A stretch of 57,676 nucleotides of DNA from Salsipaludibacter albus. GTDB taxonomy: Bacteria; Actinomycetota; Nitriliruptoria; Nitriliruptorales; Nitriliruptoraceae. A program made the translations under genes and the position numbers. Position 1 is the first letter of the stretch, and every line of letters begins with the position of its first letter. This document shows, in pieces, positions 1-57,676 of the stretch. The stretch lies in contig NZ_JAHOPH010000019.1 of the NCBI RefSeq assembly GCF_019798055.1, forward strand, positions 1 to 57,676, given 5' to 3'. The notes beneath the pieces were generated by a model. That model saw only the letters and a program-made list of their open reading frames with translations, had not been told where the DNA came from and did no database searches.

Positions 1-551
1 GCCCCCGACGCCCCCGGCCCGGCGAGTCGTTCCCGCATGCCCGCGGCCAGCCCGCTGATGGTCGCCAGGTCGAACAGCCCACCGGCCAGTTCGACCAGGC
101 GTCGACGCCGCACGCCCTCGAGTCGCAACCGCAGGTGCACCCGGGTGCCACCCGGGACGGCTCCCAGCACGATCGCCCAGCTCACCCCGATCGTCCCCCG
201 CGTGGAGCGGTGCACGAGCACGTGGGGTGGCTCGTGGCGCCAGATCTCGAAGGTCGCGTCGCGCCCGCCCCAGTCGGCGATGACGTCACCGACCTCGAGG
301 TCCTGCAACGCCGGGTCGAGGTGCCGGAGTGCGCGCCGTCGGCGTGGGAGCACCGCCTCCCACCAGCGGGGCAGGTACCACCCCGAGCGGCCCTTCCCGA
401 GCTGGTTGAACCAGGGCCAGGCCGCCTCGGGGGGCCCGGGCAGGTCGAAGGCGCGATCCATCACCACGTCGGGGCGGGCGACCAACTCGTCGCCCGGCAG
501 GGTGGCGGCCACCTGGGCCGCCGTGGGGCGGACCAGCACTGCGTCGAGCAT
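1..551 (-). CDS. SRPBCC-family-like protein, 3' end cut by window edge
   Basis: An open frame runs leftwards from an ATG at 551 off the window edge without a stop, giving at least 183 residues. The protein has the feel of SRPBCC (START/polyketide-cyclase-like) proteins of actinobacteria: an N-terminal strand, then WPWFNQLGKGRSGWY, an LQDLEVGDVI segment, a strand ending VLVHRS, and a late VHLRLRLEG strand. Proteins of this family bind hydrophobic ligands in a helix-grip fold, but no ligand can be inferred. It is divergent from the MFS transporter starting at 681, so the 129 bp between them should hold both promoters. The family call is from overall pattern only; the C-terminus is missing. Confidence 0.6.
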   Translation of the reverse strand, partial: MLDAVLVRPTAAQVAATLPGDELVARPDVVMDRAFDLPGPPEAAWPWFNQLGKGRSGWYLPRWWEAVLPRRRRALRHLDPALQDLEVGDVIADWGGRDATFEIWRHEPPHVLVHRSTRGTIGVSWAIVLGAVPGGTRVHLRLRLEGVRRRRLVELAGGLFDLATISGLAAGMRERLAGPGASG

Positions 552-680
552 CCGGTCACCACCCCCCGAGCACGGTCCGACGGTCGGACGACCCTACTGC
601 GGCGAGCCACCCGCTCCCGGCGGCAGATCCGGGGCGGCGCGAGCGGACGAGCCCGCGGGTGGTCGGGCATCCTCGCCGTC

Positions 681-1919
681 ATGGATCCCGCCCGGCCCGG
701 CACCGACGACCCCGATGGCCGCTGGCGTGCCCTGGCGCGGCTGGCGACCGCGATGCTGCTCGCGATGACGACGTGGTTCTCGGCCTCGGCGGTGGTCCCG
801 CAGTTGCGTGACGCCTGGGACCTGGACAGCTCCGGCGCGGCGATGCTGACCATCGCGGTGCAGGTCGGGTTCGTGGCCGGGGCGGTGGTGTCGGCCGCAC
901 TGGGCCTCGCCGACCGCGCCCGACCGACCCGCGTCATCCTGTTCGGGGCGCTCGGAGCCGCGACGGTCAACCTCGGCCTGGTGGTCGTCGGCTCGCTCGG
1001 TCCCGCGATCGCGCTGCGGTTCCTCACGGGAATGTTCCTGGCCGGGGTCTACCCACCGGCGATGAAGGCGATGGCGACCTGGTTCCGACGAGGTCGCGGC
1101 ACCGCACTCGGGGTGATGGTGGGCGCCCTGACCCTCGGATCGTCGATGCCGCACCTGGTCAACGGTTTGGGCGGCCTGGACCCGACGATCGTCATCGTGA
1201 CCACCTCGGTCCTCACCGTGGTCGGCGGGATCATCGCGATCACGACACCCGGCGGGCCGTTCCCGTTCCCCCGGGCCCCGTTCCGCCCGGGCCAGGCACT
1301 GCAGGTCGCGGCCGACCGTCGCGTGCGGCTGGCCTCGTACGGCTACTTCGGGCACATGTGGGAGCTGTACGCGATGTGGGCCTGGATCGGCACCTACCTC
1401 ACCACCTCGTTCACCGCGGCCGGGGTCGATGACGCCGCCCGCCTGGCGGCGTTCGGGGCGTTCGCGGCCATCGGGATCGGCACCGCCGGCTGCGTGGTCG
1501 GTGGGATCGTCGCCGACCGGCGCAGTCGCACGTTCGCGACCTCGCTGGCCATGGTCGCGTCCGGCGGGGCCGCGGCGCTGGCCGGCCCGGCCTGGGGCGG
1601 TCCCCCGCTGGTCGTGCTGGCGCTGGTGCTGTTCTGGGGGTTCTGGGTCGTGGCCGACTCGGCCCAGTTCTCCACGCTGGTCACCGAGCTCGCCGACCAG
1701 CGCTGGGTCGGGACGGCGGTCACCCTCCAGCTCGCCGCAGGGTTCACCCTGACGGTGGCGACGATCTGGCTGGTGCCCCTGGTCGTGGACGCGGTCGGCT
1801 GGCGGTGGGGGTTCCTCCTGCTGGTGCCCGGACCCGTCCTGGGCACGCTCGCGATGCAGCGGCTGGCACCGCTGGTCACGGCCCCACCCGGGGCGACGGC
1901 AGCGCGCCAGGACACCTGA
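681..1919 (+). CDS. MFS transporter
   Basis: A 412-residue polytopic membrane protein beginning MDPARPGTDD. About twelve hydrophobic segments can be read, and a basic loop (TWFRRGRGTALG) sits where MFS proteins carry a loop between membrane segments 4 and 5. The first membrane helix begins around residue 18. The frame is open much further upstream, but the upstream translation is rich in R, G and P and antisense to the neighbouring gene, so I chose the ATG at 681. The substrate is not recognisable. It converges on the Paa-like operon (45 bp between the stops), so it might move a substrate or product of that pathway, but nothing in the sequence proves this. Confidence 0.85.
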   Translation: MDPARPGTDDPDGRWRALARLATAMLLAMTTWFSASAVVPQLRDAWDLDSSGAAMLTIAVQVGFVAGAVVSAALGLADRARPTRVILFGALGAATVNLGLVVVGSLGPAIALRFLTGMFLAGVYPPAMKAMATWFRRGRGTALGVMVGALTLGSSMPHLVNGLGGLDPTIVIVTTSVLTVVGGIIAITTPGGPFPFPRAPFRPGQALQVAADRRVRLASYGYFGHMWELYAMWAWIGTYLTTSFTAAGVDDAARLAAFGAFAAIGIGTAGCVVGGIVADRRSRTFATSLAMVASGGAAALAGPAWGGPPLVVLALVLFWGFWVVADSAQFSTLVTELADQRWVGTAVTLQLAAGFTLTVATIWLVPLVVDAVGWRWGFLLLVPGPVLGTLAMQRLAPLVTAPPGATAARQDT

Positions 1920-1963
1920 CGACGGCCACCTCGGAAGCCGTTCCTGCGCAGAAGCCCCGGGCC

Positions 1964-2215
1964 TCAGTCCTCGGACGGGCCGTCGCGGCCGGTGGAGACG
2001 ACGGGGCCGCGGGGCACCGACGGCGCGGCCGTGTCCGAGCCACGCTTGCGGATCACCTCGAATGCCGACGAGCAGCTCGCGCAGAACCACTGCTCGGTCA
2101 TCAACAACGATCCGGCGTCCCCGATCCGGGACGTGTCGCGCTCCCCACACCACGGGCACGCACGTCCGACCGAGGGGTCGGTGCCGTCGGGAGCGGAGCT
2201 GCCGCGGTCGGTCAT
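1964..2215 (-). CDS. small zinc-ribbon protein, detached C-terminal domain of PaaD
   Basis: An 83-residue protein, last gene of the minus-strand Paa-like operon. Its ATG overlaps the stop of the PaaC-like gene (ATGA at 2212-2215). Two Cys pairs are visible, CPWCG (C20, C23) and FCASC (C45, C48), spaced as in the C-terminal zinc ribbon of PaaD, where the motif follows an N-terminal DUF59/MIP18 domain. Here the DUF59 part is a separate gene at 3547-3909, so PaaD appears split and the two halves lie at different places in the operon. Known: PaaD is thought to help mature the oxygenase metal centre. Inferred: this protein supplies the metal-binding half of that job. Confidence 0.75.
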   Translation of the reverse strand: MTDRGSSAPDGTDPSVGRACPWCGERDTSRIGDAGSLLMTEQWFCASCSSAFEVIRKRGSDTAAPSVPRGPVVSTGRDGPSED

Positions 2216-3009
2216 GTCTCGAGCCGCCGTTGCAGGGCGTCGAAGCGGTCCCACGGGACCTCCGGGTGGGTCCAGTCCCCCGGACCGCCGCCGATCCCCA
2301 ACGCGTCGGCCAGGCCCTGCTCGACCAGGACGGGTCCGACGTGGTCGAGCCAGGCGGTCCGCATCTGGTCGTTGTCCAGTGCCAGGACCCCGGCGTCCTT
2401 CATCGCCTCGACGCCGGCCTCGCCGGGCGGGCCGAACCACGCCAGCACCTCCACCAGGACGGTGCGCAGGTCGCCCAGGAACTCGTCGCGGGCGTTCGGG
2501 TAGGTGGCCAGCAGGTGGGCCAGCCGGCCGCGGGCGAAGTCGGCGTGGAAACGGGACTCCTCCAGCACCCGACCGATCCGGCGTGCGAGCTCCTCCTGGG
2601 TCTCGTTGAGTGCCCGCAGGATGATGTCCAGGGCGGGGTCGACGAGGAACAGGGTCGCGACGGCCCGGGGCCACGACGCGAACTCGTCGTCGAGGCAGGC
2701 CATGTTGTAGCGCCGCTCGCGCCCGGTGTCGGGGGTGCCGATGATCGTGTACTCACCGGCCAGCTCGTCGACGAACGGGAACAGCGCCCGCGCCTGGCCG
2801 AGGTGGCCCTGCGAGATTGCCGCGACCGCCACGGCCGCCTCCAGCCCCGGCGCCCCCACCGACCACTTCGAGAGGTGCCGTCCCAGGAAGTACTTGTTGT
2901 CGCCGATCACGACCAGGAGGTTGACCAGCCCCTGCACGACCGCATCGTCGTCCAGCGGGCCGGTGACGTCGGTATCCGTGGTGCCCGTGTCGATGCCGGG
3001 TGCGCTCAT
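2212..3009 (-). CDS. PaaC-like oxygenase structural subunit
   Basis: A 265-residue protein starting MSAPGIDTG. Its ATG overlaps the stop of the preceding 74-residue gene. It matches PaaC in order of elements: GDNKYFLGRHLSKWSVGAPGLE near the N-terminus, a helix with HLGQAR in the place of the family's LLGQAR, and a second helix with LEESRFHADFARGRL where PaaC has its degenerate EARYH-type segment. PaaC is the ferritin-like but metal-free partner of PaaA in the phenylacetyl-CoA epoxidase. The loss of diiron ligands here agrees with that structural role. Length is close to the usual ~250 residues. The substrate of this divergent complex is unknown. Confidence 0.8.
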   Translation of the reverse strand: MSAPGIDTGTTDTDVTGPLDDDAVVQGLVNLLVVIGDNKYFLGRHLSKWSVGAPGLEAAVAVAAISQGHLGQARALFPFVDELAGEYTIIGTPDTGRERRYNMACLDDEFASWPRAVATLFLVDPALDIILRALNETQEELARRIGRVLEESRFHADFARGRLAHLLATYPNARDEFLGDLRTVLVEVLAWFGPPGEAGVEAMKDAGVLALDNDQMRTAWLDHVGPVLVEQGLADALGIGGGPGDWTHPEVPWDRFDALQRRLET

Positions 3010-3230
3010 GCCGGGACCTCCTCGTGGGCACGGTCGACCAGCTCGCCGTCGCGGATCACCCAGACCAGGCGATCGGCCGGCACGACGGCCACCTCCAGCC
3101 AGTCCCCGCCACCGGTCGCGTCCTCGACGGACAGGTCGGCGGGGTCGTCCGCGTCGACGTCGCGCAGGTGCTCCAGCGGCTCGGCGAACTCGGTGCGGGC
3201 GTACACGTGGACGGTCGTGGGCTGGCCCAT
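3006..3230 (-). CDS. 74-residue protein, probable second PaaB-like subunit
   Basis: It begins MGQPTTVHVYART, with a GGAGG site 10 bases upstream, and ends in an ATGA overlap with the PaaC-like gene. I do not recognise it directly. Its pattern parallels the PaaB-like protein one gene upstream: a strand with VYAR (VFAR in the neighbour), then PLEHLRDVDA (PALHHVGEVQA), then WLEVAVVPADRLVWV (WAEMFVVEATYVTVL). This suggests a duplicated and diverged PaaB-type subunit, so the complex might contain two different small subunits. The resemblance is weak and was read by eye, so an unrelated operon-specific protein remains possible. The gene itself is well supported by RBS, overlap and codon pattern. 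Confidence 0.65.
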   Translation of the reverse strand: MGQPTTVHVYARTEFAEPLEHLRDVDADDPADLSVEDATGGGDWLEVAVVPADRLVWVIRDGELVDRAHEEVPA

Positions 3231-3316
3231 GGCGGTGGTCCCTCCGTCGTCGGTCGCGGGTGTCGGTCTGGCGGGTCGGGCCGGGTCGTCGAGGGGACCC
3301 CCGACCCCGGGGTGGC

Positions 3317-3550
3317 CTACTCGGGCGACTGCAGGACGGTGACGTACGTGGCCTCGACCACGAACATCTCGGCCCAGCGGCGCTCGTCGTACAGCGTGTA
3401 GGCGAACACGGTCGCGTCGTCGGACGTCGCGGCCTGGACCTCGCCGACGTGGTGCAGGGCGGGCTCACGGCCGTGGCGGGCGAAGACCTCCCAGGCACGT
3501 TCGCGGCCGCGCTGGCTGGTCGCTCCGGTCGTCGCCTCGGCCATGGTCAC
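3317..3550 (-). CDS. PaaB-like oxygenase small subunit
   Basis: A 77-residue protein. The GTG at 3550 overlaps the stop of the DUF59 gene (GTGA); an ATG two codons later (3544) is an alternative start. The core AWEVFARHGREPALHHVGEV matches the PaaB signature (Y/WEVF.R......HVG...A), followed by AEMFVVEATYVTV like the PaaB strand WVVKASEI. It is shorter than typical PaaB (~95 residues). PaaB bridges PaaA-PaaC heterodimers in the epoxidase. An 86-bp gap separates it from the next gene, the largest gap inside this operon. Confidence 0.75.
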   Translation of the reverse strand: MTMAEATTGATSQRGRERAWEVFARHGREPALHHVGEVQAATSDDATVFAYTLYDERRWAEMFVVEATYVTVLQSPE

Positions 3551-3909
3551 ACCACCGCCACGGTCGCCAGCAGCGCTCGACCGGTCGGCGTCAGGTCGTC
3601 ACGCGACCACGACTCGAGGACGTCCTCCACGACCACCTCGGTGACGCCGTGGAGCGCCCCGACGGCCTCGACCACGTCCTCGCGGATCATCTCGACACAG
3701 GGACATGCCAGCGAGGTGTAGGTCAGTCCGACGGTCACGTGGCCGTCGACGACGTGCAGTCGCCGGACGAGCCCGAGGTCGACCAGCCCGACCGGCAGCT
3801 CCGGGTCCTCGACCTCCGCCAGGACCGCCAGCACGCGCTCGGCCAGGACGTCGTCGTCGACCGACGCGGCCTGGTCAGCGTCGACCGGTGGCGTCAGCAC
3901 GGCGGTCAT
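3547..3909 (-). CDS. DUF59/MIP18-family protein, N-terminal half of PaaD
   Basis: A 120-residue protein starting MTAVLTPPVDA. Its ATG overlaps the stop of the PaaA-like gene (ATGA). It holds the MIP18/DUF59 pattern: EDPELPVGLVDLGLV, then VGLTYTSLACPCVEMI with a CPC where PaaD and SufT-like proteins have a conserved Cys, then a helix and a VTEVVVEDVLESW segment. PaaD proteins usually continue into a zinc ribbon; this one stops. The ribbon is encoded alone at 1964-2215. The role inferred from family and operon is assembly of the Fe centre of the adjacent oxygenase. Confidence 0.8.
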   Translation of the reverse strand: MTAVLTPPVDADQAASVDDDVLAERVLAVLAEVEDPELPVGLVDLGLVRRLHVVDGHVTVGLTYTSLACPCVEMIREDVVEAVGALHGVTEVVVEDVLESWSRDDLTPTGRALLATVAVV

Positions 3910-4868
3910 GCCGCACCCGCCAGGGCGGCGTGACCCCGTTGGAGCGAGGTCACGAAGCGCTCGTTGGCAGGCCCCTTGGCGCGCCACCGGTCGATCACGT
4001 CGTCCCAGGAGACCTCGCCCTTGCCGTGGTCCCACTCCTTCTTCTCCGGGTCGAAGGCCATCGGGAAGGCGCAGTCGATCACGTACTCGCCGGACTCCTC
4101 GTCGAGGTGGGCCGGCACGTCGAAGTCATGCTTCTCGGCGAACGGGACGGTGGCCGACATCCAGGTCTGGCGGAGCTGGTCGTTGGTCTGGCCCTTGAGG
4201 CCGTACGACAACTGGCCCCCGTGCTTCTTGAGGTCGTCGGGCAGCCCGAACCATTCCAGCGTCAGGACGAACATCCAGTCCATCGCCGCCTGGATCCGGC
4301 GGTGCCAGTCCTCGTCACGGGCCAGCTTGGCGATCCAGCGCTCGCCGTGGCGGAGGTGGAAGGTCTCCTCGCGGTCGACCTTGACCAGTGCGCGCTTCCA
4401 CGGCACGTAGCTGGTGTGGTCGAACACGTCCGACAGGAGCACGAAGCCGGCCCGGTCGTAGAAGGCGTTGGCCACGATCATCTCGGGCCACGACTCCAGT
4501 GGCACGTCGAACGCGTAGGGATACTTGAACTCCCCGGGCGAGCGCCCGTAGACCAACTCGTCGACGTCCACGCCCAGGTCGCGCAGCATCCGGTAGGCGA
4601 TGTGGGCGTGGCCGAGCTCGTCCTGGACGATCGAGATCACCGACATGTAGCTGGAGGTGTCGGGCGCGTCGGCCGCGGCCCCCAGGTAGCTGGGGGCGGA
4701 GATCAGCTCGGTGTCCGCCGACACGATCAGGGTCCGTGTCAACGCCTTGATGTAGTCCTCGGAGGCGTGCTGCGGTCCCTCCACCATCCGGTCGGCCTGC
4801 AACCGCTCGATCACCTGCTCGTTGCTGAGCTGCGGGGTCAGGGGGTCGACCTGTGCAAGGTTGGGCAC
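3906..4868 (-). CDS. PaaA-like diiron oxygenase catalytic subunit, divergent
   Basis: A 320-residue protein, first of the six-gene oxygenase operon. GTG start with an AGGAG site 7 bases upstream. Ferritin-like diiron ligands are visible: TELIS (first Glu), IVQDELGHAH (DExxH-type) and DREETFHLRHGE (EExxH-type), in the order seen in PaaA. The C-terminus WDDVIDRWRAKGPANERF follows the PaaA ending. It differs clearly from the PaaA domain at 24553-26493 (for example, no ITRAPTL-type segment after the first Glu), so it is a paralogue that may act on a different CoA-thioester. No reductase gene (PaaE) is adjacent. Confidence 0.8.
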   Translation of the reverse strand: MPNLAQVDPLTPQLSNEQVIERLQADRMVEGPQHASEDYIKALTRTLIVSADTELISAPSYLGAAADAPDTSSYMSVISIVQDELGHAHIAYRMLRDLGVDVDELVYGRSPGEFKYPYAFDVPLESWPEMIVANAFYDRAGFVLLSDVFDHTSYVPWKRALVKVDREETFHLRHGERWIAKLARDEDWHRRIQAAMDWMFVLTLEWFGLPDDLKKHGGQLSYGLKGQTNDQLRQTWMSATVPFAEKHDFDVPAHLDEESGEYVIDCAFPMAFDPEKKEWDHGKGEVSWDDVIDRWRAKGPANERFVTSLQRGHAALAGAA

Positions 4869-4895
4869 CGTTGGTCTCCTCGCCGGGTGGGAACG

Positions 4896-4914
4896 ACCTT
4901 ACCTGACCGGTCAG
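4896..4914 (-). promoter_or_regulatory. Candidate TetR-type operator and -10 box of the Paa-like operon
   Basis: A perfect 12-bp palindrome, CTGACCGGTCAG (4903-4914), lies just upstream of a TANNNT hexamer (TAAGGT on the minus strand, 4896-4901), 28 bases before the GTG at 4868. Such TGACCGGTCA palindromes are typical binding sites of TetR-family repressors controlling acyl-CoA catabolism. A protein bound here would cover the -35/-10 spacer. No TetR gene is in the window. Confidence 0.5.
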
Positions 4915-4977
4915 TCAGTCCGCAACCGCCACGCTCGTGATGGCCCGTCGGGTCCCGAGGTCAGGGAGGTGGAGACG

Positions 4978-6264
4978 TCAGGTCGCCAGGTGGGCGTGTC
5001 GACGACAGAACTCGGCGGTCGCGGCGACGAACGCGGCGAGGTGGTCGTCGGTCACGTCCAGGCTGAGCGCCAGGTACCCGCGCGGGGCGAGGTAGAAGCC
5101 GGCCTCGAGCAGGTCGTGGAAGAACAGCAGCCGCCAGCGCTCGTCCGCGTCGGCGAGGTCGGCCGGTCCGTGCACCGGTCCGGCCACCGGGTGGATCGTC
5201 ATGAGCGAGCCCCACCCGGTCACCGTCATCGGGATCGTCGCCTCGGCGAACACCGCGGCGAGGTCGGCCTGCAGCCGCTCGCCCCGCGCGAACAGGTCGT
5301 CGAGCAGCCGCCCGTCCGCCAGCAGGTCCGCCACGACCGTGCCGGCGACCATCGACAGCACGTCATTGTTGAACGTGCCGCCGTGGGTCAACCCGCCGAC
5401 GGTCGGGTCGAAGGCCGACATCACCTGCCGGCTGCCCCCGAACGCTCCGAACGACGCCCCGCCGGCGAGGTACTTGCCGAGCGTGACCAGGTCCGGGGTG
5501 ATCCCCAGGCGCTCCTGGGCGCCACCCCGTGCCATGCGGGACGTCATGACCTCGTCGAGGACCACCAGTGCGCCGTGGTCCGTCGTCGCCTCGACCACGG
5601 CCGAAAGCATCGCCGGACTGGCCGGGATGCACCCGCCGGCGCCGAGCATGGGCTCGAGCAGGACGCACGCGATCTCGTCGCCGTGGGCCGCGAACGCCTC
5701 CTCGATCGCGGCCGGGTCGTCCCAGGGCAGCACGAGCCAGTCGAACGGGGCCCGCAGCGCGGCCCCGGTGGGTCCGAAGTACAGGAGTCCGCCGTGGTAG
5801 GCCCCGTCGAAGACCACGACCCGGTCGCGCCCGGTGGCATGGCGGGCCGCCTGGATCGCCATGAGGTTGGCCTCGGTCCCCGAATTGGTGAACCGGACCT
5901 GCTCGATGGCGGGGAAGCGATCGACGATCGCCTCGGCGAACGCCGTCTCGTCGGTCCCCATCGTGCCCAGCGACCAGCCGCGTTCCAGCCGCGCCCTCCA
6001 GGCCTGCTCCACTGCCTCCGGGCGATGGCCCAGCAGTCCGGCGGAGTAGTCACCGAGCAGGTCGACGACCGCGTGGCCGTCCACGTCGACCAGGCAGGCG
6101 CCGTCGGCGTGGTCGACCCGGAAGGCGAACGGGTCCACGTGGAGGACCGAACGGGTGTTGCCGCCGGGGAGGACGTGGGCGGCCCGCTCGGCCATGGCCT
6201 GGCTGCGGGGTCGTCGCTCGACGTAGCGCGCCACGGCGGTGGCGAGGGCCTCGTCCAGTCCCAT
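4978..6264 (-). CDS. Class III PLP aminotransferase, glutamate-1-semialdehyde aminomutase-like
   Basis: A 428-residue fold-type I PLP enzyme. It shows the HemL/omega-transaminase hallmarks: PGGNTRSV near residue 34, NSGTEANLMAIQAARH for phosphate binding, DGAYHGG, the VLDEVMTSR Asp segment, and TLGKYLAGGASFGAFGG with the Schiff-base Lys. HemL itself is nearly always next to heme genes; here it stands beside an aldehyde dehydrogenase and an oxygenase operon, so a catabolic aminotransferase or aminomutase is more likely than heme synthesis. It ends 110 bp upstream of the PaaA-like gene on the same strand and could be co-transcribed. It is divergent from the aldehyde dehydrogenase (68 bp apart), suggesting a shared control region. 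Confidence 0.8.
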   Translation of the reverse strand: MGLDEALATAVARYVERRPRSQAMAERAAHVLPGGNTRSVLHVDPFAFRVDHADGACLVDVDGHAVVDLLGDYSAGLLGHRPEAVEQAWRARLERGWSLGTMGTDETAFAEAIVDRFPAIEQVRFTNSGTEANLMAIQAARHATGRDRVVVFDGAYHGGLLYFGPTGAALRAPFDWLVLPWDDPAAIEEAFAAHGDEIACVLLEPMLGAGGCIPASPAMLSAVVEATTDHGALVVLDEVMTSRMARGGAQERLGITPDLVTLGKYLAGGASFGAFGGSRQVMSAFDPTVGGLTHGGTFNNDVLSMVAGTVVADLLADGRLLDDLFARGERLQADLAAVFAEATIPMTVTGWGSLMTIHPVAGPVHGPADLADADERWRLLFFHDLLEAGFYLAPRGYLALSLDVTDDHLAAFVAATAEFCRRHAHLAT

Positions 6265-6320
6265 CGGGTTGCCTCCCGCGACGCGCGGTCGCCCCCGGAG
6301 GACGGCCCGTCCGGCGAGCC

Positions 6321-6335
6321 TAGACTCGGTCGGTG
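6321..6335 (+). promoter_or_regulatory. Candidate -10 box giving a leaderless aldehyde dehydrogenase mRNA
   Basis: TAGACT (6321-6326) matches the TANNNT -10 consensus and ends six bases before the GTG at 6333. Transcription would start at or next to the start codon. There is no Shine-Dalgarno sequence in front of this GTG, which fits leaderless initiation, common in actinobacteria. The -35 region is weak. Confidence 0.45.
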
Positions 6336-7808
6336 GACCGACCCGACGAGATCGAGGCCACCGTGTCCATCCCCACCATCCCCGCGTTCGTGGCCGGCGA
6401 GTCGGTCGACGCCGACGACCACTTCGAGACGCTCGACCCCTCCACCGGCGAGGTGCTCGCGCGGCTGGCTGCCTGCGGCCCCGACCAGGTCGACGCCGCC
6501 GTCGGTGCCGCCCGCGCCGCGCTGCCGGGATGGCGCGACACGCCGGTGGCCGAGCGCAGCAGGCTGCTCAGCGCCTTCGCCACGCGGATCCGGACCGACG
6601 CCGACGAGCTGGCCGACCTCGAGAGCCACGACACCGGCAAGCCACGCTCGCAGGCCGCCGTCGACGTCGAGCAGTGCGCCCAGTACTTCGAGTTCGCCGC
6701 CGGCGCGATCCGGGTGCTGCACGGCGACGTGATCCCCACCGGCCCGGACACGCTTGCCTACACCCGGCGGGAGCCGCATGGCGTCGCCGGGGTGATCATC
6801 CCGTGGAACTACCCCCTCCAGATCACCGGTCGCACCGTCTCCGCGGCCGTCGCGACGGGCAACACCGTCGTGCTCAAGCCGGCCGAGGAAGCCCCGCTCA
6901 CCCCGATGCGCCTGGCCCGGACCGCGCTGGAGGTCGGCTTCCCGCCAGGGGTGTTCAACGCCGTGCCGGGGATCGGCGAGGTCGCGGGCGCGGCGCTGGC
7001 CGCCCATCCCGGGATCGACCACCTGTCGTTCACGGGCTCGGTGGCGGTCGGGCGACTGGTCGGCACCGCGGCGGCCCAGACGTTCACGCCGCTCACCCTC
7101 GAGCTGGGTGGCAAGTCGCCCAACATCGTGTTCGCCGACGCCGACCTGGACGACGCCGTCCCCACGATCGTGGGCTCGATCCTCCAGAACGCCGGCCAGA
7201 CGTGCTCGGCCGGGTCGCGCCTGCTCGTTGCGCGCGAGCGCCACGACGAGCTGGTCGACCGGGTGCGGACCGCCTTCGCGTCGACGCGGATCGGGCCGGG
7301 ACCCGACGACCCGGACCTCGGTCCCCTGATCTCGGCCGACCAGCGGGACCGGGTCGCGGGCATGGTGGCCGACGCGGCGCGCGAGTCCCGGCTGGTCACC
7401 GGCGGCACCGTTCCGGAGGGTGACGGACTGGCCGGCGGCTTCTACTGGGCACCGACCCTGTTCGCCGACGTCGACCCGGGGGCGACAGTCGCACGTGAGG
7501 AGGTGTTCGGGCCGGTCCTCGCCACGACCGCGTTCGACGACCCGGCGGACGCGGCCCGGATCGCCAACGGCACCGACTACGGCCTGATCGCGGCGATCTG
7601 GACCCGCGACGTGGACCGGGCGCACTGGCTGGCCCACCAACTGGACGTCGGGCAGGTCTACGTCAACTCCTACGGCGCCGGCGGCGGTGTGGCGTTCCCG
7701 TTCGGTGGCGTCAAGCACTCCGGACACGGGCGCGAGAAGGGCATGGAGTCCCTGGTCGGGTACACCCGGACGAAGACCGTCGCCGTGCGGACTCGACCCC
7801 CGGCCTGA
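6333..7808 (+). CDS. NAD(P)-dependent aldehyde dehydrogenase
   Basis: A 491-residue ALDH-superfamily enzyme of standard length. Visible motifs: GVIIPWNYPLQ, VVLKPAEEAPLTP for cofactor binding, FTGSVAVGR, LELGGKSPN with the general-base Glu, and NAGQTCSAGSRL with the catalytic Cys, then EEVFGPVLA and FPFGGVKHSGHGREKG near the end. It should oxidise an aldehyde to an acid; betaine- or gamma-aminobutyraldehyde-type enzymes look similar, so the substrate is open. Being divergent from an aminotransferase, it could oxidise the aldehyde left by transamination. The start could also be the GTG at 6363. The convergent ThrE-like gene lies 58 bp beyond its stop. Confidence 0.9.
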   Translation: MDRPDEIEATVSIPTIPAFVAGESVDADDHFETLDPSTGEVLARLAACGPDQVDAAVGAARAALPGWRDTPVAERSRLLSAFATRIRTDADELADLESHDTGKPRSQAAVDVEQCAQYFEFAAGAIRVLHGDVIPTGPDTLAYTRREPHGVAGVIIPWNYPLQITGRTVSAAVATGNTVVLKPAEEAPLTPMRLARTALEVGFPPGVFNAVPGIGEVAGAALAAHPGIDHLSFTGSVAVGRLVGTAAAQTFTPLTLELGGKSPNIVFADADLDDAVPTIVGSILQNAGQTCSAGSRLLVARERHDELVDRVRTAFASTRIGPGPDDPDLGPLISADQRDRVAGMVADAARESRLVTGGTVPEGDGLAGGFYWAPTLFADVDPGATVAREEVFGPVLATTAFDDPADAARIANGTDYGLIAAIWTRDVDRAHWLAHQLDVGQVYVNSYGAGGGVAFPFGGVKHSGHGREKGMESLVGYTRTKTVAVRTRPPA

Positions 7809-7811
7809 CCC

Positions 7812-7838
7812 CGGCCCGGCGGGCGGCCAGCCGGGCCG
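7812..7838. terminator. Bidirectional hairpin between convergent genes
   Basis: CGGCCCGGC (7812-7820) and its perfect complement (7830-7838) flank a 9-base loop between the stops of the aldehyde dehydrogenase and the ThrE-like gene. No T-run follows, as is usual in GC-rich actinobacteria. Confidence 0.5.
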
Positions 7839-7865
7839 CACCCGCGGCGCCCGAAGGGCTCGGCA

Positions 7866-9707
7866 TCACGCGTGCGGGGGCGAGGTCCGTCCCGGCCGGT
7901 GCCCGCGCCACAGCTCCGGCGTGGTCACCAGCAGGCCCAGCAGGATGCCCAGGGCGATGCCGACCATCGCGGCCCCGGTCGTGAACAGGGTCGAGATGCC
8001 GCGCACCCCGCCCTCGCTCAGGATCCTGGTGACGCCCTCAAGCCCGAGCGCACCCGGCACGAGCAGCCAGAACGCGGGCAGGAAGGTCACCAGGGACGGC
8101 GGCCCCGACGGCTGCCGGGAGGCGTACACGGCGACCGGGGTCATCGCGACGGCGCCGAAGAACGCCGAGGCGGCGTTGCCGAAGAACAGGCCCCCGACGA
8201 CCTGGCCCGCGTAGGCCACGGCCAGGGTGAGCAGGATCCAGGGCACCGCCGACCGGCGGGCCGACCGGCCCCAGGTGATCCCCAGCCCGAACACGACGAC
8301 GCCGACCCAGGGGGCGACCACGCCGAGCGCACCACCCCACCCGGTCACCGCGGTGTCCGCGACCACGTCATTGGCAGCCGGGATGCCCACGAACTGCGCC
8401 GCGCCGAGGATGCCCCCCGCCAGCAGCACGAGCTGCAGGCCACCGGAGCCCAGCCGGGCGACGCCCGACACGGCCTGTCCCGTCGCCAGCTCCAGCGTGC
8501 CCATCGTCAGGAGCGCGCCGGGGAGGAAGGGGATCAACGGGGCGACCAACGGGGGCAGGATGGCCAGGTCCGGCGCGACCCGGGCGACCAGGAACACCGC
8601 CGTGGCGACGGAGAACGCCGCGATCAGGGGCAGGAAGGGATGGAACTGGGACCGTCGGGGTGACTGCACGACCTGGAGGACCCCGACGGCCGCTCCGAGG
8701 GCCCCCGCAAGCGCGATCTCGAGGAGGTTGCCCTGCATGATCAGGGCCAACCCGACGGCGGCCACGGCGTGCCCGACCAGCGACAGGGGGAGCCGGATCG
8801 GGGACGGGGCCGCGCGCACGTCGGCCAGCTCGGCACGTCCCACGGCCGGGTCCACCTCGCCGGCGACCGCACGGTCGACCAGGCGCAGGACCGCCTCGGT
8901 CTGGTCGAGGCGGAGCCGGCCGGCGCCGGCGGTGGTGACCTCGGTCTGCACGGTGTCGTGGCCGGGTACCGAGATGATGATCGCCGTCGGCAGCACGATC
9001 ACGCCGACCCGTGCCAGTCCGGCCCTCCGGGCGATGCGCTGGAGCGTGTCCTCCACCCGGTTCACCGCGTCGCCGGCGTCGACCAGGGCCTCGCCGAGCT
9101 CGAGCAGGAACGCGACGGCCTCCCGGTCGGCCGCGGCCCCACGACCCGACCGGGCACGCCGCTCCTCCGGCGGGGACACCGGTGCCGGAGTCGTCGCCCC
9201 AGGTGCCGGGGCACGGTCCGCGGTGCCGGTCGACGTCCCCGCGCCGGGTCGACCCGAGCGTCGCCCGATCACGAACGCCGCCGTTCCGGCGGCAAGCAGG
9301 ACCCCGACGGCCAGCACGATCGTCCCGACCGGGATCGACGACCGACGCAGGCTCGGCGACACCCCGGATCCCCGGTCCACGGACGCACCGTCGCCGGGGC
9401 TCGCCTCCTCGGACGGGACCGGCTCGGCCTCCGACTCCTGCTCCTGGCCGTCGGACGGCTCGTCGCCCGGGTCCTCGTCCGCCTCTCCGGGCGGCGAGGT
9501 CGTCGCACCGGGCTCCGTGCCCACCCCCGGGTCGTCCGGCGGGCTGGGGGTGGCCACGCCCTCGCTGGCGGTCGCATCCAGCGGAGCCGGCCCGACCGAC
9601 GGGTCGACCGTCTGCGCACCGGCGACGCCCTGGGCCGAGCCCAGGGCGAGGAACATGGCGACGACCACGAGCGCGAACCACGCCGACCGGGCTCGTGGGA
9701 CCATCAC
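7866..9707 (-). CDS. ThrE-type threonine/serine exporter with secreted N-terminal extension
   Basis: A 613-residue membrane protein. Residues 1-31 form a signal peptide (FALVVVAMFLALGSAQGVAGA). Residues 32-120 are a P/E/D-rich low-complexity stretch, 126-148 a membrane segment, and from ~190 a ThrE module: a cytoplasmic-type domain (LGEALVDAGDAVNRVEDTL), then about ten hydrophobic helices covering the DUF1212 and DUF3815 halves. ThrE of Corynebacterium exports threonine and serine. The extracytoplasmic acidic extension with its own helix is an unusual addition to a family of normally ~490 residues. Start: GTG at 9707 with GGAGG six bases upstream, or ATG at 9704. Confidence 0.85.
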   Translation of the reverse strand: MMVPRARSAWFALVVVAMFLALGSAQGVAGAQTVDPSVGPAPLDATASEGVATPSPPDDPGVGTEPGATTSPPGEADEDPGDEPSDGQEQESEAEPVPSEEASPGDGASVDRGSGVSPSLRRSSIPVGTIVLAVGVLLAAGTAAFVIGRRSGRPGAGTSTGTADRAPAPGATTPAPVSPPEERRARSGRGAAADREAVAFLLELGEALVDAGDAVNRVEDTLQRIARRAGLARVGVIVLPTAIIISVPGHDTVQTEVTTAGAGRLRLDQTEAVLRLVDRAVAGEVDPAVGRAELADVRAAPSPIRLPLSLVGHAVAAVGLALIMQGNLLEIALAGALGAAVGVLQVVQSPRRSQFHPFLPLIAAFSVATAVFLVARVAPDLAILPPLVAPLIPFLPGALLTMGTLELATGQAVSGVARLGSGGLQLVLLAGGILGAAQFVGIPAANDVVADTAVTGWGGALGVVAPWVGVVVFGLGITWGRSARRSAVPWILLTLAVAYAGQVVGGLFFGNAASAFFGAVAMTPVAVYASRQPSGPPSLVTFLPAFWLLVPGALGLEGVTRILSEGGVRGISTLFTTGAAMVGIALGILLGLLVTTPELWRGHRPGRTSPPHA

Positions 9708-9839
9708 CTGCCGCCTCCCGCCTCGGAAAGGACGATCGTAGGACGGCCGTCGTCCTCGACGTCCGCGGCACCGCCAGCGTCGACGCGCTGGCGCGGGAGC
9801 TCGGCCCCTGCCCGACGGGCGTCGCCCGGGCGAGACCGG

Positions 9840-10214
9840 TCAGTCGTCCGACAGCAGCTCTGCGGCCACCGTCGCCTTGGCGCGGATCGCCGTGGTGCGC
9901 CACCGGGTCAGGAACGCCACGACCGCGACGAACGCCAGCGTCCCCACGAGCTGGTTGACGTCGACGGCCGGCTGCCACTGCACGTGGCCGTCGTGGATGA
10001 CGTAGACCCCCGCGGGCTTGGCGCGCATCCCGAAGCCGCCACCCTGGCCCTCCTCGCCGTCCTCGCCCTGGCCCCCGCCACCCCCGCCGCCACCCGACAC
10101 CGCGGCTGCCGGGAGCACCGTGACCCCGTCCTGGTGGACCGGCTCGCCGAACACGCGCCGGCCCGAGAGGGTGTCCTGGGCCCTGTCGAGCAGTTCGTCC
10201 ATGGCAATCATCAT
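9840..10214 (-). CDS. GerW/YtfJ-family protein
   Basis: A 124-residue protein. An N-terminal helix (MDELLDRAQDTLSGRRVFGEPV) leads to DGVTVLPAAAVSGGGGGGGG, then a Gly/Glu-rich loop, GFGMRAKPAGVYVIHDGHVQWQP, and a C-terminal membrane helix (LVGTLAFVAVVAFLTRW). This is the pattern of GerW/YtfJ proteins, known in Bacillus spores but widespread in non-sporulating actinobacteria, where the role is unknown. Three in-frame ATGs are possible (10214, 10211, 10202); a GAGGTG just upstream favours the first two. A 121-bp gap separates it from the acyltransferase start side. Confidence 0.8.
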   Translation of the reverse strand: MMIAMDELLDRAQDTLSGRRVFGEPVHQDGVTVLPAAAVSGGGGGGGGQGEDGEEGQGGGFGMRAKPAGVYVIHDGHVQWQPAVDVNQLVGTLAFVAVVAFLTRWRTTAIRAKATVAAELLSDD

Positions 10215-10335
10215 GCACCTCGTGGCATCGTCGACACCCACGATGGTGCATCGACCGGCGCGGGATCGGAAGGGCACAACGACCCTTCCTCGACGCCGGT
10301 CGGCCCGGGCGCACGGCGCGCCGCTGAGGACGGGG

Positions 10336-11112
10336 TCAGGCAGACACGTCCTGGGGGTCGTCGACGTTGGCACGGATCCAGGCGACCGCCTCCCGGAACA
10401 CCTCGCCGGACGGGCGGTCGCGGGCGATCGGCGCCCCGATCCGCAGGCGCACGGTCTCGCCCACCGGGAAGGGCGACAGGGCGTTGAGACGCCACGAGCC
10501 ACTCAGGGCGATCGGCACGACCTGCAGTTCGGGCGCGGCGTCCAGCAGGGTCTGCGATCCGGCCCGGCGGAACCGTCCGAGCCGTCCGTCACGAGCGCGC
10601 GTGCCCTCGGGAAAGATCACGGCCGACGTTCCGCGCGCCGCCGAGCGCTCACCGAGCGCCACGATCTCGGCGACGGCCTGCCTCGGGTCCGACCGGTCGA
10701 TCACCGCGTGCTCGCCCTCGCGCAGGTTCAGCGAGATCGCCGGGATGCCCGACGACAGTTCCTTCTTCGCGACGTACTTCGGCAGGTTGGTGAACAGGGC
10801 GCCGCCGATCAACGGGATGTCCAGCAACGACTGGTGGTTGGAGATCACCAGGTACGGCGTGTGCTCCCGGACGGCCGGGTCGCGCTGCACGTCGATGTCC
10901 AGCCCGAACGCCGTGAAGCACCGCCCCAGCGATCGTTGCAGGCGGGCCATGGACCACTCGAAGTCGCGCAGCCCGCCTCGCAGTGCCCACCGGCCGGCGA
11001 TCTCGTAGCGCACCAGCGTGGCCCCGAACGTCGCCCAGAACAACGGCGCGACCAGGCGGCCACGCAGCCGGCGGGCCGGCGCATCCCCAGCCGCTGGTCG
11101 GTCCGCACCCAT
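10336..11112 (-). CDS. plsC: 1-acyl-sn-glycerol-3-phosphate acyltransferase-like (PlsC family)
   Basis: A 258-residue acyltransferase with the family boxes in order: NHQSLLD (HX4D catalytic motif), a KKELSSGIPAISLN segment, and FPEGTRARDGRLGRFRRAG (EGTR substrate-binding motif), then VVPIALSGSW. It should transfer an acyl chain to lysophosphatidate in phospholipid synthesis at the membrane; other lysophospholipid acyltransferases share these motifs. The ATG at 11112 follows a GGAGGGGG run. It is divergent from transketolase. Confidence 0.85.
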   Translation of the reverse strand: MGADRPAAGDAPARRLRGRLVAPLFWATFGATLVRYEIAGRWALRGGLRDFEWSMARLQRSLGRCFTAFGLDIDVQRDPAVREHTPYLVISNHQSLLDIPLIGGALFTNLPKYVAKKELSSGIPAISLNLREGEHAVIDRSDPRQAVAEIVALGERSAARGTSAVIFPEGTRARDGRLGRFRRAGSQTLLDAAPELQVVPIALSGSWRLNALSPFPVGETVRLRIGAPIARDRPSGEVFREAVAWIRANVDDPQDVSA

Positions 11113-11235
11113 GACAGTGTCCCCCTCCAGCCACCGTGGGCCGGTGGCAGGGTCCCACGGTAGGCGTTCGGCCGCATTGTGGGCGTGCCTCGCCGCGTAG
11201 TCTGGCCCCGACGATCGACCTGCACCCCCGTCCCC

Positions 11236-13212
11236 GTGACCATTCGAGGCCCCGAAGTGTCTGCAGCCACCTCCAACGTCGACCTCGCCGACGCCGTCCC
11301 GATCATCCGTGGGTTCGCGATGGACGGCCCGTTCGCCGCCAGCAGCGGCCACCAGGGCACGGCGATGGCCCTGGCCCCGCTCGCCCACGTGCTCTACAGC
11401 CGGGTCATGAAGTACGACCCGTCCGACCCGCACTGGGCAGACCGCGACCGGTTCGTCCTGTCCGCCGGCCACGCCTCGATCCTCCAGTACTCGATGCTCT
11501 ACCTGACCGGTCACGGGCTCGAGCTGGACGACCTGCGCGACTTCCGGCAGTTCGAGTCCAAGACCCCGGGCCACCCCGAGGCCGGCCACACCGCCGGTGT
11601 CGAGGTCACCACCGGACCGCTTGGCCAGGGCTTCGGCAACGCCGTCGGCATGGCGATCGCCGAGCGCTGGCTGCGAGCGACCTTCGGATCCGACGCGATC
11701 GACCACCACACCTGGGTCATCGCCAGTGACGGCGACCTGATGGAGGGGGTCAGCCACGAGGCCGCCGAGCTGGCCGGCCACCTCCGCCTGGGCCACCTCA
11801 CCGTGGTGTTCGACGACAACCACATCACCATCGACGGCGAGACCTCGCTGGCCCGCAGCTCCAGCATCACGGGCCGGTTCGAGGCCTACGGCTGGGACGT
11901 CGTGGACGCCGGCGACGTCGGCGACGACCTCGACCGGCTCGAGGAACTGCTGCTGGCCTCCAAGGAGACCGAGCGGCCCACCCTCATCCGCCTGCGCACC
12001 CACGTGGGCACCCCGTCGCCGGAGTGGACCGACGACCACTCGGCCCACGGCAACCCGTTCTCGGAGGAGGACATCAGCCGGACCAAGGAGGTCCTCGGCA
12101 TCCCCGACGAGCCGTTCTTCGTGCCCGGCGCACTGGTCGAGGCCTACCGCGAGCACGCCGGTCGGCGGGGCGAGGAGGCCCACGACGCCTGGTCCGAGCG
12201 CAACGAGGAGCTGGCCGACGACCCACGCTGGACCGCCTGCTGGGACCAGGCCGGCATGCCCGAGTGGACCGCGCTGCTGCCCGAGTGGGAGCTCGGTGAG
12301 GAGCTGGCCACCCGCAAGGCGATCCAGGCCGTGCTCGACGCCGTCGCCGAGGACGTCCCGGGCCTGCTGACGGGATCGGCCGACCTGACCGGCTCGACCG
12401 GGACGGCCCTGCCCGTCGGGGGCATCCACGGCCCCGACCACCCCGAGGGGCGCCAGTTCCACTTCGGCATCCGCGAGCACGGCATGGGTACCGCCCTGGT
12501 GGGCATGGCCGCGCACGGTGGCGTCCTGCCACTGGGTGCCACGTTCTTCGTGTTCCTCGACTACATGCGCCCCCCGGTGCGGCTGGCATCGCTGTCCCGC
12601 GTCAAGGCGATCTTCCTGTTCACCCACGACTCGGTCGGGGTGGGCGAGGACGGGCCGACCCACCAGCCGGTCGAGCACCTCGCGACGCTGCGGGCCGTCC
12701 CGGACCTGCAGGTCCTGCGTCCGGCCGACGCCAACGAGGTCAGCCAGGCCTTCCGCGTGATCGTCGAGCACGACGGTCCCAGCGTCCTGGTGCTGACCCG
12801 CCAGGGCGTGAAGGTGACCACCGACGGCTCCGCCGTGGAGCGCGGCGCCGGCATCGTCGTCGACACCGAGGGCCAGCCCGACGTCGTGCTGCTGGGGACC
12901 GGCAGCGAGGTGTCGGTGTGCGTCGAGGCCGCCGAGGTCCTGGCCGGTGACGGGGTCGACGCACGGGTGGTCTCGATGCCGTCGTGGGAGCGCTTCGCCG
13001 CGCAGGACGCCGAGGTCCAGGACGAGATCCTCCCCGACGACGTCCCGGTGCTGTCGGTCGAGGCCGCCGCGACACTCGGCTGGGCCCGCTGGGCCGACGA
13101 CTCGATCGGGATCGACCGTTTCGGGGCGAGCGCACCGGGCGCCGAGGTCCTGGACAAGCTCGGCATCAACGTCGACCACGTCGTGTCGCGGGCGCGCGCA
13201 CTGCTCGAGTGA
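11236..13212 (+). CDS. tkt: Transketolase
   Basis: A 658-residue thiamine-diphosphate enzyme of the non-oxidative pentose phosphate pathway. Motifs: FAASSGHQGTAMALAPL, FVLSAGHASILQYSMLYLTGH, TGPLGQGFGNAVGMA, the ThDP/Mg motif GDGDLMEGVSHEAA-like with NHITIDGETSL, FHFGIREHGM with the catalytic Glu, and HDSVGVGEDGPTHQPVE. Length is normal for the family. The start is GTG 11236 or GTG 11257; the longer upstream frame is not family-like. It is a standalone housekeeping gene here, with a strong hairpin just after the stop. Confidence 0.95.
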   Translation: MTIRGPEVSAATSNVDLADAVPIIRGFAMDGPFAASSGHQGTAMALAPLAHVLYSRVMKYDPSDPHWADRDRFVLSAGHASILQYSMLYLTGHGLELDDLRDFRQFESKTPGHPEAGHTAGVEVTTGPLGQGFGNAVGMAIAERWLRATFGSDAIDHHTWVIASDGDLMEGVSHEAAELAGHLRLGHLTVVFDDNHITIDGETSLARSSSITGRFEAYGWDVVDAGDVGDDLDRLEELLLASKETERPTLIRLRTHVGTPSPEWTDDHSAHGNPFSEEDISRTKEVLGIPDEPFFVPGALVEAYREHAGRRGEEAHDAWSERNEELADDPRWTACWDQAGMPEWTALLPEWELGEELATRKAIQAVLDAVAEDVPGLLTGSADLTGSTGTALPVGGIHGPDHPEGRQFHFGIREHGMGTALVGMAAHGGVLPLGATFFVFLDYMRPPVRLASLSRVKAIFLFTHDSVGVGEDGPTHQPVEHLATLRAVPDLQVLRPADANEVSQAFRVIVEHDGPSVLVLTRQGVKVTTDGSAVERGAGIVVDTEGQPDVVLLGTGSEVSVCVEAAEVLAGDGVDARVVSMPSWERFAAQDAEVQDEILPDDVPVLSVEAAATLGWARWADDSIGIDRFGASAPGAEVLDKLGINVDHVVSRARALLE

Positions 13213-13220
13213 CCATGCCA

Positions 13221-13255
13221 GGCTGAGTGCCTCGTCGACGACGAGGCACTCAGCC
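13221..13255. terminator. Strong symmetric terminator hairpin
   Basis: A perfect 17-bp inverted repeat with a single central base. The arms (13221-13237 and 13239-13255) read GGCTGAGTGCCTCGTCG and its complement. It sits between the convergent transketolase and OsmC genes, 9 bp after the tkt stop, and could stop transcription from both sides. No T-tract. Confidence 0.75.
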
Positions 13256-13290
13256 GTCGACGAGGCCCGTCGTGCAACGAGGGACGTCCG

Positions 13291-13743
13291 TCACCTCGCC
13301 ACGCCGTCCACGGTCGTGGTGAGGGTGACGCAGCCATCGACCGTGCGGGCGATCGTGCAGCTCGAGGCGATCGCCCGTGCAACGACCGCCACCAGGCGCT
13401 CGGCCGCCTGGTCGTCCAGCGGCGAACGGTCGACGACCAGTTCCTCGTCGATGGCACGGTACGACTCGGTGTCGGGGTCCGACGTCCCGTGGGCCCACAC
13501 CGTCACCTCCACGTCGTCGCCCAGCCTGCGGGACAGCGCCCGGTCCGCACTCATGCCCGAACACCCGGCCAGCGCCAGCTTCAACAGCTCTCCCGGGGTG
13601 AAGTGACCGGGAGCGTCGGCCGGCCCGATCCGCACCTCGTCACCACGGTCGTTGCGACCCAGGTAGGTCCGTGTCCCGGTGCGGGCGGCGGACACGCTGC
13701 CCGCACCGACCCGCTCACCGCCGCGCTCGACCCCGTCCGCCAC
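13291..13743 (-). CDS. OsmC-family peroxiredoxin-like protein
   Basis: A 150-residue OsmC/Ohr-like protein. It has PGHFTPGELLKLALAGCSGMSADRAL with the first reactive Cys and ASSCTIARTVDG with the second, separated as in OsmC proteins. These enzymes reduce organic hydroperoxides. The start is a GTG at 13743. No regulator is adjacent on the same strand. Confidence 0.85.
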   Translation of the reverse strand: MADGVERGGERVGAGSVSAARTGTRTYLGRNDRGDEVRIGPADAPGHFTPGELLKLALAGCSGMSADRALSRRLGDDVEVTVWAHGTSDPDTESYRAIDEELVVDRSPLDDQAAERLVAVVARAIASSCTIARTVDGCVTLTTTVDGVAR

Positions 13744-13841
13744 CGTCGGTCCCTTCGTCCGCGTGTGGCCCGAACGCTAGGCCGATCCCGGCCGCCGTGG
13801 ACGGACGATCGCCGCGACCCGTCGGATCCCCGGGCTGCGCC

Positions 13842-14240
13842 TCAGGCCGCGCAACAGGTCCCGGACGTGCCGGTCTCCTCCTCCACGTCCGCGGTCTTGA
13901 CGTACCACTCCCAGCGCGTGTCGTCTGGGCCGTGGACCCAGGTCTCGACCTTGTCGGCGTGGCAGCAGGTCGTCTCGGCCACGGTCGTGGGATCGAGCCC
14001 GGCGGCCGCCAGTCGCTCGGCCGCGACGTCGACGTCGTCGGCGTGGTCGACCTCGACCCCCAGGTGGTTGATCCGGCCGTCCTCGTCCCCCGCGAACAGC
14101 ACGAGCTTCAGCGGCGGGTCGGCGATGGCGAAGTTGGCGTAGCCGGGCTTGCGCTTGGTCGGCTCGGTGGCGAACAGCCGGCGGTAGAAGTCCACCGCCG
14201 CGTCCAGGTCGGTGACGTCGAGTGCGAGTTGCAGTCGCAT
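13842..14240 (-). CDS. arsI: ArsI/CadI-like VOC-family dioxygenase (putative C-As lyase)
   Basis: A 132-residue vicinal-oxygen-chelate protein: MRLQLALDVTDLDAAVDFYRRLF at the N-terminus, INHLGVEVD with a metal His, and WEWYVK with the expected C-terminal metal Glu. It carries adjacent cysteines C92-C93 (AETTCCHADKVETWV) and another pair C129-C130 at the C-terminus. Paired cysteines at that place mark ArsI organoarsenical lyases and CadI proteins. GGAG lies 7 bases before the ATG. It is divergent from an ArsR regulator, which strengthens a metalloid-resistance role. Whether it cleaves methylarsenite or has a CadI role cannot be told from sequence. Confidence 0.8.
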   Translation of the reverse strand: MRLQLALDVTDLDAAVDFYRRLFATEPTKRKPGYANFAIADPPLKLVLFAGDEDGRINHLGVEVDHADDVDVAAERLAAAGLDPTTVAETTCCHADKVETWVHGPDDTRWEWYVKTADVEEETGTSGTCCAA

Positions 14241-14292
14241 GGTCGTACTCCGTGTGGTCCGTGAGGACGGTCCGCCCTCGTTTCGATGGATG

Positions 14293-14335
14293 TCGATACG
14301 AGACCGTATCGAACGAATCGACGACTGTCGATACG
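14293..14335. promoter_or_regulatory. Candidate ArsR operator in the arsI-arsR divergent region
   Basis: TCGATACG (14293-14300) and its exact complement CGTATCGA (14305-14312) form an 8-bp inverted repeat with a 4-base spacer. TCGATACG recurs at 14328-14335, overlapping TACGAT (14332-14337), a possible -10 box for arsR. Placement between divergent genes fits autoregulation by the ArsR. Confidence 0.6.
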
Positions 14336-14372
14336 ATGGCCGAGCCCACCACCCCCGACGACACGACCGCCA

Positions 14373-14714
14373 ATGCCTGCGACACCGTGCTGCCCGCCGC
14401 TGGCCGGCGGCGTCCTGTCCACGGACGACGCCGAGCGACTGGCCGCCGTGCTCAAGTCGCTGGCGGACCCGGTCCGGCTGCGGCTGCTCTCCCTGGTCGC
14501 GACCGCCGCCGCCGGCGAGGTCTGTGCCTGCGACCTGCCCCAGGCGGTCGACCGGTCGCAGTCCACGGTCAGTCACCACCTGTCGCAGCTCGTCGACGCC
14601 GGGCTGCTGCACCGGGAACAACGGGGCAAGTGGGCGTGGTTCCGGGTCGACGATGCGGCCATGGCCGACGTCGCCTCGGCGCTCCGCCTGCCCGGGACCC
14701 GTTCGACGATCTGA
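14373..14714 (+). CDS. arsR: ArsR/SmtB-family metalloregulator
   Basis: A 113-residue winged-helix repressor. KSLADPVRLRLLSLV opens the HTH fold, followed by GEVCACDLPQAVDRSQSTVSHHLSQLVDAGLL with a C51-A-C53 pair matching the ELCVCDL As(III) site at the DNA-recognition helix, and KWAWFRVDD for the wing. An additional C6-C7 pair at the N-terminus is a common extra thiol site. It probably represses itself and the divergent ArsI gene. The ATG at 14373 was preferred because the cysteine-rich N-terminus follows directly. Confidence 0.85.
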   Translation: MPATPCCPPLAGGVLSTDDAERLAAVLKSLADPVRLRLLSLVATAAAGEVCACDLPQAVDRSQSTVSHHLSQLVDAGLLHREQRGKWAWFRVDDAAMADVASALRLPGTRSTI

Positions 14715-14773
14715 ACGGTTCCCATCGGAAACTCTCACTGGACCGGCTGGCGTCCGTCCACGACCATGGGTGC

Positions 14774-15946
14774 ATGGCCCGTTCCACCCGCTCCGACACC
14801 GACGTCGTCGACCTGGCCAGCACGCTGGTGTCCATCGACTCGGTGAACCCTGCGCTGGCCGCCGACGGGGCCGGGGAGGACGAGATCGCCCAGTTCGTGG
14901 TGGAGTGGGCCGCGGCCGAGGGGCTGGGGGCGACCGCGGTGCCCCACGCGCCAGGTCGCACCAGCGTCCTGGTCCGCAGCGGCCCGGGTGACGATCCCGG
15001 TCGCGGTCGGACCCTGGTGCTGTGTGGCCACCTCGACACCGTCGGGGTCGAGGGCATGGACGACCCGTTCGGCGCCCGCCGGGAGGGGCAGCGCCTCCAC
15101 GGACGGGGCGCCTACGACATGAAGGCCGGCCTGGCCGCGGCGCTGGTGGCGTGCCGGGACTTCGCCCACGACAACGACGGGGGCGAGGTCGTGGTCGCGG
15201 CAGTGGCCGACGAGGAGCACGCGAGCCTCGGCATCCGGGGGCTGCTGGCCGACCTGCACGCCGACGCGGCCATCGTCACCGAGCCCACCGAGCTGGCCGT
15301 GGCCGTCGCCCACAAGGGCTTCGTGTGGAGCCAGATCGAGGTCGTCGGGCAGGCCGCCCACGGGTCGCGACCACAGCTGGGCCGGGACGCCAACCTCGAC
15401 GCCGGCCCGGTGCTGGTCGCCCTCGCCGAGCTCGACCGCCGACTCGCCGACCGGACGCACCCCCTGCTGGGACCCGCCAGCATCCATCCGACGATGGTGC
15501 TGGGCGGGGTCGAGGCCTCGACCATCCCGGCCGTGTGCCACATCACGGTCGAGCGACGCACCCTGCCCGGCGAGACCCTCCAGACGGTCGAGCGCGAGCT
15601 GGACGAGCTGCTGGACGGGTGCCGTCGGGACGACCCCACCGTGCAGGTCTCGCACCGCACGCTGGTGGCCAGGGACCCGCTGGACACCGATCCCGACACC
15701 GCGATCGCCCACGTCCTCGCGACCCACGTCGCCGAGGTCCTCGACCACCCGGCCGAGGTGGGTGGCGTCAGCTACTGGGCGGACTCGGCGTTCCTGGCCG
15801 CGGCCGGGATCCCCACGGTGGTCTTCGGCCCCGTGGGCGACGGTGCCCACGCGGCCGTCGAGTGGGTCGACGTGGAATCCACGGTCGACTGCGCCAGGGT
15901 CCTCGCGGCGACCGCACGCGGTTTCTGTGCCGCGCCGACGGGCTGA
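14774..15946 (+). CDS. M20-family metallopeptidase (ArgE/DapE-like deacylase)
   Basis: A 390-residue zinc hydrolase. Metal ligands appear in order: LCGHLDTV (His), GRGAYDMKAG (Asp), ADEEHAS (Glu-Glu) and a late GDGAHAAVEWVD (His). The dimerisation insert runs through the middle. M20 enzymes such as ArgE, DapE or succinyl-diaminopimelate desuccinylase-like proteins remove acyl groups from amino acids or cut small peptides; the exact substrate is not clear and no biosynthetic operon surrounds it. It begins 59 bp after arsR on the same strand. Confidence 0.85.
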   Translation: MARSTRSDTDVVDLASTLVSIDSVNPALAADGAGEDEIAQFVVEWAAAEGLGATAVPHAPGRTSVLVRSGPGDDPGRGRTLVLCGHLDTVGVEGMDDPFGARREGQRLHGRGAYDMKAGLAAALVACRDFAHDNDGGEVVVAAVADEEHASLGIRGLLADLHADAAIVTEPTELAVAVAHKGFVWSQIEVVGQAAHGSRPQLGRDANLDAGPVLVALAELDRRLADRTHPLLGPASIHPTMVLGGVEASTIPAVCHITVERRTLPGETLQTVERELDELLDGCRRDDPTVQVSHRTLVARDPLDTDPDTAIAHVLATHVAEVLDHPAEVGGVSYWADSAFLAAAGIPTVVFGPVGDGAHAAVEWVDVESTVDCARVLAATARGFCAAPTG

Positions 15947-16091
15947 CCCACCTCCCCTCCGGTCGGGCCCGATCGTGTCGGTCCGTTCGGCCCGGTCGTG
16001 CCGCCCCGTTGTCCCCTGCCCCTGGCCGCGTCGACACGGCACGGTGGCTCCAGCGGGACATCCACCCGCGCGCATGGACGAGGAGGACGCC

Positions 16092-16613
16092 ATGGACCGC
16101 CCGATCTACGTCTACACCTATGCCGGGGTCGCCTTCGACGATGCCGTCGCCCTGCTGGCCGGCGATCCCGAACTGCTCCTGCAGGACGCCACCGACGTCT
16201 CGTCGGCCCACGGCGATGCCGTCCTCGGTCAGCTGCACCACGACGTCGCTGGCATCGAGGTCGACCGCGACGTCGTGATCGAGCTCGGGGAGTTCGACCC
16301 GGTGGAGCTGACGCGCAGCATCGTGCCCGTGCACTGGCGCGCCGCCCGTGGGCACGCCTGGTTCCCGACCCTCGACGCGACCCTCGAGGTCTCCGCCCTG
16401 TCGACGGTCCCACCGCTCACCCAGGTCGCGCTGGTCGGGACCTACCGACCGCCGCTGGGACCCCTGGGCGCGGCGATCGATGCCGTTGCCGCCCACGGCA
16501 TCGCGGAGGCGACCTGCCACCGCTTCGTCAACGAGGTCGCGAGCCGACTGGAGGGCCTCGCCGAGCAGGCACGGGACGAACCTGCGGTCAGCCACGCCGT
16601 CGGGTCGGCCTGA
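16092..16613 (+). CDS. SRPBCC-like small protein
   Basis: A 173-residue protein with an excellent AGGAGG site (16081-16086) five bases before the ATG, which decides this start over the ATG at 16074. The second half follows an SRPBCC-like pattern: IVPVHWRAARGHAWFPTLDATLEVSAL, then TQVALVGTYRPPLGPLGAAIDAV and a terminal helix HRFVNEVASRLEGLA. Such proteins bind small hydrophobic ligands. No partner is evident. It ends 15 bp from the convergent lipoprotein gene. Confidence 0.65.
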   Translation: MDRPIYVYTYAGVAFDDAVALLAGDPELLLQDATDVSSAHGDAVLGQLHHDVAGIEVDRDVVIELGEFDPVELTRSIVPVHWRAARGHAWFPTLDATLEVSALSTVPPLTQVALVGTYRPPLGPLGAAIDAVAAHGIAEATCHRFVNEVASRLEGLAEQARDEPAVSHAVGSA

Positions 16614-16628
16614 CGGTCGGCCCGCCCG

Positions 16629-17279
16629 TCACTCCGTGACGGTGAAGGTCACGGTGTCGGTGATCCGGGGCTCGAAGGGCACCGGGTAGCCGTGCGAGGC
16701 CAGCACCGTGACGGTGTGCTCGCCGGGCTCCAGCGCGCCCAGCTCGATCGTGGGCTCGGCCGACTTCACGATCGACGTCGAGTCGGGCAGCCGCACCCGC
16801 TCGTCGGGTGGCTCGACGTCGACGAACGCCCACAGGTGCCCCTCGGCCGGTTCCATGCTGGTGCCGAGCTCGACCAGCTCGAAGCCGTCGAACGCCACCT
16901 CGAGCGTCAACGGAGACGACACCTCGTCGCCGTCGGCCGGTGCCTCGATGGCCAGCGAGCGCTCCGGTGCCGACGCGCCCGACGACGGGCTGGCCGACGC
17001 CGTCGACGTCGGCGCCGGGGCCGGCGTCGCGGTCGCGGTGTCGTCGCTGTCACCGGCACCACCGCCGGTGGTCGCGTTGGGGAGCGGGATCGTCTTGGCC
17101 TCGGACGGCGACGCCGAGGGGGCCTGGCTCGGCGAGGCGGCCGACGGTGATGCGGACGGGGCCGCGACGGACGACGCCGAGTCCGGCGACGGCTCCGCCG
17201 CGGGTCCGGACGTGCACCCGCCGAGCAGCATGGCGCCGGCGAGTGCCAGGGCAGGGGTGGCGCGTCGTGCGGTCATCAT
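16629..17279 (-). CDS. Secreted lipoprotein with C-terminal DUF4399-like domain
   Basis: A 216-residue protein. Residues 1-22 are a lipoprotein signal with lipobox LGGC. Residues 25-115 are an S/A/P/T-rich linker, as in many surface lipoproteins. A compact beta domain follows, with GHLWAFVDVEPPDERVRL and ELGALEPGEHTVTVLASHGYPVPF, resembling the DUF4399 pattern. AAGGA lies six bases before the ATG at 17279. The stop is close to a GTCAC/GTGAC hairpin (16626-16642). It precedes nothing obviously functional; function unknown. Confidence 0.75.
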   Translation of the reverse strand: MMTARRATPALALAGAMLLGGCTSGPAAEPSPDSASSVAAPSASPSAASPSQAPSASPSEAKTIPLPNATTGGGAGDSDDTATATPAPAPTSTASASPSSGASAPERSLAIEAPADGDEVSSPLTLEVAFDGFELVELGTSMEPAEGHLWAFVDVEPPDERVRLPDSTSIVKSAEPTIELGALEPGEHTVTVLASHGYPVPFEPRITDTVTFTVTE

Positions 17280-17369
17280 CAGTGGTCCTTCGCGTGAGTG
17301 CGAGGGTGGGGCGTGCCCGGCTGGTCGCGGCACCGCCGAACGGCCGGGCCGCGGGGGGGCCGGAACGAC

Positions 17370-17402
17370 CCGAGCCGATCGGCGCGGGGCCGATCGGCTC
17401 GG
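17370..17402. terminator. Terminator hairpin after the giant secreted-protein gene
   Basis: CCGAGCCGATCGG (17370-17382) and its exact complement (17390-17402) surround a 7-base loop, starting 34 bases beyond the stop of the minus-strand gene. A 13-bp GC-rich stem, no T-run. Confidence 0.65.
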
Positions 17403-17436
17403 TGCGCCGGCCCCGGACCGGGACCGGCGGCGCGGG

Positions 17437-20400
17437 TCACTTCCCGAGGTCGGACCTGGCAGCGGCACGATCGATGTCGCGCTTCTCGCTGCGGGTGAGG
17501 AGCCCGTCGTCGACGAGGTCGGCGGTGAGGTCCCGCACGTGGCGGACGGCCTCGCCGTGGTTGGCGAAGTCCTGGTCCTCGTCGTCGAGCAGGTCCTCGA
17601 CCGTGCAGCCGTCCTCGTCGTGGTGGTTGTCGACGCCGGAGTCGACGTCACCGACCGTCACGGTGTCGGACAGGTCCGAGCCCGGGCAGGCGTCCTCACG
17701 GATCGTGAAGGACACCGCCTCGACCTCGCTGGTGTTGCCGGCTGCGTCGATCGCGCGGGCCTCGACCGTGTGCTCACCCTCCGACTCGACCGTGATCGGT
17801 CCGTCCCAGGTGGTCCAGTCGCCTCCATCGAGTGCGTACTCGATGGTCTCGACCCCGCTGCCGTCGCCGTCGTCGGCCTCCACGGTGACCGTCACGGGGG
17901 TGTTGTACGTCCCCTCGAAGTCACCGACCGGGTCGCCGTTCGGCTCGGCCGGGTCCAGCGTGACGTCCACCGTCGGCGGCTCGTCGTCGACCTCGGCGAT
18001 CACGAAGCTCGCGTCGCCGACCGCCGAGACGTTGCCCGCGGCGTCGGTCGCGCGGTACTCGACCGTGTACTCGCCGGGCTCGGTGACGGTGACCGTGCCG
18101 TCGTACATGGTCCAGTCACCCCACTCGCCCGACGTTGCCAGGCGGTACTCGACGGTCTCCACGCCGACGTCGTCGGTCGCGTCGACCACGATCTCGACCG
18201 GCTCGGTCGAGGTGTCGAGGGTGACACAGGCGATCGGCAGCCCGGCGTCCCCACCATGGATCATGGTGGACCGGGCCTCGACCCGTGCCGTCCAGGTGGC
18301 CTGGCCGCTCAGCTGCGCCTCGCCCGACCCGTCGGCGGTGAAACCGGCCTCCGGGTCCGACTGGTCGTCGACCAGCCACAGCTCGTTGGGGGGCGCCTCC
18401 GCCCCGTCGGGGTCGTCCTGGTAGTGGCCGCCCATCGGCATGGCCTCGCAGGTGCCCTCGTGGAGGTGGCCCGCGTAGCTGGCGCCGGGCTCGAGGCCCG
18501 CCAGGTCGACGCTGATCTGGGTGCCGTCATCCGCGACGACCAGCTGACCGGTGCCGGAGATGCTCTCGCCCGGCTCGGGCGTGAACTCGCCGCTGAAGGT
18601 GCCCAGGAGGGCGCCCTCGACGGTCGGGGCCGTCTCGTCGGGCTCCTCGCCGTCGTCCTCCGCCAGGTCGAAGCCGACCTGGGTGTCGCCGTCGACACCG
18701 GTGATGCCAAGCGTCCACAACTCTTCGGGCGTGCCACCCGGCTCGGTGGCGGTGATGTCGGTCGGGAACGTGATGGAGACCAGCGGCTGGTCGGACTCGA
18801 CCGACACGACCGCGTCGTAGACGTAGAACGGGACGGGTGCGTACTGGTCGCCGTCCGCATTGTGGCGGTACTCCATCGGTCCGATCGCGATATGGTTGGA
18901 CGCGTCGTCCAGGGCCGGGTAGCCCCAGTCGGACTGCGTCACCGTCACCGTCTCGGTGGAGCCGTCCGCGAACTCCAGGACGAAGTCACCGGACACGGTG
19001 CCCTGCCCGGCGTCCGTCGCCGTGCCGAAGACGTGCAGGCTGTCGTAGACACCCTGCTCCTCCTCGGACAGCTCCAGGACCTGGCCGTTGGTGCCCGCCA
19101 CGTTCGGCACGGCACCGCTGGTGTCGGCCGGCATGCGCAGCACGACGTCGTCGTAGGTGTCGTCGGGCGCCGGCTCGGACGAGTCCGCGTCCGGCACGAG
19201 CTCGGCCGCGAAGCTGGTCGTGCCCGGGATCGCACCGTTGCCGAGGTGGTCGTGGTCGGTGATCCCGACCGCGTCCAGCACCGGTCCGGGTTCGCTGGGC
19301 TCGAGCTCGGCGATCCGCACGTTGCGGAACGACACCACGTCGGCGTCACCGTGGTTCTGCAGGCCGATGAAGCCCTGCAGCCCCTTGCCCTGGGTGTCGG
19401 TGTAGGTGTTGATCACCTCGCCGTTGATGCTGACGGTGTACTCACGACCCTCGACCGTGATCTCGTAGTCGTTCCACGAGCCGGGCGGGTTGGAGTTGAA
19501 GTCGTCCTCGCGGTCGGCGTTGTAGATCGAGCCGGTCCGCTGGGGCTCACCCGTCGTCGCGTCGTAGATCTGGATCTCGTGACCCTCGTCGATCGCCACG
19601 CCCGGGTCGTCGCCCGGGTCCGGGAAGCGGACGAAGACGCCGGAGTTGTCGGTCGCCTCCTCGGCCTTCCACTGCAGGCGGAGGGTGAAGTTCTCGTACT
19701 CCTGCTCGGGGTACCAGAACAGTCCCAGGCCGCCCTGGCTGACCATCGCGCCGTTCTCCAGCGTGAAGCTGCCGGGTCCGGCCTGCTGCCACACGTCGAA
19801 CAGTTCCTGGCTGCCGTCGAAGAGCCATGCGAAGCCCTCCTCGAGTTCGAGGCCCTCGCTCCAGGTCACCGTGGCGGTGTCGACCGTCTCGGCGTCGCTG
19901 GCGAGGTTGACGGGATCACCGGCGTCGTCGACGACCAGCACGTCGTCGGTGACGCAGTCGTCGGTGCCGGTGCAGGCGACCACGATGTCGTCGGCCGCCG
20001 CGTCGTGGCTGTAGGTGAACGTGGTGGTGCCGTCGTCGCCGGTCGCCGACGTCGTGTCGGTCACCGGTGTGTAGACGTCACCATCGGTGCCGGCCGGGGG
20101 CGTCGCGTCCTCGTCGAGGCGGTAGACCTCGAAGCGCACGTCGTTGCCGACCATCGGGACGCCACCCGTGGCCAGCTCGGCCGTCAGGGTGTAGTCGTCA
20201 CCGAACTCCGGCTCGCCCGTCGCGGGTGCCAGGTCGAGGTTGGGCGTGAGCGTCGCGGTGTCGAGGGTCACGCCGAAGACGTGGAACCGGTCGTCACCGG
20301 GCAGGGTCAGCAGGGCCGGCTCGCGGGACGGGTCCAGCGGCACGGACTGGTGGAAGATGTTGACCGGTGGCGTGGTCTCGCCCGACGAGTTGTAGCGGTA

Positions 20401-23400
20401 GCCGGCCGCGACGGCGACGTCCTCGCCGAAGCTGGGCGACTGGGCCCAGTCGGTGAACTGGATCGGCACCTCACTGCTCGAGCCGTCGGTGTAGATGACG
20501 GTCGCGGTGGTGTCCACCGACCCGTTGTGGGCCGAGGCGAGCAGGTGCAGCTGCCCGTACGAATCCGGGTGCAGGCCGATCGTCTGGCCCCGCGCCTCGA
20601 TGTTCTGGGTGACCGCGTCGTCCAGGGTCGGGAACTCCCACGGCACACCGGCCAGGGTCACGGCACCGGCGCCGGGCATCTCCTCGGCCGGGTAGCTCCA
20701 GCCACCGCCGTCGAAGTTGCCGTCGCCGGGCGCCTCGGCGCTGGCGATGCCGTCGTTGTTGGTGTAGGCCGACACGTCGAGGACGCAGAAGCCGTCCTCG
20801 GTGCGCAGGCACTCGTCCGCCGGGGCGTAGACCTCGACCGTGGTCGAGCCCGTCGCGCTCAGTCCGGCCTCGTCGGTGACCGTCACGGTCACGTCGAAGA
20901 TGCCACCCGAGTCGTAGGTGTGGGTCGGCGTGGCGCCGTCGCCGGTCGTGCCGTCACCGAAGTCCCACGCATGGGTCAGCGTGGTGTCCTCGGGGTCGGT
21001 CGCGACCGCCTCGAAGGCGACCTCCAGCGGTGCGGCACCCACCTCGGGGCTCGCCGTCACCGACTCGACGGTCGGCAGTGCATCCTCGGCGATGCCCTTG
21101 CCACGGGCCCAGAAGGCGTCCACGTCGAACAGGGCACCGTCGGCGTCCGGGTTGGTGAAGACCAGGTACATGTCGTGCGTGCCACCGGGGTCGGTGACGT
21201 CGGCGGACACCATCTCGTAGGTGTCGTAGCTGCCGGTGTCGGTGACCGCGACGGTCGCGACAAGCGGACCGTCCGGCGCGTCGACGCGGACCTCGATGTC
21301 GCCGCCGGCGCCACCGGAGGAGACCCGGAAGTCCATGGACTCGATGCCCTGGAAGTTCACGGGCGAGAAGCGGATCCACTCGCCGTCCTGGATGTCACCG
21401 ACGCGGGCGTCGCCCTCGGCGCCACCGGCCCCGATGATCGCGGCCGTGGTGTCGCCGTCGATCGAGCCGGTCTCGTCGAAGTGCTCGGCCTGGCGGTGCT
21501 TGGGCTGCAGCTGGATGGTCTCGGTCGTCGTGATCGCACCGACCTCGCCCTGGGCGTCGTCGGTGTAGGAGGCGGCGACGATGCCGAATACGTTGGCGTC
21601 GAGCCCGTGGCCGTCACCCGGGTCCCCGGTCGACAGGGTGCCCTCGCACCCGGTGACGGTGGACTGGGGGTGGCCGTGGGCGTCGTGGCCGGTCACGAAG
21701 CTGACCTCGACGCGCGAGCAGTCGATCGTGCCGTCGGCGGTCGAGCCGTCCTCGGCGTCGTCGACCTCGATGGTGAACGGGATGTCCTCACCCCAGGCCA
21801 CGAACCCACCCTCGGGCGGGGTCGTGATGGTGACCTCGGGGGCGGTGTTGCCGACCACGATGCTGGTCGTGATCGTCCCGTCGTTGCCCGCGGGGTCGGT
21901 CACGGTCAGGCGCGCGTCGTACTCGCCGGCCTCGGTGTAGGTGTGGGTGACGGTGGCGCCGGTCGCGTCGACCGTGCCGTCGTCGTCGAAGTCCCACTCG
22001 TAGGTCAGGTCGTCACCGTTGGGGTCGCTGCTGCCGGTGCCGTCGAAGGACACCTCGAGCGGTGCCTGGCCGGAGGTCGGCTCGGCGTCGATGCTCGGCA
22101 CGGGCGAGACCCGGCCGCCGGTGTAGTCGATGCGCCACAGTCCGGCCTCGGGGCTGCCCGAGAAGTAGCCGGTGCCGTAGTCCAGGATGTAGAGGTGGCC
22201 GTCCGGGCCGAACTCCATGTCCATGCCCCGGACCAGCGGGTCGGCCTGGGGGAAGTCGTCGACGTGGATCGGGAACTCGGTCTCGGGGTCCATGGTGAGG
22301 ACCTTGAAGAACTCGCGTGACCACTCGTAGACGAACCACTTGCCGTCGAAGTACTCGGGGAACTTGGTCTCGTTGGCGTTGTCGGCGTCGTAGTCGTAGA
22401 TCACGCCACCCATCGCGGTGTTGCCGCCACCGGCCTCGATCCAGGGGAACTGCTCCGGCGGGTTGTTGCGCGGGTACCAGATGTCGGCACCGATGGCCGG
22501 CGGCAGCTCGGTGACGCCGGTGTTGTTGGGCGAGTCGTTGGTCGGGCCACCCTCGCAGTCGAACTCCGGACCGGACTCACCGGTCGCGAAGTCGTAGTCG
22601 TGGTACGGGGTGTTGGGGCCCGAGCAGTACGGCCAGCCGTAGTTGCCGGCGGACTTGGCCACGTCCCACTCGTCGTAGGCGGCGGGCCCGCGGTCACCGA
22701 TCGCGTTGGTGGCGTCCGGCCCGACGTTGCCCCAGTACAGCCAGTCGGTCTCGGGGTCGACCCAGATCCGGAACGGGTTGCGCAGGCCCATGACGTAGAT
22801 CTCGTCACGGATCAGCGACTGGTCCTTGTCCGCGGCCCAGTCGAGGTCCTGGAGGTTGCCCTCGGGGATCGTGTAGGTGCCGTCGTCCTCCGGGTGGATG
22901 CGCAGGATCTTGCCCGACAGGTCGTTGGTGTTGCCGGAGGTGCGCTGGGCGTCGAACGCCGAGCGGCCCTCCCGCTCGTCGATCGGGGTCATCCCGTCGG
23001 AGGCCATCGAGTTCGTGTTGTCACCGGTGGAGACGTAGAGGTTGCCCTCGGAGTCCCACGCCATGTCCCCGGCGGTGTGGCAGCACACGTCGCGCTGGGT
23101 GAACCACTCGAGCATCGGGATCTCGGAGTCGAGGTCGAGCGTGTTGCCGTCCATCTCGAAGCGCGAGATGCGGCGGGTGTCGGTGTCGGCCGGCGGCACC
23201 GAGTAGTGGATGTAGATCTGCTGGTTGGTCGCGAAGTCGGGGTCGAACGCGATCCCGATCAGGCCGTCCTCCAGGCCACTGAAGACCTCGAGGTTGGCGG
23301 CGTCGGTGACCTGGCCGGTGTCGGGGTCGTAGACCTGCAGCGCACCGCGACGCGAGGTGTAGAACACCCGTCCGTCCGGGGCGATGTCCATGGTCATCGG

Positions 23401-24240
23401 CTCACCGATGTCGCTGGTGAGCTTGACCGCCTCGTAGTTCTCCGGGACGGTCGCGCCACAGTCGGACTCGACCAACCCGGCGACGGTCTGGATGCCGCCC
23501 AGCACGTGCTCCTCGAAGGCGGGGTCGGTGAACGACTCGGTGGTGTGGCCCATCCCCGTGTACCAGGAGCGACCGCCGTCGAAGTCCTGGCACCACGCGA
23601 TCGGGTGCTCGAAGCCCATCGCCCCGGCACCGGCGTCGTAGCTGCCCTCGTCGAGGCCGGCCAGGACGTGGACGTCGCCGGTCGGGTTGGACTGGAAGTT
23701 GTACCACTCGTCGGTGCGCGTCCACTGGAGCGGAAGGTGCTCGGTGGAGGGATGCACGCGGTCGTTGACGACGATCGTCGCCTCCTGGATCGCCGGGTGG
23801 TCCTCGAAGTACGCCCCGACGAGGTCGCCGTACCAGGCCCAGTCGTACTCGGTGTCGGACGCCGCGTGGATGCCGGCGTAGCCCCCGCCGGCCTGGATGT
23901 AGCGTTCGAACGCGGCCTGCTGGTCACCGTCGAGCACGTCCCCGGTGGTCGACAGGAAGACGACCGCGTCGTAGGAGCCGAGGTCGTCGTCGTTGAAGAC
24001 CGCGGCGTCCTCGGTCGAGGTGACCGTGAAGTCGTTGGCCTCGCCGAGGCGCTCGATCATCGCGATGCCGTCGGGGATGGAGGCATGGCGGAACTCGGCG
24101 GTCTTGGAGAACACCAGCACGCTCGCATCGGCGTCCTGCGCCTGCGCGGCGGGCGCCGGCGCGGCGACCACCAGGGCCCCGACCATCCCGACGACGAGTG
24201 CGATGAACAGGGACAGGCGCAGGGGCATGCGTCGTGACAC
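17437..24240 (-). CDS. Giant secreted multi-domain protein: ThuA, sugar dehydrogenase propeller, PKD, CBM-like, DUF1080, SOD-like
   Basis: A 2,267-residue exported protein. Approximate domains: signal peptide 1-35; ThuA-like 41-265 (FSKTAEFRHASIPDG, GGGYAGIHAASD); glucose/sorbosone-dehydrogenase-type beta-propeller 270-710 (MDIAPDGRVFY, GLIGIAFDPDF, GLRNPFRIWVDPETD); PKD 713-800; Ig-like to 905; CBM6-like 917-1033; PKD 1055-1135; a beta module 1152-1332 whose pattern recurs at 1652-1870; Ig-like 1335-1425; DUF1080-like 1464-1644 (FDGSQELFDVW, DNSGVFVRFPDP); Cu/Zn-SOD-like 1877-2007 (GHLHEGTC, GGHY, MIHGG); two OmpL47-like domains 2012-2180; an acidic/basic tail with a helical C-terminus. ThuA, this propeller and DUF1080 recur together in 3-keto-sugar catabolism. 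Here they are covalently linked and outside the cell. Activity is inferred. Confidence 0.85.
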   Translation of the reverse strand: MSRRMPLRLSLFIALVVGMVGALVVAAPAPAAQAQDADASVLVFSKTAEFRHASIPDGIAMIERLGEANDFTVTSTEDAAVFNDDDLGSYDAVVFLSTTGDVLDGDQQAAFERYIQAGGGYAGIHAASDTEYDWAWYGDLVGAYFEDHPAIQEATIVVNDRVHPSTEHLPLQWTRTDEWYNFQSNPTGDVHVLAGLDEGSYDAGAGAMGFEHPIAWCQDFDGGRSWYTGMGHTTESFTDPAFEEHVLGGIQTVAGLVESDCGATVPENYEAVKLTSDIGEPMTMDIAPDGRVFYTSRRGALQVYDPDTGQVTDAANLEVFSGLEDGLIGIAFDPDFATNQQIYIHYSVPPADTDTRRISRFEMDGNTLDLDSEIPMLEWFTQRDVCCHTAGDMAWDSEGNLYVSTGDNTNSMASDGMTPIDEREGRSAFDAQRTSGNTNDLSGKILRIHPEDDGTYTIPEGNLQDLDWAADKDQSLIRDEIYVMGLRNPFRIWVDPETDWLYWGNVGPDATNAIGDRGPAAYDEWDVAKSAGNYGWPYCSGPNTPYHDYDFATGESGPEFDCEGGPTNDSPNNTGVTELPPAIGADIWYPRNNPPEQFPWIEAGGGNTAMGGVIYDYDADNANETKFPEYFDGKWFVYEWSREFFKVLTMDPETEFPIHVDDFPQADPLVRGMDMEFGPDGHLYILDYGTGYFSGSPEAGLWRIDYTGGRVSPVPSIDAEPTSGQAPLEVSFDGTGSSDPNGDDLTYEWDFDDDGTVDATGATVTHTYTEAGEYDARLTVTDPAGNDGTITTSIVVGNTAPEVTITTPPEGGFVAWGEDIPFTIEVDDAEDGSTADGTIDCSRVEVSFVTGHDAHGHPQSTVTGCEGTLSTGDPGDGHGLDANVFGIVAASYTDDAQGEVGAITTTETIQLQPKHRQAEHFDETGSIDGDTTAAIIGAGGAEGDARVGDIQDGEWIRFSPVNFQGIESMDFRVSSGGAGGDIEVRVDAPDGPLVATVAVTDTGSYDTYEMVSADVTDPGGTHDMYLVFTNPDADGALFDVDAFWARGKGIAEDALPTVESVTASPEVGAAPLEVAFEAVATDPEDTTLTHAWDFGDGTTGDGATPTHTYDSGGIFDVTVTVTDEAGLSATGSTTVEVYAPADECLRTEDGFCVLDVSAYTNNDGIASAEAPGDGNFDGGGWSYPAEEMPGAGAVTLAGVPWEFPTLDDAVTQNIEARGQTIGLHPDSYGQLHLLASAHNGSVDTTATVIYTDGSSSEVPIQFTDWAQSPSFGEDVAVAAGYRYNSSGETTPPVNIFHQSVPLDPSREPALLTLPGDDRFHVFGVTLDTATLTPNLDLAPATGEPEFGDDYTLTAELATGGVPMVGNDVRFEVYRLDEDATPPAGTDGDVYTPVTDTTSATGDDGTTTFTYSHDAAADDIVVACTGTDDCVTDDVLVVDDAGDPVNLASDAETVDTATVTWSEGLELEEGFAWLFDGSQELFDVWQQAGPGSFTLENGAMVSQGGLGLFWYPEQEYENFTLRLQWKAEEATDNSGVFVRFPDPGDDPGVAIDEGHEIQIYDATTGEPQRTGSIYNADREDDFNSNPPGSWNDYEITVEGREYTVSINGEVINTYTDTQGKGLQGFIGLQNHGDADVVSFRNVRIAELEPSEPGPVLDAVGITDHDHLGNGAIPGTTSFAAELVPDADSSEPAPDDTYDDVVLRMPADTSGAVPNVAGTNGQVLELSEEEQGVYDSLHVFGTATDAGQGTVSGDFVLEFADGSTETVTVTQSDWGYPALDDASNHIAIGPMEYRHNADGDQYAPVPFYVYDAVVSVESDQPLVSITFPTDITATEPGGTPEELWTLGITGVDGDTQVGFDLAEDDGEEPDETAPTVEGALLGTFSGEFTPEPGESISGTGQLVVADDGTQISVDLAGLEPGASYAGHLHEGTCEAMPMGGHYQDDPDGAEAPPNELWLVDDQSDPEAGFTADGSGEAQLSGQATWTARVEARSTMIHGGDAGLPIACVTLDTSTEPVEIVVDATDDVGVETVEYRLATSGEWGDWTMYDGTVTVTEPGEYTVEYRATDAAGNVSAVGDASFVIAEVDDEPPTVDVTLDPAEPNGDPVGDFEGTYNTPVTVTVEADDGDGSGVETIEYALDGGDWTTWDGPITVESEGEHTVEARAIDAAGNTSEVEAVSFTIREDACPGSDLSDTVTVGDVDSGVDNHHDEDGCTVEDLLDDEDQDFANHGEAVRHVRDLTADLVDDGLLTRSEKRDIDRAAARSDLGK

Positions 24241-24552
24241 GGGGGGACAACCTCGGTCGGGGGATGCGGTCGACTCTCCACGCTAGGAACTTCTTCCCAC
24301 ACCTTCAAGGGGTTTGGTCACAAATCGACAGAAGTCCAAATATTCCCACCGGGACCCCTTCTGTTCTGCCGATCACCGGACGAAGAACGCGGACGGTCGG
24401 TGTACGAACGGTGGTGGTGTCACCGGAGACTGGTCGAGGGCGCCAACCCACTCCCGCAAATGTGTGACACCAATCCGAGGGAGGGATTGACAGGCGTCAC
24501 AGGACGCGACACGCTGGGGACGTCCACCCCCGTCCCGACCGATGGCTGCCCG
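24241..24552. promoter_or_regulatory. 312-bp divergent control region between the giant gene and paaX-paaA
   Basis: No gene fits here. 24290-24370 is visibly richer in A+T than its surroundings, as expected of promoters. On the plus strand TTGACA (24487-24492) is followed, 17 bases on, by a weak -10-like CACGCT. Inside that spacer lies the inverted repeat GCGTC/GACGC (24494-24507), a candidate operator for the PaaX domain encoded just downstream. Confidence 0.4.
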
Positions 24553-26493
24553 GTGCCCGATCGCCCCCGCGTGTCCGCCACCTCCTCGACCCGCTCGCTG
24601 CTGATCACGGTCCTGGGCGACGTGGTGCGTCCGTCCGGTGGACAGGCGTGGCTCGGCGCACTGACCGAGGCCATGGCCGCCTTCGACGTGTCGGACACCA
24701 CGGTCCGCCAGGCACTGCGACGGCTGTCCGACGAGGGCCTCGTCACCGCCTCGCGCCACGGCCGGCTCGCGCGCTACCGCCTGACCGACGTCGGGCAGCA
24801 ACGCTTCCAGGACGCGGCCGAGCGGATCTACCTCCAGCGTGACCTGGGCTGGGACGGCCAGTGGCGCATGCTGATGTACACCTTCCCGGAACGTGAGCGC
24901 GGCGCCCGCGAGGCCCTGCGCCGCGAGCTGGAGTGGCTCGGGTTCGGGTCGCTGGGCAGCGGCACGTGGGTGTGCCCGTGGGACCTCGGCACCCGGCTGG
25001 ACGTCGTCCTCGACGCCCACAAGGTGGCCGGCGACGTCGAGGTGTTCACCGCCGAGCATGAGGGTGAGGACGCCGCCCTGGCCGCCCGCGCCTACGACCT
25101 GTCGGACCTGCGCACGGCCCACGCCGCGTTCCTGTCGGCAGCCCCGCCCGAGGTCGACGAGGGCGACGACCAGGCCGCCTTCCGCGCCCGGGTCGAACTG
25201 GTGCACCAGTGGCGCAAGTTCCTGTTCCTGGACCCCGGCCTGCCCGACGCGCTGCTGCCCGAGGACTGGCTCGGTGACCGGGCCGCGAACGTCTTCCTGT
25301 CGCGCTACCGGGCGCTCGAGGCCCCGGCGTGGGCCCACTGGGACCGCCTCGTCGCCGACGCCGACCCGGACGGCACCGTGCCGCCGCACCGCTCCAACCT
25401 CGACGCGACGCACCAGCCCGTCCCGACCGCCGCCCGCGCCGACTCCGGCACCCGTCCCGACACCCGCACCCCCGACGACAACACGTCGAGCGTGCCGAAC
25501 GCGGCCACGGGTGACCGCGATGCGCACACTCGACGAGGCAACGGGGCGACGGCCATCCCCGAGGAGGAGGATCCGAAGCGCGTCGAGGAGTTCCTCGAGC
25601 AGGTGCACAACGGGCGACTGGTCGAGCCGCACGACTGGATGCCCGAGACCTACCGACGCCTGAACCTCAAGTTCATCGAGATGCACGCCAACAGCGAGAT
25701 CATGGGTGCCCTGCCCGAGCGCGAGTGGATCGCACGGGCCCCCACGCTCAAGCGCAAGCGCTCGCTGGCCGCCAAGGTCCAGGACGAGGTCGGGCACGGC
25801 CAGTTGATCTACCGGGTCGCCGAGTCGCTGGGCAAGCCACGTCGCCAGATGTACGACGACCTGGTCCACGGACGCAGTTCGTTCCACAACGTGTTCCACT
25901 ACCCGACCCACACGTGGGGGGACGTGGCCTGCATCGGCTTCCTGGTCGACGGGGCGGCGATCGTGACCCAGCGGGCCCTGCTCGACACCAGCTACGGGCC
26001 CTACGTGCGGGTCATGAAGCGGGTCGTCGCCGAGGAGTCGCTGCACTACCGCCACGGCGAGGACATCATGCTCGCACTGGCGTCGGGCACCGACGAGCAG
26101 TTCGCGATGCTCCAGGAGGCGGTGACGCGCTGGTGGGAGCCGATCATGCACTTCTTCGGCACCGACGTGGCCGCCGAGGACGACCCCTCGATGCACTGGG
26201 GCATCAAGCCGCAGACCAACGAGACCTCGCGTCAGTCGTGGATGAGCCAGTACATCCCCAAGATGTGGGACATGGGCCTCGAGCTGCCGGACGACCAACT
26301 TCGCTGGGACCCCGACGAGGAGGTCTGGATCTACACCGAGCCGGACTGGGACCGGCTCAAGGCGATCGTCAAGGGCGAGGGCACCGAGGCGACCCGCACC
26401 CGGCTGTGGTGGCGCCAGCTGATGCACGACAACCACGACTGGATCCGAGACGTCCTGATGGGCGCCGACGACGGGGTGGTGACGGTCGCATGA
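24553..26493 (+). CDS. paaA: PaaX repressor fused to phenylacetyl-CoA epoxidase subunit PaaA
   Basis: One uninterrupted 646-residue frame. Residues ~10-274 are a full PaaX-type regulator: wHTH (VSDTTVRQALRRLSDEGLV, then RYRLTDVGQQRF), DGQWRMLMYTFPERER, and the ending LPDALLPEDWLGDRA. Residues 275-335 are a low-complexity linker. Residues 336-646 are PaaA: HANSEIMGALPE, AKVQDEVGHGQLIYR, VAEESLHYRHGED (diiron ligands), HWGIKPQTNETSRQSW. PaaX normally represses paa genes and releases DNA on phenylacetyl-CoA; PaaA is the catalytic diiron subunit. I found no stop, RBS or in-frame start supporting a separate paaA. GTG 24553 or 24571 may be the start. A lost stop by sequencing error is possible but would have to fall in the linker. 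Confidence 0.8.
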   Translation: MPDRPRVSATSSTRSLLITVLGDVVRPSGGQAWLGALTEAMAAFDVSDTTVRQALRRLSDEGLVTASRHGRLARYRLTDVGQQRFQDAAERIYLQRDLGWDGQWRMLMYTFPERERGAREALRRELEWLGFGSLGSGTWVCPWDLGTRLDVVLDAHKVAGDVEVFTAEHEGEDAALAARAYDLSDLRTAHAAFLSAAPPEVDEGDDQAAFRARVELVHQWRKFLFLDPGLPDALLPEDWLGDRAANVFLSRYRALEAPAWAHWDRLVADADPDGTVPPHRSNLDATHQPVPTAARADSGTRPDTRTPDDNTSSVPNAATGDRDAHTRRGNGATAIPEEEDPKRVEEFLEQVHNGRLVEPHDWMPETYRRLNLKFIEMHANSEIMGALPEREWIARAPTLKRKRSLAAKVQDEVGHGQLIYRVAESLGKPRRQMYDDLVHGRSSFHNVFHYPTHTWGDVACIGFLVDGAAIVTQRALLDTSYGPYVRVMKRVVAEESLHYRHGEDIMLALASGTDEQFAMLQEAVTRWWEPIMHFFGTDVAAEDDPSMHWGIKPQTNETSRQSWMSQYIPKMWDMGLELPDDQLRWDPDEEVWIYTEPDWDRLKAIVKGEGTEATRTRLWWRQLMHDNHDWIRDVLMGADDGVVTVA

Positions 26494-26864
26494 GCCACCA
26501 CGACGACCCTGCCGCGTCCCCTGCGCCCACGACCCACGCCAGCTTCGAGGTGTTCACCCGTCGCAACTGGCAGAGCCGACTGGAGCACGCCGGCACGATC
26601 CATGCCGCCGACCCCGAGTCCGCCCTGGTGCTGGCCCGCGAGACCCACGTCCGCCACCAGGAGGGCGTGGAGTACGCGGTGGTCGCGTCCGAGGCCTTCC
26701 ACCTCGTCAGCGACCCCACCACCCTGGACCGCAAGGTCGACATGACCTACCGCCTCCAGGCCGGCTACTCGGGCTTCCGCGAGAAGCGCGAGCGTGCCCG
26801 CGAGGCCGCCCGTGCCCGCGGCCGCGGCCACCTGGCCGACCAACCCGCCCCGGGACGGAGCTGA
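26490..26864 (+). CDS. paaB: Phenylacetyl-CoA epoxidase subunit PaaB
   Basis: A 124-residue protein, ATGA-overlapped with the PaaX-PaaA gene. It has the PaaB signature ASFEVFTRRNWQSRLEHAGTIHAADPESALVLARE and the strand YAVVASEAFHLV, followed by a charged tail (EKRERAREAARARGRG). PaaB is the small bridging subunit that lets the PaaAC complex oligomerise. It is 30% longer than typical because of the extended N- and C-termini. Translational coupling to paaA is likely. Confidence 0.9.
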   Translation: MSHHDDPAASPAPTTHASFEVFTRRNWQSRLEHAGTIHAADPESALVLARETHVRHQEGVEYAVVASEAFHLVSDPTTLDRKVDMTYRLQAGYSGFREKRERAREAARARGRGHLADQPAPGRS

Positions 26865-26865
26865 C

Positions 26866-27768
26866 ATGCCCGACCGGACCCCTGACCGACAGCCTCCGAC
26901 CCAGTCGAGTGAGCGGATCGCGGCCGTCGACGGCCGTGGTGAGCACACTCGACGAGATGGCGAGGTCGACGCGACGACGGCGCGGCGGGAGCTGCTGCTG
27001 GCGATCGCCGACGACGAACTGGTGACCGGGCACCGGTCCAGCCACTGGACCGGCGTCGCGCCGTCGATCGAGGAGGACCTGGCCTTCTCGACCATCGCCC
27101 AGGACGAGGTCAACCACGCCGACGTCTGGTACCAGGTGCTGTTGACCCCCGACAACGGCGAGGTCGACCGCGCCGAGGTGGACGCCCTCGGGCTGGGACG
27201 CCCGGCCGACGGCTATCGCCACGCGGTGCTGTGCGAGCGACCTCCCCGGGACTTCGCCTACACGCTGGCCCGCCACTGGCTGTACGACCACGCCGACACC
27301 GTCCGGCTCGCCACCCTGGTCGACTCGTCGGATCCCGACGTCGCGGCCGTGGCCGCCAAGCTGCTCCACGAGGAGCGCTACCACCTCGAGCACGCGGACC
27401 TGTGGTTCCGTCGGCTCACCGGTGGCGGGGACGAGCCGCGGCGCCGGTTCCGTGCTGGCCTGGAGCTGGCACTGCCCGAGGCCATGTGGCTGTTCGAGCC
27501 CTCGGTCGGGGCCGACGTCGCACGGGAGTCCGGGCTGCTGCCCGAGTCGTTCGCCACGATGTTCGCGCGCTGGGCGGAGTTCGTGGCCGCGTCGCTGGAC
27601 GCGGTCGGGCTGGGCGACATCGCGCCGGGCTCCCTGCGGACCGGCTCGGCCGACGGGCTGTTCGACCGGCCCGGCGGCCGCCACGGAGTCCACTCCGACG
27701 ACTTCACCGCCGACGTCTGGCCCGAGATGACCACCCTCTACCGTTCCCACCCCGGAGCACAGTGGTGA
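26866..27768 (+). CDS. paaC: Phenylacetyl-CoA epoxidase subunit PaaC
   Basis: A 300-residue protein starting one base after the paaB stop. After a ~40-residue variable N-terminus it follows PaaC: LLLAIADDELVTGHRSSHWTGVAPSIEEDLAF, a central helix, LLHEERYHLEHADLW, and the ending GGRHGVHSDDFTADVWPEM with GAQW at the C-terminus. In PaaC of E. coli the diiron positions are lost (LLGQAR, KEARYH). Here the equivalent helices read IAQDEVNHAD and HEERYH, so metal ligands may be kept. It should pair with the PaaA domain. Confidence 0.9.
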   Translation: MPDRTPDRQPPTQSSERIAAVDGRGEHTRRDGEVDATTARRELLLAIADDELVTGHRSSHWTGVAPSIEEDLAFSTIAQDEVNHADVWYQVLLTPDNGEVDRAEVDALGLGRPADGYRHAVLCERPPRDFAYTLARHWLYDHADTVRLATLVDSSDPDVAAVAAKLLHEERYHLEHADLWFRRLTGGGDEPRRRFRAGLELALPEAMWLFEPSVGADVARESGLLPESFATMFARWAEFVAASLDAVGLGDIAPGSLRTGSADGLFDRPGGRHGVHSDDFTADVWPEMTTLYRSHPGAQW

Positions 27769-28337
27769 CCACGACGAGCACCCATCGAACCGACCGGTCG
27801 AGCCGCTCCGCCGCGTCCGGGGGACGTGCGACCGCGCCCGACCTCGCCGACGTGCGTGCGGCGGTCGAGGCCGTGCCCGACCCGGAGCTGCCGGCGGTGA
27901 CCCTGGGGATGCTCGGCATGGTCCACGCCGTCGACCTCGACGACCGGGCCGTCCACGTCGACCTGCTCCCGACCTTCTCCGGCTGTCCCGCCATCGACGT
28001 GATCGGCGACGACGTCCGCGCGGCCGTGTCGGCGGTGGCCGGCGTGGCCGAGGTCACGGTGCGATTCCTCCACGCCCCCGCCTGGACCCCCGATCGCATC
28101 ACGCCGGCGGGCCACGAGGCCCTGCGAGGCTTCGGGATCGCGCCTCCTGCAGACCGACCGTCCCTGCCGAGCCTGCCGGTCCTGCCGTCGGTCGGTGCTC
28201 CGCCGGACCTGCCCCGACCCTGCCCGTACTGCGGCTCGACGGACACCGAGCGCGACGGCATGTTCGGGCCCACGCCGTGTCGCGACGTGCGCTACTGCCG
28301 TGACTGTCGCCAGCCCTTCGAGGGCTTCAAGTCCTGA
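27765..28337 (+). CDS. paaD: PaaD, epoxidase maturation protein
   Basis: A 190-residue protein, GTGA-overlapped with paaC. It has the normal PaaD layout: DUF59 domain (VPDPELPAVTLGMLGMVHAVDL, FSGCPAIDVIGDDV), a P/S linker, then a zinc ribbon CPYCGSTDTERDGMFG with YCRDCRQPFEGFK. This contrasts with the split version in the first cluster. It is the last gene of the run; no paaE reductase, paaG, paaZ or paaK follows. A GTG one codon upstream (27762) is an equal start choice. Confidence 0.9.
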   Translation: MTTTSTHRTDRSSRSAASGGRATAPDLADVRAAVEAVPDPELPAVTLGMLGMVHAVDLDDRAVHVDLLPTFSGCPAIDVIGDDVRAAVSAVAGVAEVTVRFLHAPAWTPDRITPAGHEALRGFGIAPPADRPSLPSLPVLPSVGAPPDLPRPCPYCGSTDTERDGMFGPTPCRDVRYCRDCRQPFEGFKS

Positions 28338-28552
28338 CCCGGACCACGTAGGGGTGGCGCCTCGTTCCTGCCCGTCCGCGATCGTGCGCCGGGTGGGCGT
28401 TCGGGTCCGTCCTCCGGCTTGAAATCCGTGCCGGGATCGGGAATCATCATCCTCCCCGAAAGGGGAAGCGACCTCCCGGACCCCGAGGCCGCCCCGGTGG
28501 GTACGACTGGGGCAGTCATCGTGTTGCACTCCGCTGCTGGAGGAAGCCTGCC

Positions 28553-30028
28553 ATGAACCTCCGTGACATCATGGGCGACGTCGTTCCCCCGACCGCCGTC
28601 CCCGGCCCGGACGGAGGATCCGACCGAGCCGACCACGGGCCGGCCGTTCCCTTCGCCGAGGTCCGTCGACGGGCCGTGCGTGCCGTCGCCCACGCGGTCC
28701 GCACACCCTTGAGCCTCGTGGCCGCCCCACTCGAACTCCTGGACGCCGCGACCGAGTTGGGTGATCGCGAGCGACACCACCTGGCGATCGCGCGCGACAA
28801 CGTCGCGCGGGTCCGGGACGAATTCGAGCGTCTCGCGGAGGTGGCCTGCTGGCCGTCGGTCCTGCGACCGAGGCCCACCGACGTCGCCACGCTGGTCCGG
28901 ACGGTCGTGACACCCCTGCAGTGCCGGCTCCACGACCGGTGCCTCGCCGTCGACCTGCCCGTCACCGGCGAGTCCTCGCTGGACCACGCGACCGTCGGTT
29001 GGGCGCTGGAGGTCTTGGTCGAGGACGTCGCCGCGCGGACCGAGCCCGGCGCGCGCATCGACATCACCACCACGGCCGACAGCGACGGCATGCTCAGGGT
29101 CGTGGTCCGGACACCATGTGGCGACGGCTCAGGCCCGGGCGACGCTGCGGCCGAGCCCGCCGGCCCACTCGTGGCGGCTGCACACGAGGTCGTCACGGCC
29201 CAGGCCGGCTCCGTCACGATGGCTCCGGGTCGGGTCGAGCTGTGCCTGCCGATCACGTCCCCCTCGTCGCCGACGGGCCCGACGTCACCCGACCCGGTCC
29301 TGGATGGCGATGTCGCGTCGTCACGACGACCAGCCCGGACCTCGCGCGACGCGGCAGCGGGCGGCGCAGCCCGACGGGACGGCGCGGAGGGCCCGGCGCC
29401 GGCGCGGGTCGACACGACCTGTCCTGCGGATCGGCCGGTCGTCCTGATGGTCGAGGACGACGACCAGCTGCGTGCCCTCCTCGATGCCGTCCTGGCCGAG
29501 GAGTACCGGGTCGAGTCGGTGGGGACGGCCGAGGAGGCGCTCGAACGGGTGCGACTGGTCCAGCCAGACCTCGTCGTGTGCGACGTCGTCCTGCCCGGGG
29601 CCAGCGGCGAGGAGCTGGTCGAGGCGCTGGGCCACCAGCCCGACCTGGCCGACGTCCCGGTCGTGATGCTGACCGGACGCACCGACGAAGAACTCCGTGT
29701 CCGGTTGCTGCGCCACGGCGCGGACGACTACCTGACCAAGCCGTTCGCCGTCGCCGAGCTCCGGGCCCGGATCGCCAACCTCGCGGGGAGGCGACGTGAC
29801 GCCTCCACGCTGCGCGATCGGCTCGAGGACACCGAGCGGCTGACCGAGCAGCTCCAGCGGGCCCTCGACAGCCGGGTCGTGATCGAACAGGCCAAGGCGT
29901 TCGTGGCCGCCGACCGCGGCATCGGGGTCGAGGAGGCGTTCTGCGTGCTGCGAGGCTGGGCGCGAGCGCACGAGGCACGCCTCCACGACGTCGCCCGCGC
30001 GATCGTCGACACCGACTTCCGCCCGTGA
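28553..30028 (+). CDS. Hybrid kinase-like, receiver and ANTAR RNA-binding regulator
   Basis: A 491-residue protein with GGAGG nine bases before the ATG. Residues ~30-95 form a HisKA-like dimerisation helix pair with a His in AVAHAVRTPLSL. A poorly conserved ATPase-like region follows (~120-235) without clear N, G1 and G2 boxes. A disordered linker leads to a receiver domain (~295-410; VVLMVEDDDQL, phospho-acceptor Asp near 344 in VCDVVLPG, TKPF Lys). The C-terminus (~424-487) is ANTAR-like: LQRALDSRVVIEQAKAFVA. ANTAR domains bind paired RNA hexaloops and prevent termination. So the protein may turn a signal into antitermination in one polypeptide. Kinase activity is doubtful. Confidence 0.8.
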   Translation: MNLRDIMGDVVPPTAVPGPDGGSDRADHGPAVPFAEVRRRAVRAVAHAVRTPLSLVAAPLELLDAATELGDRERHHLAIARDNVARVRDEFERLAEVACWPSVLRPRPTDVATLVRTVVTPLQCRLHDRCLAVDLPVTGESSLDHATVGWALEVLVEDVAARTEPGARIDITTTADSDGMLRVVVRTPCGDGSGPGDAAAEPAGPLVAAAHEVVTAQAGSVTMAPGRVELCLPITSPSSPTGPTSPDPVLDGDVASSRRPARTSRDAAAGGAARRDGAEGPAPARVDTTCPADRPVVLMVEDDDQLRALLDAVLAEEYRVESVGTAEEALERVRLVQPDLVVCDVVLPGASGEELVEALGHQPDLADVPVVMLTGRTDEELRVRLLRHGADDYLTKPFAVAELRARIANLAGRRRDASTLRDRLEDTERLTEQLQRALDSRVVIEQAKAFVAADRGIGVEEAFCVLRGWARAHEARLHDVARAIVDTDFRP

Positions 30029-30056
30029 GGGCGCACCCGCGCGATCGGTGGTCGCG

Positions 30057-31196
30057 ATGAGGTCGGAGCATCCTCCCCTGGCCCCGAGCGAGGGCCGGCG
30101 TGCCCTGTTCGACGCGATCGACGACGGCTTCTGCGTCTTCCAGGTCCTGTACGACGACGACGGTGAGCCCGTCGACTACCGCTTCCTCGACGTGAACCCG
30201 GCATTCGCGAACCACACCGGCTTGCACGACGCCGCCGGGCGCACGATTCGTGAGTTCCAGCCGGACATGGAGTCCCACTGGTTCACGATCTACGGTCGGA
30301 TCGCCCGCACCCGACAGCCCGAACGGTTCGTCGAGCACAGCGGTGAGCTGGGCGACCGATGGTTCGAGGTCTATGCGTTCCCGGTCGACGAGCCCGAACA
30401 CCATCGGGTCGCCGCCATCTTCCGGGACATCACCGAGCGACGTCGCGCCGAGGACCGCCTGGCCGAGCTCCACGAAGAGCTGGAGGACCGGGTGGAGCGC
30501 CGAACCCGCCAGGTCCGACGCCTGTCGGAGTCCATGACGATGGCCGAACAGCGCGAGCGCGAGCGACTGTCACGACTGCTCCACGACGACCTGCAGCAAC
30601 TGCTCTACGGCATCCAGATGCGCATGACCCTCGTCCAGGACCGGGCGGACGTCGACGACCTGGACGGCGTGCGCCGGGCGACGTCTCGGGCGCTGGACCA
30701 CCTCGACGACGCGATCCGCAGGACCCGTGAGCTCACCGTGGACCTCTCCCCGCCGTTCCTTCGGGACGAGGGGCTGTCCGACGCGCTGGAGTGGCTCCGC
30801 AGCCAGATGCGAGACCTGCACGGCCTCCACGTCGCGATCACCGCCGACCGGGACGTCGACGTGACGCCGACGGCACGACGCATCGTGGTGTTCCAGATCG
30901 TGCGGGAGTTGCTGTTCAACGTGGCCAAGCACGCTGGCGTGGACCGGGCAGAGGTCCACGTCGACGAACACGACGGGACGGTGCGGGTCACGGTCGTCGA
31001 CGCCGGACGCGGGATCGACCCGACCGTGGTCGAGCTCGACCAGGACGGACGCCACGGGTTGGGTCTCGCGAGTGCGCGCGAACGCCTGCGGCTGTTGGGG
31101 GGCGCGTTGGAGGTCGGCGTCCCGGAGGTCGGTCAGGGGTCACGCGTCGTGGTGGTCGTACCGGCGGCCCCGGTCTCCAGCGATGCGGCGAGGTAG
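30057..31196 (+). CDS. PAS-domain histidine kinase, NarL/DesK-type
   Basis: A 379-residue soluble kinase. A PAS domain (~10-130; FDAIDDGFCVFQVLYDDDGEPVD-like start, IFRDITERRRAED exit) leads through a short coiled coil to a HisKA_3 box, LSRLLHDDLQQLLYGIQM, with the phospho-acceptor His. The ATPase domain has a clear N box (RELLFNVAKHAGV), VVDAGRGID and GLGLASARERL. No membrane helix, so it senses something in the cytoplasm. Start ATG 30057 or GTG 30048. Its last 64 bases overlap, tail to tail, the receiver gene on the other strand, its likely partner. Confidence 0.85.
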   Translation: MRSEHPPLAPSEGRRALFDAIDDGFCVFQVLYDDDGEPVDYRFLDVNPAFANHTGLHDAAGRTIREFQPDMESHWFTIYGRIARTRQPERFVEHSGELGDRWFEVYAFPVDEPEHHRVAAIFRDITERRRAEDRLAELHEELEDRVERRTRQVRRLSESMTMAEQRERERLSRLLHDDLQQLLYGIQMRMTLVQDRADVDDLDGVRRATSRALDHLDDAIRRTRELTVDLSPPFLRDEGLSDALEWLRSQMRDLHGLHVAITADRDVDVTPTARRIVVFQIVRELLFNVAKHAGVDRAEVHVDEHDGTVRVTVVDAGRGIDPTVVELDQDGRHGLGLASARERLRLLGGALEVGVPEVGQGSRVVVVVPAAPVSSDAAR

Positions 31197-31564
31197 CGCT
31201 CGCCGGCCGCCGCCCGGCGGATCGCGACCGGGATCTGGGCCGGGTCGCCCTTGACGACGTAGCCGTTCGCGCCGGCCTCGAGCGCCCGTGCGACGTGGCT
31301 CCGCTCCGCGTGACCCGACAGCACGACCGAGGCCGGCGCATCGGCGAAGTCACCCAGGTCCACGAGCAGTTCCAGTCCGCTGCGACCCGGCAGGGCCAGG
31401 TCGAGCAGCAGCACCTCCGCACCTGCGTCCGGCAGGTCGCGCAACGCTGCCTCGGCGCTGCCGGCCATGCCACAGACCTCGATGTCGGGCACCAGTCCGA
31501 GGTAGTCCCGCAGGGTTTCGCGCATGACCGGATGGTCCTCGACCACGAACACGCGGATGGTCAT
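31133..31564 (-). CDS. Receiver-only response regulator
   Basis: A 143-residue NarL-type receiver: VFVVEDHPVMRETL, phospho-acceptor D55 in LLLDLALPG, SGH switch, and GYVVKGD Lys. NarL-family regulators normally continue into a LuxR-type HTH; here the chain ends ~20 residues after the receiver with a Thr-rich tail (TTTTTRDP), so there is no DNA-binding domain. Its stop lies inside the kinase gene on the opposite strand. A GAGGC run precedes the ATG. It may act by protein contact or as a phosphate sink, or be a truncated NarL protein that kept its start. Confidence 0.85.
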   Translation of the reverse strand: MTIRVFVVEDHPVMRETLRDYLGLVPDIEVCGMAGSAEAALRDLPDAGAEVLLLDLALPGRSGLELLVDLGDFADAPASVVLSGHAERSHVARALEAGANGYVVKGDPAQIPVAIRRAAAGERYLAASLETGAAGTTTTTRDP

Positions 31565-31673
31565 GCCTCGCCTCTGGTGGGTCCCGACGACCCCAGCATG
31601 CCGCATCGCCGAACCCCCGCGGATCGATCGCGGGGTGTCCGTTGGACGACCGACGCCCGTCGTCGGTGGCCCG

Positions 31674-31979
31674 TCAGCCGCCCAGGCGCTGGTGGTCGAC
31701 CTCCAGGAAGTCCTCGACATCCCGCATCCACACGTCGGCCACGAAGGCCTGGTGGTCCGCATGGTCGTTGTATGCGTCGTAGGCGGCCCGGTCGGCGAAC
31801 ACCATCGTCGCGCCGTGGCTGAAGTCGTTCTTGTCGCCCACGTCCCGCAGCAACTGGAAGTCCTCGACCCCGTCGATGTCGGCGAGCGCGGCCAACCGGG
31901 CCAGGAAGGCGTCCTCGTCGGCCTCCGGACGCAGCCGGAAGCTGACCGTGTGTCGGATCGTGGCGTCGTCGTCGAGCAT
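31674..31979 (-). CDS. Dabb-family (stress-responsive A/B barrel) protein
   Basis: A 101-residue protein with GAGGA six bases before the ATG. IRHTVSFRLRPEADEDAFLARLAAL, a strand with FQLLRDVGDKNDFSHGATMVF and DHQAFVADVWMRDVEDFLEVD are the Dabb pattern (dimeric alpha-beta barrel). Function in bacteria is unclear. It lies between the receiver gene and the secreted isomerase, all on the minus strand, with gaps over 100 bp, so probably separate units. Confidence 0.8.
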   Translation of the reverse strand: MLDDDATIRHTVSFRLRPEADEDAFLARLAALADIDGVEDFQLLRDVGDKNDFSHGATMVFADRAAYDAYNDHADHQAFVADVWMRDVEDFLEVDHQRLGG

Positions 31980-32138
31980 GGGTCGTCCTCGCGGGATTCT
32001 GCAGGCGGTCGAGCGCTCGGCTGCGCAGGCTGGGGGCCCGCCCCACCGTGGGCCGTGCGAACTGTGTCGGCACGCTAGCGCGGCGGCACGCCGCAGCAAC
32101 GTCCTGGATCCCGCGCCGGCACGGGAACAGCACACCGG

Positions 32139-32169
32139 ACGGGGCACCCGCCGTCGCCGGGTGCCCCGT
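32139..32169. terminator. Terminator hairpin after the isomerase gene
   Basis: A perfect 12-bp stem, ACGGGGCACCCG (32139-32150) with its complement (32158-32169), 7-base loop, 54 bases past the isomerase stop. The rest of 31980-32222 shows no gene. Confidence 0.65.
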
Positions 32170-32222
32170 CATGTGCGTCGTTGCCGACCCGCCGCTGATC
32201 ACGGCGAACCGACCCAGCTGCC

Positions 32223-33191
32223 TCAGAAGGTCAGGCAGGTGAGGTACTCCCAGCTGTCCTCGACCGAGGCGTAGGGATCCGGCGGGAAGTCGTACTCGAT
32301 GAAGTAGTGCTCGACGGACGTCGCCGCCCGGAACACGTCGCCCCAGTCGGTCGTGCCCTCACCGACGTCCGCGAAGCCACCATCGGTCGTGGTGTCCTTG
32401 ACGTGCAGGAACACGATCCGGTCCTCGTACTGCTCGATGAAGTCGACCAGCATCTCCTGGTTCGACGGGTCCGCGAGGTTGTCGGCCAGGTCGTCGCTGC
32501 CACGGCCGCCGGCCAGCCCGATGCGGGCCCAGTGGACGTCCAGCTCGAGCGACACGTAGCGCGGGTCGGTCTCGGCCAGGACGATCTCGATGACCGGCGT
32601 CTCCTCGAGGTCGCCGTCACCGTCGAGGTCGTACATGTAGGTGGTGGTGAACTCGCGGTCGTGGTTGTGGACGTACAGCCGCAGGCCCTGCTTGAGGGCA
32701 CGCTCACCGAGTTCATTCAGGTTCTCGGCGGTCTGCAGGGTGTCCTCGAGCGAGCCGAACCCGGGTCCACCGAAGCCGCCGGACCCGACGTACTTCTGGT
32801 TCAGGGCCTTCGCGTCGGCCAGGGTCTGGTCCCAGGTGTCGAGGTCGAGACTGCTGTGGCTCGCCACCGGCCGGACCTGGTAGTCGTCCCACAGGTCGCC
32901 GTACTCCTCCATGGACAGCCCGAAGGTGCCGCCGAAGCGCTCGACGTTGCGCATGCCCAACTCGGACATGTGCGCGATGACGTCCTCGATCGCCGGGTCC
33001 TCACTGAACAGGACCGGGCCGTACGTGTACTGCTGGACGCCGATCTTGGCCTCGGGCAGGCCACGCCCGGCACAGTCGGCGTTGCCGACGTCGTCCGGTG
33101 GCGCCGCGGAGGCCCCGCTGGCCAGTCCGAGGCCGCCCAGGGCCAGTGCACCGGCCAGCACGGTGGAGGTGAGTGTTCGTCGTGTGTGCAC
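32223..33191 (-). CDS. Secreted sugar phosphate isomerase/epimerase-like TIM barrel
   Basis: A 322-residue protein. GTG start with AAGGA six bases upstream; the signal peptide begins VHTRRTLTSTVLAGALALG, with a twin-Arg that fits Tat export, and ends near ASGASA. The mature part follows the xylose-isomerase-like TIM barrel: KIGVQQYTYG, MSELGMRNVERFGG, LYVHNHDREF, VSLELDVHWARI and FLHVKDTT, with Glu, His and Asp metal ligands in the usual strands. Secreted versions occur in 3-keto-sugar catabolism together with ThuA, DUF1080 and propeller dehydrogenases, the same set fused in the giant protein at 17437-24240. Substrate inferred, not shown. Confidence 0.85.
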   Translation of the reverse strand: MHTRRTLTSTVLAGALALGGLGLASGASAAPPDDVGNADCAGRGLPEAKIGVQQYTYGPVLFSEDPAIEDVIAHMSELGMRNVERFGGTFGLSMEEYGDLWDDYQVRPVASHSSLDLDTWDQTLADAKALNQKYVGSGGFGGPGFGSLEDTLQTAENLNELGERALKQGLRLYVHNHDREFTTTYMYDLDGDGDLEETPVIEIVLAETDPRYVSLELDVHWARIGLAGGRGSDDLADNLADPSNQEMLVDFIEQYEDRIVFLHVKDTTTDGGFADVGEGTTDWGDVFRAATSVEHYFIEYDFPPDPYASVEDSWEYLTCLTF

Positions 33192-33330
33192 GAGATGTCC
33201 TTCGCTCGGTCGGGTCCTGCTCATCCCGGATCGCGAGGCGGCGGGCGGCCGTCGTCGCGCTCCGTCCGGGGCGCCGCACGGGCCCCGTCTTCTCCTGCAC
33301 GCTACGAATCATCTGCGGAACAGGTACCAA

Positions 33331-33351
33331 CGTTCGGTCGGTGGCCGAACG
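33331..33351. terminator. Hairpin between the isomerase and PRC-like genes
   Basis: CGTTCGG (33331-33337) and CCGAACG (33345-33351) with a 7-base loop, 16 bases downstream of the PRC-like gene's stop. It may end that transcript, or serve as an operator in the isomerase upstream region. Confidence 0.4.
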
Positions 33352-33366
33352 AAGGGGCCGGTCCGG

Positions 33367-33810
33367 TCACGACCTGGCGGGCCAGGTCGGCCGGTGGAGG
33401 TGGTCCCGGTAGTGGTCCCGCAGGCCCGCGCCGAGCACACCCCGTCCGGGGTCCCCGTCAGGGGCCAGGACGCCGCGCGGCGCCTGCTCGACGTGAGCCC
33501 GGGGGAGGTTGAGCAGCACCAGCTGGGCGGCATGGTCGATCGTGGCGACGACGCCGGCCGGGATGGTCCGCACGCCGGTGGCGGGTCGGCGTCGCACGGT
33601 CACCTCGAGGCGGGCACGGCCCGCGGGGTACACCACGGCCGTGACACGGCCGATCCTTCGGTCGGTGCCGAGCACGGTGTAGCCCAGCAGGCAGTGCGCC
33701 GCGCCGTCCCGGTCCGCGAAGGTCCACAGCGCGTCGTCGCGCCGGGGTGTTGCGACCGTCCGACGTCGGGAGAGGTCGGAATCCTCGTCGGCCTCGGCGA
33801 TGGCGGTCAC
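33367..33810 (-). CDS. PRC-barrel-like hypothetical protein
   Basis: A 147-residue protein starting at a GTG that overlaps the stop of the gene before it (GTGA) and is preceded by GGAGG at 7 bases. The middle reads HCLLGYTVLGTDRRIGRVTAVVYPAGRARLEVTVRR and RTIPAGVVATIDHAAQLVLLNLPRAHVEQAP, close to PRC-barrel proteins, which act as small beta modules in RNA processing or photosystem assembly. Here it is a stand-alone protein of unknown role, coupled to the gene upstream. Confidence 0.65.
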   Translation of the reverse strand: MTAIAEADEDSDLSRRRTVATPRRDDALWTFADRDGAAHCLLGYTVLGTDRRIGRVTAVVYPAGRARLEVTVRRRPATGVRTIPAGVVATIDHAAQLVLLNLPRAHVEQAPRGVLAPDGDPGRGVLGAGLRDHYRDHLHRPTWPARS

Positions 33811-34241
33811 TGCCTCGCCTCCAGGCTCCGTCGGCGTGTCGCCCCGGTGGACGAGCGGGTGCCGCTCGTCGCGTGGGGCGCGCCGACGTGGCGACCGGCC
33901 ACGGCCCGCAGCGGACGACAGGCCACCTGCATCACCACGTCGGGCCAGCTGCGGCGAGGATCCTCGGCCCGGGCCTGCGCGAGCAATCGAGCGACCCGTC
34001 CATGGCTGGTCCCCGCCGGGAGGCCGAGCAGGACCGCGACCTTCTGGGGGGCCGGGGAGGGGTCGTCCCAGAGGGCACGCAGGACCTCGTCGACCGTCCA
34101 GCACTCGACGGCGGGGTCGACGGACGCACCGGTGCGCTGGCGCGACATCACCGTCGGCAGCGGCACCTCGACGTGGTCATGGGGGCGATGGTTGACCATC
34201 CAGTCGGCGAAGGCCCATCGGACACCGGGGAGGACACTCAT
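33807..34241 (-). CDS. Hypothetical protein, DUF2267-like size, first gene of a two-gene operon
   Basis: A 144-residue protein, ATG with GGAGG six bases upstream. I do not recognise it. The first half has VRWAFADWMVNHRPHDHVEVPLPTVMSRQRTG; the middle is helical (CWTVDEVLRALWDDPSPAPQKVAVLLGLPAG), and the end is R/A-rich and probably disordered. It is translationally coupled to the PRC-like gene by a GTGA overlap, so the two proteins probably work together. Composition is normal for this genome. Confidence 0.6.
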   Translation of the reverse strand: MSVLPGVRWAFADWMVNHRPHDHVEVPLPTVMSRQRTGASVDPAVECWTVDEVLRALWDDPSPAPQKVAVLLGLPAGTSHGRVARLLAQARAEDPRRSWPDVVMQVACRPLRAVAGRHVGAPHATSGTRSSTGATRRRSLEARQ

Positions 34242-34576
34242 GCGAGCCCTCCCACGCCGGGGTGCAGGCATCGGACGGACGCCGGGATGGCGCTCGTCCG
34301 CGCGGGGAGGTCGCGCACACGCGCGCGACGTGGGGAGAGGGGGAAACGACAACACATCATGCAACTCCTGCTCTGGACACGGATGTCGAGCAGGCTCCGC
34401 CAACTCGACACGAACATCCCCGAGGTCTGGGAGGACGCTCCTCGGGGTCCAGAAGGAGCACGTCGATCATGCGTCGCGCCGGCCTCGGGGTCAACCCCCC
34501 GAACGGCCGTGGCGCGGCGCTGCCGACGTCGGGGCGAGGTGGTGGGGGGCGTGGCGGTGGGGGCGGCAGGCGCGGC
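34242..34576. other. 335-bp intergenic stretch
   Basis: No convincing gene on either strand. 34345-34365 is an A+T-rich patch and could carry the minus-strand promoter of the two small genes to the left. Because the neighbouring gene encodes an ANTAR protein, paired hexaloop RNA targets could be present, but I could not identify a convincing pair by eye. Confidence 0.4.
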
Positions 34577-35290
34577 TCATGTCGCCGGCGGCCCCGGGTC
34601 GACCCCGTCCACGACCTGCTGGCACAGCGTGTGCAGCACGGTTTGGGTCGAGCGAGCGCGCGTGCGCAGCAGGTCGAACGCCGCGCTGGGCGCAACTCCA
34701 CGACGGGCTGCCACGATCCCCTTCGCCTGCTCGATGACCACGCGGCTGTCCAGCGCCTGTCGCAGCTGGCCGACGACGTCCCTGCTGTCGGACATCTCGA
34801 CGTGGTGCAGGATGTAGCCCGAGGCGAGGTTGGCGAGGAGCTGGCCGACCTGCAGTTCCTCGTCGGTCCAGGCATGCGGCCGGAGGTGGTAGAGGTTCAG
34901 GGCCCCGACGCGGTCGGCCCGGGCCGGCATCGGCAGCCCCGCCACCGCCTGGCAGCCCTCCTGCAACGCCACCCGGCGGAAGACCGGCCACCGTTGTTCG
35001 TCGCCGAGATCAGGGACCACCACCGGTGCGCCCTGGTGGAACGCGTCGTGGCAGGGTCCCTGGTCACCCGCCTCCTGGGTGGCCTCCATGTGGGCGACGC
35101 GCTCGTCGGTCGCGGCGGCGAAGCCCAACGACCCGTCCTCGCCCACCACCAGGACACCGGCACCCTCGACGCCCAGCACGCGGACGGCCTGGTCGCTGAG
35201 GCGGTACAGGACCTCGCCCACGCGGTAGGGCCCCAACATCGCGTCCGCATAGGCGGTCATCGCCGTGAACAGTGCATCGTGGTCGACCAT
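34577..35290 (-). CDS. GAF-ANTAR transcription antiterminator
   Basis: A 237-residue protein with GGAGG seven bases before the ATG. A GAF domain fills ~15-165 (YRVGEVLYRLSDQAVRVLGVEGAGVLVV, GPCHDAFHQGAPVVVPDL, QAVAGLPMPARADRVGALNLY). The ANTAR domain ends the protein: LRQALDSRVVIEQAKGIVAARRGVAPSAAFDLLRTRARS. Such two-domain proteins are common in actinobacteria and bind RNA to stop premature termination in response to a ligand. The HRH-free GAF gives no ligand clue. It lies 160 bp upstream on the same strand from nothing obviously regulated. Confidence 0.85.
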   Translation of the reverse strand: MVDHDALFTAMTAYADAMLGPYRVGEVLYRLSDQAVRVLGVEGAGVLVVGEDGSLGFAAATDERVAHMEATQEAGDQGPCHDAFHQGAPVVVPDLGDEQRWPVFRRVALQEGCQAVAGLPMPARADRVGALNLYHLRPHAWTDEELQVGQLLANLASGYILHHVEMSDSRDVVGQLRQALDSRVVIEQAKGIVAARRGVAPSAAFDLLRTRARSTQTVLHTLCQQVVDGVDPGPPAT

Positions 35291-35450
35291 GCGGGTCCCT
35301 CCCGAGCGAGCGACCCACGTCGGGCCACGCCTCGACCGGGGACCCGGCATCGACGTTGGACAGCCATGGCTGCCGTACGGCCGGGAGGCCCCGAACGGGG
35401 CGACCGGACCGTTCCCGAACCCTACACCCGCCGCGGGCCGGGCCAGCCGG

Positions 35451-38300
35451 TCACCCGTGGAGCCACGACCTGGTGGCGTGCCGCACGACACCGACGACCA
35501 GCACCAGCGAGGCCAGCCCGACGCAGACCATCCACTGGCCAGCGGTGAGCGGCACCGTCGAGAAGGCCACGTTGAGTGCCGGCACGTGGACGACCGCGAC
35601 CTGGGCCAGCGCCGACGCGACGACCGCGACCCACAGCCACCGGTTGGTGAACAGGCCGTGGAACGGGCCATGTCGCGCGCTGCGGGCGTTGAACACGTTG
35701 AACAACTGGGCCAGGACCAACACCGTGAACCCGGCCGTCCGCGCGGTGGCGAGGTCCTCCGTCCCGGGGAGCATCCCGCCGGGGAGGTACAGGTCCACCG
35801 CGGCCAGCGTCACCAGCGCCATGACGGCGCCGATGACCAGCACGTCGCGGACCATCGGTCCGTCCACCACCCGGTCACCACGACGTCTCGGCGGGCGATC
35901 CATCACGTCGTCGGACACGGGGTCGAGCCCCATGGCGAGGGCTGGCGCGAGGTCGGTGAGCAGGTTCACCCACAGGATCTGGACGGCCAGGAGCGGGGCG
36001 GCGATCCCGTCGCCGTGGCCGGACAGGCCGAGCCATCCGGCGGCGACCACGCCGACGAACAGGGCCAGGACCTCGCCGGTGTTGGAGGACAGCAGGTAGC
36101 GCAGGAAGCTGCGGACGTGGTCGAAGATCCCCCGGCCCTCGCGGATCGCCGCGACGATGGTGGCGAAGTCGTCGTCCGCCAGGATCATCCGTGCCGCTCC
36201 GCGGGCGACGTCGGTGCCGGAGCGACCCATGGCGACCCCGAGGTCGGCTGCCTTGAGGGCCGGGGCGTCGTTGACCCCGTCCCCGGTCATGGCCACCACC
36301 TCGCCGTCCGCCTGGAGGGCGTGGACGATCCGCAGCTTGTGCGCGGGCGCGACCCGGGCGAACACGGCGACCTCGCGGACAGCGTCGGCCAGCCCGTCAT
36401 CGTCCAGCCGGTCGAGCTCCGGCCCGGTCAGCACGACCGGTCGCCCGGACCCGGTGCCCGGCCCGTCGCGGTCCACGATCCCGAGGTCGCGGGCGATCCG
36501 CCGACCGGTCGACGGGTGGTCACCGGTGATCATGACGACCCGCACGCCGGCGGCCCTCGCCGACGCGATCGCCGGCCCTGCCTCGGCCCGCGGCGGGTCG
36601 ATGATCCCGACCATCCCGAGCCATGCCAGGTCGTGCTCGAGCGAATCGCCGAGCCGGTCGGGTGGCTCGTCGAGTCGCCGGGCCGCGACGCCCAGGATCC
36701 GGTAGGCAGCCGAGGCCAGGCGGTCGATCTCGGCGCGGATCCGTTCGGCCCGTCGGTCGTCGAGCACCGCCACCGCGCCCCCGACCCGAACATGGGTGCA
36801 CAGGTCCAGCAGCACGTCCGGTGCGCCCTTGGTCACCAGCAGGGGGCGCTCGTCGTCGCCCTCGCGGTCACGGGCCATGACCGACATCCGCTTGCGGGCA
36901 CCCGAGAACGGGATCGTGTCGGTCCGGTCGAACCGCTGCCGGCGACCGTCCGCCGTCCCGAGCTTGCGCTCGGCGACCAGGAGCGCACCCTCGGTGGGGT
37001 CGCCGACCAGCACCCAGCGGCCGTCGTCTTCGTGCAGGTCGGCGTCACTGGCCAGGCCCGCCGCCCCGAGCAGGGTGGCGACCTCGTCGAACAGGGCTCC
37101 GGCACCGAGCGGCGCCCCGTCCGGGAGCAGGAACGCACCGTCGGGCACCAGCCCGTTGCCGGTGACCACCACCTCCCCCGAGGGCGTCACGACGCGCTCC
37201 ACCGCCATCTCGTTGCGGGTCAGGGTCCCGGTCTTGTCCGTGCAGACCACGGTCGCGGAGCCCAGCGTCTCGACCGACGACAGGTGCGTGACGATCGCGT
37301 TGCGCGCGGCCATCCGCCGCACCCCCAGGGCGAGCACCACGGACAGGACCGCCGGCAACCCCTCCGGGACGGCGGCGACCGCCAACGAGACGCCGAGCAG
37401 CAGGACCTCGACCAGGTCCTCGGTGCCGGACGGCGGCGTCGACCACGACACGGTCCCGACCACGATCGCCGCCACGACCACCACGCCGACCCCGAGGATC
37501 CGCCCGAGCCTCGCCAACTCCGCCTCCAACGGGGTGGGGACGCTGGGCGTGCGGTGCAACAGGTCCGCGATCCGACCCATCTCGGTGTCGCTGCCGGTCC
37601 TCGTGACGACGGCCGTGCCGTCACCCTCGACCACCGCCGTCCCGGCGAAGACCATGTCCCGCCGCTCACCGAGTGGCGCGTTGGCCTGGGTGGCCGGCTC
37701 AGCGGACGTCGCGTCCTTGTCCACCGGCGCGCTCTCGCCGGTCAGGACGGCCTCGGCGACCCGCAGGCCGGAGGCGCCCACGAGCCTGGCGTCGGCGGCC
37801 ACCACGTCACCGCCCGACACCACGAGCACGTCACCCGGGACCACGTCCGCGGCCCGGACCCGCACGCGGACCCCGGCGCGGACCACGGTCGCCGTCGGGC
37901 TGGCGAGTCGTCGCAAGGCCGCGACCGCCCGGCCCGCCTTCAGCTCCTGCACCAGTCCCAGCAGTGCGTTGGCCACGACGATCGCGGTGATGACGACCGC
38001 GTCGACCGGGACGCCCGGCCGTCCCTCGGCCAGCCAGACGACCAGGGAGACGACCACGGCCACCAGCAGCAACAGCACCAGGGGCGAGCGCACCTGGGCG
38101 AGCAGGCGGCGCCACGTCGAGACCGGCCGGACGTCGGGCAGGGTGTTGGGGCCGTGGCGGGCCAGCCGACGCGCGGCCTCGTCGACGCCGAGCCCGCGCG
38201 TGGGATCGACCTCCCGAGCGGCCGCGACGTCGGCGGCCGTGGCGTCCGTGGCGTCCGTCGAGGTGCGACGGCGCGCGACGGCCTCAGTTCCCCGCGACAT
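35451..38300 (-). CDS. P-type ATPase, Ca2+-transporting type (P2A)
   Basis: A 949-residue ion pump. Cation-ATPase N-terminus (GLGVDEAARRLARHGPNTLPD), TGES actuator loop near 187, AVPEGLPAVLSVVLALG in the membrane site, phosphorylation site CTDKTGTLTRNE near 355, ATP-site KGAPD, MTGDGVNDAPALKAADLGVAMG hinge, and NLLTDLAPALAMGLDP in the C-terminal membrane part (NxxTD site). These fit PMR1/SERCA-like Ca2+ (or Mn2+) pumps. Ten membrane helices can be read. The ATG at 38300 was chosen because the N-domain starts soon after; the frame is open to 38426. Stand-alone gene. Confidence 0.9.
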   Translation of the reverse strand: MSRGTEAVARRRTSTDATDATAADVAAAREVDPTRGLGVDEAARRLARHGPNTLPDVRPVSTWRRLLAQVRSPLVLLLLVAVVVSLVVWLAEGRPGVPVDAVVITAIVVANALLGLVQELKAGRAVAALRRLASPTATVVRAGVRVRVRAADVVPGDVLVVSGGDVVAADARLVGASGLRVAEAVLTGESAPVDKDATSAEPATQANAPLGERRDMVFAGTAVVEGDGTAVVTRTGSDTEMGRIADLLHRTPSVPTPLEAELARLGRILGVGVVVVAAIVVGTVSWSTPPSGTEDLVEVLLLGVSLAVAAVPEGLPAVLSVVLALGVRRMAARNAIVTHLSSVETLGSATVVCTDKTGTLTRNEMAVERVVTPSGEVVVTGNGLVPDGAFLLPDGAPLGAGALFDEVATLLGAAGLASDADLHEDDGRWVLVGDPTEGALLVAERKLGTADGRRQRFDRTDTIPFSGARKRMSVMARDREGDDERPLLVTKGAPDVLLDLCTHVRVGGAVAVLDDRRAERIRAEIDRLASAAYRILGVAARRLDEPPDRLGDSLEHDLAWLGMVGIIDPPRAEAGPAIASARAAGVRVVMITGDHPSTGRRIARDLGIVDRDGPGTGSGRPVVLTGPELDRLDDDGLADAVREVAVFARVAPAHKLRIVHALQADGEVVAMTGDGVNDAPALKAADLGVAMGRSGTDVARGAARMILADDDFATIVAAIREGRGIFDHVRSFLRYLLSSNTGEVLALFVGVVAAGWLGLSGHGDGIAAPLLAVQILWVNLLTDLAPALAMGLDPVSDDVMDRPPRRRGDRVVDGPMVRDVLVIGAVMALVTLAAVDLYLPGGMLPGTEDLATARTAGFTVLVLAQLFNVFNARSARHGPFHGLFTNRWLWVAVVASALAQVAVVHVPALNVAFSTVPLTAGQWMVCVGLASLVLVVGVVRHATRSWLHG

Positions 38301-38665
38301 GTGCCCTACCCGATCCCGCCGTGGCTGGCCCGCGTCCGGGCGGCGCCGGTCCGTCGACACCTCGCCCGTGTCGAGGCCGTCGAGGTCGACCCAGGAACGT
38401 GAGCACCACGACCAGCGCGGTGACACGGGGTGGTCGACGGTCCGAGGGCCTGGACATGACGACAGCTCCTGCCGGCGACCGCCATGGTCGCGGGGGCAGC
38501 TGCCCCGCAGCAGGGGCGAAGGGCCTGCTCTGCCCGCGACGTTCGGCCCGTCGACTCGTCAACCACCGACGGTCGCGCGGGGGACGAACTCGAGGGTCAG
38601 CCCGATCACCGGCAGGGGCGGCACCAGCGAGGTCGCGACGCGCGCTGGTGGCTCGCATGCCCGGC
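38301..38665. other. 365-bp intergenic stretch
   Basis: Between two minus-strand genes. Short open frames occur on the minus strand, one including the hydrophobic run VTALVVVLTFLG near 38400-38450, but none has a good RBS or family-like sequence, so I call no gene. It should carry the promoter of the ATPase gene. Confidence 0.4.
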
Positions 38666-39679
38666 TCAGGCCAGGTCGGCCACCACCGGGCGGTGGTCCG
38701 AGGCCACGTGGTCGCGATCCTCGACGGGCCGGGACGGGTCGATCGCCGCCTCCCAGGCGTCGTGGGCGATGCCCGCGTCGCCGAGCCGTGCCACCAGGGA
38801 CGGCGAGACCATGACGTGGTCGAGCAGGACGCGACGGTCGGGGATCTCGTCGACGAAGTCGTCGAAGATCGCGGTCCAGGCCAGGTCGGCCGGGTAGCGG
38901 TCCACCACGGCGTGGCGGTACTGGGTCTCGCTGCGGAACACCGATCCCAGGACCAGGTCCGCCACGCCGTGGGTGAGGTAGTGGCGCTCGAAGTAGTCGA
39001 AGCCCGGCCCGTCGTTGAGGTCGCCGGCCACGACGACCTGGTGGTCCGGGTCGGTGTCGAAGATCTCGTCGAGGTAGTCCCGGAGACGGATGGCCTCGGC
39101 CGAGATCCGGCGCCGGTTGGTGACCGCGGCCGAGATGAAGATCGGCCGTCGCGCCGGATCCTCCCACAGGGCCCGTGCCTGGTTGACGAACTTGGACTTG
39201 GCGTGCACCACGACCAGACGCGTCTCGCCTCCGTGCCCGTCACCACCGTCGACCACCAGCGGGTCACGGGTGAACTGGTAGTCGGCCAGGGCCAGGTCGC
39301 CGTCGACGTCGACCAGCCACGGCTCGAACAACGCCTGCGTCGCCGGGTCGACGGCCAGCATCGGGACCCCGAACGGCCCACCGTCGCGCGCGAGCAGGTA
39401 GGGCTTCTGCGCGCCCCCGTCGAGCCCGCCGACCTGGTGCCAGCCCGTCCCGGTGACCGGGGCGAGGTGGTCGTCCAGGAACAGCTGCATCTCGCGGCGA
39501 TCGGACGGGCCCTCCTGGATGGCGACGACGTCGGCCTCGAGGTCGGCGACCACACCGGCGACCCGGTCGGCCAGCGCGTGGACGTCGGCGATGCCGGTGT
39601 GCCGGTCACGCCAGGCGACCGCGCCGCCCCCGACGAACCAGTCGTTCATCCACTCGATGTTCCAGCTGACGATGCGCAT
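38666..39679 (-). CDS. Endonuclease/exonuclease/phosphatase (EEP) family protein
   Basis: A 337-residue protein. MRIVSWNIEWMNDWF opens the EEP fold (Asn ligand), VVAIQEGPSDRREMQLF gives the Glu, VVVHAKSKF the third strand, VVVAGDLNDGPGFDYF the GDxND motif, and DRDHVASDHRPVVADLA the terminal SDHRPV motif. These Mg2+-dependent hydrolases cut DNA, inositol phosphates or lipids. No signal peptide, so cytosolic. A 50-bp gap separates it from the membrane protein gene on the same strand. Confidence 0.85.
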   Translation of the reverse strand: MRIVSWNIEWMNDWFVGGGAVAWRDRHTGIADVHALADRVAGVVADLEADVVAIQEGPSDRREMQLFLDDHLAPVTGTGWHQVGGLDGGAQKPYLLARDGGPFGVPMLAVDPATQALFEPWLVDVDGDLALADYQFTRDPLVVDGGDGHGGETRLVVVHAKSKFVNQARALWEDPARRPIFISAAVTNRRRISAEAIRLRDYLDEIFDTDPDHQVVVAGDLNDGPGFDYFERHYLTHGVADLVLGSVFRSETQYRHAVVDRYPADLAWTAIFDDFVDEIPDRRVLLDHVMVSPSLVARLGDAGIAHDAWEAAIDPSRPVEDRDHVASDHRPVVADLA

Positions 39680-39728
39680 CAGCTGTCCCGACCCTCGTCG
39701 GTTCGGTCCGCCGACCCGCCGGCCCGGC

Positions 39729-40460
39729 TCATCCCTCGCCCCCGTCGTCCGGCGGTTCCTGGCCCGGCACGGCCGACAGCGACACGTGCAGGTGACCGTT
39801 GCCGGTGTCGATGGCCAGCATGTCGACCTGGATCGCACCGCTGACCCAGGTCTCCACCACGTTGATCCGGGCAGCCGCGACCCGGGAGAGCACCGCAGCC
39901 GCCTGGTCCTCGTCCAGGGTCAGGGCGACCGCGTACAGCTCGACGGCGTCGCCGAGCTGGTCCACGGCACTGACCAGGGCGGTCCGGCCGATGTTCACCT
40001 CGTTGCCGGCCGAGCCGATCGAGGCCATGCGATCGCGGATCGACGCCACCTCGTCCCGCCAGCTCTGGATGTCCTCCTCGGTGGCCGGGGCCGCTTCCGG
40101 CGCGGTGGTGGCGCTGTCGTCCGGCGCCGGCCCCAACGGCCCGTCGGCCACCTGTGGAAGCGTCGGTGCCATCTCGTCGAGCACGGCCTGCATCCGGGGG
40201 GCCGACTCGTCCGCCGCGGCCAACAGCTCCTGGGTGGCCGTGGCGTCGTTGGCGGCCTGCTCGGCCTCCAGCTCGGCGACCCGCGCCTCGATGCCCGTCG
40301 GCCGCATCAGCAGCCAGGTGACCAGGGCGCCGACGGCGACGGCCGCGAGCAGGCTCCACAGCGGCAGGCGCGCCCGCCACCAGGGTCGACGGGGCCGGGA
40401 CGTGGCCTTCGTGCTCGACCCGGCTTTCTTCGTCGACGTCGAGCGGGTGGATCGTGCCAT
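39729..40460 (-). CDS. Membrane-anchored coiled-coil protein, unknown function
   Basis: A 243-residue protein. A basic N-terminus (STKKAGSSTKATSRPRRPWWRARL) leads to one membrane helix (LWSLLAAVAVGALVTWLLM, ~35-52). After it comes a coiled-coil-like helix (EARVAELEAEQAANDATATQELLAAADESA), an acidic linker, a second helical region, and a beta-rich end (INVVETWVSGAIQVDMLAIDTGNGHLHVSLSAVP). GAGGAG lies nine bases before the ATG. I do not recognise the family; the bulk is outside the cytoplasm. It lies next to a divergent protease gene. Confidence 0.65.
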   Translation of the reverse strand: MARSTRSTSTKKAGSSTKATSRPRRPWWRARLPLWSLLAAVAVGALVTWLLMRPTGIEARVAELEAEQAANDATATQELLAAADESAPRMQAVLDEMAPTLPQVADGPLGPAPDDSATTAPEAAPATEEDIQSWRDEVASIRDRMASIGSAGNEVNIGRTALVSAVDQLGDAVELYAVALTLDEDQAAAVLSRVAAARINVVETWVSGAIQVDMLAIDTGNGHLHVSLSAVPGQEPPDDGGEG

Positions 40461-40665
40461 CGTGGGTGACTCCTCGAGGACGCGCCGGGCTCCGACCGTC
40501 GGCCACCACCGAGTCGGACCGACGGGACCACCGGACGATACTCGCTGATCCCGTGGACCGATCTCGTCGGTGGTCGAGGTCGAGGCCTCCGTGCAGGTAT
40601 CAACGACACCGCCCGCCAACTCCACAGTTTCCGAGGCAGCCCTGAAACGACGGACAGGCAGATCG

Positions 40666-41622
40666 ATGCGTGACACGGCACACGAGGACACGGTCCGACT
40701 CGCCGGCGACGAACCCGTCTCCAACGGCGACCTGCTGCTCGACGAGGTGGAGGCGGAGTCCGACACCGGCAACGCCGACGGGGTCGAGACCGCGGGCGAG
40801 GACGGACTCGAAGTCGTCCAGGGTTACGAGCCGCCCACCCCGGAGCCCAGCGCCGAAGCGGTCGAGACGGCACCGAACCTGGACGGACTCCCGGACGTCG
40901 CCGAGGCGTCGTTCGACGTCCCGGTGGTGCGGGCCGAGTCCGTCATCGGCGAGGATGAACGACGCCAGATCTCGCCGGCCAGCAGCTTCCCCTGGCGAGC
41001 GCACGCCAGCCTGCTCATCACTGCCCGCGACGGCACCCGCTACGTGGGCACGGGATTCTTCATCGGGCCACGCGTCCTCGCCACCGCGGGCCACTGTGTC
41101 TTCATCCGGTCGTCCAACCCCGCCCGGCACGGGTGGGCACGCTCCATCCAGGTGATGCCCGGCCGTGACGGGTCCGACCTCCCGTACGGGTCGTCGACCT
41201 CGACCCGCTTCCACAGCGTGCGGGGCTGGACCCGCGACGGCGACGACGAGTTCGACTACGGCGCGATCGTGCTGCCCGACCCCCTGGGGTCCCAGACCGG
41301 GTGGTTGGGCTTCGGCGCCTACAGCGACAGCACCCTGGACGGGCTGTACGGCAACCTCGCCGGGTACCCGGCAGACAAGCCCTCCGGGACCCAGTGGTAC
41401 ATGGCGCGACGTGTCACCGACGTCGGAACCCGCAAGGTGTACTACGACATCGACACGTTCGGCGGGCAGAGCGGCAGCGCGGTGTACCGGATCTCGTCCG
41501 GGAACCGCACCGCCTTCGGCATCCATGCCTACGGGACCGGGCCCAGCCCGTTCAACTCGGCCACGCGGATCACGCGGCCGGCCTTCGACAACTACCGGGC
41601 ATGGAAGAGCGCCCACCCGTGA
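40666..41622 (+). CDS. Trypsin/V8-like serine protease without a signal peptide
   Basis: A 318-residue protein. The catalytic triad is visible: H143 in LATAGHCVF, D197 in DDEFDYGAIVLP, S269 in FGGQSGSAV. The GQSGSAV and DYGAI contexts are those of glutamyl endopeptidase/V8-type proteases. The first ~100 residues are acidic and low in complexity (a possible prosequence), then RRQISPASSFPWRAHASL. No signal peptide is seen at the ATG or in the 32 extra residues to a GTG at 40570. So it may be cytoplasmic, or exported otherwise. It overlaps by GTGA the small gene downstream, a likely partner. Confidence 0.8.
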   Translation: MRDTAHEDTVRLAGDEPVSNGDLLLDEVEAESDTGNADGVETAGEDGLEVVQGYEPPTPEPSAEAVETAPNLDGLPDVAEASFDVPVVRAESVIGEDERRQISPASSFPWRAHASLLITARDGTRYVGTGFFIGPRVLATAGHCVFIRSSNPARHGWARSIQVMPGRDGSDLPYGSSTSTRFHSVRGWTRDGDDEFDYGAIVLPDPLGSQTGWLGFGAYSDSTLDGLYGNLAGYPADKPSGTQWYMARRVTDVGTRKVYYDIDTFGGQSGSAVYRISSGNRTAFGIHAYGTGPSPFNSATRITRPAFDNYRAWKSAHP

Positions 41623-41921
41623 ACGACCAGGCCCGGACCGTCCGAGGCCTCCTCGCCGACCCGCCGACCCCGGACCAGGACGTCACGGTGCGTGGCCACC
41701 TGGTGGACGAGGGCGGACACACCGTGCTCTGCGATCGCCTCGGCGAGACCTTCCCACCCCAGCCAGGCGGATCCACCATCCCGGTGTCCGGGATCGAGCT
41801 CTCCACGCTGCCCGGCACCGCCACCACCGGTGACACGACCTGGACCACGACACCACGCGTGATCATCGGGCGACTGTCCGGCCGGACGCTCGAGGTCCGG
41901 GCTGTCACCGGCCGGCCCTGA
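41619..41921 (+). CDS. 100-residue hypothetical protein coupled to the protease
   Basis: Starts at a GTG overlapping the protease stop (GTGA). Sequence is beta-rich: VRGHLVDEGGHTVLCDRLGETFPPQPGGSTIPVSGI, then RVIIGRLSGRTLEVRAV at the end, suggesting a small barrel. I do not recognise it. Tight coupling to the protease suggests an inhibitor, immunity or chaperone role, which is inference only. Confidence 0.6.
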   Translation: MNDQARTVRGLLADPPTPDQDVTVRGHLVDEGGHTVLCDRLGETFPPQPGGSTIPVSGIELSTLPGTATTGDTTWTTTPRVIIGRLSGRTLEVRAVTGRP

Positions 41922-41972
41922 CCTCGCTGTTGGCTCGACTCGTGGTGGCCATGACGTGACCCGGGAATCCAC

Positions 41973-42002
41973 GAAGGCGCCTTCCGGGCGGAAGACGCCT
42001 TC
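41973..42002. terminator. Bidirectional hairpin between convergent genes
   Basis: Arms 41973-41985 and 41990-42002 pair over 12 of 13 positions (GAAGGCGCCTTCC with GGAAGACGCCTTC), 4-base loop. It lies 52 bases after the plus-strand small gene and downstream of the minus-strand membrane gene. Confidence 0.6.
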
Positions 42003-42143
42003 GAGCAGCCCGTCGGGCTGAGCTGGGGGAAGGACGTCGGAAGGAGTGGGATGTGCCCCCTGGCTGACGGGCGGGCAACCCCTGGAGCATGGGCGTTGCA
42101 TTGGCCGCTGCAGCGCCGGTCGGCCCATTGGATGCGGGGATCT

Positions 42144-42632
42144 TCAGCGCGCGGATCCGGCCGGGACCAGGCCGCGATTGATGAGCTGCTTGGTGACGAA
42201 CACCTCGCTGTCGAGCAACTCGGCGGGCAACTGCCCGGTACGCACCAGGTGGATGACCCACTCCTCTTCGGGCGTGTACAGGGGTGCACGTGCTCCGGCG
42301 CCGGTGGCGCCGAGGGTCGTGGTCCCGACGCTGGGCTCGAGCGCTTGCTGCGGGAGGTAGCCCCGGGCGACCAGGCGTCGCAGCGCCTCGTCCTGGGTGA
42401 CCTGGGCCGTCTCGGCAGCTCCGGTGGACGGGTCGTTCGTGTCTGGACGCACCGCCACCCACAGCGTGGCGACGGCGATGGTCAGCACGGCGGCGATCGC
42501 CGTCGTGCGAAGGAACCAGCGGTCTCGCGAGGGGTCTGGTGCTCCGACGGTCGTGACGTCGCGGGCGCGGCGTCCGGGGTCCGGCGTCGCGACGCCGGTG
42601 GGTGTGGTGGGTCGTGTCGTGGTGGTTTGCAT
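42144..42632 (-). CDS. Small membrane protein downstream of the SARP fusion
   Basis: A 162-residue protein, ATG 42632. The N-terminus is T/P-rich and basic, then one membrane helix (FLRTTAIAAVLTIAVATLWVAV, ~48-69), then an exported part with EALRRLVARGYLPQQALEP and YTPEEEWVIHLVRTGQLPAELLD. The two stretches look like repeated short helical motifs ending in GYLP/GQLP. No known family. It follows the SARP-NTPase-solute-binding gene on the same strand after 183 bp that hold a paired direct repeat, so it may be a target of that regulator. Confidence 0.65.
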   Translation of the reverse strand: MQTTTTRPTTPTGVATPDPGRRARDVTTVGAPDPSRDRWFLRTTAIAAVLTIAVATLWVAVRPDTNDPSTGAAETAQVTQDEALRRLVARGYLPQQALEPSVGTTTLGATGAGARAPLYTPEEEWVIHLVRTGQLPAELLDSEVFVTKQLINRGLVPAGSAR

Positions 42633-42713
42633 GGTTTCGCCTTGTCGTGGTGTCGAGTGCGAGACCACCGTGCACACCGGGGGCAGCAAGATCGGAGCGA
42701 TGCGGGAGCGCGC

Positions 42714-42764
42714 GGCTGCAGGAGGGCAGCAGGGCGTCGCTGCCAGGCTGCAGGCGGGCAGCAG
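42714..42764. repeat. Paired 19-bp direct repeat upstream of the small membrane gene
   Basis: GGCTGCAGGAGGGCAGCAG (42714-42732) recurs with one change at 42746-42764. Start-to-start distance is 32 bp, about three DNA turns, placing both on one face. SARP regulators bind direct repeats, and the adjacent gene encodes a SARP. Confidence 0.5.
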
Positions 42765-42815
42765 ATGGGACGGGGAGCCGTGTCGGTGTCACCGCGGTCG
42801 CCGCGGTTCCGGCGG

Positions 42816-45800
42816 TCAGCCACGACGGTCCTGGCCGCGGTCATCGAGTCCCGCCCATGCGGCGTCGATGCCTGCGAGCACCTCGTCGAGGTTGTCGGGC
42901 CCGTCGCCGACGAAGGTGACCATCCCGTCCCAGAAGGCGTCGTTGACCGCTGCCGGCATGAGGTCCGAGCCGTCGAAGCGCACCCCGTTGCCGTCGGCCA
43001 CGGCGGCCCGCAGGGCCTCCGCGACGGGGCGGGCTTCGTCGGCGTACAGCGAGGTGTCGACGTCGCGATGCGGCGACAGGTGGAACCTGCCGTCGGCGAG
43101 GCGCGCGTTCGACCACTCAGGGCCCATGACGAATTCCAGGACTGCGCGGACTTCGGGCCGATCGGACAGCGCCACGAAGTAGTCCCCGCCGGTCAGGACG
43201 CGTCTGGTTGCTTCCTCCCCCAGGGGCGGGACCGCGAACGACGCAACGTCGGATCCCCAGTCCTCGATGTCGTAGGTGAAGGTGCCCTTGTGCACCAGCC
43301 AGCAGGGTGGCGGATCGTCCAGGAGCGCCTTGCTTGCGTCGACGTGCGACCGTTCCGCGGCATTGTCGCGGCCGCCCCAGACACGTCCCGGGGCGAGCAC
43401 CAGCCGGTTGAAGCGCTCGAACGCCCGCCGGACGGGGGGGTCCGAGAAGGCAAGTTCACCGGCGACCCAGGCGTCGTAGGTTTCGGGGCCCTCGGTCTGC
43501 AGGAGGATTTCCTCGATCCAGTCCGTCCCCGGCCAGCCGCTGAATTCGTCGTCCTCTTCACCATGGCACCAGGGCGTGCGCCCATCGGCCTGGATCTGCT
43601 CGACCAGCGCCTCGAGCTCGGACCAGGTCGTGGGAACCTCGTAGCCGGCTTCAGTGAATTCCGGGACCGGGTACCACACGAGGCTCTTGCTGGCGAGCTC
43701 GTGGGGCACGCCCCACACGTGATCGTCGGTGGCCCGTGCGTTGTCGGCCCCGTCGCTCGCCACGGCGACGAGGTGTTCGGAGAGGTCCCGGTGGAGCTGG
43801 GACACGTCGAACCACTGGGACAGGTCCATGAGCAGGCCGTTCCTTCCGAGTTCGACGGCCGCGCCAGGCTGGGGGACGGCGCCCAGGTCGATGTCGGGCT
43901 CGATGATGGCGCCTGTCTCGAGGGCCACGTCGAAGAACGAGAACTCGAAGTCGTACTCGACCTGGATCCCGGTCGCGGCCAGGACGGCATGGATGCCATG
44001 CTCGGCGAACAGTTCGTCGTCGCTGTTCGAGAGCACCCGCACGGTCGTGCCGGCCAGCGGCCGGGTCGGGTCGCCCGGAGTCTCCAGCGGCGCCCAGTCC
44101 ACCGCCGCCATCTCGGCGGTGTCCAGGTCGGGACAGCTCGGGTCGTCGAAGTACTCCACGCACTCGTCGGGGCGGAGGTCGCGAGCTGTCGCCGCCTCGG
44201 CCATCGCCACCGTGGCAGCCGGCCCCACGTCGAACACGCCACGAGGACCGTCGGGTCCCTCGAGCACCGCCACGGGAGCGTGCGGGTCGGGGTAGGGGGC
44301 GTCGGCGGACTGCAGCGCCCAGTGCAGGGCGGCGATCACGTCAGTCGGGACGGTCTCGCCCGCCAGGGCCACGATGTTCACGGCGTGCTGGGCGAGGTTG
44401 AGCGCCAGGTCCGGGTCCCGTTGCCGGTTGGCCACCGCCGTGGCCGCCAACTCTCGAGCGTGCGCCAGCTCGGCCGCGATGTTGGCCGCGCCTTCAGCCT
44501 GCAGAGCCGCGCCCTGGGCCTGGCGGGCGTCGCGACGCTGGGCCAGCGCGACCGTCGTGAGCCCGGCCCCGATGACCAGCGCGACGACCAGCACGCTGAC
44601 CAGTGCGCGGAGGCGGCGGACGCTGCGGCGTTCGAGGGCGTGCTCATGGTCGCGACGGTCCGCCTCCTGGCGGGCGAGGTCGTCACGATGAGCGCGGCTG
44701 GTCGCGAGGAACGCATCCTCGTCGACGGTCGTGTCGACCCGCGACTCCGGTTGCCAGTCGTCGAACTGGATGAGGCGGGCGCCGGTGAGCAGGAAGTCGG
44801 GGTGGCGGTCGGCGGCCTCCCAGCTGGCGCTGGCCGTCGACAGTGCCCGGTGCAGTCGCAGGTCGTCGCGGGCGTCGTCGATCCACCGGCGCAGGCGCGG
44901 CCACGCCTCCAGGAGCGCCTCGTGGGCGACCTCGACGGTCGGTTCCCCGGTCGCGTCGTCGCGGTCCAGGGTCACCAGCCGGGCCCGGCCGAACCGTTCG
45001 AGCACGAGGTCGACCGCCTGCCGGCCGGCCGGGAGTCGCCCCAGCTCGCGGCGGGGAACCCGCCGTCGCGTGTCCTCGGCTCCCTCGCCCAGGACGACCA
45101 GCCGCAGGAACAGTTGTCGTGCCAGGGCGCGTTGCGGCTCGTCGAGGCCGTCGTGGACGTCCTCGGCACGGCGGGCCAGGATGCCCTGCATGCCGCCCAG
45201 GCCATCCAGCGCGGACTTGGTGAGCAGGGAACCGGCGCGTTCGTCGAACACCTGGGTCAGCGCGTACTGGAACAGCGGCAGCCCGCCGGGCTGGTGGGTG
45301 ACCGCCGCGACCAACTCGGCGACCAGTTCGGGCTCGACGTTCACGCCGACCGTTGCCGCTGGGGCCGTGCAGGCCTGCTCGACCCCGGCAGCCGACAGCG
45401 GGGCCACCGTGACCAGCCCAGCCCGGATGCGTCCACCCAGGGCCGGGTCAGCCAGCGGCCGGTGCAGGAAGTCCGCCCGCAGGGTCACCAGGACGGAGAC
45501 GTCGCTGGCCGGGTCGTCCACGGCCTCGACCAGCCCCCGCACGAACCGCTCGCGAATGGCCTCGTCGGTGACCAGGAACAGCTCCTCGAACTGGTCCACG
45601 ACGAGCAACAACCGCCTGTGGTGGCGCGTGGCCAGCACGACCCGCAGCACGTCCAGCACGTCACCGTTCATGGCCCGCAGGAGGTCGTCGGCCCCGGCAG
45701 GCGAGACCCGGGCGAGCGCGCGGGCCAGGGCAGCGAACGGATCGCTGCCGGGCACCAACGTCGCCACCTCCCAGTCCGACGACGCGTTGTCGAGCGCCGG

Positions 45801-46748
45801 CAGCACCCCAGCTCGGACCACGCTGGACTTGCCACTGCCGCTGGGACCCACGACCGCGACCAGGCGTTGTTCTTCCAGTCGAACCAGGATCTCTTCGACC
45901 AGCCCGTCGCGGCCGTGCAGCAACGCCGCATCCTCACGGCGGAATGGCTCCAGACCCCGGTAGGGGTTGGCGACCGCTCCTACCGACGGCACGGACCGGG
46001 ACCCTCCGGGCGCTGCCAGCCCGGGGTCCTGGCGCAGGATCTGGGCATGCAGGCCCTGCAGTAGCGGCGAGGGATCGGCCCCGAGCTCGTCACCCAGGAC
46101 CCGTCGCCCCTCCTCGTAGACCTCCAGGGCCCGTGCGGACTGGCCAGACTGGTGCAGCGCCACCATCAGGTGACCCCGCAGCCCCTCACGCAGCGGCCGG
46201 CCCGCTACCAACCCTTCCAACTCCCCCACGATCGCGCGAGCCCGCCCCAGCTCGAGATCGGCCTCGATGCGGTCCTCGAGCGCCACGAGTCGCTGCTCCG
46301 ACAGCCGCACGACGTCCGTCTGCAGCACCGGCTCGTCGCCCAGCTCACCCCACGGCATCCCCCGCCACAGCCCCAGCGCCTCTTCCAACAGCGTCCGGGC
46401 GCCCTTCGGATCGGATGCCATCCGGTCCCGTCCTCGCTCTGCCAGCTTCTCGAACCGGTGTGCATCGACCTCCTCGTCGGCCAACACCAGGACGTATCCC
46501 CCCTGCTCGCTCACGATTCGGTCCGCCCCCAGCTGTCCACGCAGCCGCGATACGTACACCTGGGCCGTCTTGCGTGCCGTCGACGGCGGCCGTTGCCCCC
46601 ACACGCCGTCGACAACGGTCGACGTCGCAACCGTCGTGCCTGCCCGTTGGACCAACACCGCCAGCACCAGCTGCTGACGAGGACCACCCAGGCTCAGCTC
46701 GACGCCACCCTCCAGGACCCGCAACGTCCCCAACATCTGCACGTCCAT
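42816..46748 (-). CDS. SARP/BTAD regulator fused to NTPase, membrane helix and solute-binding protein
   Basis: A 1,310-residue protein; AGGGAG lies five bases before the ATG at 46748. Approximate layout: OmpR-type wHTH 1-90 (DVQMLGTLRVLEGG, VDGVWGQRPPSTARKTAQVYVSRLR); BTAD 95-240 (DAHRFEKLAERGR, REGLRGHLMVALHQSGQSARALEVY); nSTAND NTPase from ~260 with Walker A VVGPSGSGKSS near 299 and LLLVVDQFEELF near 380; one membrane helix ~709-733 (LVSVLVVALVIGAGLTTVALA); a helical stalk; then a solute-binding domain ~900-1300 resembling family-1 extracellular sugar-binding proteins (VWGVPHELASKSLVWYP, PTTWSELEALVEQI, WIEEILLQTEG). The usual WD40 or TPR sensor end is replaced by a solute-binding protein, implying direct reading of an external ligand. 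Confidence 0.85.
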   Translation of the reverse strand: MDVQMLGTLRVLEGGVELSLGGPRQQLVLAVLVQRAGTTVATSTVVDGVWGQRPPSTARKTAQVYVSRLRGQLGADRIVSEQGGYVLVLADEEVDAHRFEKLAERGRDRMASDPKGARTLLEEALGLWRGMPWGELGDEPVLQTDVVRLSEQRLVALEDRIEADLELGRARAIVGELEGLVAGRPLREGLRGHLMVALHQSGQSARALEVYEEGRRVLGDELGADPSPLLQGLHAQILRQDPGLAAPGGSRSVPSVGAVANPYRGLEPFRREDAALLHGRDGLVEEILVRLEEQRLVAVVGPSGSGKSSVVRAGVLPALDNASSDWEVATLVPGSDPFAALARALARVSPAGADDLLRAMNGDVLDVLRVVLATRHHRRLLLVVDQFEELFLVTDEAIRERFVRGLVEAVDDPASDVSVLVTLRADFLHRPLADPALGGRIRAGLVTVAPLSAAGVEQACTAPAATVGVNVEPELVAELVAAVTHQPGGLPLFQYALTQVFDERAGSLLTKSALDGLGGMQGILARRAEDVHDGLDEPQRALARQLFLRLVVLGEGAEDTRRRVPRRELGRLPAGRQAVDLVLERFGRARLVTLDRDDATGEPTVEVAHEALLEAWPRLRRWIDDARDDLRLHRALSTASASWEAADRHPDFLLTGARLIQFDDWQPESRVDTTVDEDAFLATSRAHRDDLARQEADRRDHEHALERRSVRRLRALVSVLVVALVIGAGLTTVALAQRRDARQAQGAALQAEGAANIAAELAHARELAATAVANRQRDPDLALNLAQHAVNIVALAGETVPTDVIAALHWALQSADAPYPDPHAPVAVLEGPDGPRGVFDVGPAATVAMAEAATARDLRPDECVEYFDDPSCPDLDTAEMAAVDWAPLETPGDPTRPLAGTTVRVLSNSDDELFAEHGIHAVLAATGIQVEYDFEFSFFDVALETGAIIEPDIDLGAVPQPGAAVELGRNGLLMDLSQWFDVSQLHRDLSEHLVAVASDGADNARATDDHVWGVPHELASKSLVWYPVPEFTEAGYEVPTTWSELEALVEQIQADGRTPWCHGEEDDEFSGWPGTDWIEEILLQTEGPETYDAWVAGELAFSDPPVRRAFERFNRLVLAPGRVWGGRDNAAERSHVDASKALLDDPPPCWLVHKGTFTYDIEDWGSDVASFAVPPLGEEATRRVLTGGDYFVALSDRPEVRAVLEFVMGPEWSNARLADGRFHLSPHRDVDTSLYADEARPVAEALRAAVADGNGVRFDGSDLMPAAVNDAFWDGMVTFVGDGPDNLDEVLAGIDAAWAGLDDRGQDRRG

Positions 46749-47281
46749 CGCGACTCCCTGCAACCCGTGGGACGACCACCGCCCCGGGGCGCCCCGACCC
46801 CCTGCAGAACGTCACACGGACGCCATTGCTGCCCCAACGGCATCGTCTCACCCTAGACACCCTCGGAAGCAGTCCGGTTGCAGGCGACCAGACCGCCTGG
46901 AGTGCCACGCCTTCGTCCCCCGCGCGGCACTCGGAACCCGGTACCGCCCGTGCGTTGGTCCTCAGGGGGCCACACGGCCGAGCGGAACGACCCATCATCA
47001 ACAACCACGGCGCCCAAGGCGGGCACGGACGACGTGCTGAGGCCGCATCGGCACACCGGCCCGTTCACGTCAACCGGTGGCCCGTGTCGTTCCAAGCCGT
47101 CCAAGGAGGTGTCGATACCGAACGATCCCCGGGGGTTTCGGGGGTCACCCCATGGTGTCGATGTCCCGTGCTCTCCCAAACTCGAAGGCCGCACTCCGAA
47201 GAATCGACGTCCGGATTGGGGCCGAGTCCAGGCGTGGTGTGCGCGAGTCCCACACAGGGCCGGAGGCAAGAGGCAACGACA
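46749..47281. other. 533-bp intergenic stretch upstream of the SARP fusion
   Basis: No family-like frame. TAGGGT on the minus strand (46850-46855) is a possible -10 for the SARP gene, giving a ~95-base leader. GGTGTCGAT occurs twice (47108-47116 and 47154-47162), flanking a G-rich stretch; its meaning is unknown. Confidence 0.4.
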
Positions 47282-47310
47282 GACCGGGGCGCCCAATGGA
47301 CGCCCCGGTC
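47282..47310 (-). terminator. Terminator of the tRNA-Ser locus
   Basis: GACCGGGGCG (47282-47291) and its complement (47301-47310) with a 9-base loop, beginning 6 bases after the tRNA 3' end. Its presence suggests the sequence to the left is the original chromosomal tRNA flank. Confidence 0.65.
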
Positions 47311-47315
47311 GTGGG

Positions 47316-47370
47316 CGGAGGGAGAGGGATTTGAACCCTCGAGACCCGTAAGGGCCTACCCGCTTTCGAG
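47316..47370 (-). tRNA. 3' half of tRNA-Ser(CGA), displaced fragment and probable att site
   Basis: On the minus strand from 47370: anticodon loop CTCGAAA (anticodon CGA), 3' anticodon strand GCGGG, a long variable arm (AGGCCC-TTAC-GGGTCT), T arm GAGGGTTCAAATCCCTC, acceptor strand TCCCTCC and discriminator G. The 5' side is wrong: the bases before the loop are CCGCC, not the CCCGC needed to pair, and no GGAGGGA acceptor 5' strand or D arm exists upstream. So only the 3' half from the anticodon loop remains. That is the footprint left when an element integrates in a tRNA gene by tyrosine recombination. No CCA is encoded. Confidence 0.8.
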
Positions 47371-47429
47371 GGCGGTGTGGCCCGTGCCGCCCCGTTATCG
47401 CCAGTAGCCCAAAGTGCCCTTGAGCAGGG

Positions 47430-47506
47430 GATACATGGATCGGCCGTGCCGCGCGGTGGCGCCCTCAGACGCACGCCTCACGTCACCGTGTATCAGTCGT
47501 GTATCA
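47430..47506. repeat. Short direct repeats beside the tRNA fragment
   Basis: CGTGTATCA occurs at 47487-47495 and 47498-47506, 11 bp apart, and a related inverted GATACAT at 47430-47436. Such turn-spaced repeats next to an att core can be integrase or excisionase arm sites, or an operator for the Rep gene starting at 47568. Confidence 0.4.
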
Positions 47507-47567
47507 CTAGTGGGGTCCAAGCACGGCTGACACGACAGCCCACGCGAGAGCGACTCGGGGGCTCATC

Positions 47568-48866
47568 GTGAGCCCCCCGGACGCAGCGAACCAGAGGCTC
47601 CAGGCGCGGGACGTGGTGGCGTTCGGCCAGGAGTTTGGCCGGGTGTTGTCGGACGGTCAGATCGTTGGGCGGGCTGAGCCGTTCGCGAAGGTGTTTGCGT
47701 CGTCGCGGGGGGTCAAGCGTGCGGTTGGGGTGATGGCCTGGGCCATCCTGGAAGACATCGCGCTGGATGCCCGGCTGGATGTCGAGGGTCGGCTGGTGGC
47801 CGACACCCACGTCCGCCGTATCGCCGACAACGTGGGGTTGTCGAAGAACACCGTGGCGAAGCATCTCGCCAGGCTGCGCGACAACGGGTTCGTGCTGCAC
47901 GAGGAGCACCGTGCCGACGACTCTGGCTACTACTCCACGTCGCGGTACGTCCTGGACCCGTCGGCCTGTCTCGAGCGGTTCACCCACACCCCCACCACCG
48001 ATGTTGTCCACAGCCCTGTGGAAAACTCCGGATCGACGGATCGGACTGAAACGGCCTCAGACGACGGTTTCGGACCGTGTACCAATTCTTGGGACACGGT
48101 GGCCGCGACCGTGTCCCAATCTGTGGGACACCGTGGATTGGGACACAACAACAAAGAAGTTGTTGTTCCTGAAGAGAAACAACAACAGGCCGAATCCGAC
48201 GTCGACGAAGACGCGGGCGACACCGCCCGGCTGCGTGACGACCTGGTCGCCCTGGGCATCCCTGCCGACCGCGCCCGCCAGTTAGTCGACGACCACGGCG
48301 CCGCACGGGTCGCTGACGCCGTGGCGGCTGCCCACGGCGACGGGGTCCGCAGCCCCGCCGGATGGGTCGTCGCCGCACTGACTCGCGGCTGGGAAATCCC
48401 GGCCACCGACAGTCTCGAGCCGCAGCCCTCCCCTCCCCGTCGGCCCACTCCCCCGCCGGTCGACGAGCCGGGCGACGACGACCCGGCCCCGGACGTCCAG
48501 GCCCGGCGCGGCGACGTGTGGGCTGCTGCTGCCGCCGAGCTGCTCGACGACGAGACGCTTGCCTGCTTCGTCGCGGCCGAGACCCGCGGTCCGCTGGCCG
48601 GGTTTGCCCTGGCTGGCCCCAGGCTGCTGCGCGCCCGGATCGCCGGCCGCCTCGCGGCGGCTCATCTCGCCCGGCCTGACCTGTCGCTGCCCGACGCGAT
48701 CGATGCAGCCCGGCCGCGTCTGGCCGACCTCGAGCTGCCTGGCGAGCTGCCGCCGTGTCCCCATCAGTCGCCGGACGCGAGTCCGGCGGCGCTTGATGTC
48801 CGGCTTGCCGTCGCGGCGGGCCGTTCCCCCCAACCGGCCGATGCCGGTGTGTCTGCAAGGAGCTGA
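47568..48866 (+). CDS. Putative replication initiator (lambda O-like layout)
   Basis: A 432-residue protein, GTG start. The N-terminal ~140 residues are a winged-helix domain (FAKVFASSRGVKRAVGVMAWAILEDIA, THVRRIADNVGLSKNTVAKHLARLRDNGFV). A polar linker follows (~145-215), encoded by a DNA segment packed with repeats. The C-terminal part has LGIPADRARQLVDDHGAARVADAVAAAHGDGVRSPAGWVVAALTRGWEIP, a helical segment typical of plasmid and phage initiators that ends in NPAG..V.AL..GW-type motifs. Rep with the origin inside its own gene is known for phage lambda O and some plasmids. The neighbours (RadC, ArdC, MobC, relaxase) fit a plasmid-like element. A wHTH regulator is the main alternative. Confidence 0.7.
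   Translation: MSPPDAANQRLQARDVVAFGQEFGRVLSDGQIVGRAEPFAKVFASSRGVKRAVGVMAWAILEDIALDARLDVEGRLVADTHVRRIADNVGLSKNTVAKHLARLRDNGFVLHEEHRADDSGYYSTSRYVLDPSACLERFTHTPTTDVVHSPVENSGSTDRTETASDDGFGPCTNSWDTVAATVSQSVGHRGLGHNNKEVVVPEEKQQQAESDVDEDAGDTARLRDDLVALGIPADRARQLVDDHGAARVADAVAAAHGDGVRSPAGWVVAALTRGWEIPATDSLEPQPSPPRRPTPPPVDEPGDDDPAPDVQARRGDVWAAAAAELLDDETLACFVAAETRGPLAGFALAGPRLLRARIAGRLAAAHLARPDLSLPDAIDAARPRLADLELPGELPPCPHQSPDASPAALDVRLAVAAGRSPQPADAGVSARS
48004..48166. other. Candidate replication origin inside the rep gene
   Basis: Two facing DnaA-box-like sites: TTGTCCACA (48004-48012, the actinobacterial form) and TGTGGAAAA (48017-48025). Then copies of TTGGGACACGGT: inverted at 48074-48085 (one mismatch), direct at 48089-48100, inverted at 48108-48119, looser direct copies at 48124-48135 and 48138-48146. 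The pair at 48089-48119 is a perfect 12-bp inverted repeat. Next ACAACAAC and GTTGTTGT (48145-48152, 48159-48166) form an A+T-rich inverted repeat, a possible unwinding site. Confidence 0.65.
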
Positions 48867-48867
48867 C

Positions 48868-49035
48868 ATGGAAGACCTGCCGCCCTACGACGGCCACCCC
48901 CCGGCCCCACCACCCCGCGACGACTTCCTCGCCGCCCTGGCGGTGTGGCAGCGGTGGCTCGGTGTGGACGACGACACCACGATCGGCCAGCTGCGGGCCC
49001 TGGTGGACCCGTCCGGTCAGGCGGTGACGCCATGA
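48868..49035 (+). CDS. 55-residue element protein
   Basis: ATG at 48868 with AAGGAG (48857-48862) five bases upstream; it ends in an ATGA overlap with the RadC-like gene. Composition: a Pro-rich start (YDGHPPAPPPRDD) and a short amphipathic helix (FLAALAVWQRWLGVDDD). No family recognised. The strong RBS and coupling support a real gene, perhaps a small DNA-binding or accessory protein of the element. Confidence 0.6.
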   Translation: MEDLPPYDGHPPAPPPRDDFLAALAVWQRWLGVDDDTTIGQLRALVDPSGQAVTP

Positions 49036-49637
49036 CCGACCAGATGCCGCCGGATCTGTCCCAGTTCGCCCAGCGGTTCACCCCCGCCGGACCTGACGTG
49101 GACGCGTTGACGTCGCCCAACGCGGTCGCTGCCCTGTTGTCGGATCGGCTGACCGGCCGTGACCGGGAGCACTGTCTGCTGGTCGGGGTCGACACCCGCC
49201 ACCGCCCGCTCGGGGTGGTGACGGTGTCGATCGGGTCGGTGAGCCACACGTTCATGTCGCCCCGGGAGATCTACCGCGACGCGATCGCCATGGGCGCCTC
49301 AGCCGCAGTGGTGGCCCACAACCACCCGTCGGGGGACCCGACCCCGTCGGCGGACGACATCGCGGTGACCCGCCGGCTGGTGTCGGCCGGTGAGCTCATG
49401 GACGTCCCACTGCTGGACCACGTCGTCATCGGCGACCACGGCTTCACCTCACTGGCCCGCCAAGGGCTGCTGTCGCCGGCAAAGAGCTTCGAGGCGGCTC
49501 TGTATCGGCAGCGCTACGACCAGGCCCTCGGATCACTGCCCGAAACCGTGTCGCACGCCCCGACCCCACCCGCCCAGCCGGCCGGGCCGTCGCCGTTCGC
49601 CGGCGAACCAGCCCGCCGGCGGGGGGTGTCGCGATGA
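49032..49637 (+). CDS. RadC-like JAB-domain protein
   Basis: A 201-residue protein with the metalloprotease-like RadC core: CLLVGVDTRHRPLGVVTVSIGSVSHTFMSPREIYRDA, then VVAHNHPSGDPTPSADDIAVTRRL with the HxH and Asp of the JAMM motif, and LDHVVIGD. It lacks the N-terminal helix-hairpin-helix of chromosomal RadC and has a P-rich tail. Such shortened RadC proteins are typical of plasmids, ICEs and phages; the role is unclear. It sits in a chain of overlapping genes after rep. Confidence 0.8.
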   Translation: MTDQMPPDLSQFAQRFTPAGPDVDALTSPNAVAALLSDRLTGRDREHCLLVGVDTRHRPLGVVTVSIGSVSHTFMSPREIYRDAIAMGASAAVVAHNHPSGDPTPSADDIAVTRRLVSAGELMDVPLLDHVVIGDHGFTSLARQGLLSPAKSFEAALYRQRYDQALGSLPETVSHAPTPPAQPAGPSPFAGEPARRRGVSR

Positions 49638-49900
49638 CCGGGCCGCAACGGGTCGACCGGCTCACCGGCCATATCGCCGGCGAGACCGCGGCGTGGTGTC
49701 TCGAGGTCCGCCACCTCGCCGCCGAGGCCGCCTGCGAAGCCGAACGTCGCCTCCGCAACGGTGTGGCCGGCGGGTCCGCCCTGGTCGACCTGGCCGAACA
49801 CCTCGAACTCCTCGCCGGCCTGTGCGAAGACACCGCCGGCATCGCCGGCGACGTCCTCGCATCCATCACCACACCGACCCGCCGCAACCCCAGGAGGTGA
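49634..49900 (+). CDS. 88-residue hypothetical protein of the element
   Basis: ATGA overlap with the RadC-like gene. Predicted mostly helical: VDRLTGHIAGETAAWCLEVRHLAAEAACEAERRLRNG and LVDLAEHLELLAGLCEDTAGIAGDVLASI, ending in a basic tail. No family recognised. The long helices suggest a small dimeric helical protein. It is followed 5 bp later by the ArdC-like gene. Confidence 0.6.
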   Translation: MTGPQRVDRLTGHIAGETAAWCLEVRHLAAEAACEAERRLRNGVAGGSALVDLAEHLELLAGLCEDTAGIAGDVLASITTPTRRNPRR

Positions 49901-49905
49901 CCGCC

Positions 49906-50847
49906 ATGGCGACCCGCAAGCAACGCCACCAGACCGCCCTCGACACGCTGACCGCCGAGCTGAAGCGCATCGTCGAGTCCGGCGACTTCGCCGCCTGGTG
50001 CACCCGCATGGCCAGGTTCCGGACCTACTCCCCCGGCAACCGCCAACTCATCGCCACCCAACGACCCGACGCCACCCGGGTGGCTTCCGTCAAGACGTGG
50101 AACTCCCTCGGCCGCACCGTCATCAAGGGCGAACGCGGCATCGTCGTCAACGTCCCCCGCCCGTACTGGGTCAACCACGCCGGCAAGCGCATCAAGCCGC
50201 CCCGTGACGGCGTCTTCCCACCCGGCGGGGCCCACGAGAAGATCGCGTTCGGGACGGGCTACGTCTTCGACATCTCCCAGACCGAAGGCGACCCGCTCGA
50301 CGACGGCCCGACCGCCCCGAACCGGGCACCCGACGACCTTGCGGCGCACCTGTTCGACCACTGCCGCACCGAAGGGGTCGCGGTGGAGTATCGCGACGGG
50401 ATGCCGCCCGGCCTGTCCGGCTACTGGCGCCCCGCCACCGACACGATCACGCTCAACGCCGGCGACTCCCACGGCGACCAGGTCGCCACGCTCGCCCACG
50501 AACTCGCGCACCGTCACGACCCGCAGCTCCGGAACGCGCTCGACGCCCGCGACCCGCGGTACTACCGCCACCACCAGGCCGACTGCGAAGCCGTCGCCGA
50601 AGCCACAGCCCACACCATCGCGGCGCTGTACGGGTTCGACCTCACCGCCACCTCCGGCCACTACATCGCGTCCTGGGTCGGCAACGACACCGACCGACTC
50701 GCGGGCCTGGCCGACCGGGTCGGACGGATCGTCGACACCATCTGCCCACCCCACCAGGCCGCAACGGCCCCGACGACGGCGGCCCCGTCAGCGCCGATCG
50801 CCCGGGCACTCCCACCGGCAGCACCCGCTGCCAGGGCGGTGCGGTGA
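49906..50847 (+). CDS. ArdC-like antirestriction protein with zinc metallopeptidase domain
   Basis: A 313-residue protein; AGGAGG (49892-49897) lies eight bases before the ATG. The N-terminal ArdC domain reads AWCTRMARFRTYSPGNRQLIATQRPDATRV and VKTWNSLGRTVIKGERGIVVNVP. The second half is a zinc peptidase: DQVATLAHELAHRHDPQ (HExxH variant HELAH) with a downstream DCEAVAEATAHTI (Glu ligand). ArdC proteins protect incoming single-stranded DNA from host nucleases and restriction during conjugation, which fits the relaxase nearby. Confidence 0.85.
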   Translation: MATRKQRHQTALDTLTAELKRIVESGDFAAWCTRMARFRTYSPGNRQLIATQRPDATRVASVKTWNSLGRTVIKGERGIVVNVPRPYWVNHAGKRIKPPRDGVFPPGGAHEKIAFGTGYVFDISQTEGDPLDDGPTAPNRAPDDLAAHLFDHCRTEGVAVEYRDGMPPGLSGYWRPATDTITLNAGDSHGDQVATLAHELAHRHDPQLRNALDARDPRYYRHHQADCEAVAEATAHTIAALYGFDLTATSGHYIASWVGNDTDRLAGLADRVGRIVDTICPPHQAATAPTTAAPSAPIARALPPAAPAARAVR

Positions 50848-51575
50848 TGGGGCTGGAGACCATCGCAGGCGAACTCGCCGGCAGACCCACCCTCGACCGC
50901 ACCGGGCCCGACGACGCGGTCCGGGCATGCCTGATCGTCGAAGACCACCCGACCCTTCCCGAGATCCTCACCGTCGAGCTGCGCGGCCGCAACGCCGTCG
51001 TAGTCGCCGACCGGCTCGCGTCCGCGAACGGCCAACCGGTCAGCGCCGACATCTGGACCTCCCCGGTCCGCGACCCGAACCTGCCCTACCGGGCCACCCG
51101 CATCGAACCCGCACTCGCCCACCCCGACGCCGTCACCACGCCGGGCCTGTCGATGACTCGGCAGCTCCACGAACAGATCATCGACCTGTATGCCGTCCCG
51201 GTCGCCGAGGTCCTGGCCGGGATCCGCCCGCCCCGGTCGGTCGGCCCGCTCCTGCATCCAAGCCTGGCCGACAAGTTCGCCCGGCTCGCCCGACCGCTCG
51301 GACGCGGCCGCGTCGCGATCACCGCCAGCCACATCCAGGCCGGCCACCCCCGCATCGACATCGCCGCGGCCGTGCGCATTGGCGACCGCACCCACCCGCT
51401 CTCCGTCGGCGTCAACGTCACCGGCCAGCAGCCCGTCATCGACACCGTGATGTCACCGCGGTTGCGGATCCGATCCATGCCACGCCCGCCCGCACTCGGC
51501 GTGACCCGCCTGCAGACCTCCCAGACCCGCCCCTACTCCCCCGGCGGTAGCGCCGGCCACACGGCCCACCGATGA
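50844..51575 (+). CDS. Hypothetical element protein
   Basis: A 243-residue protein starting at GTG 50844 or ATG 50847 in overlap with the ArdC stop. I do not recognise it. Readable features: ACLIVEDHPTLPEILTVELRGRNAVVVADRLASANG, LSMTRQLHEQIIDLYAVPVAEVLAGI, and a beta-rich VAITASHIQAGHPRIDIAAAVRIGDRTHPLSVGVNV. The codon pattern is coherent to near the end. Its final 43 bases overlap a small gene called on the opposite strand. Confidence 0.6.
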   Translation: MMGLETIAGELAGRPTLDRTGPDDAVRACLIVEDHPTLPEILTVELRGRNAVVVADRLASANGQPVSADIWTSPVRDPNLPYRATRIEPALAHPDAVTTPGLSMTRQLHEQIIDLYAVPVAEVLAGIRPPRSVGPLLHPSLADKFARLARPLGRGRVAITASHIQAGHPRIDIAAAVRIGDRTHPLSVGVNVTGQQPVIDTVMSPRLRIRSMPRPPALGVTRLQTSQTRPYSPGGSAGHTAHR

Positions 51576-51736
51576 AGCTCGAGCGCCTCGTCCACCGCCG
51601 CCAGGTCCAACGCCGACGCGTCCCCCTCGGCGGCGACCTGCGACGACAGCGTCACGCCCTCCTGGCGCAGCAGCTCGAGGAAGTCGACCACCTCTCGTTC
51701 GCGACGTCGCCGCTCGTCACTGTCGAACTCACCCAC
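51533..51736 (-). CDS. 67-residue acidic helical protein on the opposite strand
   Basis: GTG start at 51736 with GGAGGAG (51743-51749) six bases upstream. The product is acidic and helical: EFDSDERRRREREVVDFLELLRQEG, then ASALDLAAVDEALELHRWAVW. It resembles antitoxin-sized proteins but no motif is clear. A plus-strand frame (51572-51886) covers the same DNA with an ATGA overlap to the gene before it. That product is extremely Arg-rich and less natural, so I favour the minus-strand reading. Confidence 0.45.
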   Translation of the reverse strand: MGEFDSDERRRREREVVDFLELLRQEGVTLSSQVAAEGDASALDLAAVDEALELHRWAVWPALPPGE

Positions 51737-51866
51737 AACACGCTCCTCCGCCGAGCCCAGCATGCCCGCCCAGACCGTCGTCGCGCATGCTCGTCCACGC
51801 AGATGTGGACGACCTGCGGCATCACCGCCCACCTGAACCGACCACGAACTGCCGGAAGGAACCGTC

Positions 51867-52382
51867 ATGACCATCCCCGTCTCTGACCCGTCCACCGACG
51901 AACTCGCCGCCATGCTCCGTGCCGGCGCCACGGGCCACGTCCCCACCGAAGCCGCCGTCGAGCTGATCATCCGCCACGGTGGCTGGCCGCCACGCCTGCT
52001 GGCCAACGGGCACGTCGACACCTGGCCGGCTACCCACGACCAGCCTGCCATGGCGTCCGTCGACTGGGACGCCGTCGCCGACCGACTCGCCGACCACGGC
52101 GCCCAGGGCCCGGCCGCATCCAGCTCCGAACGGGCAATCCTGGCCGTGGCCACCTCACTGGCCGGCCGCCACGACATCAACCTCGGCGACCTGCTCCCGC
52201 GTCTGGACGCGACCAACGCCGGCCTGGTCGCGGGCGCCGTCGGACACGCCTGCAACAGCGGCATCCGCGTCGCCATCCACCGTCCACCGCCGGCGCCGAG
52301 CATCCACGACCTCCTCACCAGGACCACAAGCCCCCAACCCAGCCCGCCCGAGACGACCCGACGAGGGGGACTTCGGCCATGA
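51867..52382 (+). CDS. Hypothetical element protein
   Basis: A 171-residue protein, AAGGA six bases before the ATG. Begins MTIPVSDPSTDELAAMLRAG; later VELIIRHGGWPPRLLANGHVD and RAILAVATSLAGRHDINLGDLLPRLDATNAGLVAGAVGHACNSG, which is helical. No known family. It is the last gene before the hairpin-rich control region ahead of mobC. Confidence 0.6.
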   Translation: MTIPVSDPSTDELAAMLRAGATGHVPTEAAVELIIRHGGWPPRLLANGHVDTWPATHDQPAMASVDWDAVADRLADHGAQGPAASSSERAILAVATSLAGRHDINLGDLLPRLDATNAGLVAGAVGHACNSGIRVAIHRPPPAPSIHDLLTRTTSPQPSPPETTRRGGLRP

Positions 52383-52507
52383 CGACCTCGACCATCCCCG
52401 TCAGCCAGCCAGGGCAACGCCTCATGCAGAACCGTCGGTGCCGCGCGGCCGGCCAGCCCGCAGGCACCAGCCGGCACGAACATTCCGAAACGGCCGCGCA
52501 GCAAGAT

Positions 52508-52621
52508 ATGCACAGTGCATCACTGTCGCCCCACGGGGGCGACAGCGACGCCTGTGCAGGGTGGTGCCACCCGCGGGGTGGCACCACCAAGACCCGGGTG
52601 CGCCCGAGCGCGGGCGCACCC
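52508..52621. other. Array of perfect hairpins, candidate oriT
   Basis: Four consecutive perfect inverted repeats: ATGCAC-A-GTGCAT (52508-52520); CTGTCGCCCC with complement (52523-52545, loop ACG); GGTGGTGCCACCC with complement (52560-52588, loop GCG); GGGTGCGCCCG with complement (52596-52621, loop AGCG). They end 26 bp before mobC, followed by the relaxase. Origins of transfer are typically such repeat clusters next to these genes; the MobC start region may also be autoregulated here. Confidence 0.6.
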
Positions 52622-52647
52622 CAACACCCCAACCCCGAGAGGCGATC

Positions 52648-53046
52648 GTGAAACCGGCGGCTGCGCGTCGTCCACGCCGGCACGGGCCGTTCCGGCGGCG
52701 GCTGACCGTGTCGTTCACCGACGACGAACACGCCGCCATCGCCCGGGCTGCCGCCGCGTCGGGGCTATCGCTGGCGGCATGGTGCGCCCAAGCCTGCCTG
52801 GCGCTGCTGGACTCGCGGCTGGCCGCCCCGTCCGGGGTAGACCGGCAGTTGGCGACCGAGCTGGCCCAGGCACGCACCCAGGCGATCCGGATCGGGACCA
52901 ACCTCAACCAGGCTGTCCACAAGCTCAACGAGACCGGCCTACCACCCGACGGACTGCTCGAGGCAGCCGTCGATGCGGCCCACGCCACCGCCACCCTCAA
53001 GACGCTCGCGGAAGATGCGGCCGGTCGGGTCGGAGCACGGCCATGA
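52648..53046 (+). CDS. mobC: MobC-type relaxosome protein
   Basis: A 132-residue protein, GTG start with GAGAGG five bases upstream. A basic N-terminus (VKPAAARRPRRHGPFRRR) leads to a ribbon-helix-helix-like part (LTVSFTDDEHAAIARAAAASGLSLAAWCAQACLALL). The MobC signature RIGTNLNQAVHKLNETG follows. MobC helps the relaxase open oriT. It overlaps the relaxase gene by ATGA, the usual order. Confidence 0.85.
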   Translation: MKPAAARRPRRHGPFRRRLTVSFTDDEHAAIARAAAASGLSLAAWCAQACLALLDSRLAAPSGVDRQLATELAQARTQAIRIGTNLNQAVHKLNETGLPPDGLLEAAVDAAHATATLKTLAEDAAGRVGARP

Positions 53047-54374
53047 TCGGCAAGGTCGCACGACGCGGATCCCGCCTCGGCGGCCTGCTGGCCTACCTGT
53101 TCGGCCCGGGACGTGCCGAGGAACATGACAACCCGCACGTGGTCGCGTCCTGGCTCGGACCCGACGTCGGCGACGACCTGGCGGAGCTCCAGGCGATGAT
53201 GCGGCTGCCACTGGCGCTCGCGACGCACCCGCCCGACAAGCATGTGTGGCACTGCGCCATGCGCGCCGCACCCGAAGACCGCCAGCTCACCGACGACGAA
53301 TGGGCCCAGATCGCGACAGACGTCGCCGCACGGGTCGGGCTCGACGCCGGCGATGGCACAGCTGCCTGCCCCTGGGTCGCCATCCGACACGCCGACGACC
53401 ACATCCACATCGCCGCGGTTCTCGTCCACGAAGACGGCACCGTCGAGGCGGCCCGGGGCGACTTCTGGGCCGTCGCCAAGGCCCGCCACGCTGCCGAAGA
53501 CCGCTACGGGCTGCGTCCGACCGGTCCGACAGACGGGACCGCCCCGTCACGGCCCACACGTGGTGAGACTGAAAAGGCAGCCCGCAACAACCGCCCCGTC
53601 GAACCGCGCGTCTCGCTGCGTCAGGAGGTCCGCATGGCCGCGGCAGCCTCGGCCTCGGCGGACGGGTTCGTCGAACACCTCGACAACGCCGGGATCGTCG
53701 TGAAGCTGCGCTACTCCACCGTCAACGACGACGAGATCACCGGCTACTCCGTGGGCTGGCCCGGCGACCGAACCGCCGACGGCCACCAGATCCTCTACGG
53801 CGGATCCAAACTCGCCAAGGACCTGTCCTGGCCACGACTGCAACAACGCTGGGACATCGAGCCTGCCGACGGCAACCCATGGCAGGCCACCACCGCCGCA
53901 GCCGACCAGGCCATCGCCGAGCTGACAGCGGACCCAAGCCACGCCGGCGACATCGCCTACACCCTGGCCGACCTCCTCGACGCCTCCGCCTGGGCACAAG
54001 AACGTCGACGCACGGGCCCATGGCACCACGCGGCCGCAGAACTTGACCGCCATCGCAGGCCTCCTGCATCGATCGGTCCGGCCGCACGCAGCCTATGGGC
54101 CGCCCGACGAGCGATCGTTCGCACCGGACGATCGGGCGACGGAGGCGACGCCGCGGCCGCCGCCCTCCGGTTGGCCGCTCTACTGATCGTCCTCAGTCAC
54201 CAGCACGGCAGCACCGCCACCACGGCCGCACATCTCCTCACCACACTCGGCCATCCGGCCCCGCAGTCGACGCCTCACACACGGCCCCGACGGCGGCCCA
54301 CGGGCGGGCACCTGACGGCCTCATATAGTCCTCTTCCCGGAACCCCGCCGCACAATGCTCATCGCGCCCGATGA
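53043..54374 (+). CDS. Relaxase/mobilization nuclease
   Basis: A 443-residue protein. The N-terminal relaxase domain has MIGKVARRGSRLGGLLAYLFGPGRAEEH, a segment WHCAMRAAPEDRQLTDDEWAQIA, and the His motif WVAIRHADDHIHIAAVLVHEDG that binds the catalytic metal. The rest is variable and helical, with FVEHLDNAGIVVKLRY and an A/R-rich tail. It would nick oriT and lead transfer of the strand. No coupling protein or type IV secretion genes are in view, so the element looks mobilizable and not self-transmissible. Confidence 0.85.
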   Translation: MIGKVARRGSRLGGLLAYLFGPGRAEEHDNPHVVASWLGPDVGDDLAELQAMMRLPLALATHPPDKHVWHCAMRAAPEDRQLTDDEWAQIATDVAARVGLDAGDGTAACPWVAIRHADDHIHIAAVLVHEDGTVEAARGDFWAVAKARHAAEDRYGLRPTGPTDGTAPSRPTRGETEKAARNNRPVEPRVSLRQEVRMAAAASASADGFVEHLDNAGIVVKLRYSTVNDDEITGYSVGWPGDRTADGHQILYGGSKLAKDLSWPRLQQRWDIEPADGNPWQATTAAADQAIAELTADPSHAGDIAYTLADLLDASAWAQERRRTGPWHHAAAELDRHRRPPASIGPAARSLWAARRAIVRTGRSGDGGDAAAAALRLAALLIVLSHQHGSTATTAAHLLTTLGHPAPQSTPHTRPRRRPTGGHLTASYSPLPGTPPHNAHRAR

Positions 54375-54439
54375 GGTTCCATGAGAGAGAGGCCGTTGGG
54401 AATGCAGTCGGTCGACTACCGCACCGACCTGCGCCACCT

Positions 54440-54745
54440 CGCCGGGCCGCGTTCGTGGATCCGCCCACGGCTCGCAACCAGGTCTGGCAGCTGGACGTCA
54501 CCGAGTTCGAGATCACCACTATGTGGGAGCCGGCGCATCGCCGTTGCGCGTACTCCTGCGCCAAGTTCGAGTTCCGGTGGCATATCGCCCCGACTCCGCC
54601 GAGGCGGTCGCGGCGGTGCAGCGGGCCCTAGACGAAGTCGACGTGCTGCTGGGCCACAGCTTGCTCGACGATGTCACCGGGCCCGACGGGACGGTGCATC
54701 CGGTCAAAGGTCGTGACCGACAACGGTCCTGACCTCCAATCCCAA
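54440..54745 (+). pseudogene. Decayed IS3-type (rve) transposase
   Basis: Pieces of an integrase-core transposase appear in changing frames. NQVWQLDVTEFEITT (from ~54480) is the first-Asp segment of rve transposases. AYRPDSAEAVAAVQRALDEVDVLLGHSL (~54592 on, another frame) matches the segment after it. VVTDNGPD (54710 on, back in the first frame) is the second-Asp motif. At least two frameshifts and loss of both ends make it non-functional. 54746-54918 beyond it shows no gene. Confidence 0.7.
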
Positions 54746-54918
54746 CGAGCGATGAGAACAAGCTAGTCACACAGACCAGGCCTTCCCTCCTTAGGATCGA
54801 CGGCCCCACCGAGAGTGCCAAGTGCAGGTAGTTCTCCCGAACTGGGTTGTCGTCACTTCTGGAAGATCGCCAAATGGCACACCCCAATCCAAATCACGTT
54901 TGCGCGACAGGCGGACTG

Positions 54919-57676
54919 TCATGCTGGAGAGGCGCCGGTCCCGCGGGGCGCGAGCATCGCCTGAAGCCGAGAGTGCATAAGTTCGTGTCCGACAATCTTG
55001 GGATGCAGAGTATGGCTGCGCCACACTGGGTCGAAGGGGGCCACCAAAAGATGAAGGGCCTCGTCAGAGGAAGAGACACCGAGCCTGCACGCTTCGTACC
55101 CTTCCAGATCATCCCAGAAGCTGCTGAAGAGCACTCCAGACCCAGCACCTAGGACGGCATCTGCGATCGCCATGTTGACTTCATGCGTCTTGTCATTGAT
55201 CCACATCCGCGATCCGAGGCTAAGGCCTGCGCAGAAATCGTGATTCAACGGGTTTGCAGGGAACAGTCGCGGATAGCCCATGACCAGAATGGTTGCGTCG
55301 GGCGCACGCGCCCTGAGATCGACTATCGCAGCCGACAACTGGGCGCGCATGGCCGACACAGCGGCGTCGAACTCCCCCTCCGGACACTGGTTGACGAGAT
55401 AGGAGAATACTGCGCCGAGCGCATCCCTCTCCAAGGCTTGTTGAAGTAGGTCCACCCAACTATTGATGAAACAGTACGTCGCCGTGTCCGCAAACCCTGA
55501 GTCGTTGCCGCCGATGGTCATCGTGATAAGGTCCGTGTTCTCATCAACGAGGTCAAACTGCGATAGTTGATTGACGGGTGACCCCTCTCCTCGGTCAAGC
55601 AGAGGATCATCCGGCCATTGACGACAGTGGCCGCCCAGTCCGTCAACTTCGGGCTCCAGAGCCTCTTCGCTGCTTAGCGAACTCCAGCGCTCCTCATATT
55701 TGGGTCCCAATGCAGCGTAGCAGTCTGGCGAATTCGAGAAGCCGACGTTTCGCAGATTTGGGATCTCCGCCCCGCTACACGCTGCAAATTTGAACGCCCC
55801 CACACTCAGTGACTCTGCCAAGAGTTGTGGGTATGACTTTTGTGAACGATGACACCGATTTCTTGTCCCATTTGTGCCAGCAATGTAGTCGCCGCTATCG
55901 TCGTACCCGACCACGGCCCCTTCACCCGAGCTATAGGAGTCCCCGAGGGCGATGTAGGTGTCATATGTGAACGTGCCGGTCTCGTAGCGGAAGGAGCGGA
56001 TAAAGGGCTCTCCGCTCGGCCATCGCATGGTTGCCGTGAAAACGAAGCCACTTCCGCCATTGGCCGGCTGCATGAGGCAGTCGACCCTTGCTTCGTCGAC
56101 ACGGTCACACGTGAGCTCCGAGGGATCCGCGGCCCCGACGGTGGTCGCGTCATAGTCGATTGTGGCCAAGGGGAAGCCGTCGAACTCCGTCGAGGCAGAT
56201 AGTGTGACCTGGCTGGCTTCTCCAATTGGAATGGTGGTCACGGTGCCGTCCCCGGGAGTCTGGGGATCGAAGCCGTAGACCTGGTCCTCGGGGAAGCCGA
56301 CCCAAGGGATAACGCGTACACCCTCGGCTACTACCGGCCCGGTTCCATATGGGGCAGGACCGGTGTCGTCGCTCCAGTCCACGTAGCGCATGTCTACGGA
56401 GCATTCGCCAGAGCAATCCGCACCTACGGCAACTTCTCGAACTGCCCCTTGGTACAGGACCCACGAGTCGTTTCCTGCATGGACCGCTCGGTCCGAGTTC
56501 ACCACGGACCCGGACTCCACCGCTATGGCGGAGTCGCTTGCCGCGGAGAATCCTGTGGTTGCGTAGCGCACCTCCAAGTGGACGGCTTCGATGACTCCAC
56601 CGTCGTAGGCGTAGATGCCGTCCCAGTCACCCGGGGCAGGCGTGGTCGCATTGCCGTCACGATTGGTGTCCCCACCCGCGGTGTCATCCCGCAACGACGT
56701 GAACACCACCGGCTGGTCGGCCGTGCCGTTGACCTGCAGGGTCCCCTCCACCCGCAACCGGGCATCGAAGGACTTGACCACCGTTCCGGCCGCCACCGTC
56801 AACGACACCCCCGACTCCACCGTCAGGTCGAAGAAACCTAGAGAGACATCGGGCCCATCGAATGGCAGCGTGAGATCACCGACGAGGTTCCCTTGCAGCA
56901 CGAGCAGCTGGACGGTGTTGGCCTGGGCGACGTTGCCGGTCAGACTGGCTGGGTTCAACTGCGGCGAGGTCACCAGCAACGCTTCACGGTTGACGTTGGC
57001 CACCACGTTGTCCTGCACTCGTGGCTGCAACGTTGGGACCAGCGAAGGCGCATGGTGCACATGAATCCCGTGGCCGTACGCCGTGTGGTCGTAGTCGTTG
57101 GAACTCCACCCCGAGCTGCCCGAGGCGCGCCCGCCCGACACGTTGTTGCCCGACACGGTGGTGGGTGACACCGACGCGAGCGCACCCCGCTGCTCGATCG
57201 CAATCAGCTCCGGCTGGTACTCACCAGCCAGGTTCGTGACGGTGTTGCCCGTGATTGTGACCGGCCCGAGCACGTCCCCATAGATGGACGACCCATGGGT
57301 GAACGTCGAGTCGGTGATCGACACCGACGAGAAGTTCGGGTCCAGCCCCGTCTCCTCGCCGCTGTCGACGTCGAAACCTACTCTGGCATACCGGACATCG
57401 GCGCGATCGATGTCCAGCGACACAGGCAGCGGCGAGGACGCGTCGTAGGCGTAGATGCCGTCCCAGTCACCCGGGGCAGGCGTGGTCGCATTGCCGTCAC
57501 GATTGGTGTCCCCACCCGCGGTGTCATCCCGCAACGACGTGAACACCACCGGCTGGTCGGCCGTGCCGTTGACCTGCAGGGTCCCCTCCACCCGCAACCG
57601 GGCATCGAAGGACTTGACCACCGTTCCGGCCGCCACCGTCAACGACACCCCCGACTCCACCGTCAGGTCGCAGGTG
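54919..57676 (-). CDS. Secreted beta-helix plus SGNH/GDSL hydrolase, 5' end outside the window
   Basis: The frame runs off the right edge; at least 918 residues. The N-terminal visible half has right-handed beta-helix-like rungs ([41 protein letters not shown]) broken by two copies of a module ([19 protein letters not shown] to [10 protein letters not shown]). The C-terminal ~350 residues are an SGNH hydrolase: [14 protein letters not shown] (Ser), [35 protein letters not shown] (Asn) and the terminal [10 protein letters not shown] (His). It probably binds and de-esterifies a polymer. The C-terminal half is lower in G+C than the chromosome, suggesting later acquisition. Confidence 0.85.
56601..56830. 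repeat. 230-bp perfect direct repeat, copy 1
   Basis: Identical base for base to 57441-57670, offset 840 bp (280 codons). It encodes the module from [15 protein letters not shown] to [10 protein letters not shown] on the minus strand. Confidence 0.9.
57441..57670. repeat. 230-bp perfect direct repeat, copy 2
   Basis: Second copy of the 230-bp repeat, close to the right window edge; further copies may lie outside. Confidence 0.9.

Follow-up and report, generated by a model that had tools for sequence, protein, structure and literature searches.

The gene and its surroundings

The window, i.e. the complete stretch of 57,676 nucleotides analysed here from the draft genome of Salsipaludibacter albus (4.25 Mb, 97% complete), carries on its minus strand a single open frame at positions 17437-24240 that encodes 2,267 amino acids. 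This frame starts with GTG at 24240 and stops at 17437; an in-frame ATG located 12 bases into the gene is an alternative possible start. The GC content at the three codon positions (0.66/0.47/0.95) is typical of real genes here and the translation matched twelve Pfam families, while the overlapping plus-strand frame of 1,870 aa gave zero domain matches in Pfam. The minus-strand frame is therefore a gene rather than a chance reading. Reading the interval 17437-24240 on the plus strand was rejected, as it contains internal stop codons and no domain. Residues 1-34 (24139-24240, minus strand; ...APAPAAQAQ/DA) resemble a Sec-type signal peptide, from which we infer that the protein is exported. No sortase or transmembrane anchor was seen at the C-terminus by eye. 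The single exported chain of this length, for which the preliminary description gave no strand, was thus confirmed and assigned to the minus strand.

Downstream, after a gap of 157 bp, a gene for a 216-aa lipoprotein follows on the same strand (16629-17279), with a Ser/Pro/Ala linker of low complexity and a domain that weakly matches DUF4399. Among the genes checked around the 2,267-aa gene, there was neither a sugar transporter nor a 3-keto-sugar operon. A xylose-isomerase-like TIM barrel (AP_endonuc_2; 32223-33224, minus strand) is encoded 8 kb away and does not share an operon with the 2,267-aa gene; this superfamily includes sugar isomerases and epimerases. The single 697-aa frame at 24400-26493 (plus strand) combines a complete PaaX-type regulator with a PaaA/PaaC di-iron domain, and further PaaA/PaaC genes are located at 26794-27768 (plus) and 3906-4868 (minus). 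At 42816-46763 (minus), a 1,315-aa protein joins a BTAD/Trans_reg_C activator, an nSTAND1 NTPase and a C-terminal solute-binding-protein-like (SBP_bac_1) domain.

Domain architecture of the 2,267-aa chain

All domains described below are encoded on the minus strand. Behind the signal peptide, the chain begins with a ThuA domain (residues 38-255, positions 23476-24129), matched by Pfam at residues 41-251 (4e-79, 266 bits) and superimposable in the model on 4jqs (Z 24.8, 217 aligned residues, rmsd 2.5). It is followed by a six-bladed GSDH propeller (residues 262-712, positions 22105-23457); the Pfam match covers residues 280-541 (1e-30), the fold extends to about residue 712, and the motifs CCH (386-388) and RN (487-488) as well as R671 lie within it. 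The next segments are a first PKD domain (residues 713-797, positions 21850-22104; Pfam 713-794), an Ig-like segment with a weak Big_7 match (residues 798-904, positions 21529-21849) and a CBM6 (residues 905-1046, positions 21103-21528), the latter matched by Pfam at 917-1044 (9e-30), by PDB entry 1gmm (2.5e-15) and structurally by 2v4v (TMt 0.86). An AlphaFold model of residues 38-1046 reached a mean pLDDT of 90, and the Ig-like segment was mostly of high confidence in it.

The second half opens with another PKD domain (residues 1057-1140, positions 20821-21072), detected by Pfam (about 1057-1138) and by PDB sequence search. Then comes a first AziU2-like domain (residues 1145-1335, positions 20236-20808), which matched PDB entry 7wuw (2.4e-15; Z 16.8 for the model), and a second Ig-like segment of low model confidence with relatives in locus L152 (residues 1336-1449, positions 19894-20235). 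The DUF1080, or 3-keto-glycoside eliminase-hydratase, domain occupies residues 1450-1650 (positions 19291-19893; Pfam 1472-1643, 3e-36; local pLDDT about 97). Residues 1651-1868 (positions 18637-19290) might be taken for a new domain; this was rejected when a profile built from eight relatives without the query recognised them as a diverged second AziU2-like copy (E 3e-15 at Z=1e5). The chain continues with a Cu-only-SOD-like domain (residues 1870-2010, positions 18211-18633), two OmpL47/Big-type beta domains (residues 2011-2182, positions 17695-18210; NF047446 in two stretches, 1.7e-34, and Big_13/OmpL47 near 2018-2180) and a small C-terminal domain common to relatives (residues 2185-2267, positions 17440-17688), many of which have FIMAH at the same place. 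The second structural model, of residues 1140-2010, was good in parts; only its DUF1080, first AziU2-like and SOD-like parts were used, because the underlying alignment A2 mixed fragments and some of these were misplaced.

The domain search (Pfam/NCBIfam) recovered the ThuA, GSDH, CBM6, DUF1080, Big and both PKD domains. PDB sequence searches added an AziU2-like domain (at 1150-1330) and the weak SOD-like match; the two AziU2-like domains and the Cu-only-SOD-like domain were absent from the preliminary description. In one relative (L177) the AziU2-like domain is also the C-terminal part of a GH92 enzyme, so here it is most simply regarded as an accessory domain of a carbohydrate enzyme.

The GSDH propeller and its cofactor

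The propeller model matched 2ism (Z 39.2), 3das (Z 35.8) and s-GDH (1cq1, Z 32.0). H388, the equivalent of the s-GDH residue His144, and R487-N488, equivalent to Arg228-Asn229, are kept in 39 of 39 relatives, and R671, equivalent to Arg406, in most of them. At the places of the s-GDH residues Lys377 and Arg408 the propeller has S641 and M673; none of the 39 relatives has Lys or Arg at either place. That the loss of these two residues rules out PQQ was considered and rejected: in the AA12 enzyme CcPDH the His, the Arg-Asn and the Arg are likewise kept and Lys377 and Arg408 are missing, and this enzyme binds PQQ via the retained set plus other residues (PMC6881789). PQQ is for this reason still the best guess for the cofactor. 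By profile search, pqqC was not found in the genome and pqqE did not rise above the cut-off, so PQQ would have to come from outside the cell. E. coli Asd likewise relies on external PQQ. The pqqC model passed its cut-off in nine of 246 actinobacterial genomes; among 36 genomes carrying these domains, eight have pqqC and 28 have none.

Directly before the catalytic His, a Cys-Cys pair (C386-C387) is present in 36/39 relatives. In six relatives these are the sole cysteines of the GSDH domain, and C539 and C562 are present or absent as a pair; a vicinal disulfide between 386 and 387, beside the active site, is therefore probable. In bacterial PQQ alcohol dehydrogenases, vicinal disulfides are described as canonical (PMC13384848); these enzymes are eight-bladed propellers whose sequences are not homologous to those of the six-bladed type (PMC6881789). 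Pfam detected no cytochrome domain on the 2,267-aa chain. Cytochrome c as electron acceptor was rejected, there being no CXXCH in the long chains listed.

To our knowledge, GSDH enzymes of established function oxidise C1 of aldoses, not C3. The generation of a C3 ketone by this domain is consequently the weakest step of the proposed scheme, and C3 oxidation by GSDH is unproven; counting GSDH as part of a 3-keto-sugar toolkit, as the preliminary description did, was a deduction from co-occurrence.

DUF1080 domain and catalytic residues

The DUF1080 profile (PF06439) scored 125.8 bits against a cut-off of 26.8. In the structural comparison the 3-keto-glycoside eliminase/hydratases 9fbe (Z 22.7, 176 aligned residues, rmsd 2.5) and 8rr2 (Z 21.2) ranked above plain carbohydrate-binding folds from their class, for example CBM66 (Z 18). 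N1532, E1555, Q1557, W1589-N1590, Q1628 and R1639 are retained, are invariant or nearly so in 28 relatives and are common to BT2157. In Bacteroides, 3-keto-disaccharides are substrates of DUF1080 proteins, and genetic evidence makes the same probable for Caulobacter (PMC9007349). A lack of catalytic residues in the propeller and DUF1080 had been named earlier as the mark of a mere adhesin-like protein; instead H388, R487-N488 and R671 of GSDH as well as the family-invariant residues of DUF1080 are present, and judged from these positions the catalytic parts look alive.

A Cu-only-SOD-like domain

Residues 1870-2010 contain four Cu-type His (H1925, H1927, H1939, H1995) and a Cys pair (C1931, C2005), all kept in seven of seven full-length relatives in the family alignment. 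There is no His between H1939 and H1995, and the nine residues from H1995 to C2005 make a very short loop VII. In the same alignment, the Zn-binding His71/His80/Asp83 of Cu/Zn SOD are absent from this domain; the seven relatives likewise have no Zn-site His and a very short loop VII. The lack of Zn-site His together with a short electrostatic loop marks Cu-only SODs (PMC13017621), and a Cu-only SOD of the bacterial envelope is known in Deinococcus (PMC9823218). With respect to the E110/D113 signature, E1953 is kept in all full rows and the Asp does not stand at +3. The direct sequence match is weak (the Cu/Zn-SOD-like PDB entry 7b4o at residues 1893-1977, E 2.9e-4; no Pfam match), and Foldseek returned 6zs1 (E 7e-4). 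The pattern of ligands suggests that the domain probably binds copper and is Cu-only-SOD-like.

Distribution of the fusion

A scan of GTDB genomes with the whole query yielded 287 relatives, and the 80 best loci among them were retained. The closest named match came from an Egibacteraceae genome (L052), in line with Nitriliruptoria as the probable class. With our own profiles, ThuA and GSDH were found on one chain in every one of these best 80 of 287 loci, in total on 95 chains, spanning Actinomycetota, Bacteroidota, Rhodothermota, Gemmatimonadota, Latescibacterota, Calditrichota, Planctomycetota and Bacillota. Because one-chain cases are this numerous and reach across eight phyla, the ThuA-GSDH core fusion has to be considered ordinary, and the earlier statement that these domains are usually separate proteins is wrong for this pair.

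DUF1080 on a ThuA-GSDH chain is rarer but recurrent. Among the best 80 loci there were four fused chains, namely three from Jiangella (L096, L097, L102) and one from Amycolatopsis arida (L081), and in 11 loci DUF1080 was carried by a separate frame nearby; as the loci were chosen by similarity to the whole query, these shares are biased upward. The same domain order, which the preliminary description proposed to look for in other actinobacteria, was found in these four chains. A permuted order, GSDH-PKD-CBM6-ThuA-DUF1080, occurs in four genomes of one group, probable streptomycetes (L168-L171), and in L172, L173 and Streptomyces chartreusis (L185) the same domain set is divided over two adjacent reading frames. 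DUF1080 is encoded by a separate gene within 8 kb in loci of Chitinophaga, Rhodothermales and Georgenia. On the GSDH tree the fused DUF1080 state requires four changes, and the starred branches force four. In chains of the Micromonospora type, ConA-like GH43_C2/DUF1349 domains occupy the DUF1080 position. In the three Jiangella loci the DUF1080-bearing chain directly adjoins a second ThuA-GSDH chain from another clade.

The main evidence that ThuA, GSDH and DUF1080 work together is this pattern of repeated fusion, in more than one order, or of encoding side by side; a functional link between the three is thereby supported. In the open-access text searched, no paper naming this fusion was found.

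Further shuffled chains in the same genome

At least five more long shuffled chains, with ThuA duplicated, moved or missing, are encoded in the same genome. They comprise 2,534 aa (two ThuA domains), 2,298 aa, 1,727 aa (GSDH before ThuA), 1,210 aa and 2,133 aa. The last of these (L164, positions 1978-8376, plus strand, contig C3 of G000) consists of PA14, CBM35, two DUF1080, PKD, GH43_C2/DUF1349 and glucodextranase B and C domains and is another extracellular DUF1080 assembly. On contig C45 of the same genome (L182-L184), two adjacent giant frames (about 7,448 and 11,695 aa) whose codon use resembles that of genes were noted on the minus strand, at about 22878-45221 and from 47124 to beyond 80000; these are probably surface proteins.

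Discussion

On balance we slightly favour the view that the chain is a secreted, substrate-bound, multi-catalytic carbohydrate enzyme, in which GSDH oxidises a sugar and ThuA and DUF1080 act on 3-keto-sugars. What the analysis establishes is the domain make-up, the export signal, the kept family-defining residues and the repeated joining or neighbourhood of the three catalytic families; we infer that all three catalytic domains are active, that PQQ is the cofactor and that they share one substrate. CBM6 and the AziU2-like accessory domains would hold the chain on a glycan. The propeller would function as a quinoprotein-type dehydrogenase, take up PQQ from outside the cell and oxidise a sugar, either making the C3 ketone itself or, if the ketone comes from another enzyme, oxidising a released 3-keto-sugar at C1. 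DUF1080 would break the 3-keto-glycoside bond by elimination and/or hydrate the resulting glucal, ThuA would act on a 3-keto-sugar, and the SOD-like domain may handle electrons or superoxide. Several observations count against this view: the C1 chemistry of characterised GSDH enzymes, the missing Lys377 and Arg408 equivalents, the lack of pqqC here and in most genomes with such chains, the short DUF1080 subtype, and the absence of a sugar transporter or 3-keto-sugar operon among the genes checked. A much more specific version appears very unlikely: a cell-free machine in which a PQQ propeller with a vicinal disulfide makes the 3-keto glycan unit, DUF1080 eliminates, and the SOD-like domain takes the electrons or removes superoxide arising from dioxygen reduction.

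The order of the steps could be different. s-GDH and Asd are known to oxidise C1, and a separate secreted or membrane dehydrogenase might make the 3-keto-glycosides, which DUF1080 and ThuA would cleave before GSDH converts the liberated aldose into a lactone by C1 oxidation. That known 3-dehydrogenases belong to other families, as does the 3-dehydrogenase LacABC (PMC9007349), is in line with this order; against it, no partner 3-dehydrogenase was present among the genes checked in the window, and we regard this order as possible, though doubtful. The chain might also only bind, with propeller and DUF1080 inactive and serving a glycan adhesin as scaffold or lectin-like domains. Hhip uses the GSDH fold without being an enzyme and is among the fold matches of the propeller model; the chain is rich in binding and Ig domains, pqqC was not found in the genome, and the ConA-like domains that replace DUF1080 in Micromonospora and others would fit as well. 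Against such an adhesin, the His and Arg-Asn of the propeller are conserved strictly and its Cys pair near-strictly across phyla, and the polar residue set of DUF1080 is conserved too, which makes a purely binding protein unlikely. Similarly improbable, in our estimation, is ordinary domain shuffling without a joint pathway, with separate activities carried on a common export and binding vehicle: the other shuffled chains of this genome are what such a process would leave behind, but the same three catalytic families recur together across lineages, fused or adjacent.

Only recently has the 3-keto route been recognised as an alternative to glycoside hydrolases, and it is known from separate cellular or periplasmic enzymes. 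Under the favoured reading as a multi-catalytic enzyme, the conserved combination of a quinoprotein-type propeller with ThuA and DUF1080 in one exported chain suggests that many bacteria carry out part of this route extracellularly. Uncharacterised families can be assigned a function from recurrent fusion of this kind, and the chain offers a concrete construct for asking what role ThuA has and whether a 3-keto-sugar can come from a GSDH propeller.

Comparison with known systems

With soluble quinoprotein GDH, aldose sugar dehydrogenase (1cq1, 3das) and AA12 pyranose dehydrogenase, the propeller shares the six blades, the catalytic His and the Arg-Asn pair; in contrast to s-GDH and Asd, it lacks Lys377 and Arg408, as AA12 does, and has Cys-Cys directly before the catalytic His. 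The DUF1080 domain has the same fold as BT2157 and the 3-keto-glycoside eliminase-hydratases 8rr2, 9fbe and 8tda (Z 21-23, about 30% identity) and the same conserved E, Q, WN, QxHG and FRN, but it is of a short subtype of about 180 residues, without the long loops of the tested BT2157, and is embedded in a larger chain. Candida SOD5, Deinococcus DR_0644 and animal CSRP have the four Cu-type His, the Cys pair, the missing Zn-site His and the short loop VII in common with residues 1870-2010. Unlike in these Cu-only SODs, the domain is here part of a bacterial glycan enzyme, the signature Asp is spaced differently, and no equivalent of SOD1 Arg143 was seen by eye.

The closest overall counterparts are uncharacterised ThuA-GSDH-PKD-CBM6 proteins, for example of Micromonospora, Saccharothrix, Chitinophaga and Gemmatimonadota, which share the first 1,046 residues and their order at 41-56% identity. 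Most of them are without DUF1080, and those of the Micromonospora type have GH43_C2/DUF1349 and FIMAH instead. The Jiangella and Amycolatopsis arida frames continue from ThuA-GSDH-PKD-CBM6 to DUF1080 on one chain, as here; they are 1,559-1,624 aa long, and no AziU2-like, SOD-like or second PKD domain was detected in them. The ThuA-GSDH core is thus a widespread, uncharacterised bacterial fusion, of which the extra parts make the present chain an unusually complete version.

Follow-up and report, generated by a model that had tools for sequence, protein, structure and literature searches.

A predicted membrane-tethered SARP-STAND regulator with a sugar-binding sensor domain, and the small membrane-protein gene beside it, in Salsipaludibacter albus

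The window (the whole stretch of 57,676 nucleotides analysed here, contig NZ_JAHOPH010000019.1) carries a fusion gene with zero internal stops and an AGGGAG a few bases 5′ of its start codon. The open frame and the Pfam matches bore out the first-pass annotation, which had placed a SARP activator, an nSTAND ATPase, one membrane helix and a solute-binding protein in this order in one chain (Table 1). The head has the composition of a SARP, an N-terminal OmpR-type winged helix followed by a BTAD, and the AfsR SARP structures 8hvr, 8jke and 8k60 aligned with residues 1-251 (E about 1e-43, the best being 4e-44). The annotation was thus right about the SARP head but not in calling the BTAD itself DNA-binding, as the winged helix is the DNA-binding part and the BTAD its companion activation domain. 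The fusion failed the full-length AfsR profile (SARPRegAfsRStmc), scoring 188 bits versus a cut-off of 1430 with a match limited to residues 5-260. The nSTAND1 profile scored 379 bits versus a cut-off of 27.1, and the Walker A (GPSGSGKSS) and Walker B (LLLVVDQFEE) motifs were both intact. C-terminal to the other domains, the SBP_bac_1 profile matched with an E value of 1.4e-9, which together with a two-lobed fold identifies a family-1 solute-binding protein. SARP-like heads were also noticed on about ten further proteins of the same genome (G000).

Table 1. Features of the fusion locus, with positions given as those of the window
Feature	Position	Strand	Remarks
Possible weaker operator, TGCAACC-N4-TGCTTCC	46865..46882	-	One mismatch; before the fusion gene
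SARP-nSTAND1-TM-SBP fusion gene	42816..46748	-	1310 aa; ATG 46748, stop 42816
OmpR-type winged helix (Trans_reg_C), residues 23-78	46515..46682	-	Pfam 26.2 bits, equal to cut-off
BTAD, residues 94-238	46035..46469	-	Pfam E 9e-43
nSTAND1 ATPase, residues 262-650	44799..45965	-	Pfam E 5e-113; Walker A/B
Predicted single transmembrane helix, residues 717-735	44544..44600	-	Hydropathy; the model places it in a long predicted helix, H2-80
Tail also present at the C-terminus of WD40 paralogues (RDLRPDECVEYFDDPSCP, Cys863 and Cys872)	44130..44240	-	Between the transmembrane part and the sensor
Solute-binding protein domain, residues about 898-1305	42834..44057	-	Pfam, model, alignment
Predicted SARP operator, TGCTGCC-N4-TGCAGCC	42746..42763	-	-131 and -120 from the ATG of the small gene
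Predicted SARP operator, TGCTGCC-N4-TGCAGCC	42714..42731	-	-99 and -88 from the ATG of the small gene
Small membrane protein, 162 aa, one TM, LxxxGYxP-type repeats	42144..42632	-	Adjoins the fusion in 4/4 genomes

As first annotated, a single membrane helix is predicted, since just one stretch of the chain attained transmembrane hydropathy (2.49, the next highest value anywhere being 1.41); values of 2.4-2.9 were obtained in all six nSTAND fusions. Lys and Arg residues beside the helix numbered 7 on the N-terminal side versus 3 on the other, and such an N-terminal excess was found in each of the 8 SARP, nSTAND or kinase fusions checked (that of the window plus seven others). The single helix, this charge bias, the kept cysteines described below, the relatives of the sensor, which are exported lipoproteins, and the same sensor behind kinase and CHAT transmembrane helices lead us to infer, from sequence, that the SARP head and the ATPase are cytoplasmic and the sensor extracytoplasmic, in agreement with the first-pass proposal of an intracellular DNA-binding part and an external ligand-binding part. 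Because this sensor family has been joined separately, via a transmembrane helix, to a CHAT domain (L056), a Ser/Thr kinase (L127) and a SARP without ATPase (L082), an arrangement with the sensor outside and the output inside is supported. Domain order and hydropathy fit the ToxR/CadC-type layout, in which a DNA-binding domain and an outer sensor are joined by one transmembrane helix. SgrR is thought to sense an internal sugar with a solute-binding domain, and by analogy the fusion could be cytoplasmic, its hydrophobic stretch being an internal helix and its sensor reading an internal sugar, which would suit the usual solubility of SARP and STAND regulators and the 3 Lys/Arg in the 20 residues after the helix. 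However, the high hydropathy common to the nSTAND fusions, the clear positive excess on the N-terminal side, the retention of the cysteine pair and the occurrence of this sensor after the transmembrane helix of a receptor-type kinase make this improbable.

Modelling of the sensor domain gave a complete two-lobed fold (pLDDT 88), the best solved match of which was AcbH (Z 40.4 over 377 residues), with ppGBP (Z 36) and the Thermus glucose-binding protein (Z 37) as other matches; identity to the three was 18-20%, and they share the fold but are free transport proteins. The ligand would be a sugar, either a small monosaccharide of the glucose/galactose type or an alpha-glucoside. Conserved motifs included PWC, GWPGTDW and RFDGSDLMP. 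The cysteine pair Cys1061/Cys1149 was retained; of 82 aligned domains, 78 had the pair, among them every informative fused copy, and 2 had lost both cysteines together. Among 96 positions conserved to ≥85% in free relatives, the window sensor kept 73, including W1060, C1061, W1072, T1075, D1076, W1077, E1079, D1259, S1261, D1262 and W1273, whereas some conserved residues were lost, e.g. Q1154 (to K) and H1152 (to V). The cleft, whose absence the first-pass annotation had named as refuting its proposal, is therefore largely conserved in sequence within a complete fold. The fused nSTAND sensors were mostly long-branched (0.9-1.8 for the window, G017, G032 and L083 versus a median of 0.14), and given these branches and the lost residues the ligand of the window sensor may have been changed or lost. 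Inspection of the neighbourhood revealed no permease gene adjoining the fusion, consistent with the proposal that it works without a transporter.

A search for relatives revealed a full-length fusion in G017 (42% identity), one in G032 split across two contig ends sharing 40 identical residues, more distant ones of the same domain order (L083, L126 and L140), and a broken remnant in the congener G030. Apart from these two other Nitriliruptorales genomes (G017 and G032), the order was found in one Chloroflexi MAG and, with a kinase domain added, in two Acidimicrobiia MAGs. Since the order recurs in further genomes, the fusion is not due to chance, and the relatives in G017, G032, L083, L126 and L140 rule out an accident of assembly or reading frame. 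No further fusions of this kind were found in the phylum among 396 evenly drawn genomes; apparent fusions in G010, G012, G013, G143, G279 and G404 proved to be ordinary lipoproteins whose frame was merely open further upstream. In the sensor tree, the CHAT copy (L056) grouped with free proteins of the order (99), and L082 paired with L127 (100), separate from the nSTAND fusions (96). These groupings suggest that the sensor was recruited more than once. Our literature search found no paper linking SARP or BTAD to a solute-binding domain, and neither SARP nor BTAD is mentioned in a 2023 survey of transmembrane regulators.

Five SARP-nSTAND1-TM-WD40 proteins were scanned in G000, with a transmembrane helix in 4 of them. 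They share the head and the ATPase with the fusion and mostly also the tail with its EC..YL...CP motif; the difference is that in the fusion the propeller is gone and a sugar-binding protein is appended past the tail. The view that the usual repeat domain had been exchanged for a solute-binding protein therefore holds for the loss of the WD40 propeller but not for the tail, as the Cys-Cys tail stays and the sensor comes after it.

In each of the four Nitriliruptorales genomes (G000, G017, G032 and G030), a gene for a small one-TM protein was found to adjoin the fusion or, in G030, its remnant. Of the 66 genomes of the class examined, 61 lacked the gene; in the one further genome possessing it, the gene 35 bp away encoded a LuxR-type STAND regulator. 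The small gene was in tandem with the fusion in G000 and G030 and convergent in G017 and G032, and this difference in orientation indicates that the adjacency outlived a rearrangement. Pfam gave no match over the cut-off for the small protein, and its structure model (pLDDT 53) was too poor for use. The pairing of this gene with the fusion and the SARP-operator-like heptamers in its promoter are new findings; no other part of the locus is as informative as the small gene with its promoter array.

SARP operators consist of heptamers spaced by 4 nt, and PimR has a unique target, pimM (PMC5930380). The small-gene promoter contains TGCAGCC heptamers predicted as sites in this layout, with an 11-bp register; 4-5 heptamers were present per promoter versus 0.5-0.9 expected (p ≤0.001 each), and in three genomes 11-bp pairs numbered 2 versus 0.001-0.005 expected. 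The two pairs in the window resemble a 32-bp tandem duplication and are thus likely not independent events. Exact TGCWRCC-N4-TGCWRCC occurred at only two sites in G000 (4.25 Mb), both in the small-gene promoter, at one site in G017, also there, and at two sites each in G032 and G030, one of the two being at the small-gene promoter. A box derived from G017 and G032 only, with one mismatch allowed, placed 2 of 4 G000 sites at this promoter. In G030, where the regulator is broken, heptamers were present and the gene strand was without an 11-bp pair. No convincing -10 element was recognised at the expected distance in the small-gene promoter. No operator was seen upstream of the fusions in G017 or G032, so autoregulation through the weaker site of the window is not conserved. 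In Acidimicrobiia, each genome had CTTAAGS-N4-CTTAAGS at one place only, in the interval separating the fusion from a divergently oriented gene for a secreted protein, and the region upstream of the Chloroflexi fusion had no 7-mer repeat with 11-bp spacing; neither this secreted protein nor a Chloroflexi lipoprotein had a Pfam match reaching the cut-off.

These sites suggest that the SARP head would bind the array directly and that it has very few targets, possibly the small gene alone, with perhaps the regulator's own gene in the window. The array could instead belong to another regulator, or the neighbour be linked by descent alone and the fusion act on distant genes, as the abundance of SARP-like heads in G000 and an adjacency that four related genomes could have inherited would allow. 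This is rather unlikely, given that the array is practically confined genome-wide to the small-gene locus, that the adjacency survived rearrangement and that so many genomes of the class are without the small protein. Another alternative is that the outer domain no longer binds solutes and serves as a docking surface, e.g. for the small neighbour as true sensor or co-sensor, like ToxS for ToxR. Membrane regulators with small TM partners exist (PMC9214523), the small gene is tied to the fusion across genomes, and the fused sensors are long-branched with conserved residues lost. However, the fold is complete with most cleft residues retained, the operator-like array makes the small gene more likely a target, and a motif scan near L083, L126 and L140 gave no small-protein homologue; docking is thus unlikely.

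We consider it likely that the fusion is a membrane-tethered, sugar-responsive one-component SARP activator with essentially one target, and an outside sugar probably turns on the adjoining gene for the small membrane protein. The SARP head and STAND ATPase would lie in the cytoplasm, with one helix through the membrane and the family-1 sugar-binding domain facing outward. Without ligand, the ATPase part would keep the head inactive; upon closure of the outer domain around a small sugar, the movement would be transmitted via the transmembrane helix and the adjoining helical stretch, ATP binding would then free the head, and this would occupy the heptamers in the neighbour's promoter and switch the small protein on. 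MalT is likewise a STAND activator with a sugar effector, but it is a soluble protein that detects maltotriose inside the cell and carries a LuxR-type head. The ATP step presumed here has precedents in MalT, which requires sugar plus ATP, and in AfsR, which is restrained by its own ATPase and repeat parts until ATP binding and whose inducer remains an open question (PMC10936776).

The fusion relates to two known kinds of regulators, large SARPs and transmembrane regulators. In AfsR (SARP-NOD-TPR) and PimR (SARP-LAL), too, a STAND ATPase comes after the SARP head, the predicted array matches the heptamer layout of their operators, and PimR resembles the fusion in its single target; however, neither has been described with a transmembrane helix or extracytoplasmic sensor, and AfsR has an NB-ARC-like ATPase and TPR repeats instead of nSTAND1. 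ToxR and CadC combine a winged-helix activator, one membrane helix and an outer sensor, and ToxR/ToxS and VtrA/VtrC have a small TM partner gene alongside; these types lack an ATPase and use other sensor folds, and in such co-component pairs the neighbour is the partner in an obligate sensor heterodimer, whereas here it carries a predicted operator and may be the output. Ser/Thr kinases of Streptomyces coelicolor also use a fused solute-binding domain as receptor sensor, but of a Glu/Gln-type amino-acid-binding family and with a kinase output (PMC1262709). More tentatively, it is possible that the locus is a self-contained signalling cassette. In it, a transport protein captured as sensor would let a membrane-bound SARP-STAND receptor read a sugar outside the cell, and the one private target of the receptor would be a small membrane protein of a family not yet described, acting at the same membrane so as to close a loop with the receptor. 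The sensor would then be a portable outer module plugged repeatedly into unrelated outputs (SARP, SARP-kinase-STAND, kinase and CHAT).

Few signals are known for large SARP and nSTAND regulators, and the sensor of the fusion belongs to a family with directly screenable ligands; as predicted operator and target adjoin the fusion, a single experiment could address signal, switch and output. A sugar-binding protein behind the transmembrane helix also argues for outward-facing WD40 propellers in related TM-bearing regulators which, if true, would alter which signals to seek for them.

The fusion gene is a single frame with AGGGAG preceding its ATG, from which residues are numbered here (Pfam tables start at an upstream TTG and run five higher). 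Pfam domains were found in the order Trans_reg_C, BTAD, nSTAND1 and SBP_bac_1, and sequence searches of solved structures aligned AfsR with residues 1-251 and sugar-binding proteins, e.g. AcbH, with the C-terminal part. By sequence, the product is a member of the SARPs, the nSTAND1 ATPases and the family-1 solute-binding proteins; its assignment as AfsR itself was rejected on the same basis. An AlphaFold model of residues 695-1310, built with 83 related sequences, had a mean pLDDT of 88, and its C-terminal domain matched AcbH (Z 40.4) and, at Z 35-37, several glucose-binding proteins. The sole strongly hydrophobic stretch comprised residues 717-735. In each of the 8 SARP, nSTAND or kinase fusions, Lys and Arg were more frequent on the N-terminal side of the helix than on its other side. 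In addition, Cys1061 and Cys1149 co-occurred in 78 of 82 sensor domains (both were missing in 2) and were retained in all fused copies covering them, as expected for a disulfide formed outside. We infer that the sugar-binding sensor lies outside and the DNA-binding head inside.

The WD40 paralogues of the same genome carry a C-terminal tail such as SLTDVECLQYLHVDPCP, and the fusion keeps an equivalent tail, RDLRPDECVEYFDDPSCP, between its TM part and the sensor. The first-pass annotation had proposed that the repeat domain was exchanged for a solute-binding protein; the propeller is indeed gone, but the tail is retained, which argues for loss of the propeller and placement of the sensor after the old C-terminus. 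L062, alone among the scanned paralogues in having no TM helix, is missing the two tail cysteines as well, a single case.

Among the 36 genomes of the order, complete fusions were present in the window genome and G017, whereas that of G032 was split across two contig ends overlapping by 40 identical residues. The congener G030 had only a wreck of about 780 bp, the sensor part in several frames with 74% DNA identity, adjoined by an intact small TM gene. A named scan added fusions in one Chloroflexi MAG (L083) and two Acidimicrobiia MAGs (L126 and L140), the latter two with a protein-kinase domain inserted between BTAD and ATPase. No further fusion was found in 396 genomes sampled evenly across the phylum, so that the design is rare, though common to two phyla. 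The ATPase tree grouped the window, G017, G032 and L083 proteins (94/96), with weak separation of all fusions from the WD40 paralogues (60/15).

A relative of the small one-TM gene adjoins the fusion in G030, G017 and G032, in differing orientations. Convincing matches occurred once each in these and the window genome, and in one more (G063) among the 66 genomes of the class, where the gene lies 35 bp from one reading as a LuxR/LAL STAND regulator. The family thus seems tied to large ATPase regulators. A trypsin-like protease gene near the small gene was not seen beside the G017 and G032 fusions. On the other side, a weak tRNA-Ser(CGA)-like stretch, detected only at a lowered ARAGORN threshold, adjoins RadC-like, ArdC-like and relaxase-like genes; it may have served as attachment site for a mobile element whose end lies next to the fusion.

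The small gene is preceded by TGCAGCC-like heptamers (≤1 mismatch), 4-5 per promoter versus 0.5-0.9 in shuffles (p ≤ 0.001 each). Each of the three genomes whose regulator is intact had 2 pairs spaced by 11 bp there, versus 0.001-0.005. Known SARP operators share this heptamer/11-bp layout (PMC5930380, PMC10936776). The pattern TGCWRCC-N4-TGCWRCC had two sites in the window genome (4.25 Mb) and one in G017 (5.6 Mb), all at the small-gene promoter, and one of two sites there in both G032 and G030 (in G030 on the strand opposite the gene), versus 2-8 matches per genome for control patterns. Because the pattern came from these promoters, the box was re-derived using only G017 and G032; at a tolerance of one mismatch, the window genome had 4 sites, 2 of them at the small-gene promoter. 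Each genome of the Acidimicrobiia pair had CTTAAGS-N4-CTTAAGS, a pattern likewise derived from the promoters in question, at one place only, where the fusion and a secreted-protein gene diverge; the product of the latter matched no Pfam family above cut-off.

Features of the fusion locus and of related loci (heptamer positions are upstream of the small gene)
Feature	Location	Strand	Remark
Fusion gene	46748 -> 42816	-	1310 codons
Small protein gene	42144-42632	-	162 residues, one TM helix, LxxxGYxP-type repeats
Weaker candidate operator	46865-46882		upstream of fusion, one site
Trypsin-like protease gene	40666-41622	+
tRNA-Ser(CGA)-like stretch	47317-47402	-
RadC-, ArdC-, relaxase-like genes	47568-54374
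Heptamers, window	-131, -120, -99, -88, -56
Heptamers, G017	-87, -76, -65		one separate at -174
Heptamers, G032	-103, -92, -82, -71		one separate at -129
Heptamers, G030	-121, -91, -79, -57
Fusion wreck, G030	L042:3109-3926	-
Small-protein relative locus, G063	L210:1383-4449	-
CHAT-TM-sensor protein	L056:9727-12492	+	window genome contig C47; one TM helix, sugar-binding domain behind
Ser/Thr kinase-TM-SBP	L127:6885-9191	+	Anaerolineales MAG
SARP-TM-SBP without ATPase	L082:6990-9191	+	Anaerolineales MAG
Tandem sugar-binding proteins	L122:1206-4175	+	Chloroflexi
Tandem sugar-binding proteins	L128:7503-10502	+	Chloroflexi
Secreted protein, HELAHAW motif	L126:4192-4881	-	divergent from fusion
Secreted protein, HELAHAW motif	L140:4144-4845	-	divergent from fusion

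Relatives of the sensor are mostly free lipoproteins. The free copy in the window genome shares its locus with genes for an ATPase, two permeases, a LacI-type regulator and two alpha-glucosidase-like enzymes (names read from sequence without profiles); the ligand class suggested by this setting is an alpha-glucoside or its sugar. The window sensor retains 73 of the 96 positions conserved among free relatives, with the motifs PWC, GWPGTDW and RFDGSDLMP intact; since some conserved residues are changed and its branch is long, its ligand may have changed. In the sensor tree, the nSTAND fusions formed one group (support 96), less certain because of long branches, and the CHAT copy, in which a nutrient-type sensor is coupled to a caspase-like protease fold, joined the order's own free proteins (support 99). 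L082 was sister to L127 (support 100), one sensor swapped between a SARP and a Ser/Thr kinase output. Two Chloroflexi frames each encode two tandem copies of the sugar-binding protein.

Solute-binding domains serve as kinase sensors (PMC1262709, PMC9602780), and no SARP bearing a sensor of this kind emerged from a literature search of partial coverage. In AfsR, the SARP head is restrained by the ATPase and repeat parts and released upon ATP binding, and MalT requires both sugar and ATP (PMC10936776). The fusion would act like the transmembrane regulators ToxR and CadC, but with an inserted STAND switch. By analogy with AfsR and MalT, a sugar bound outside would allow the inner part to take up its ATP-bound active state, whereupon the freed SARP head would switch on the small gene.
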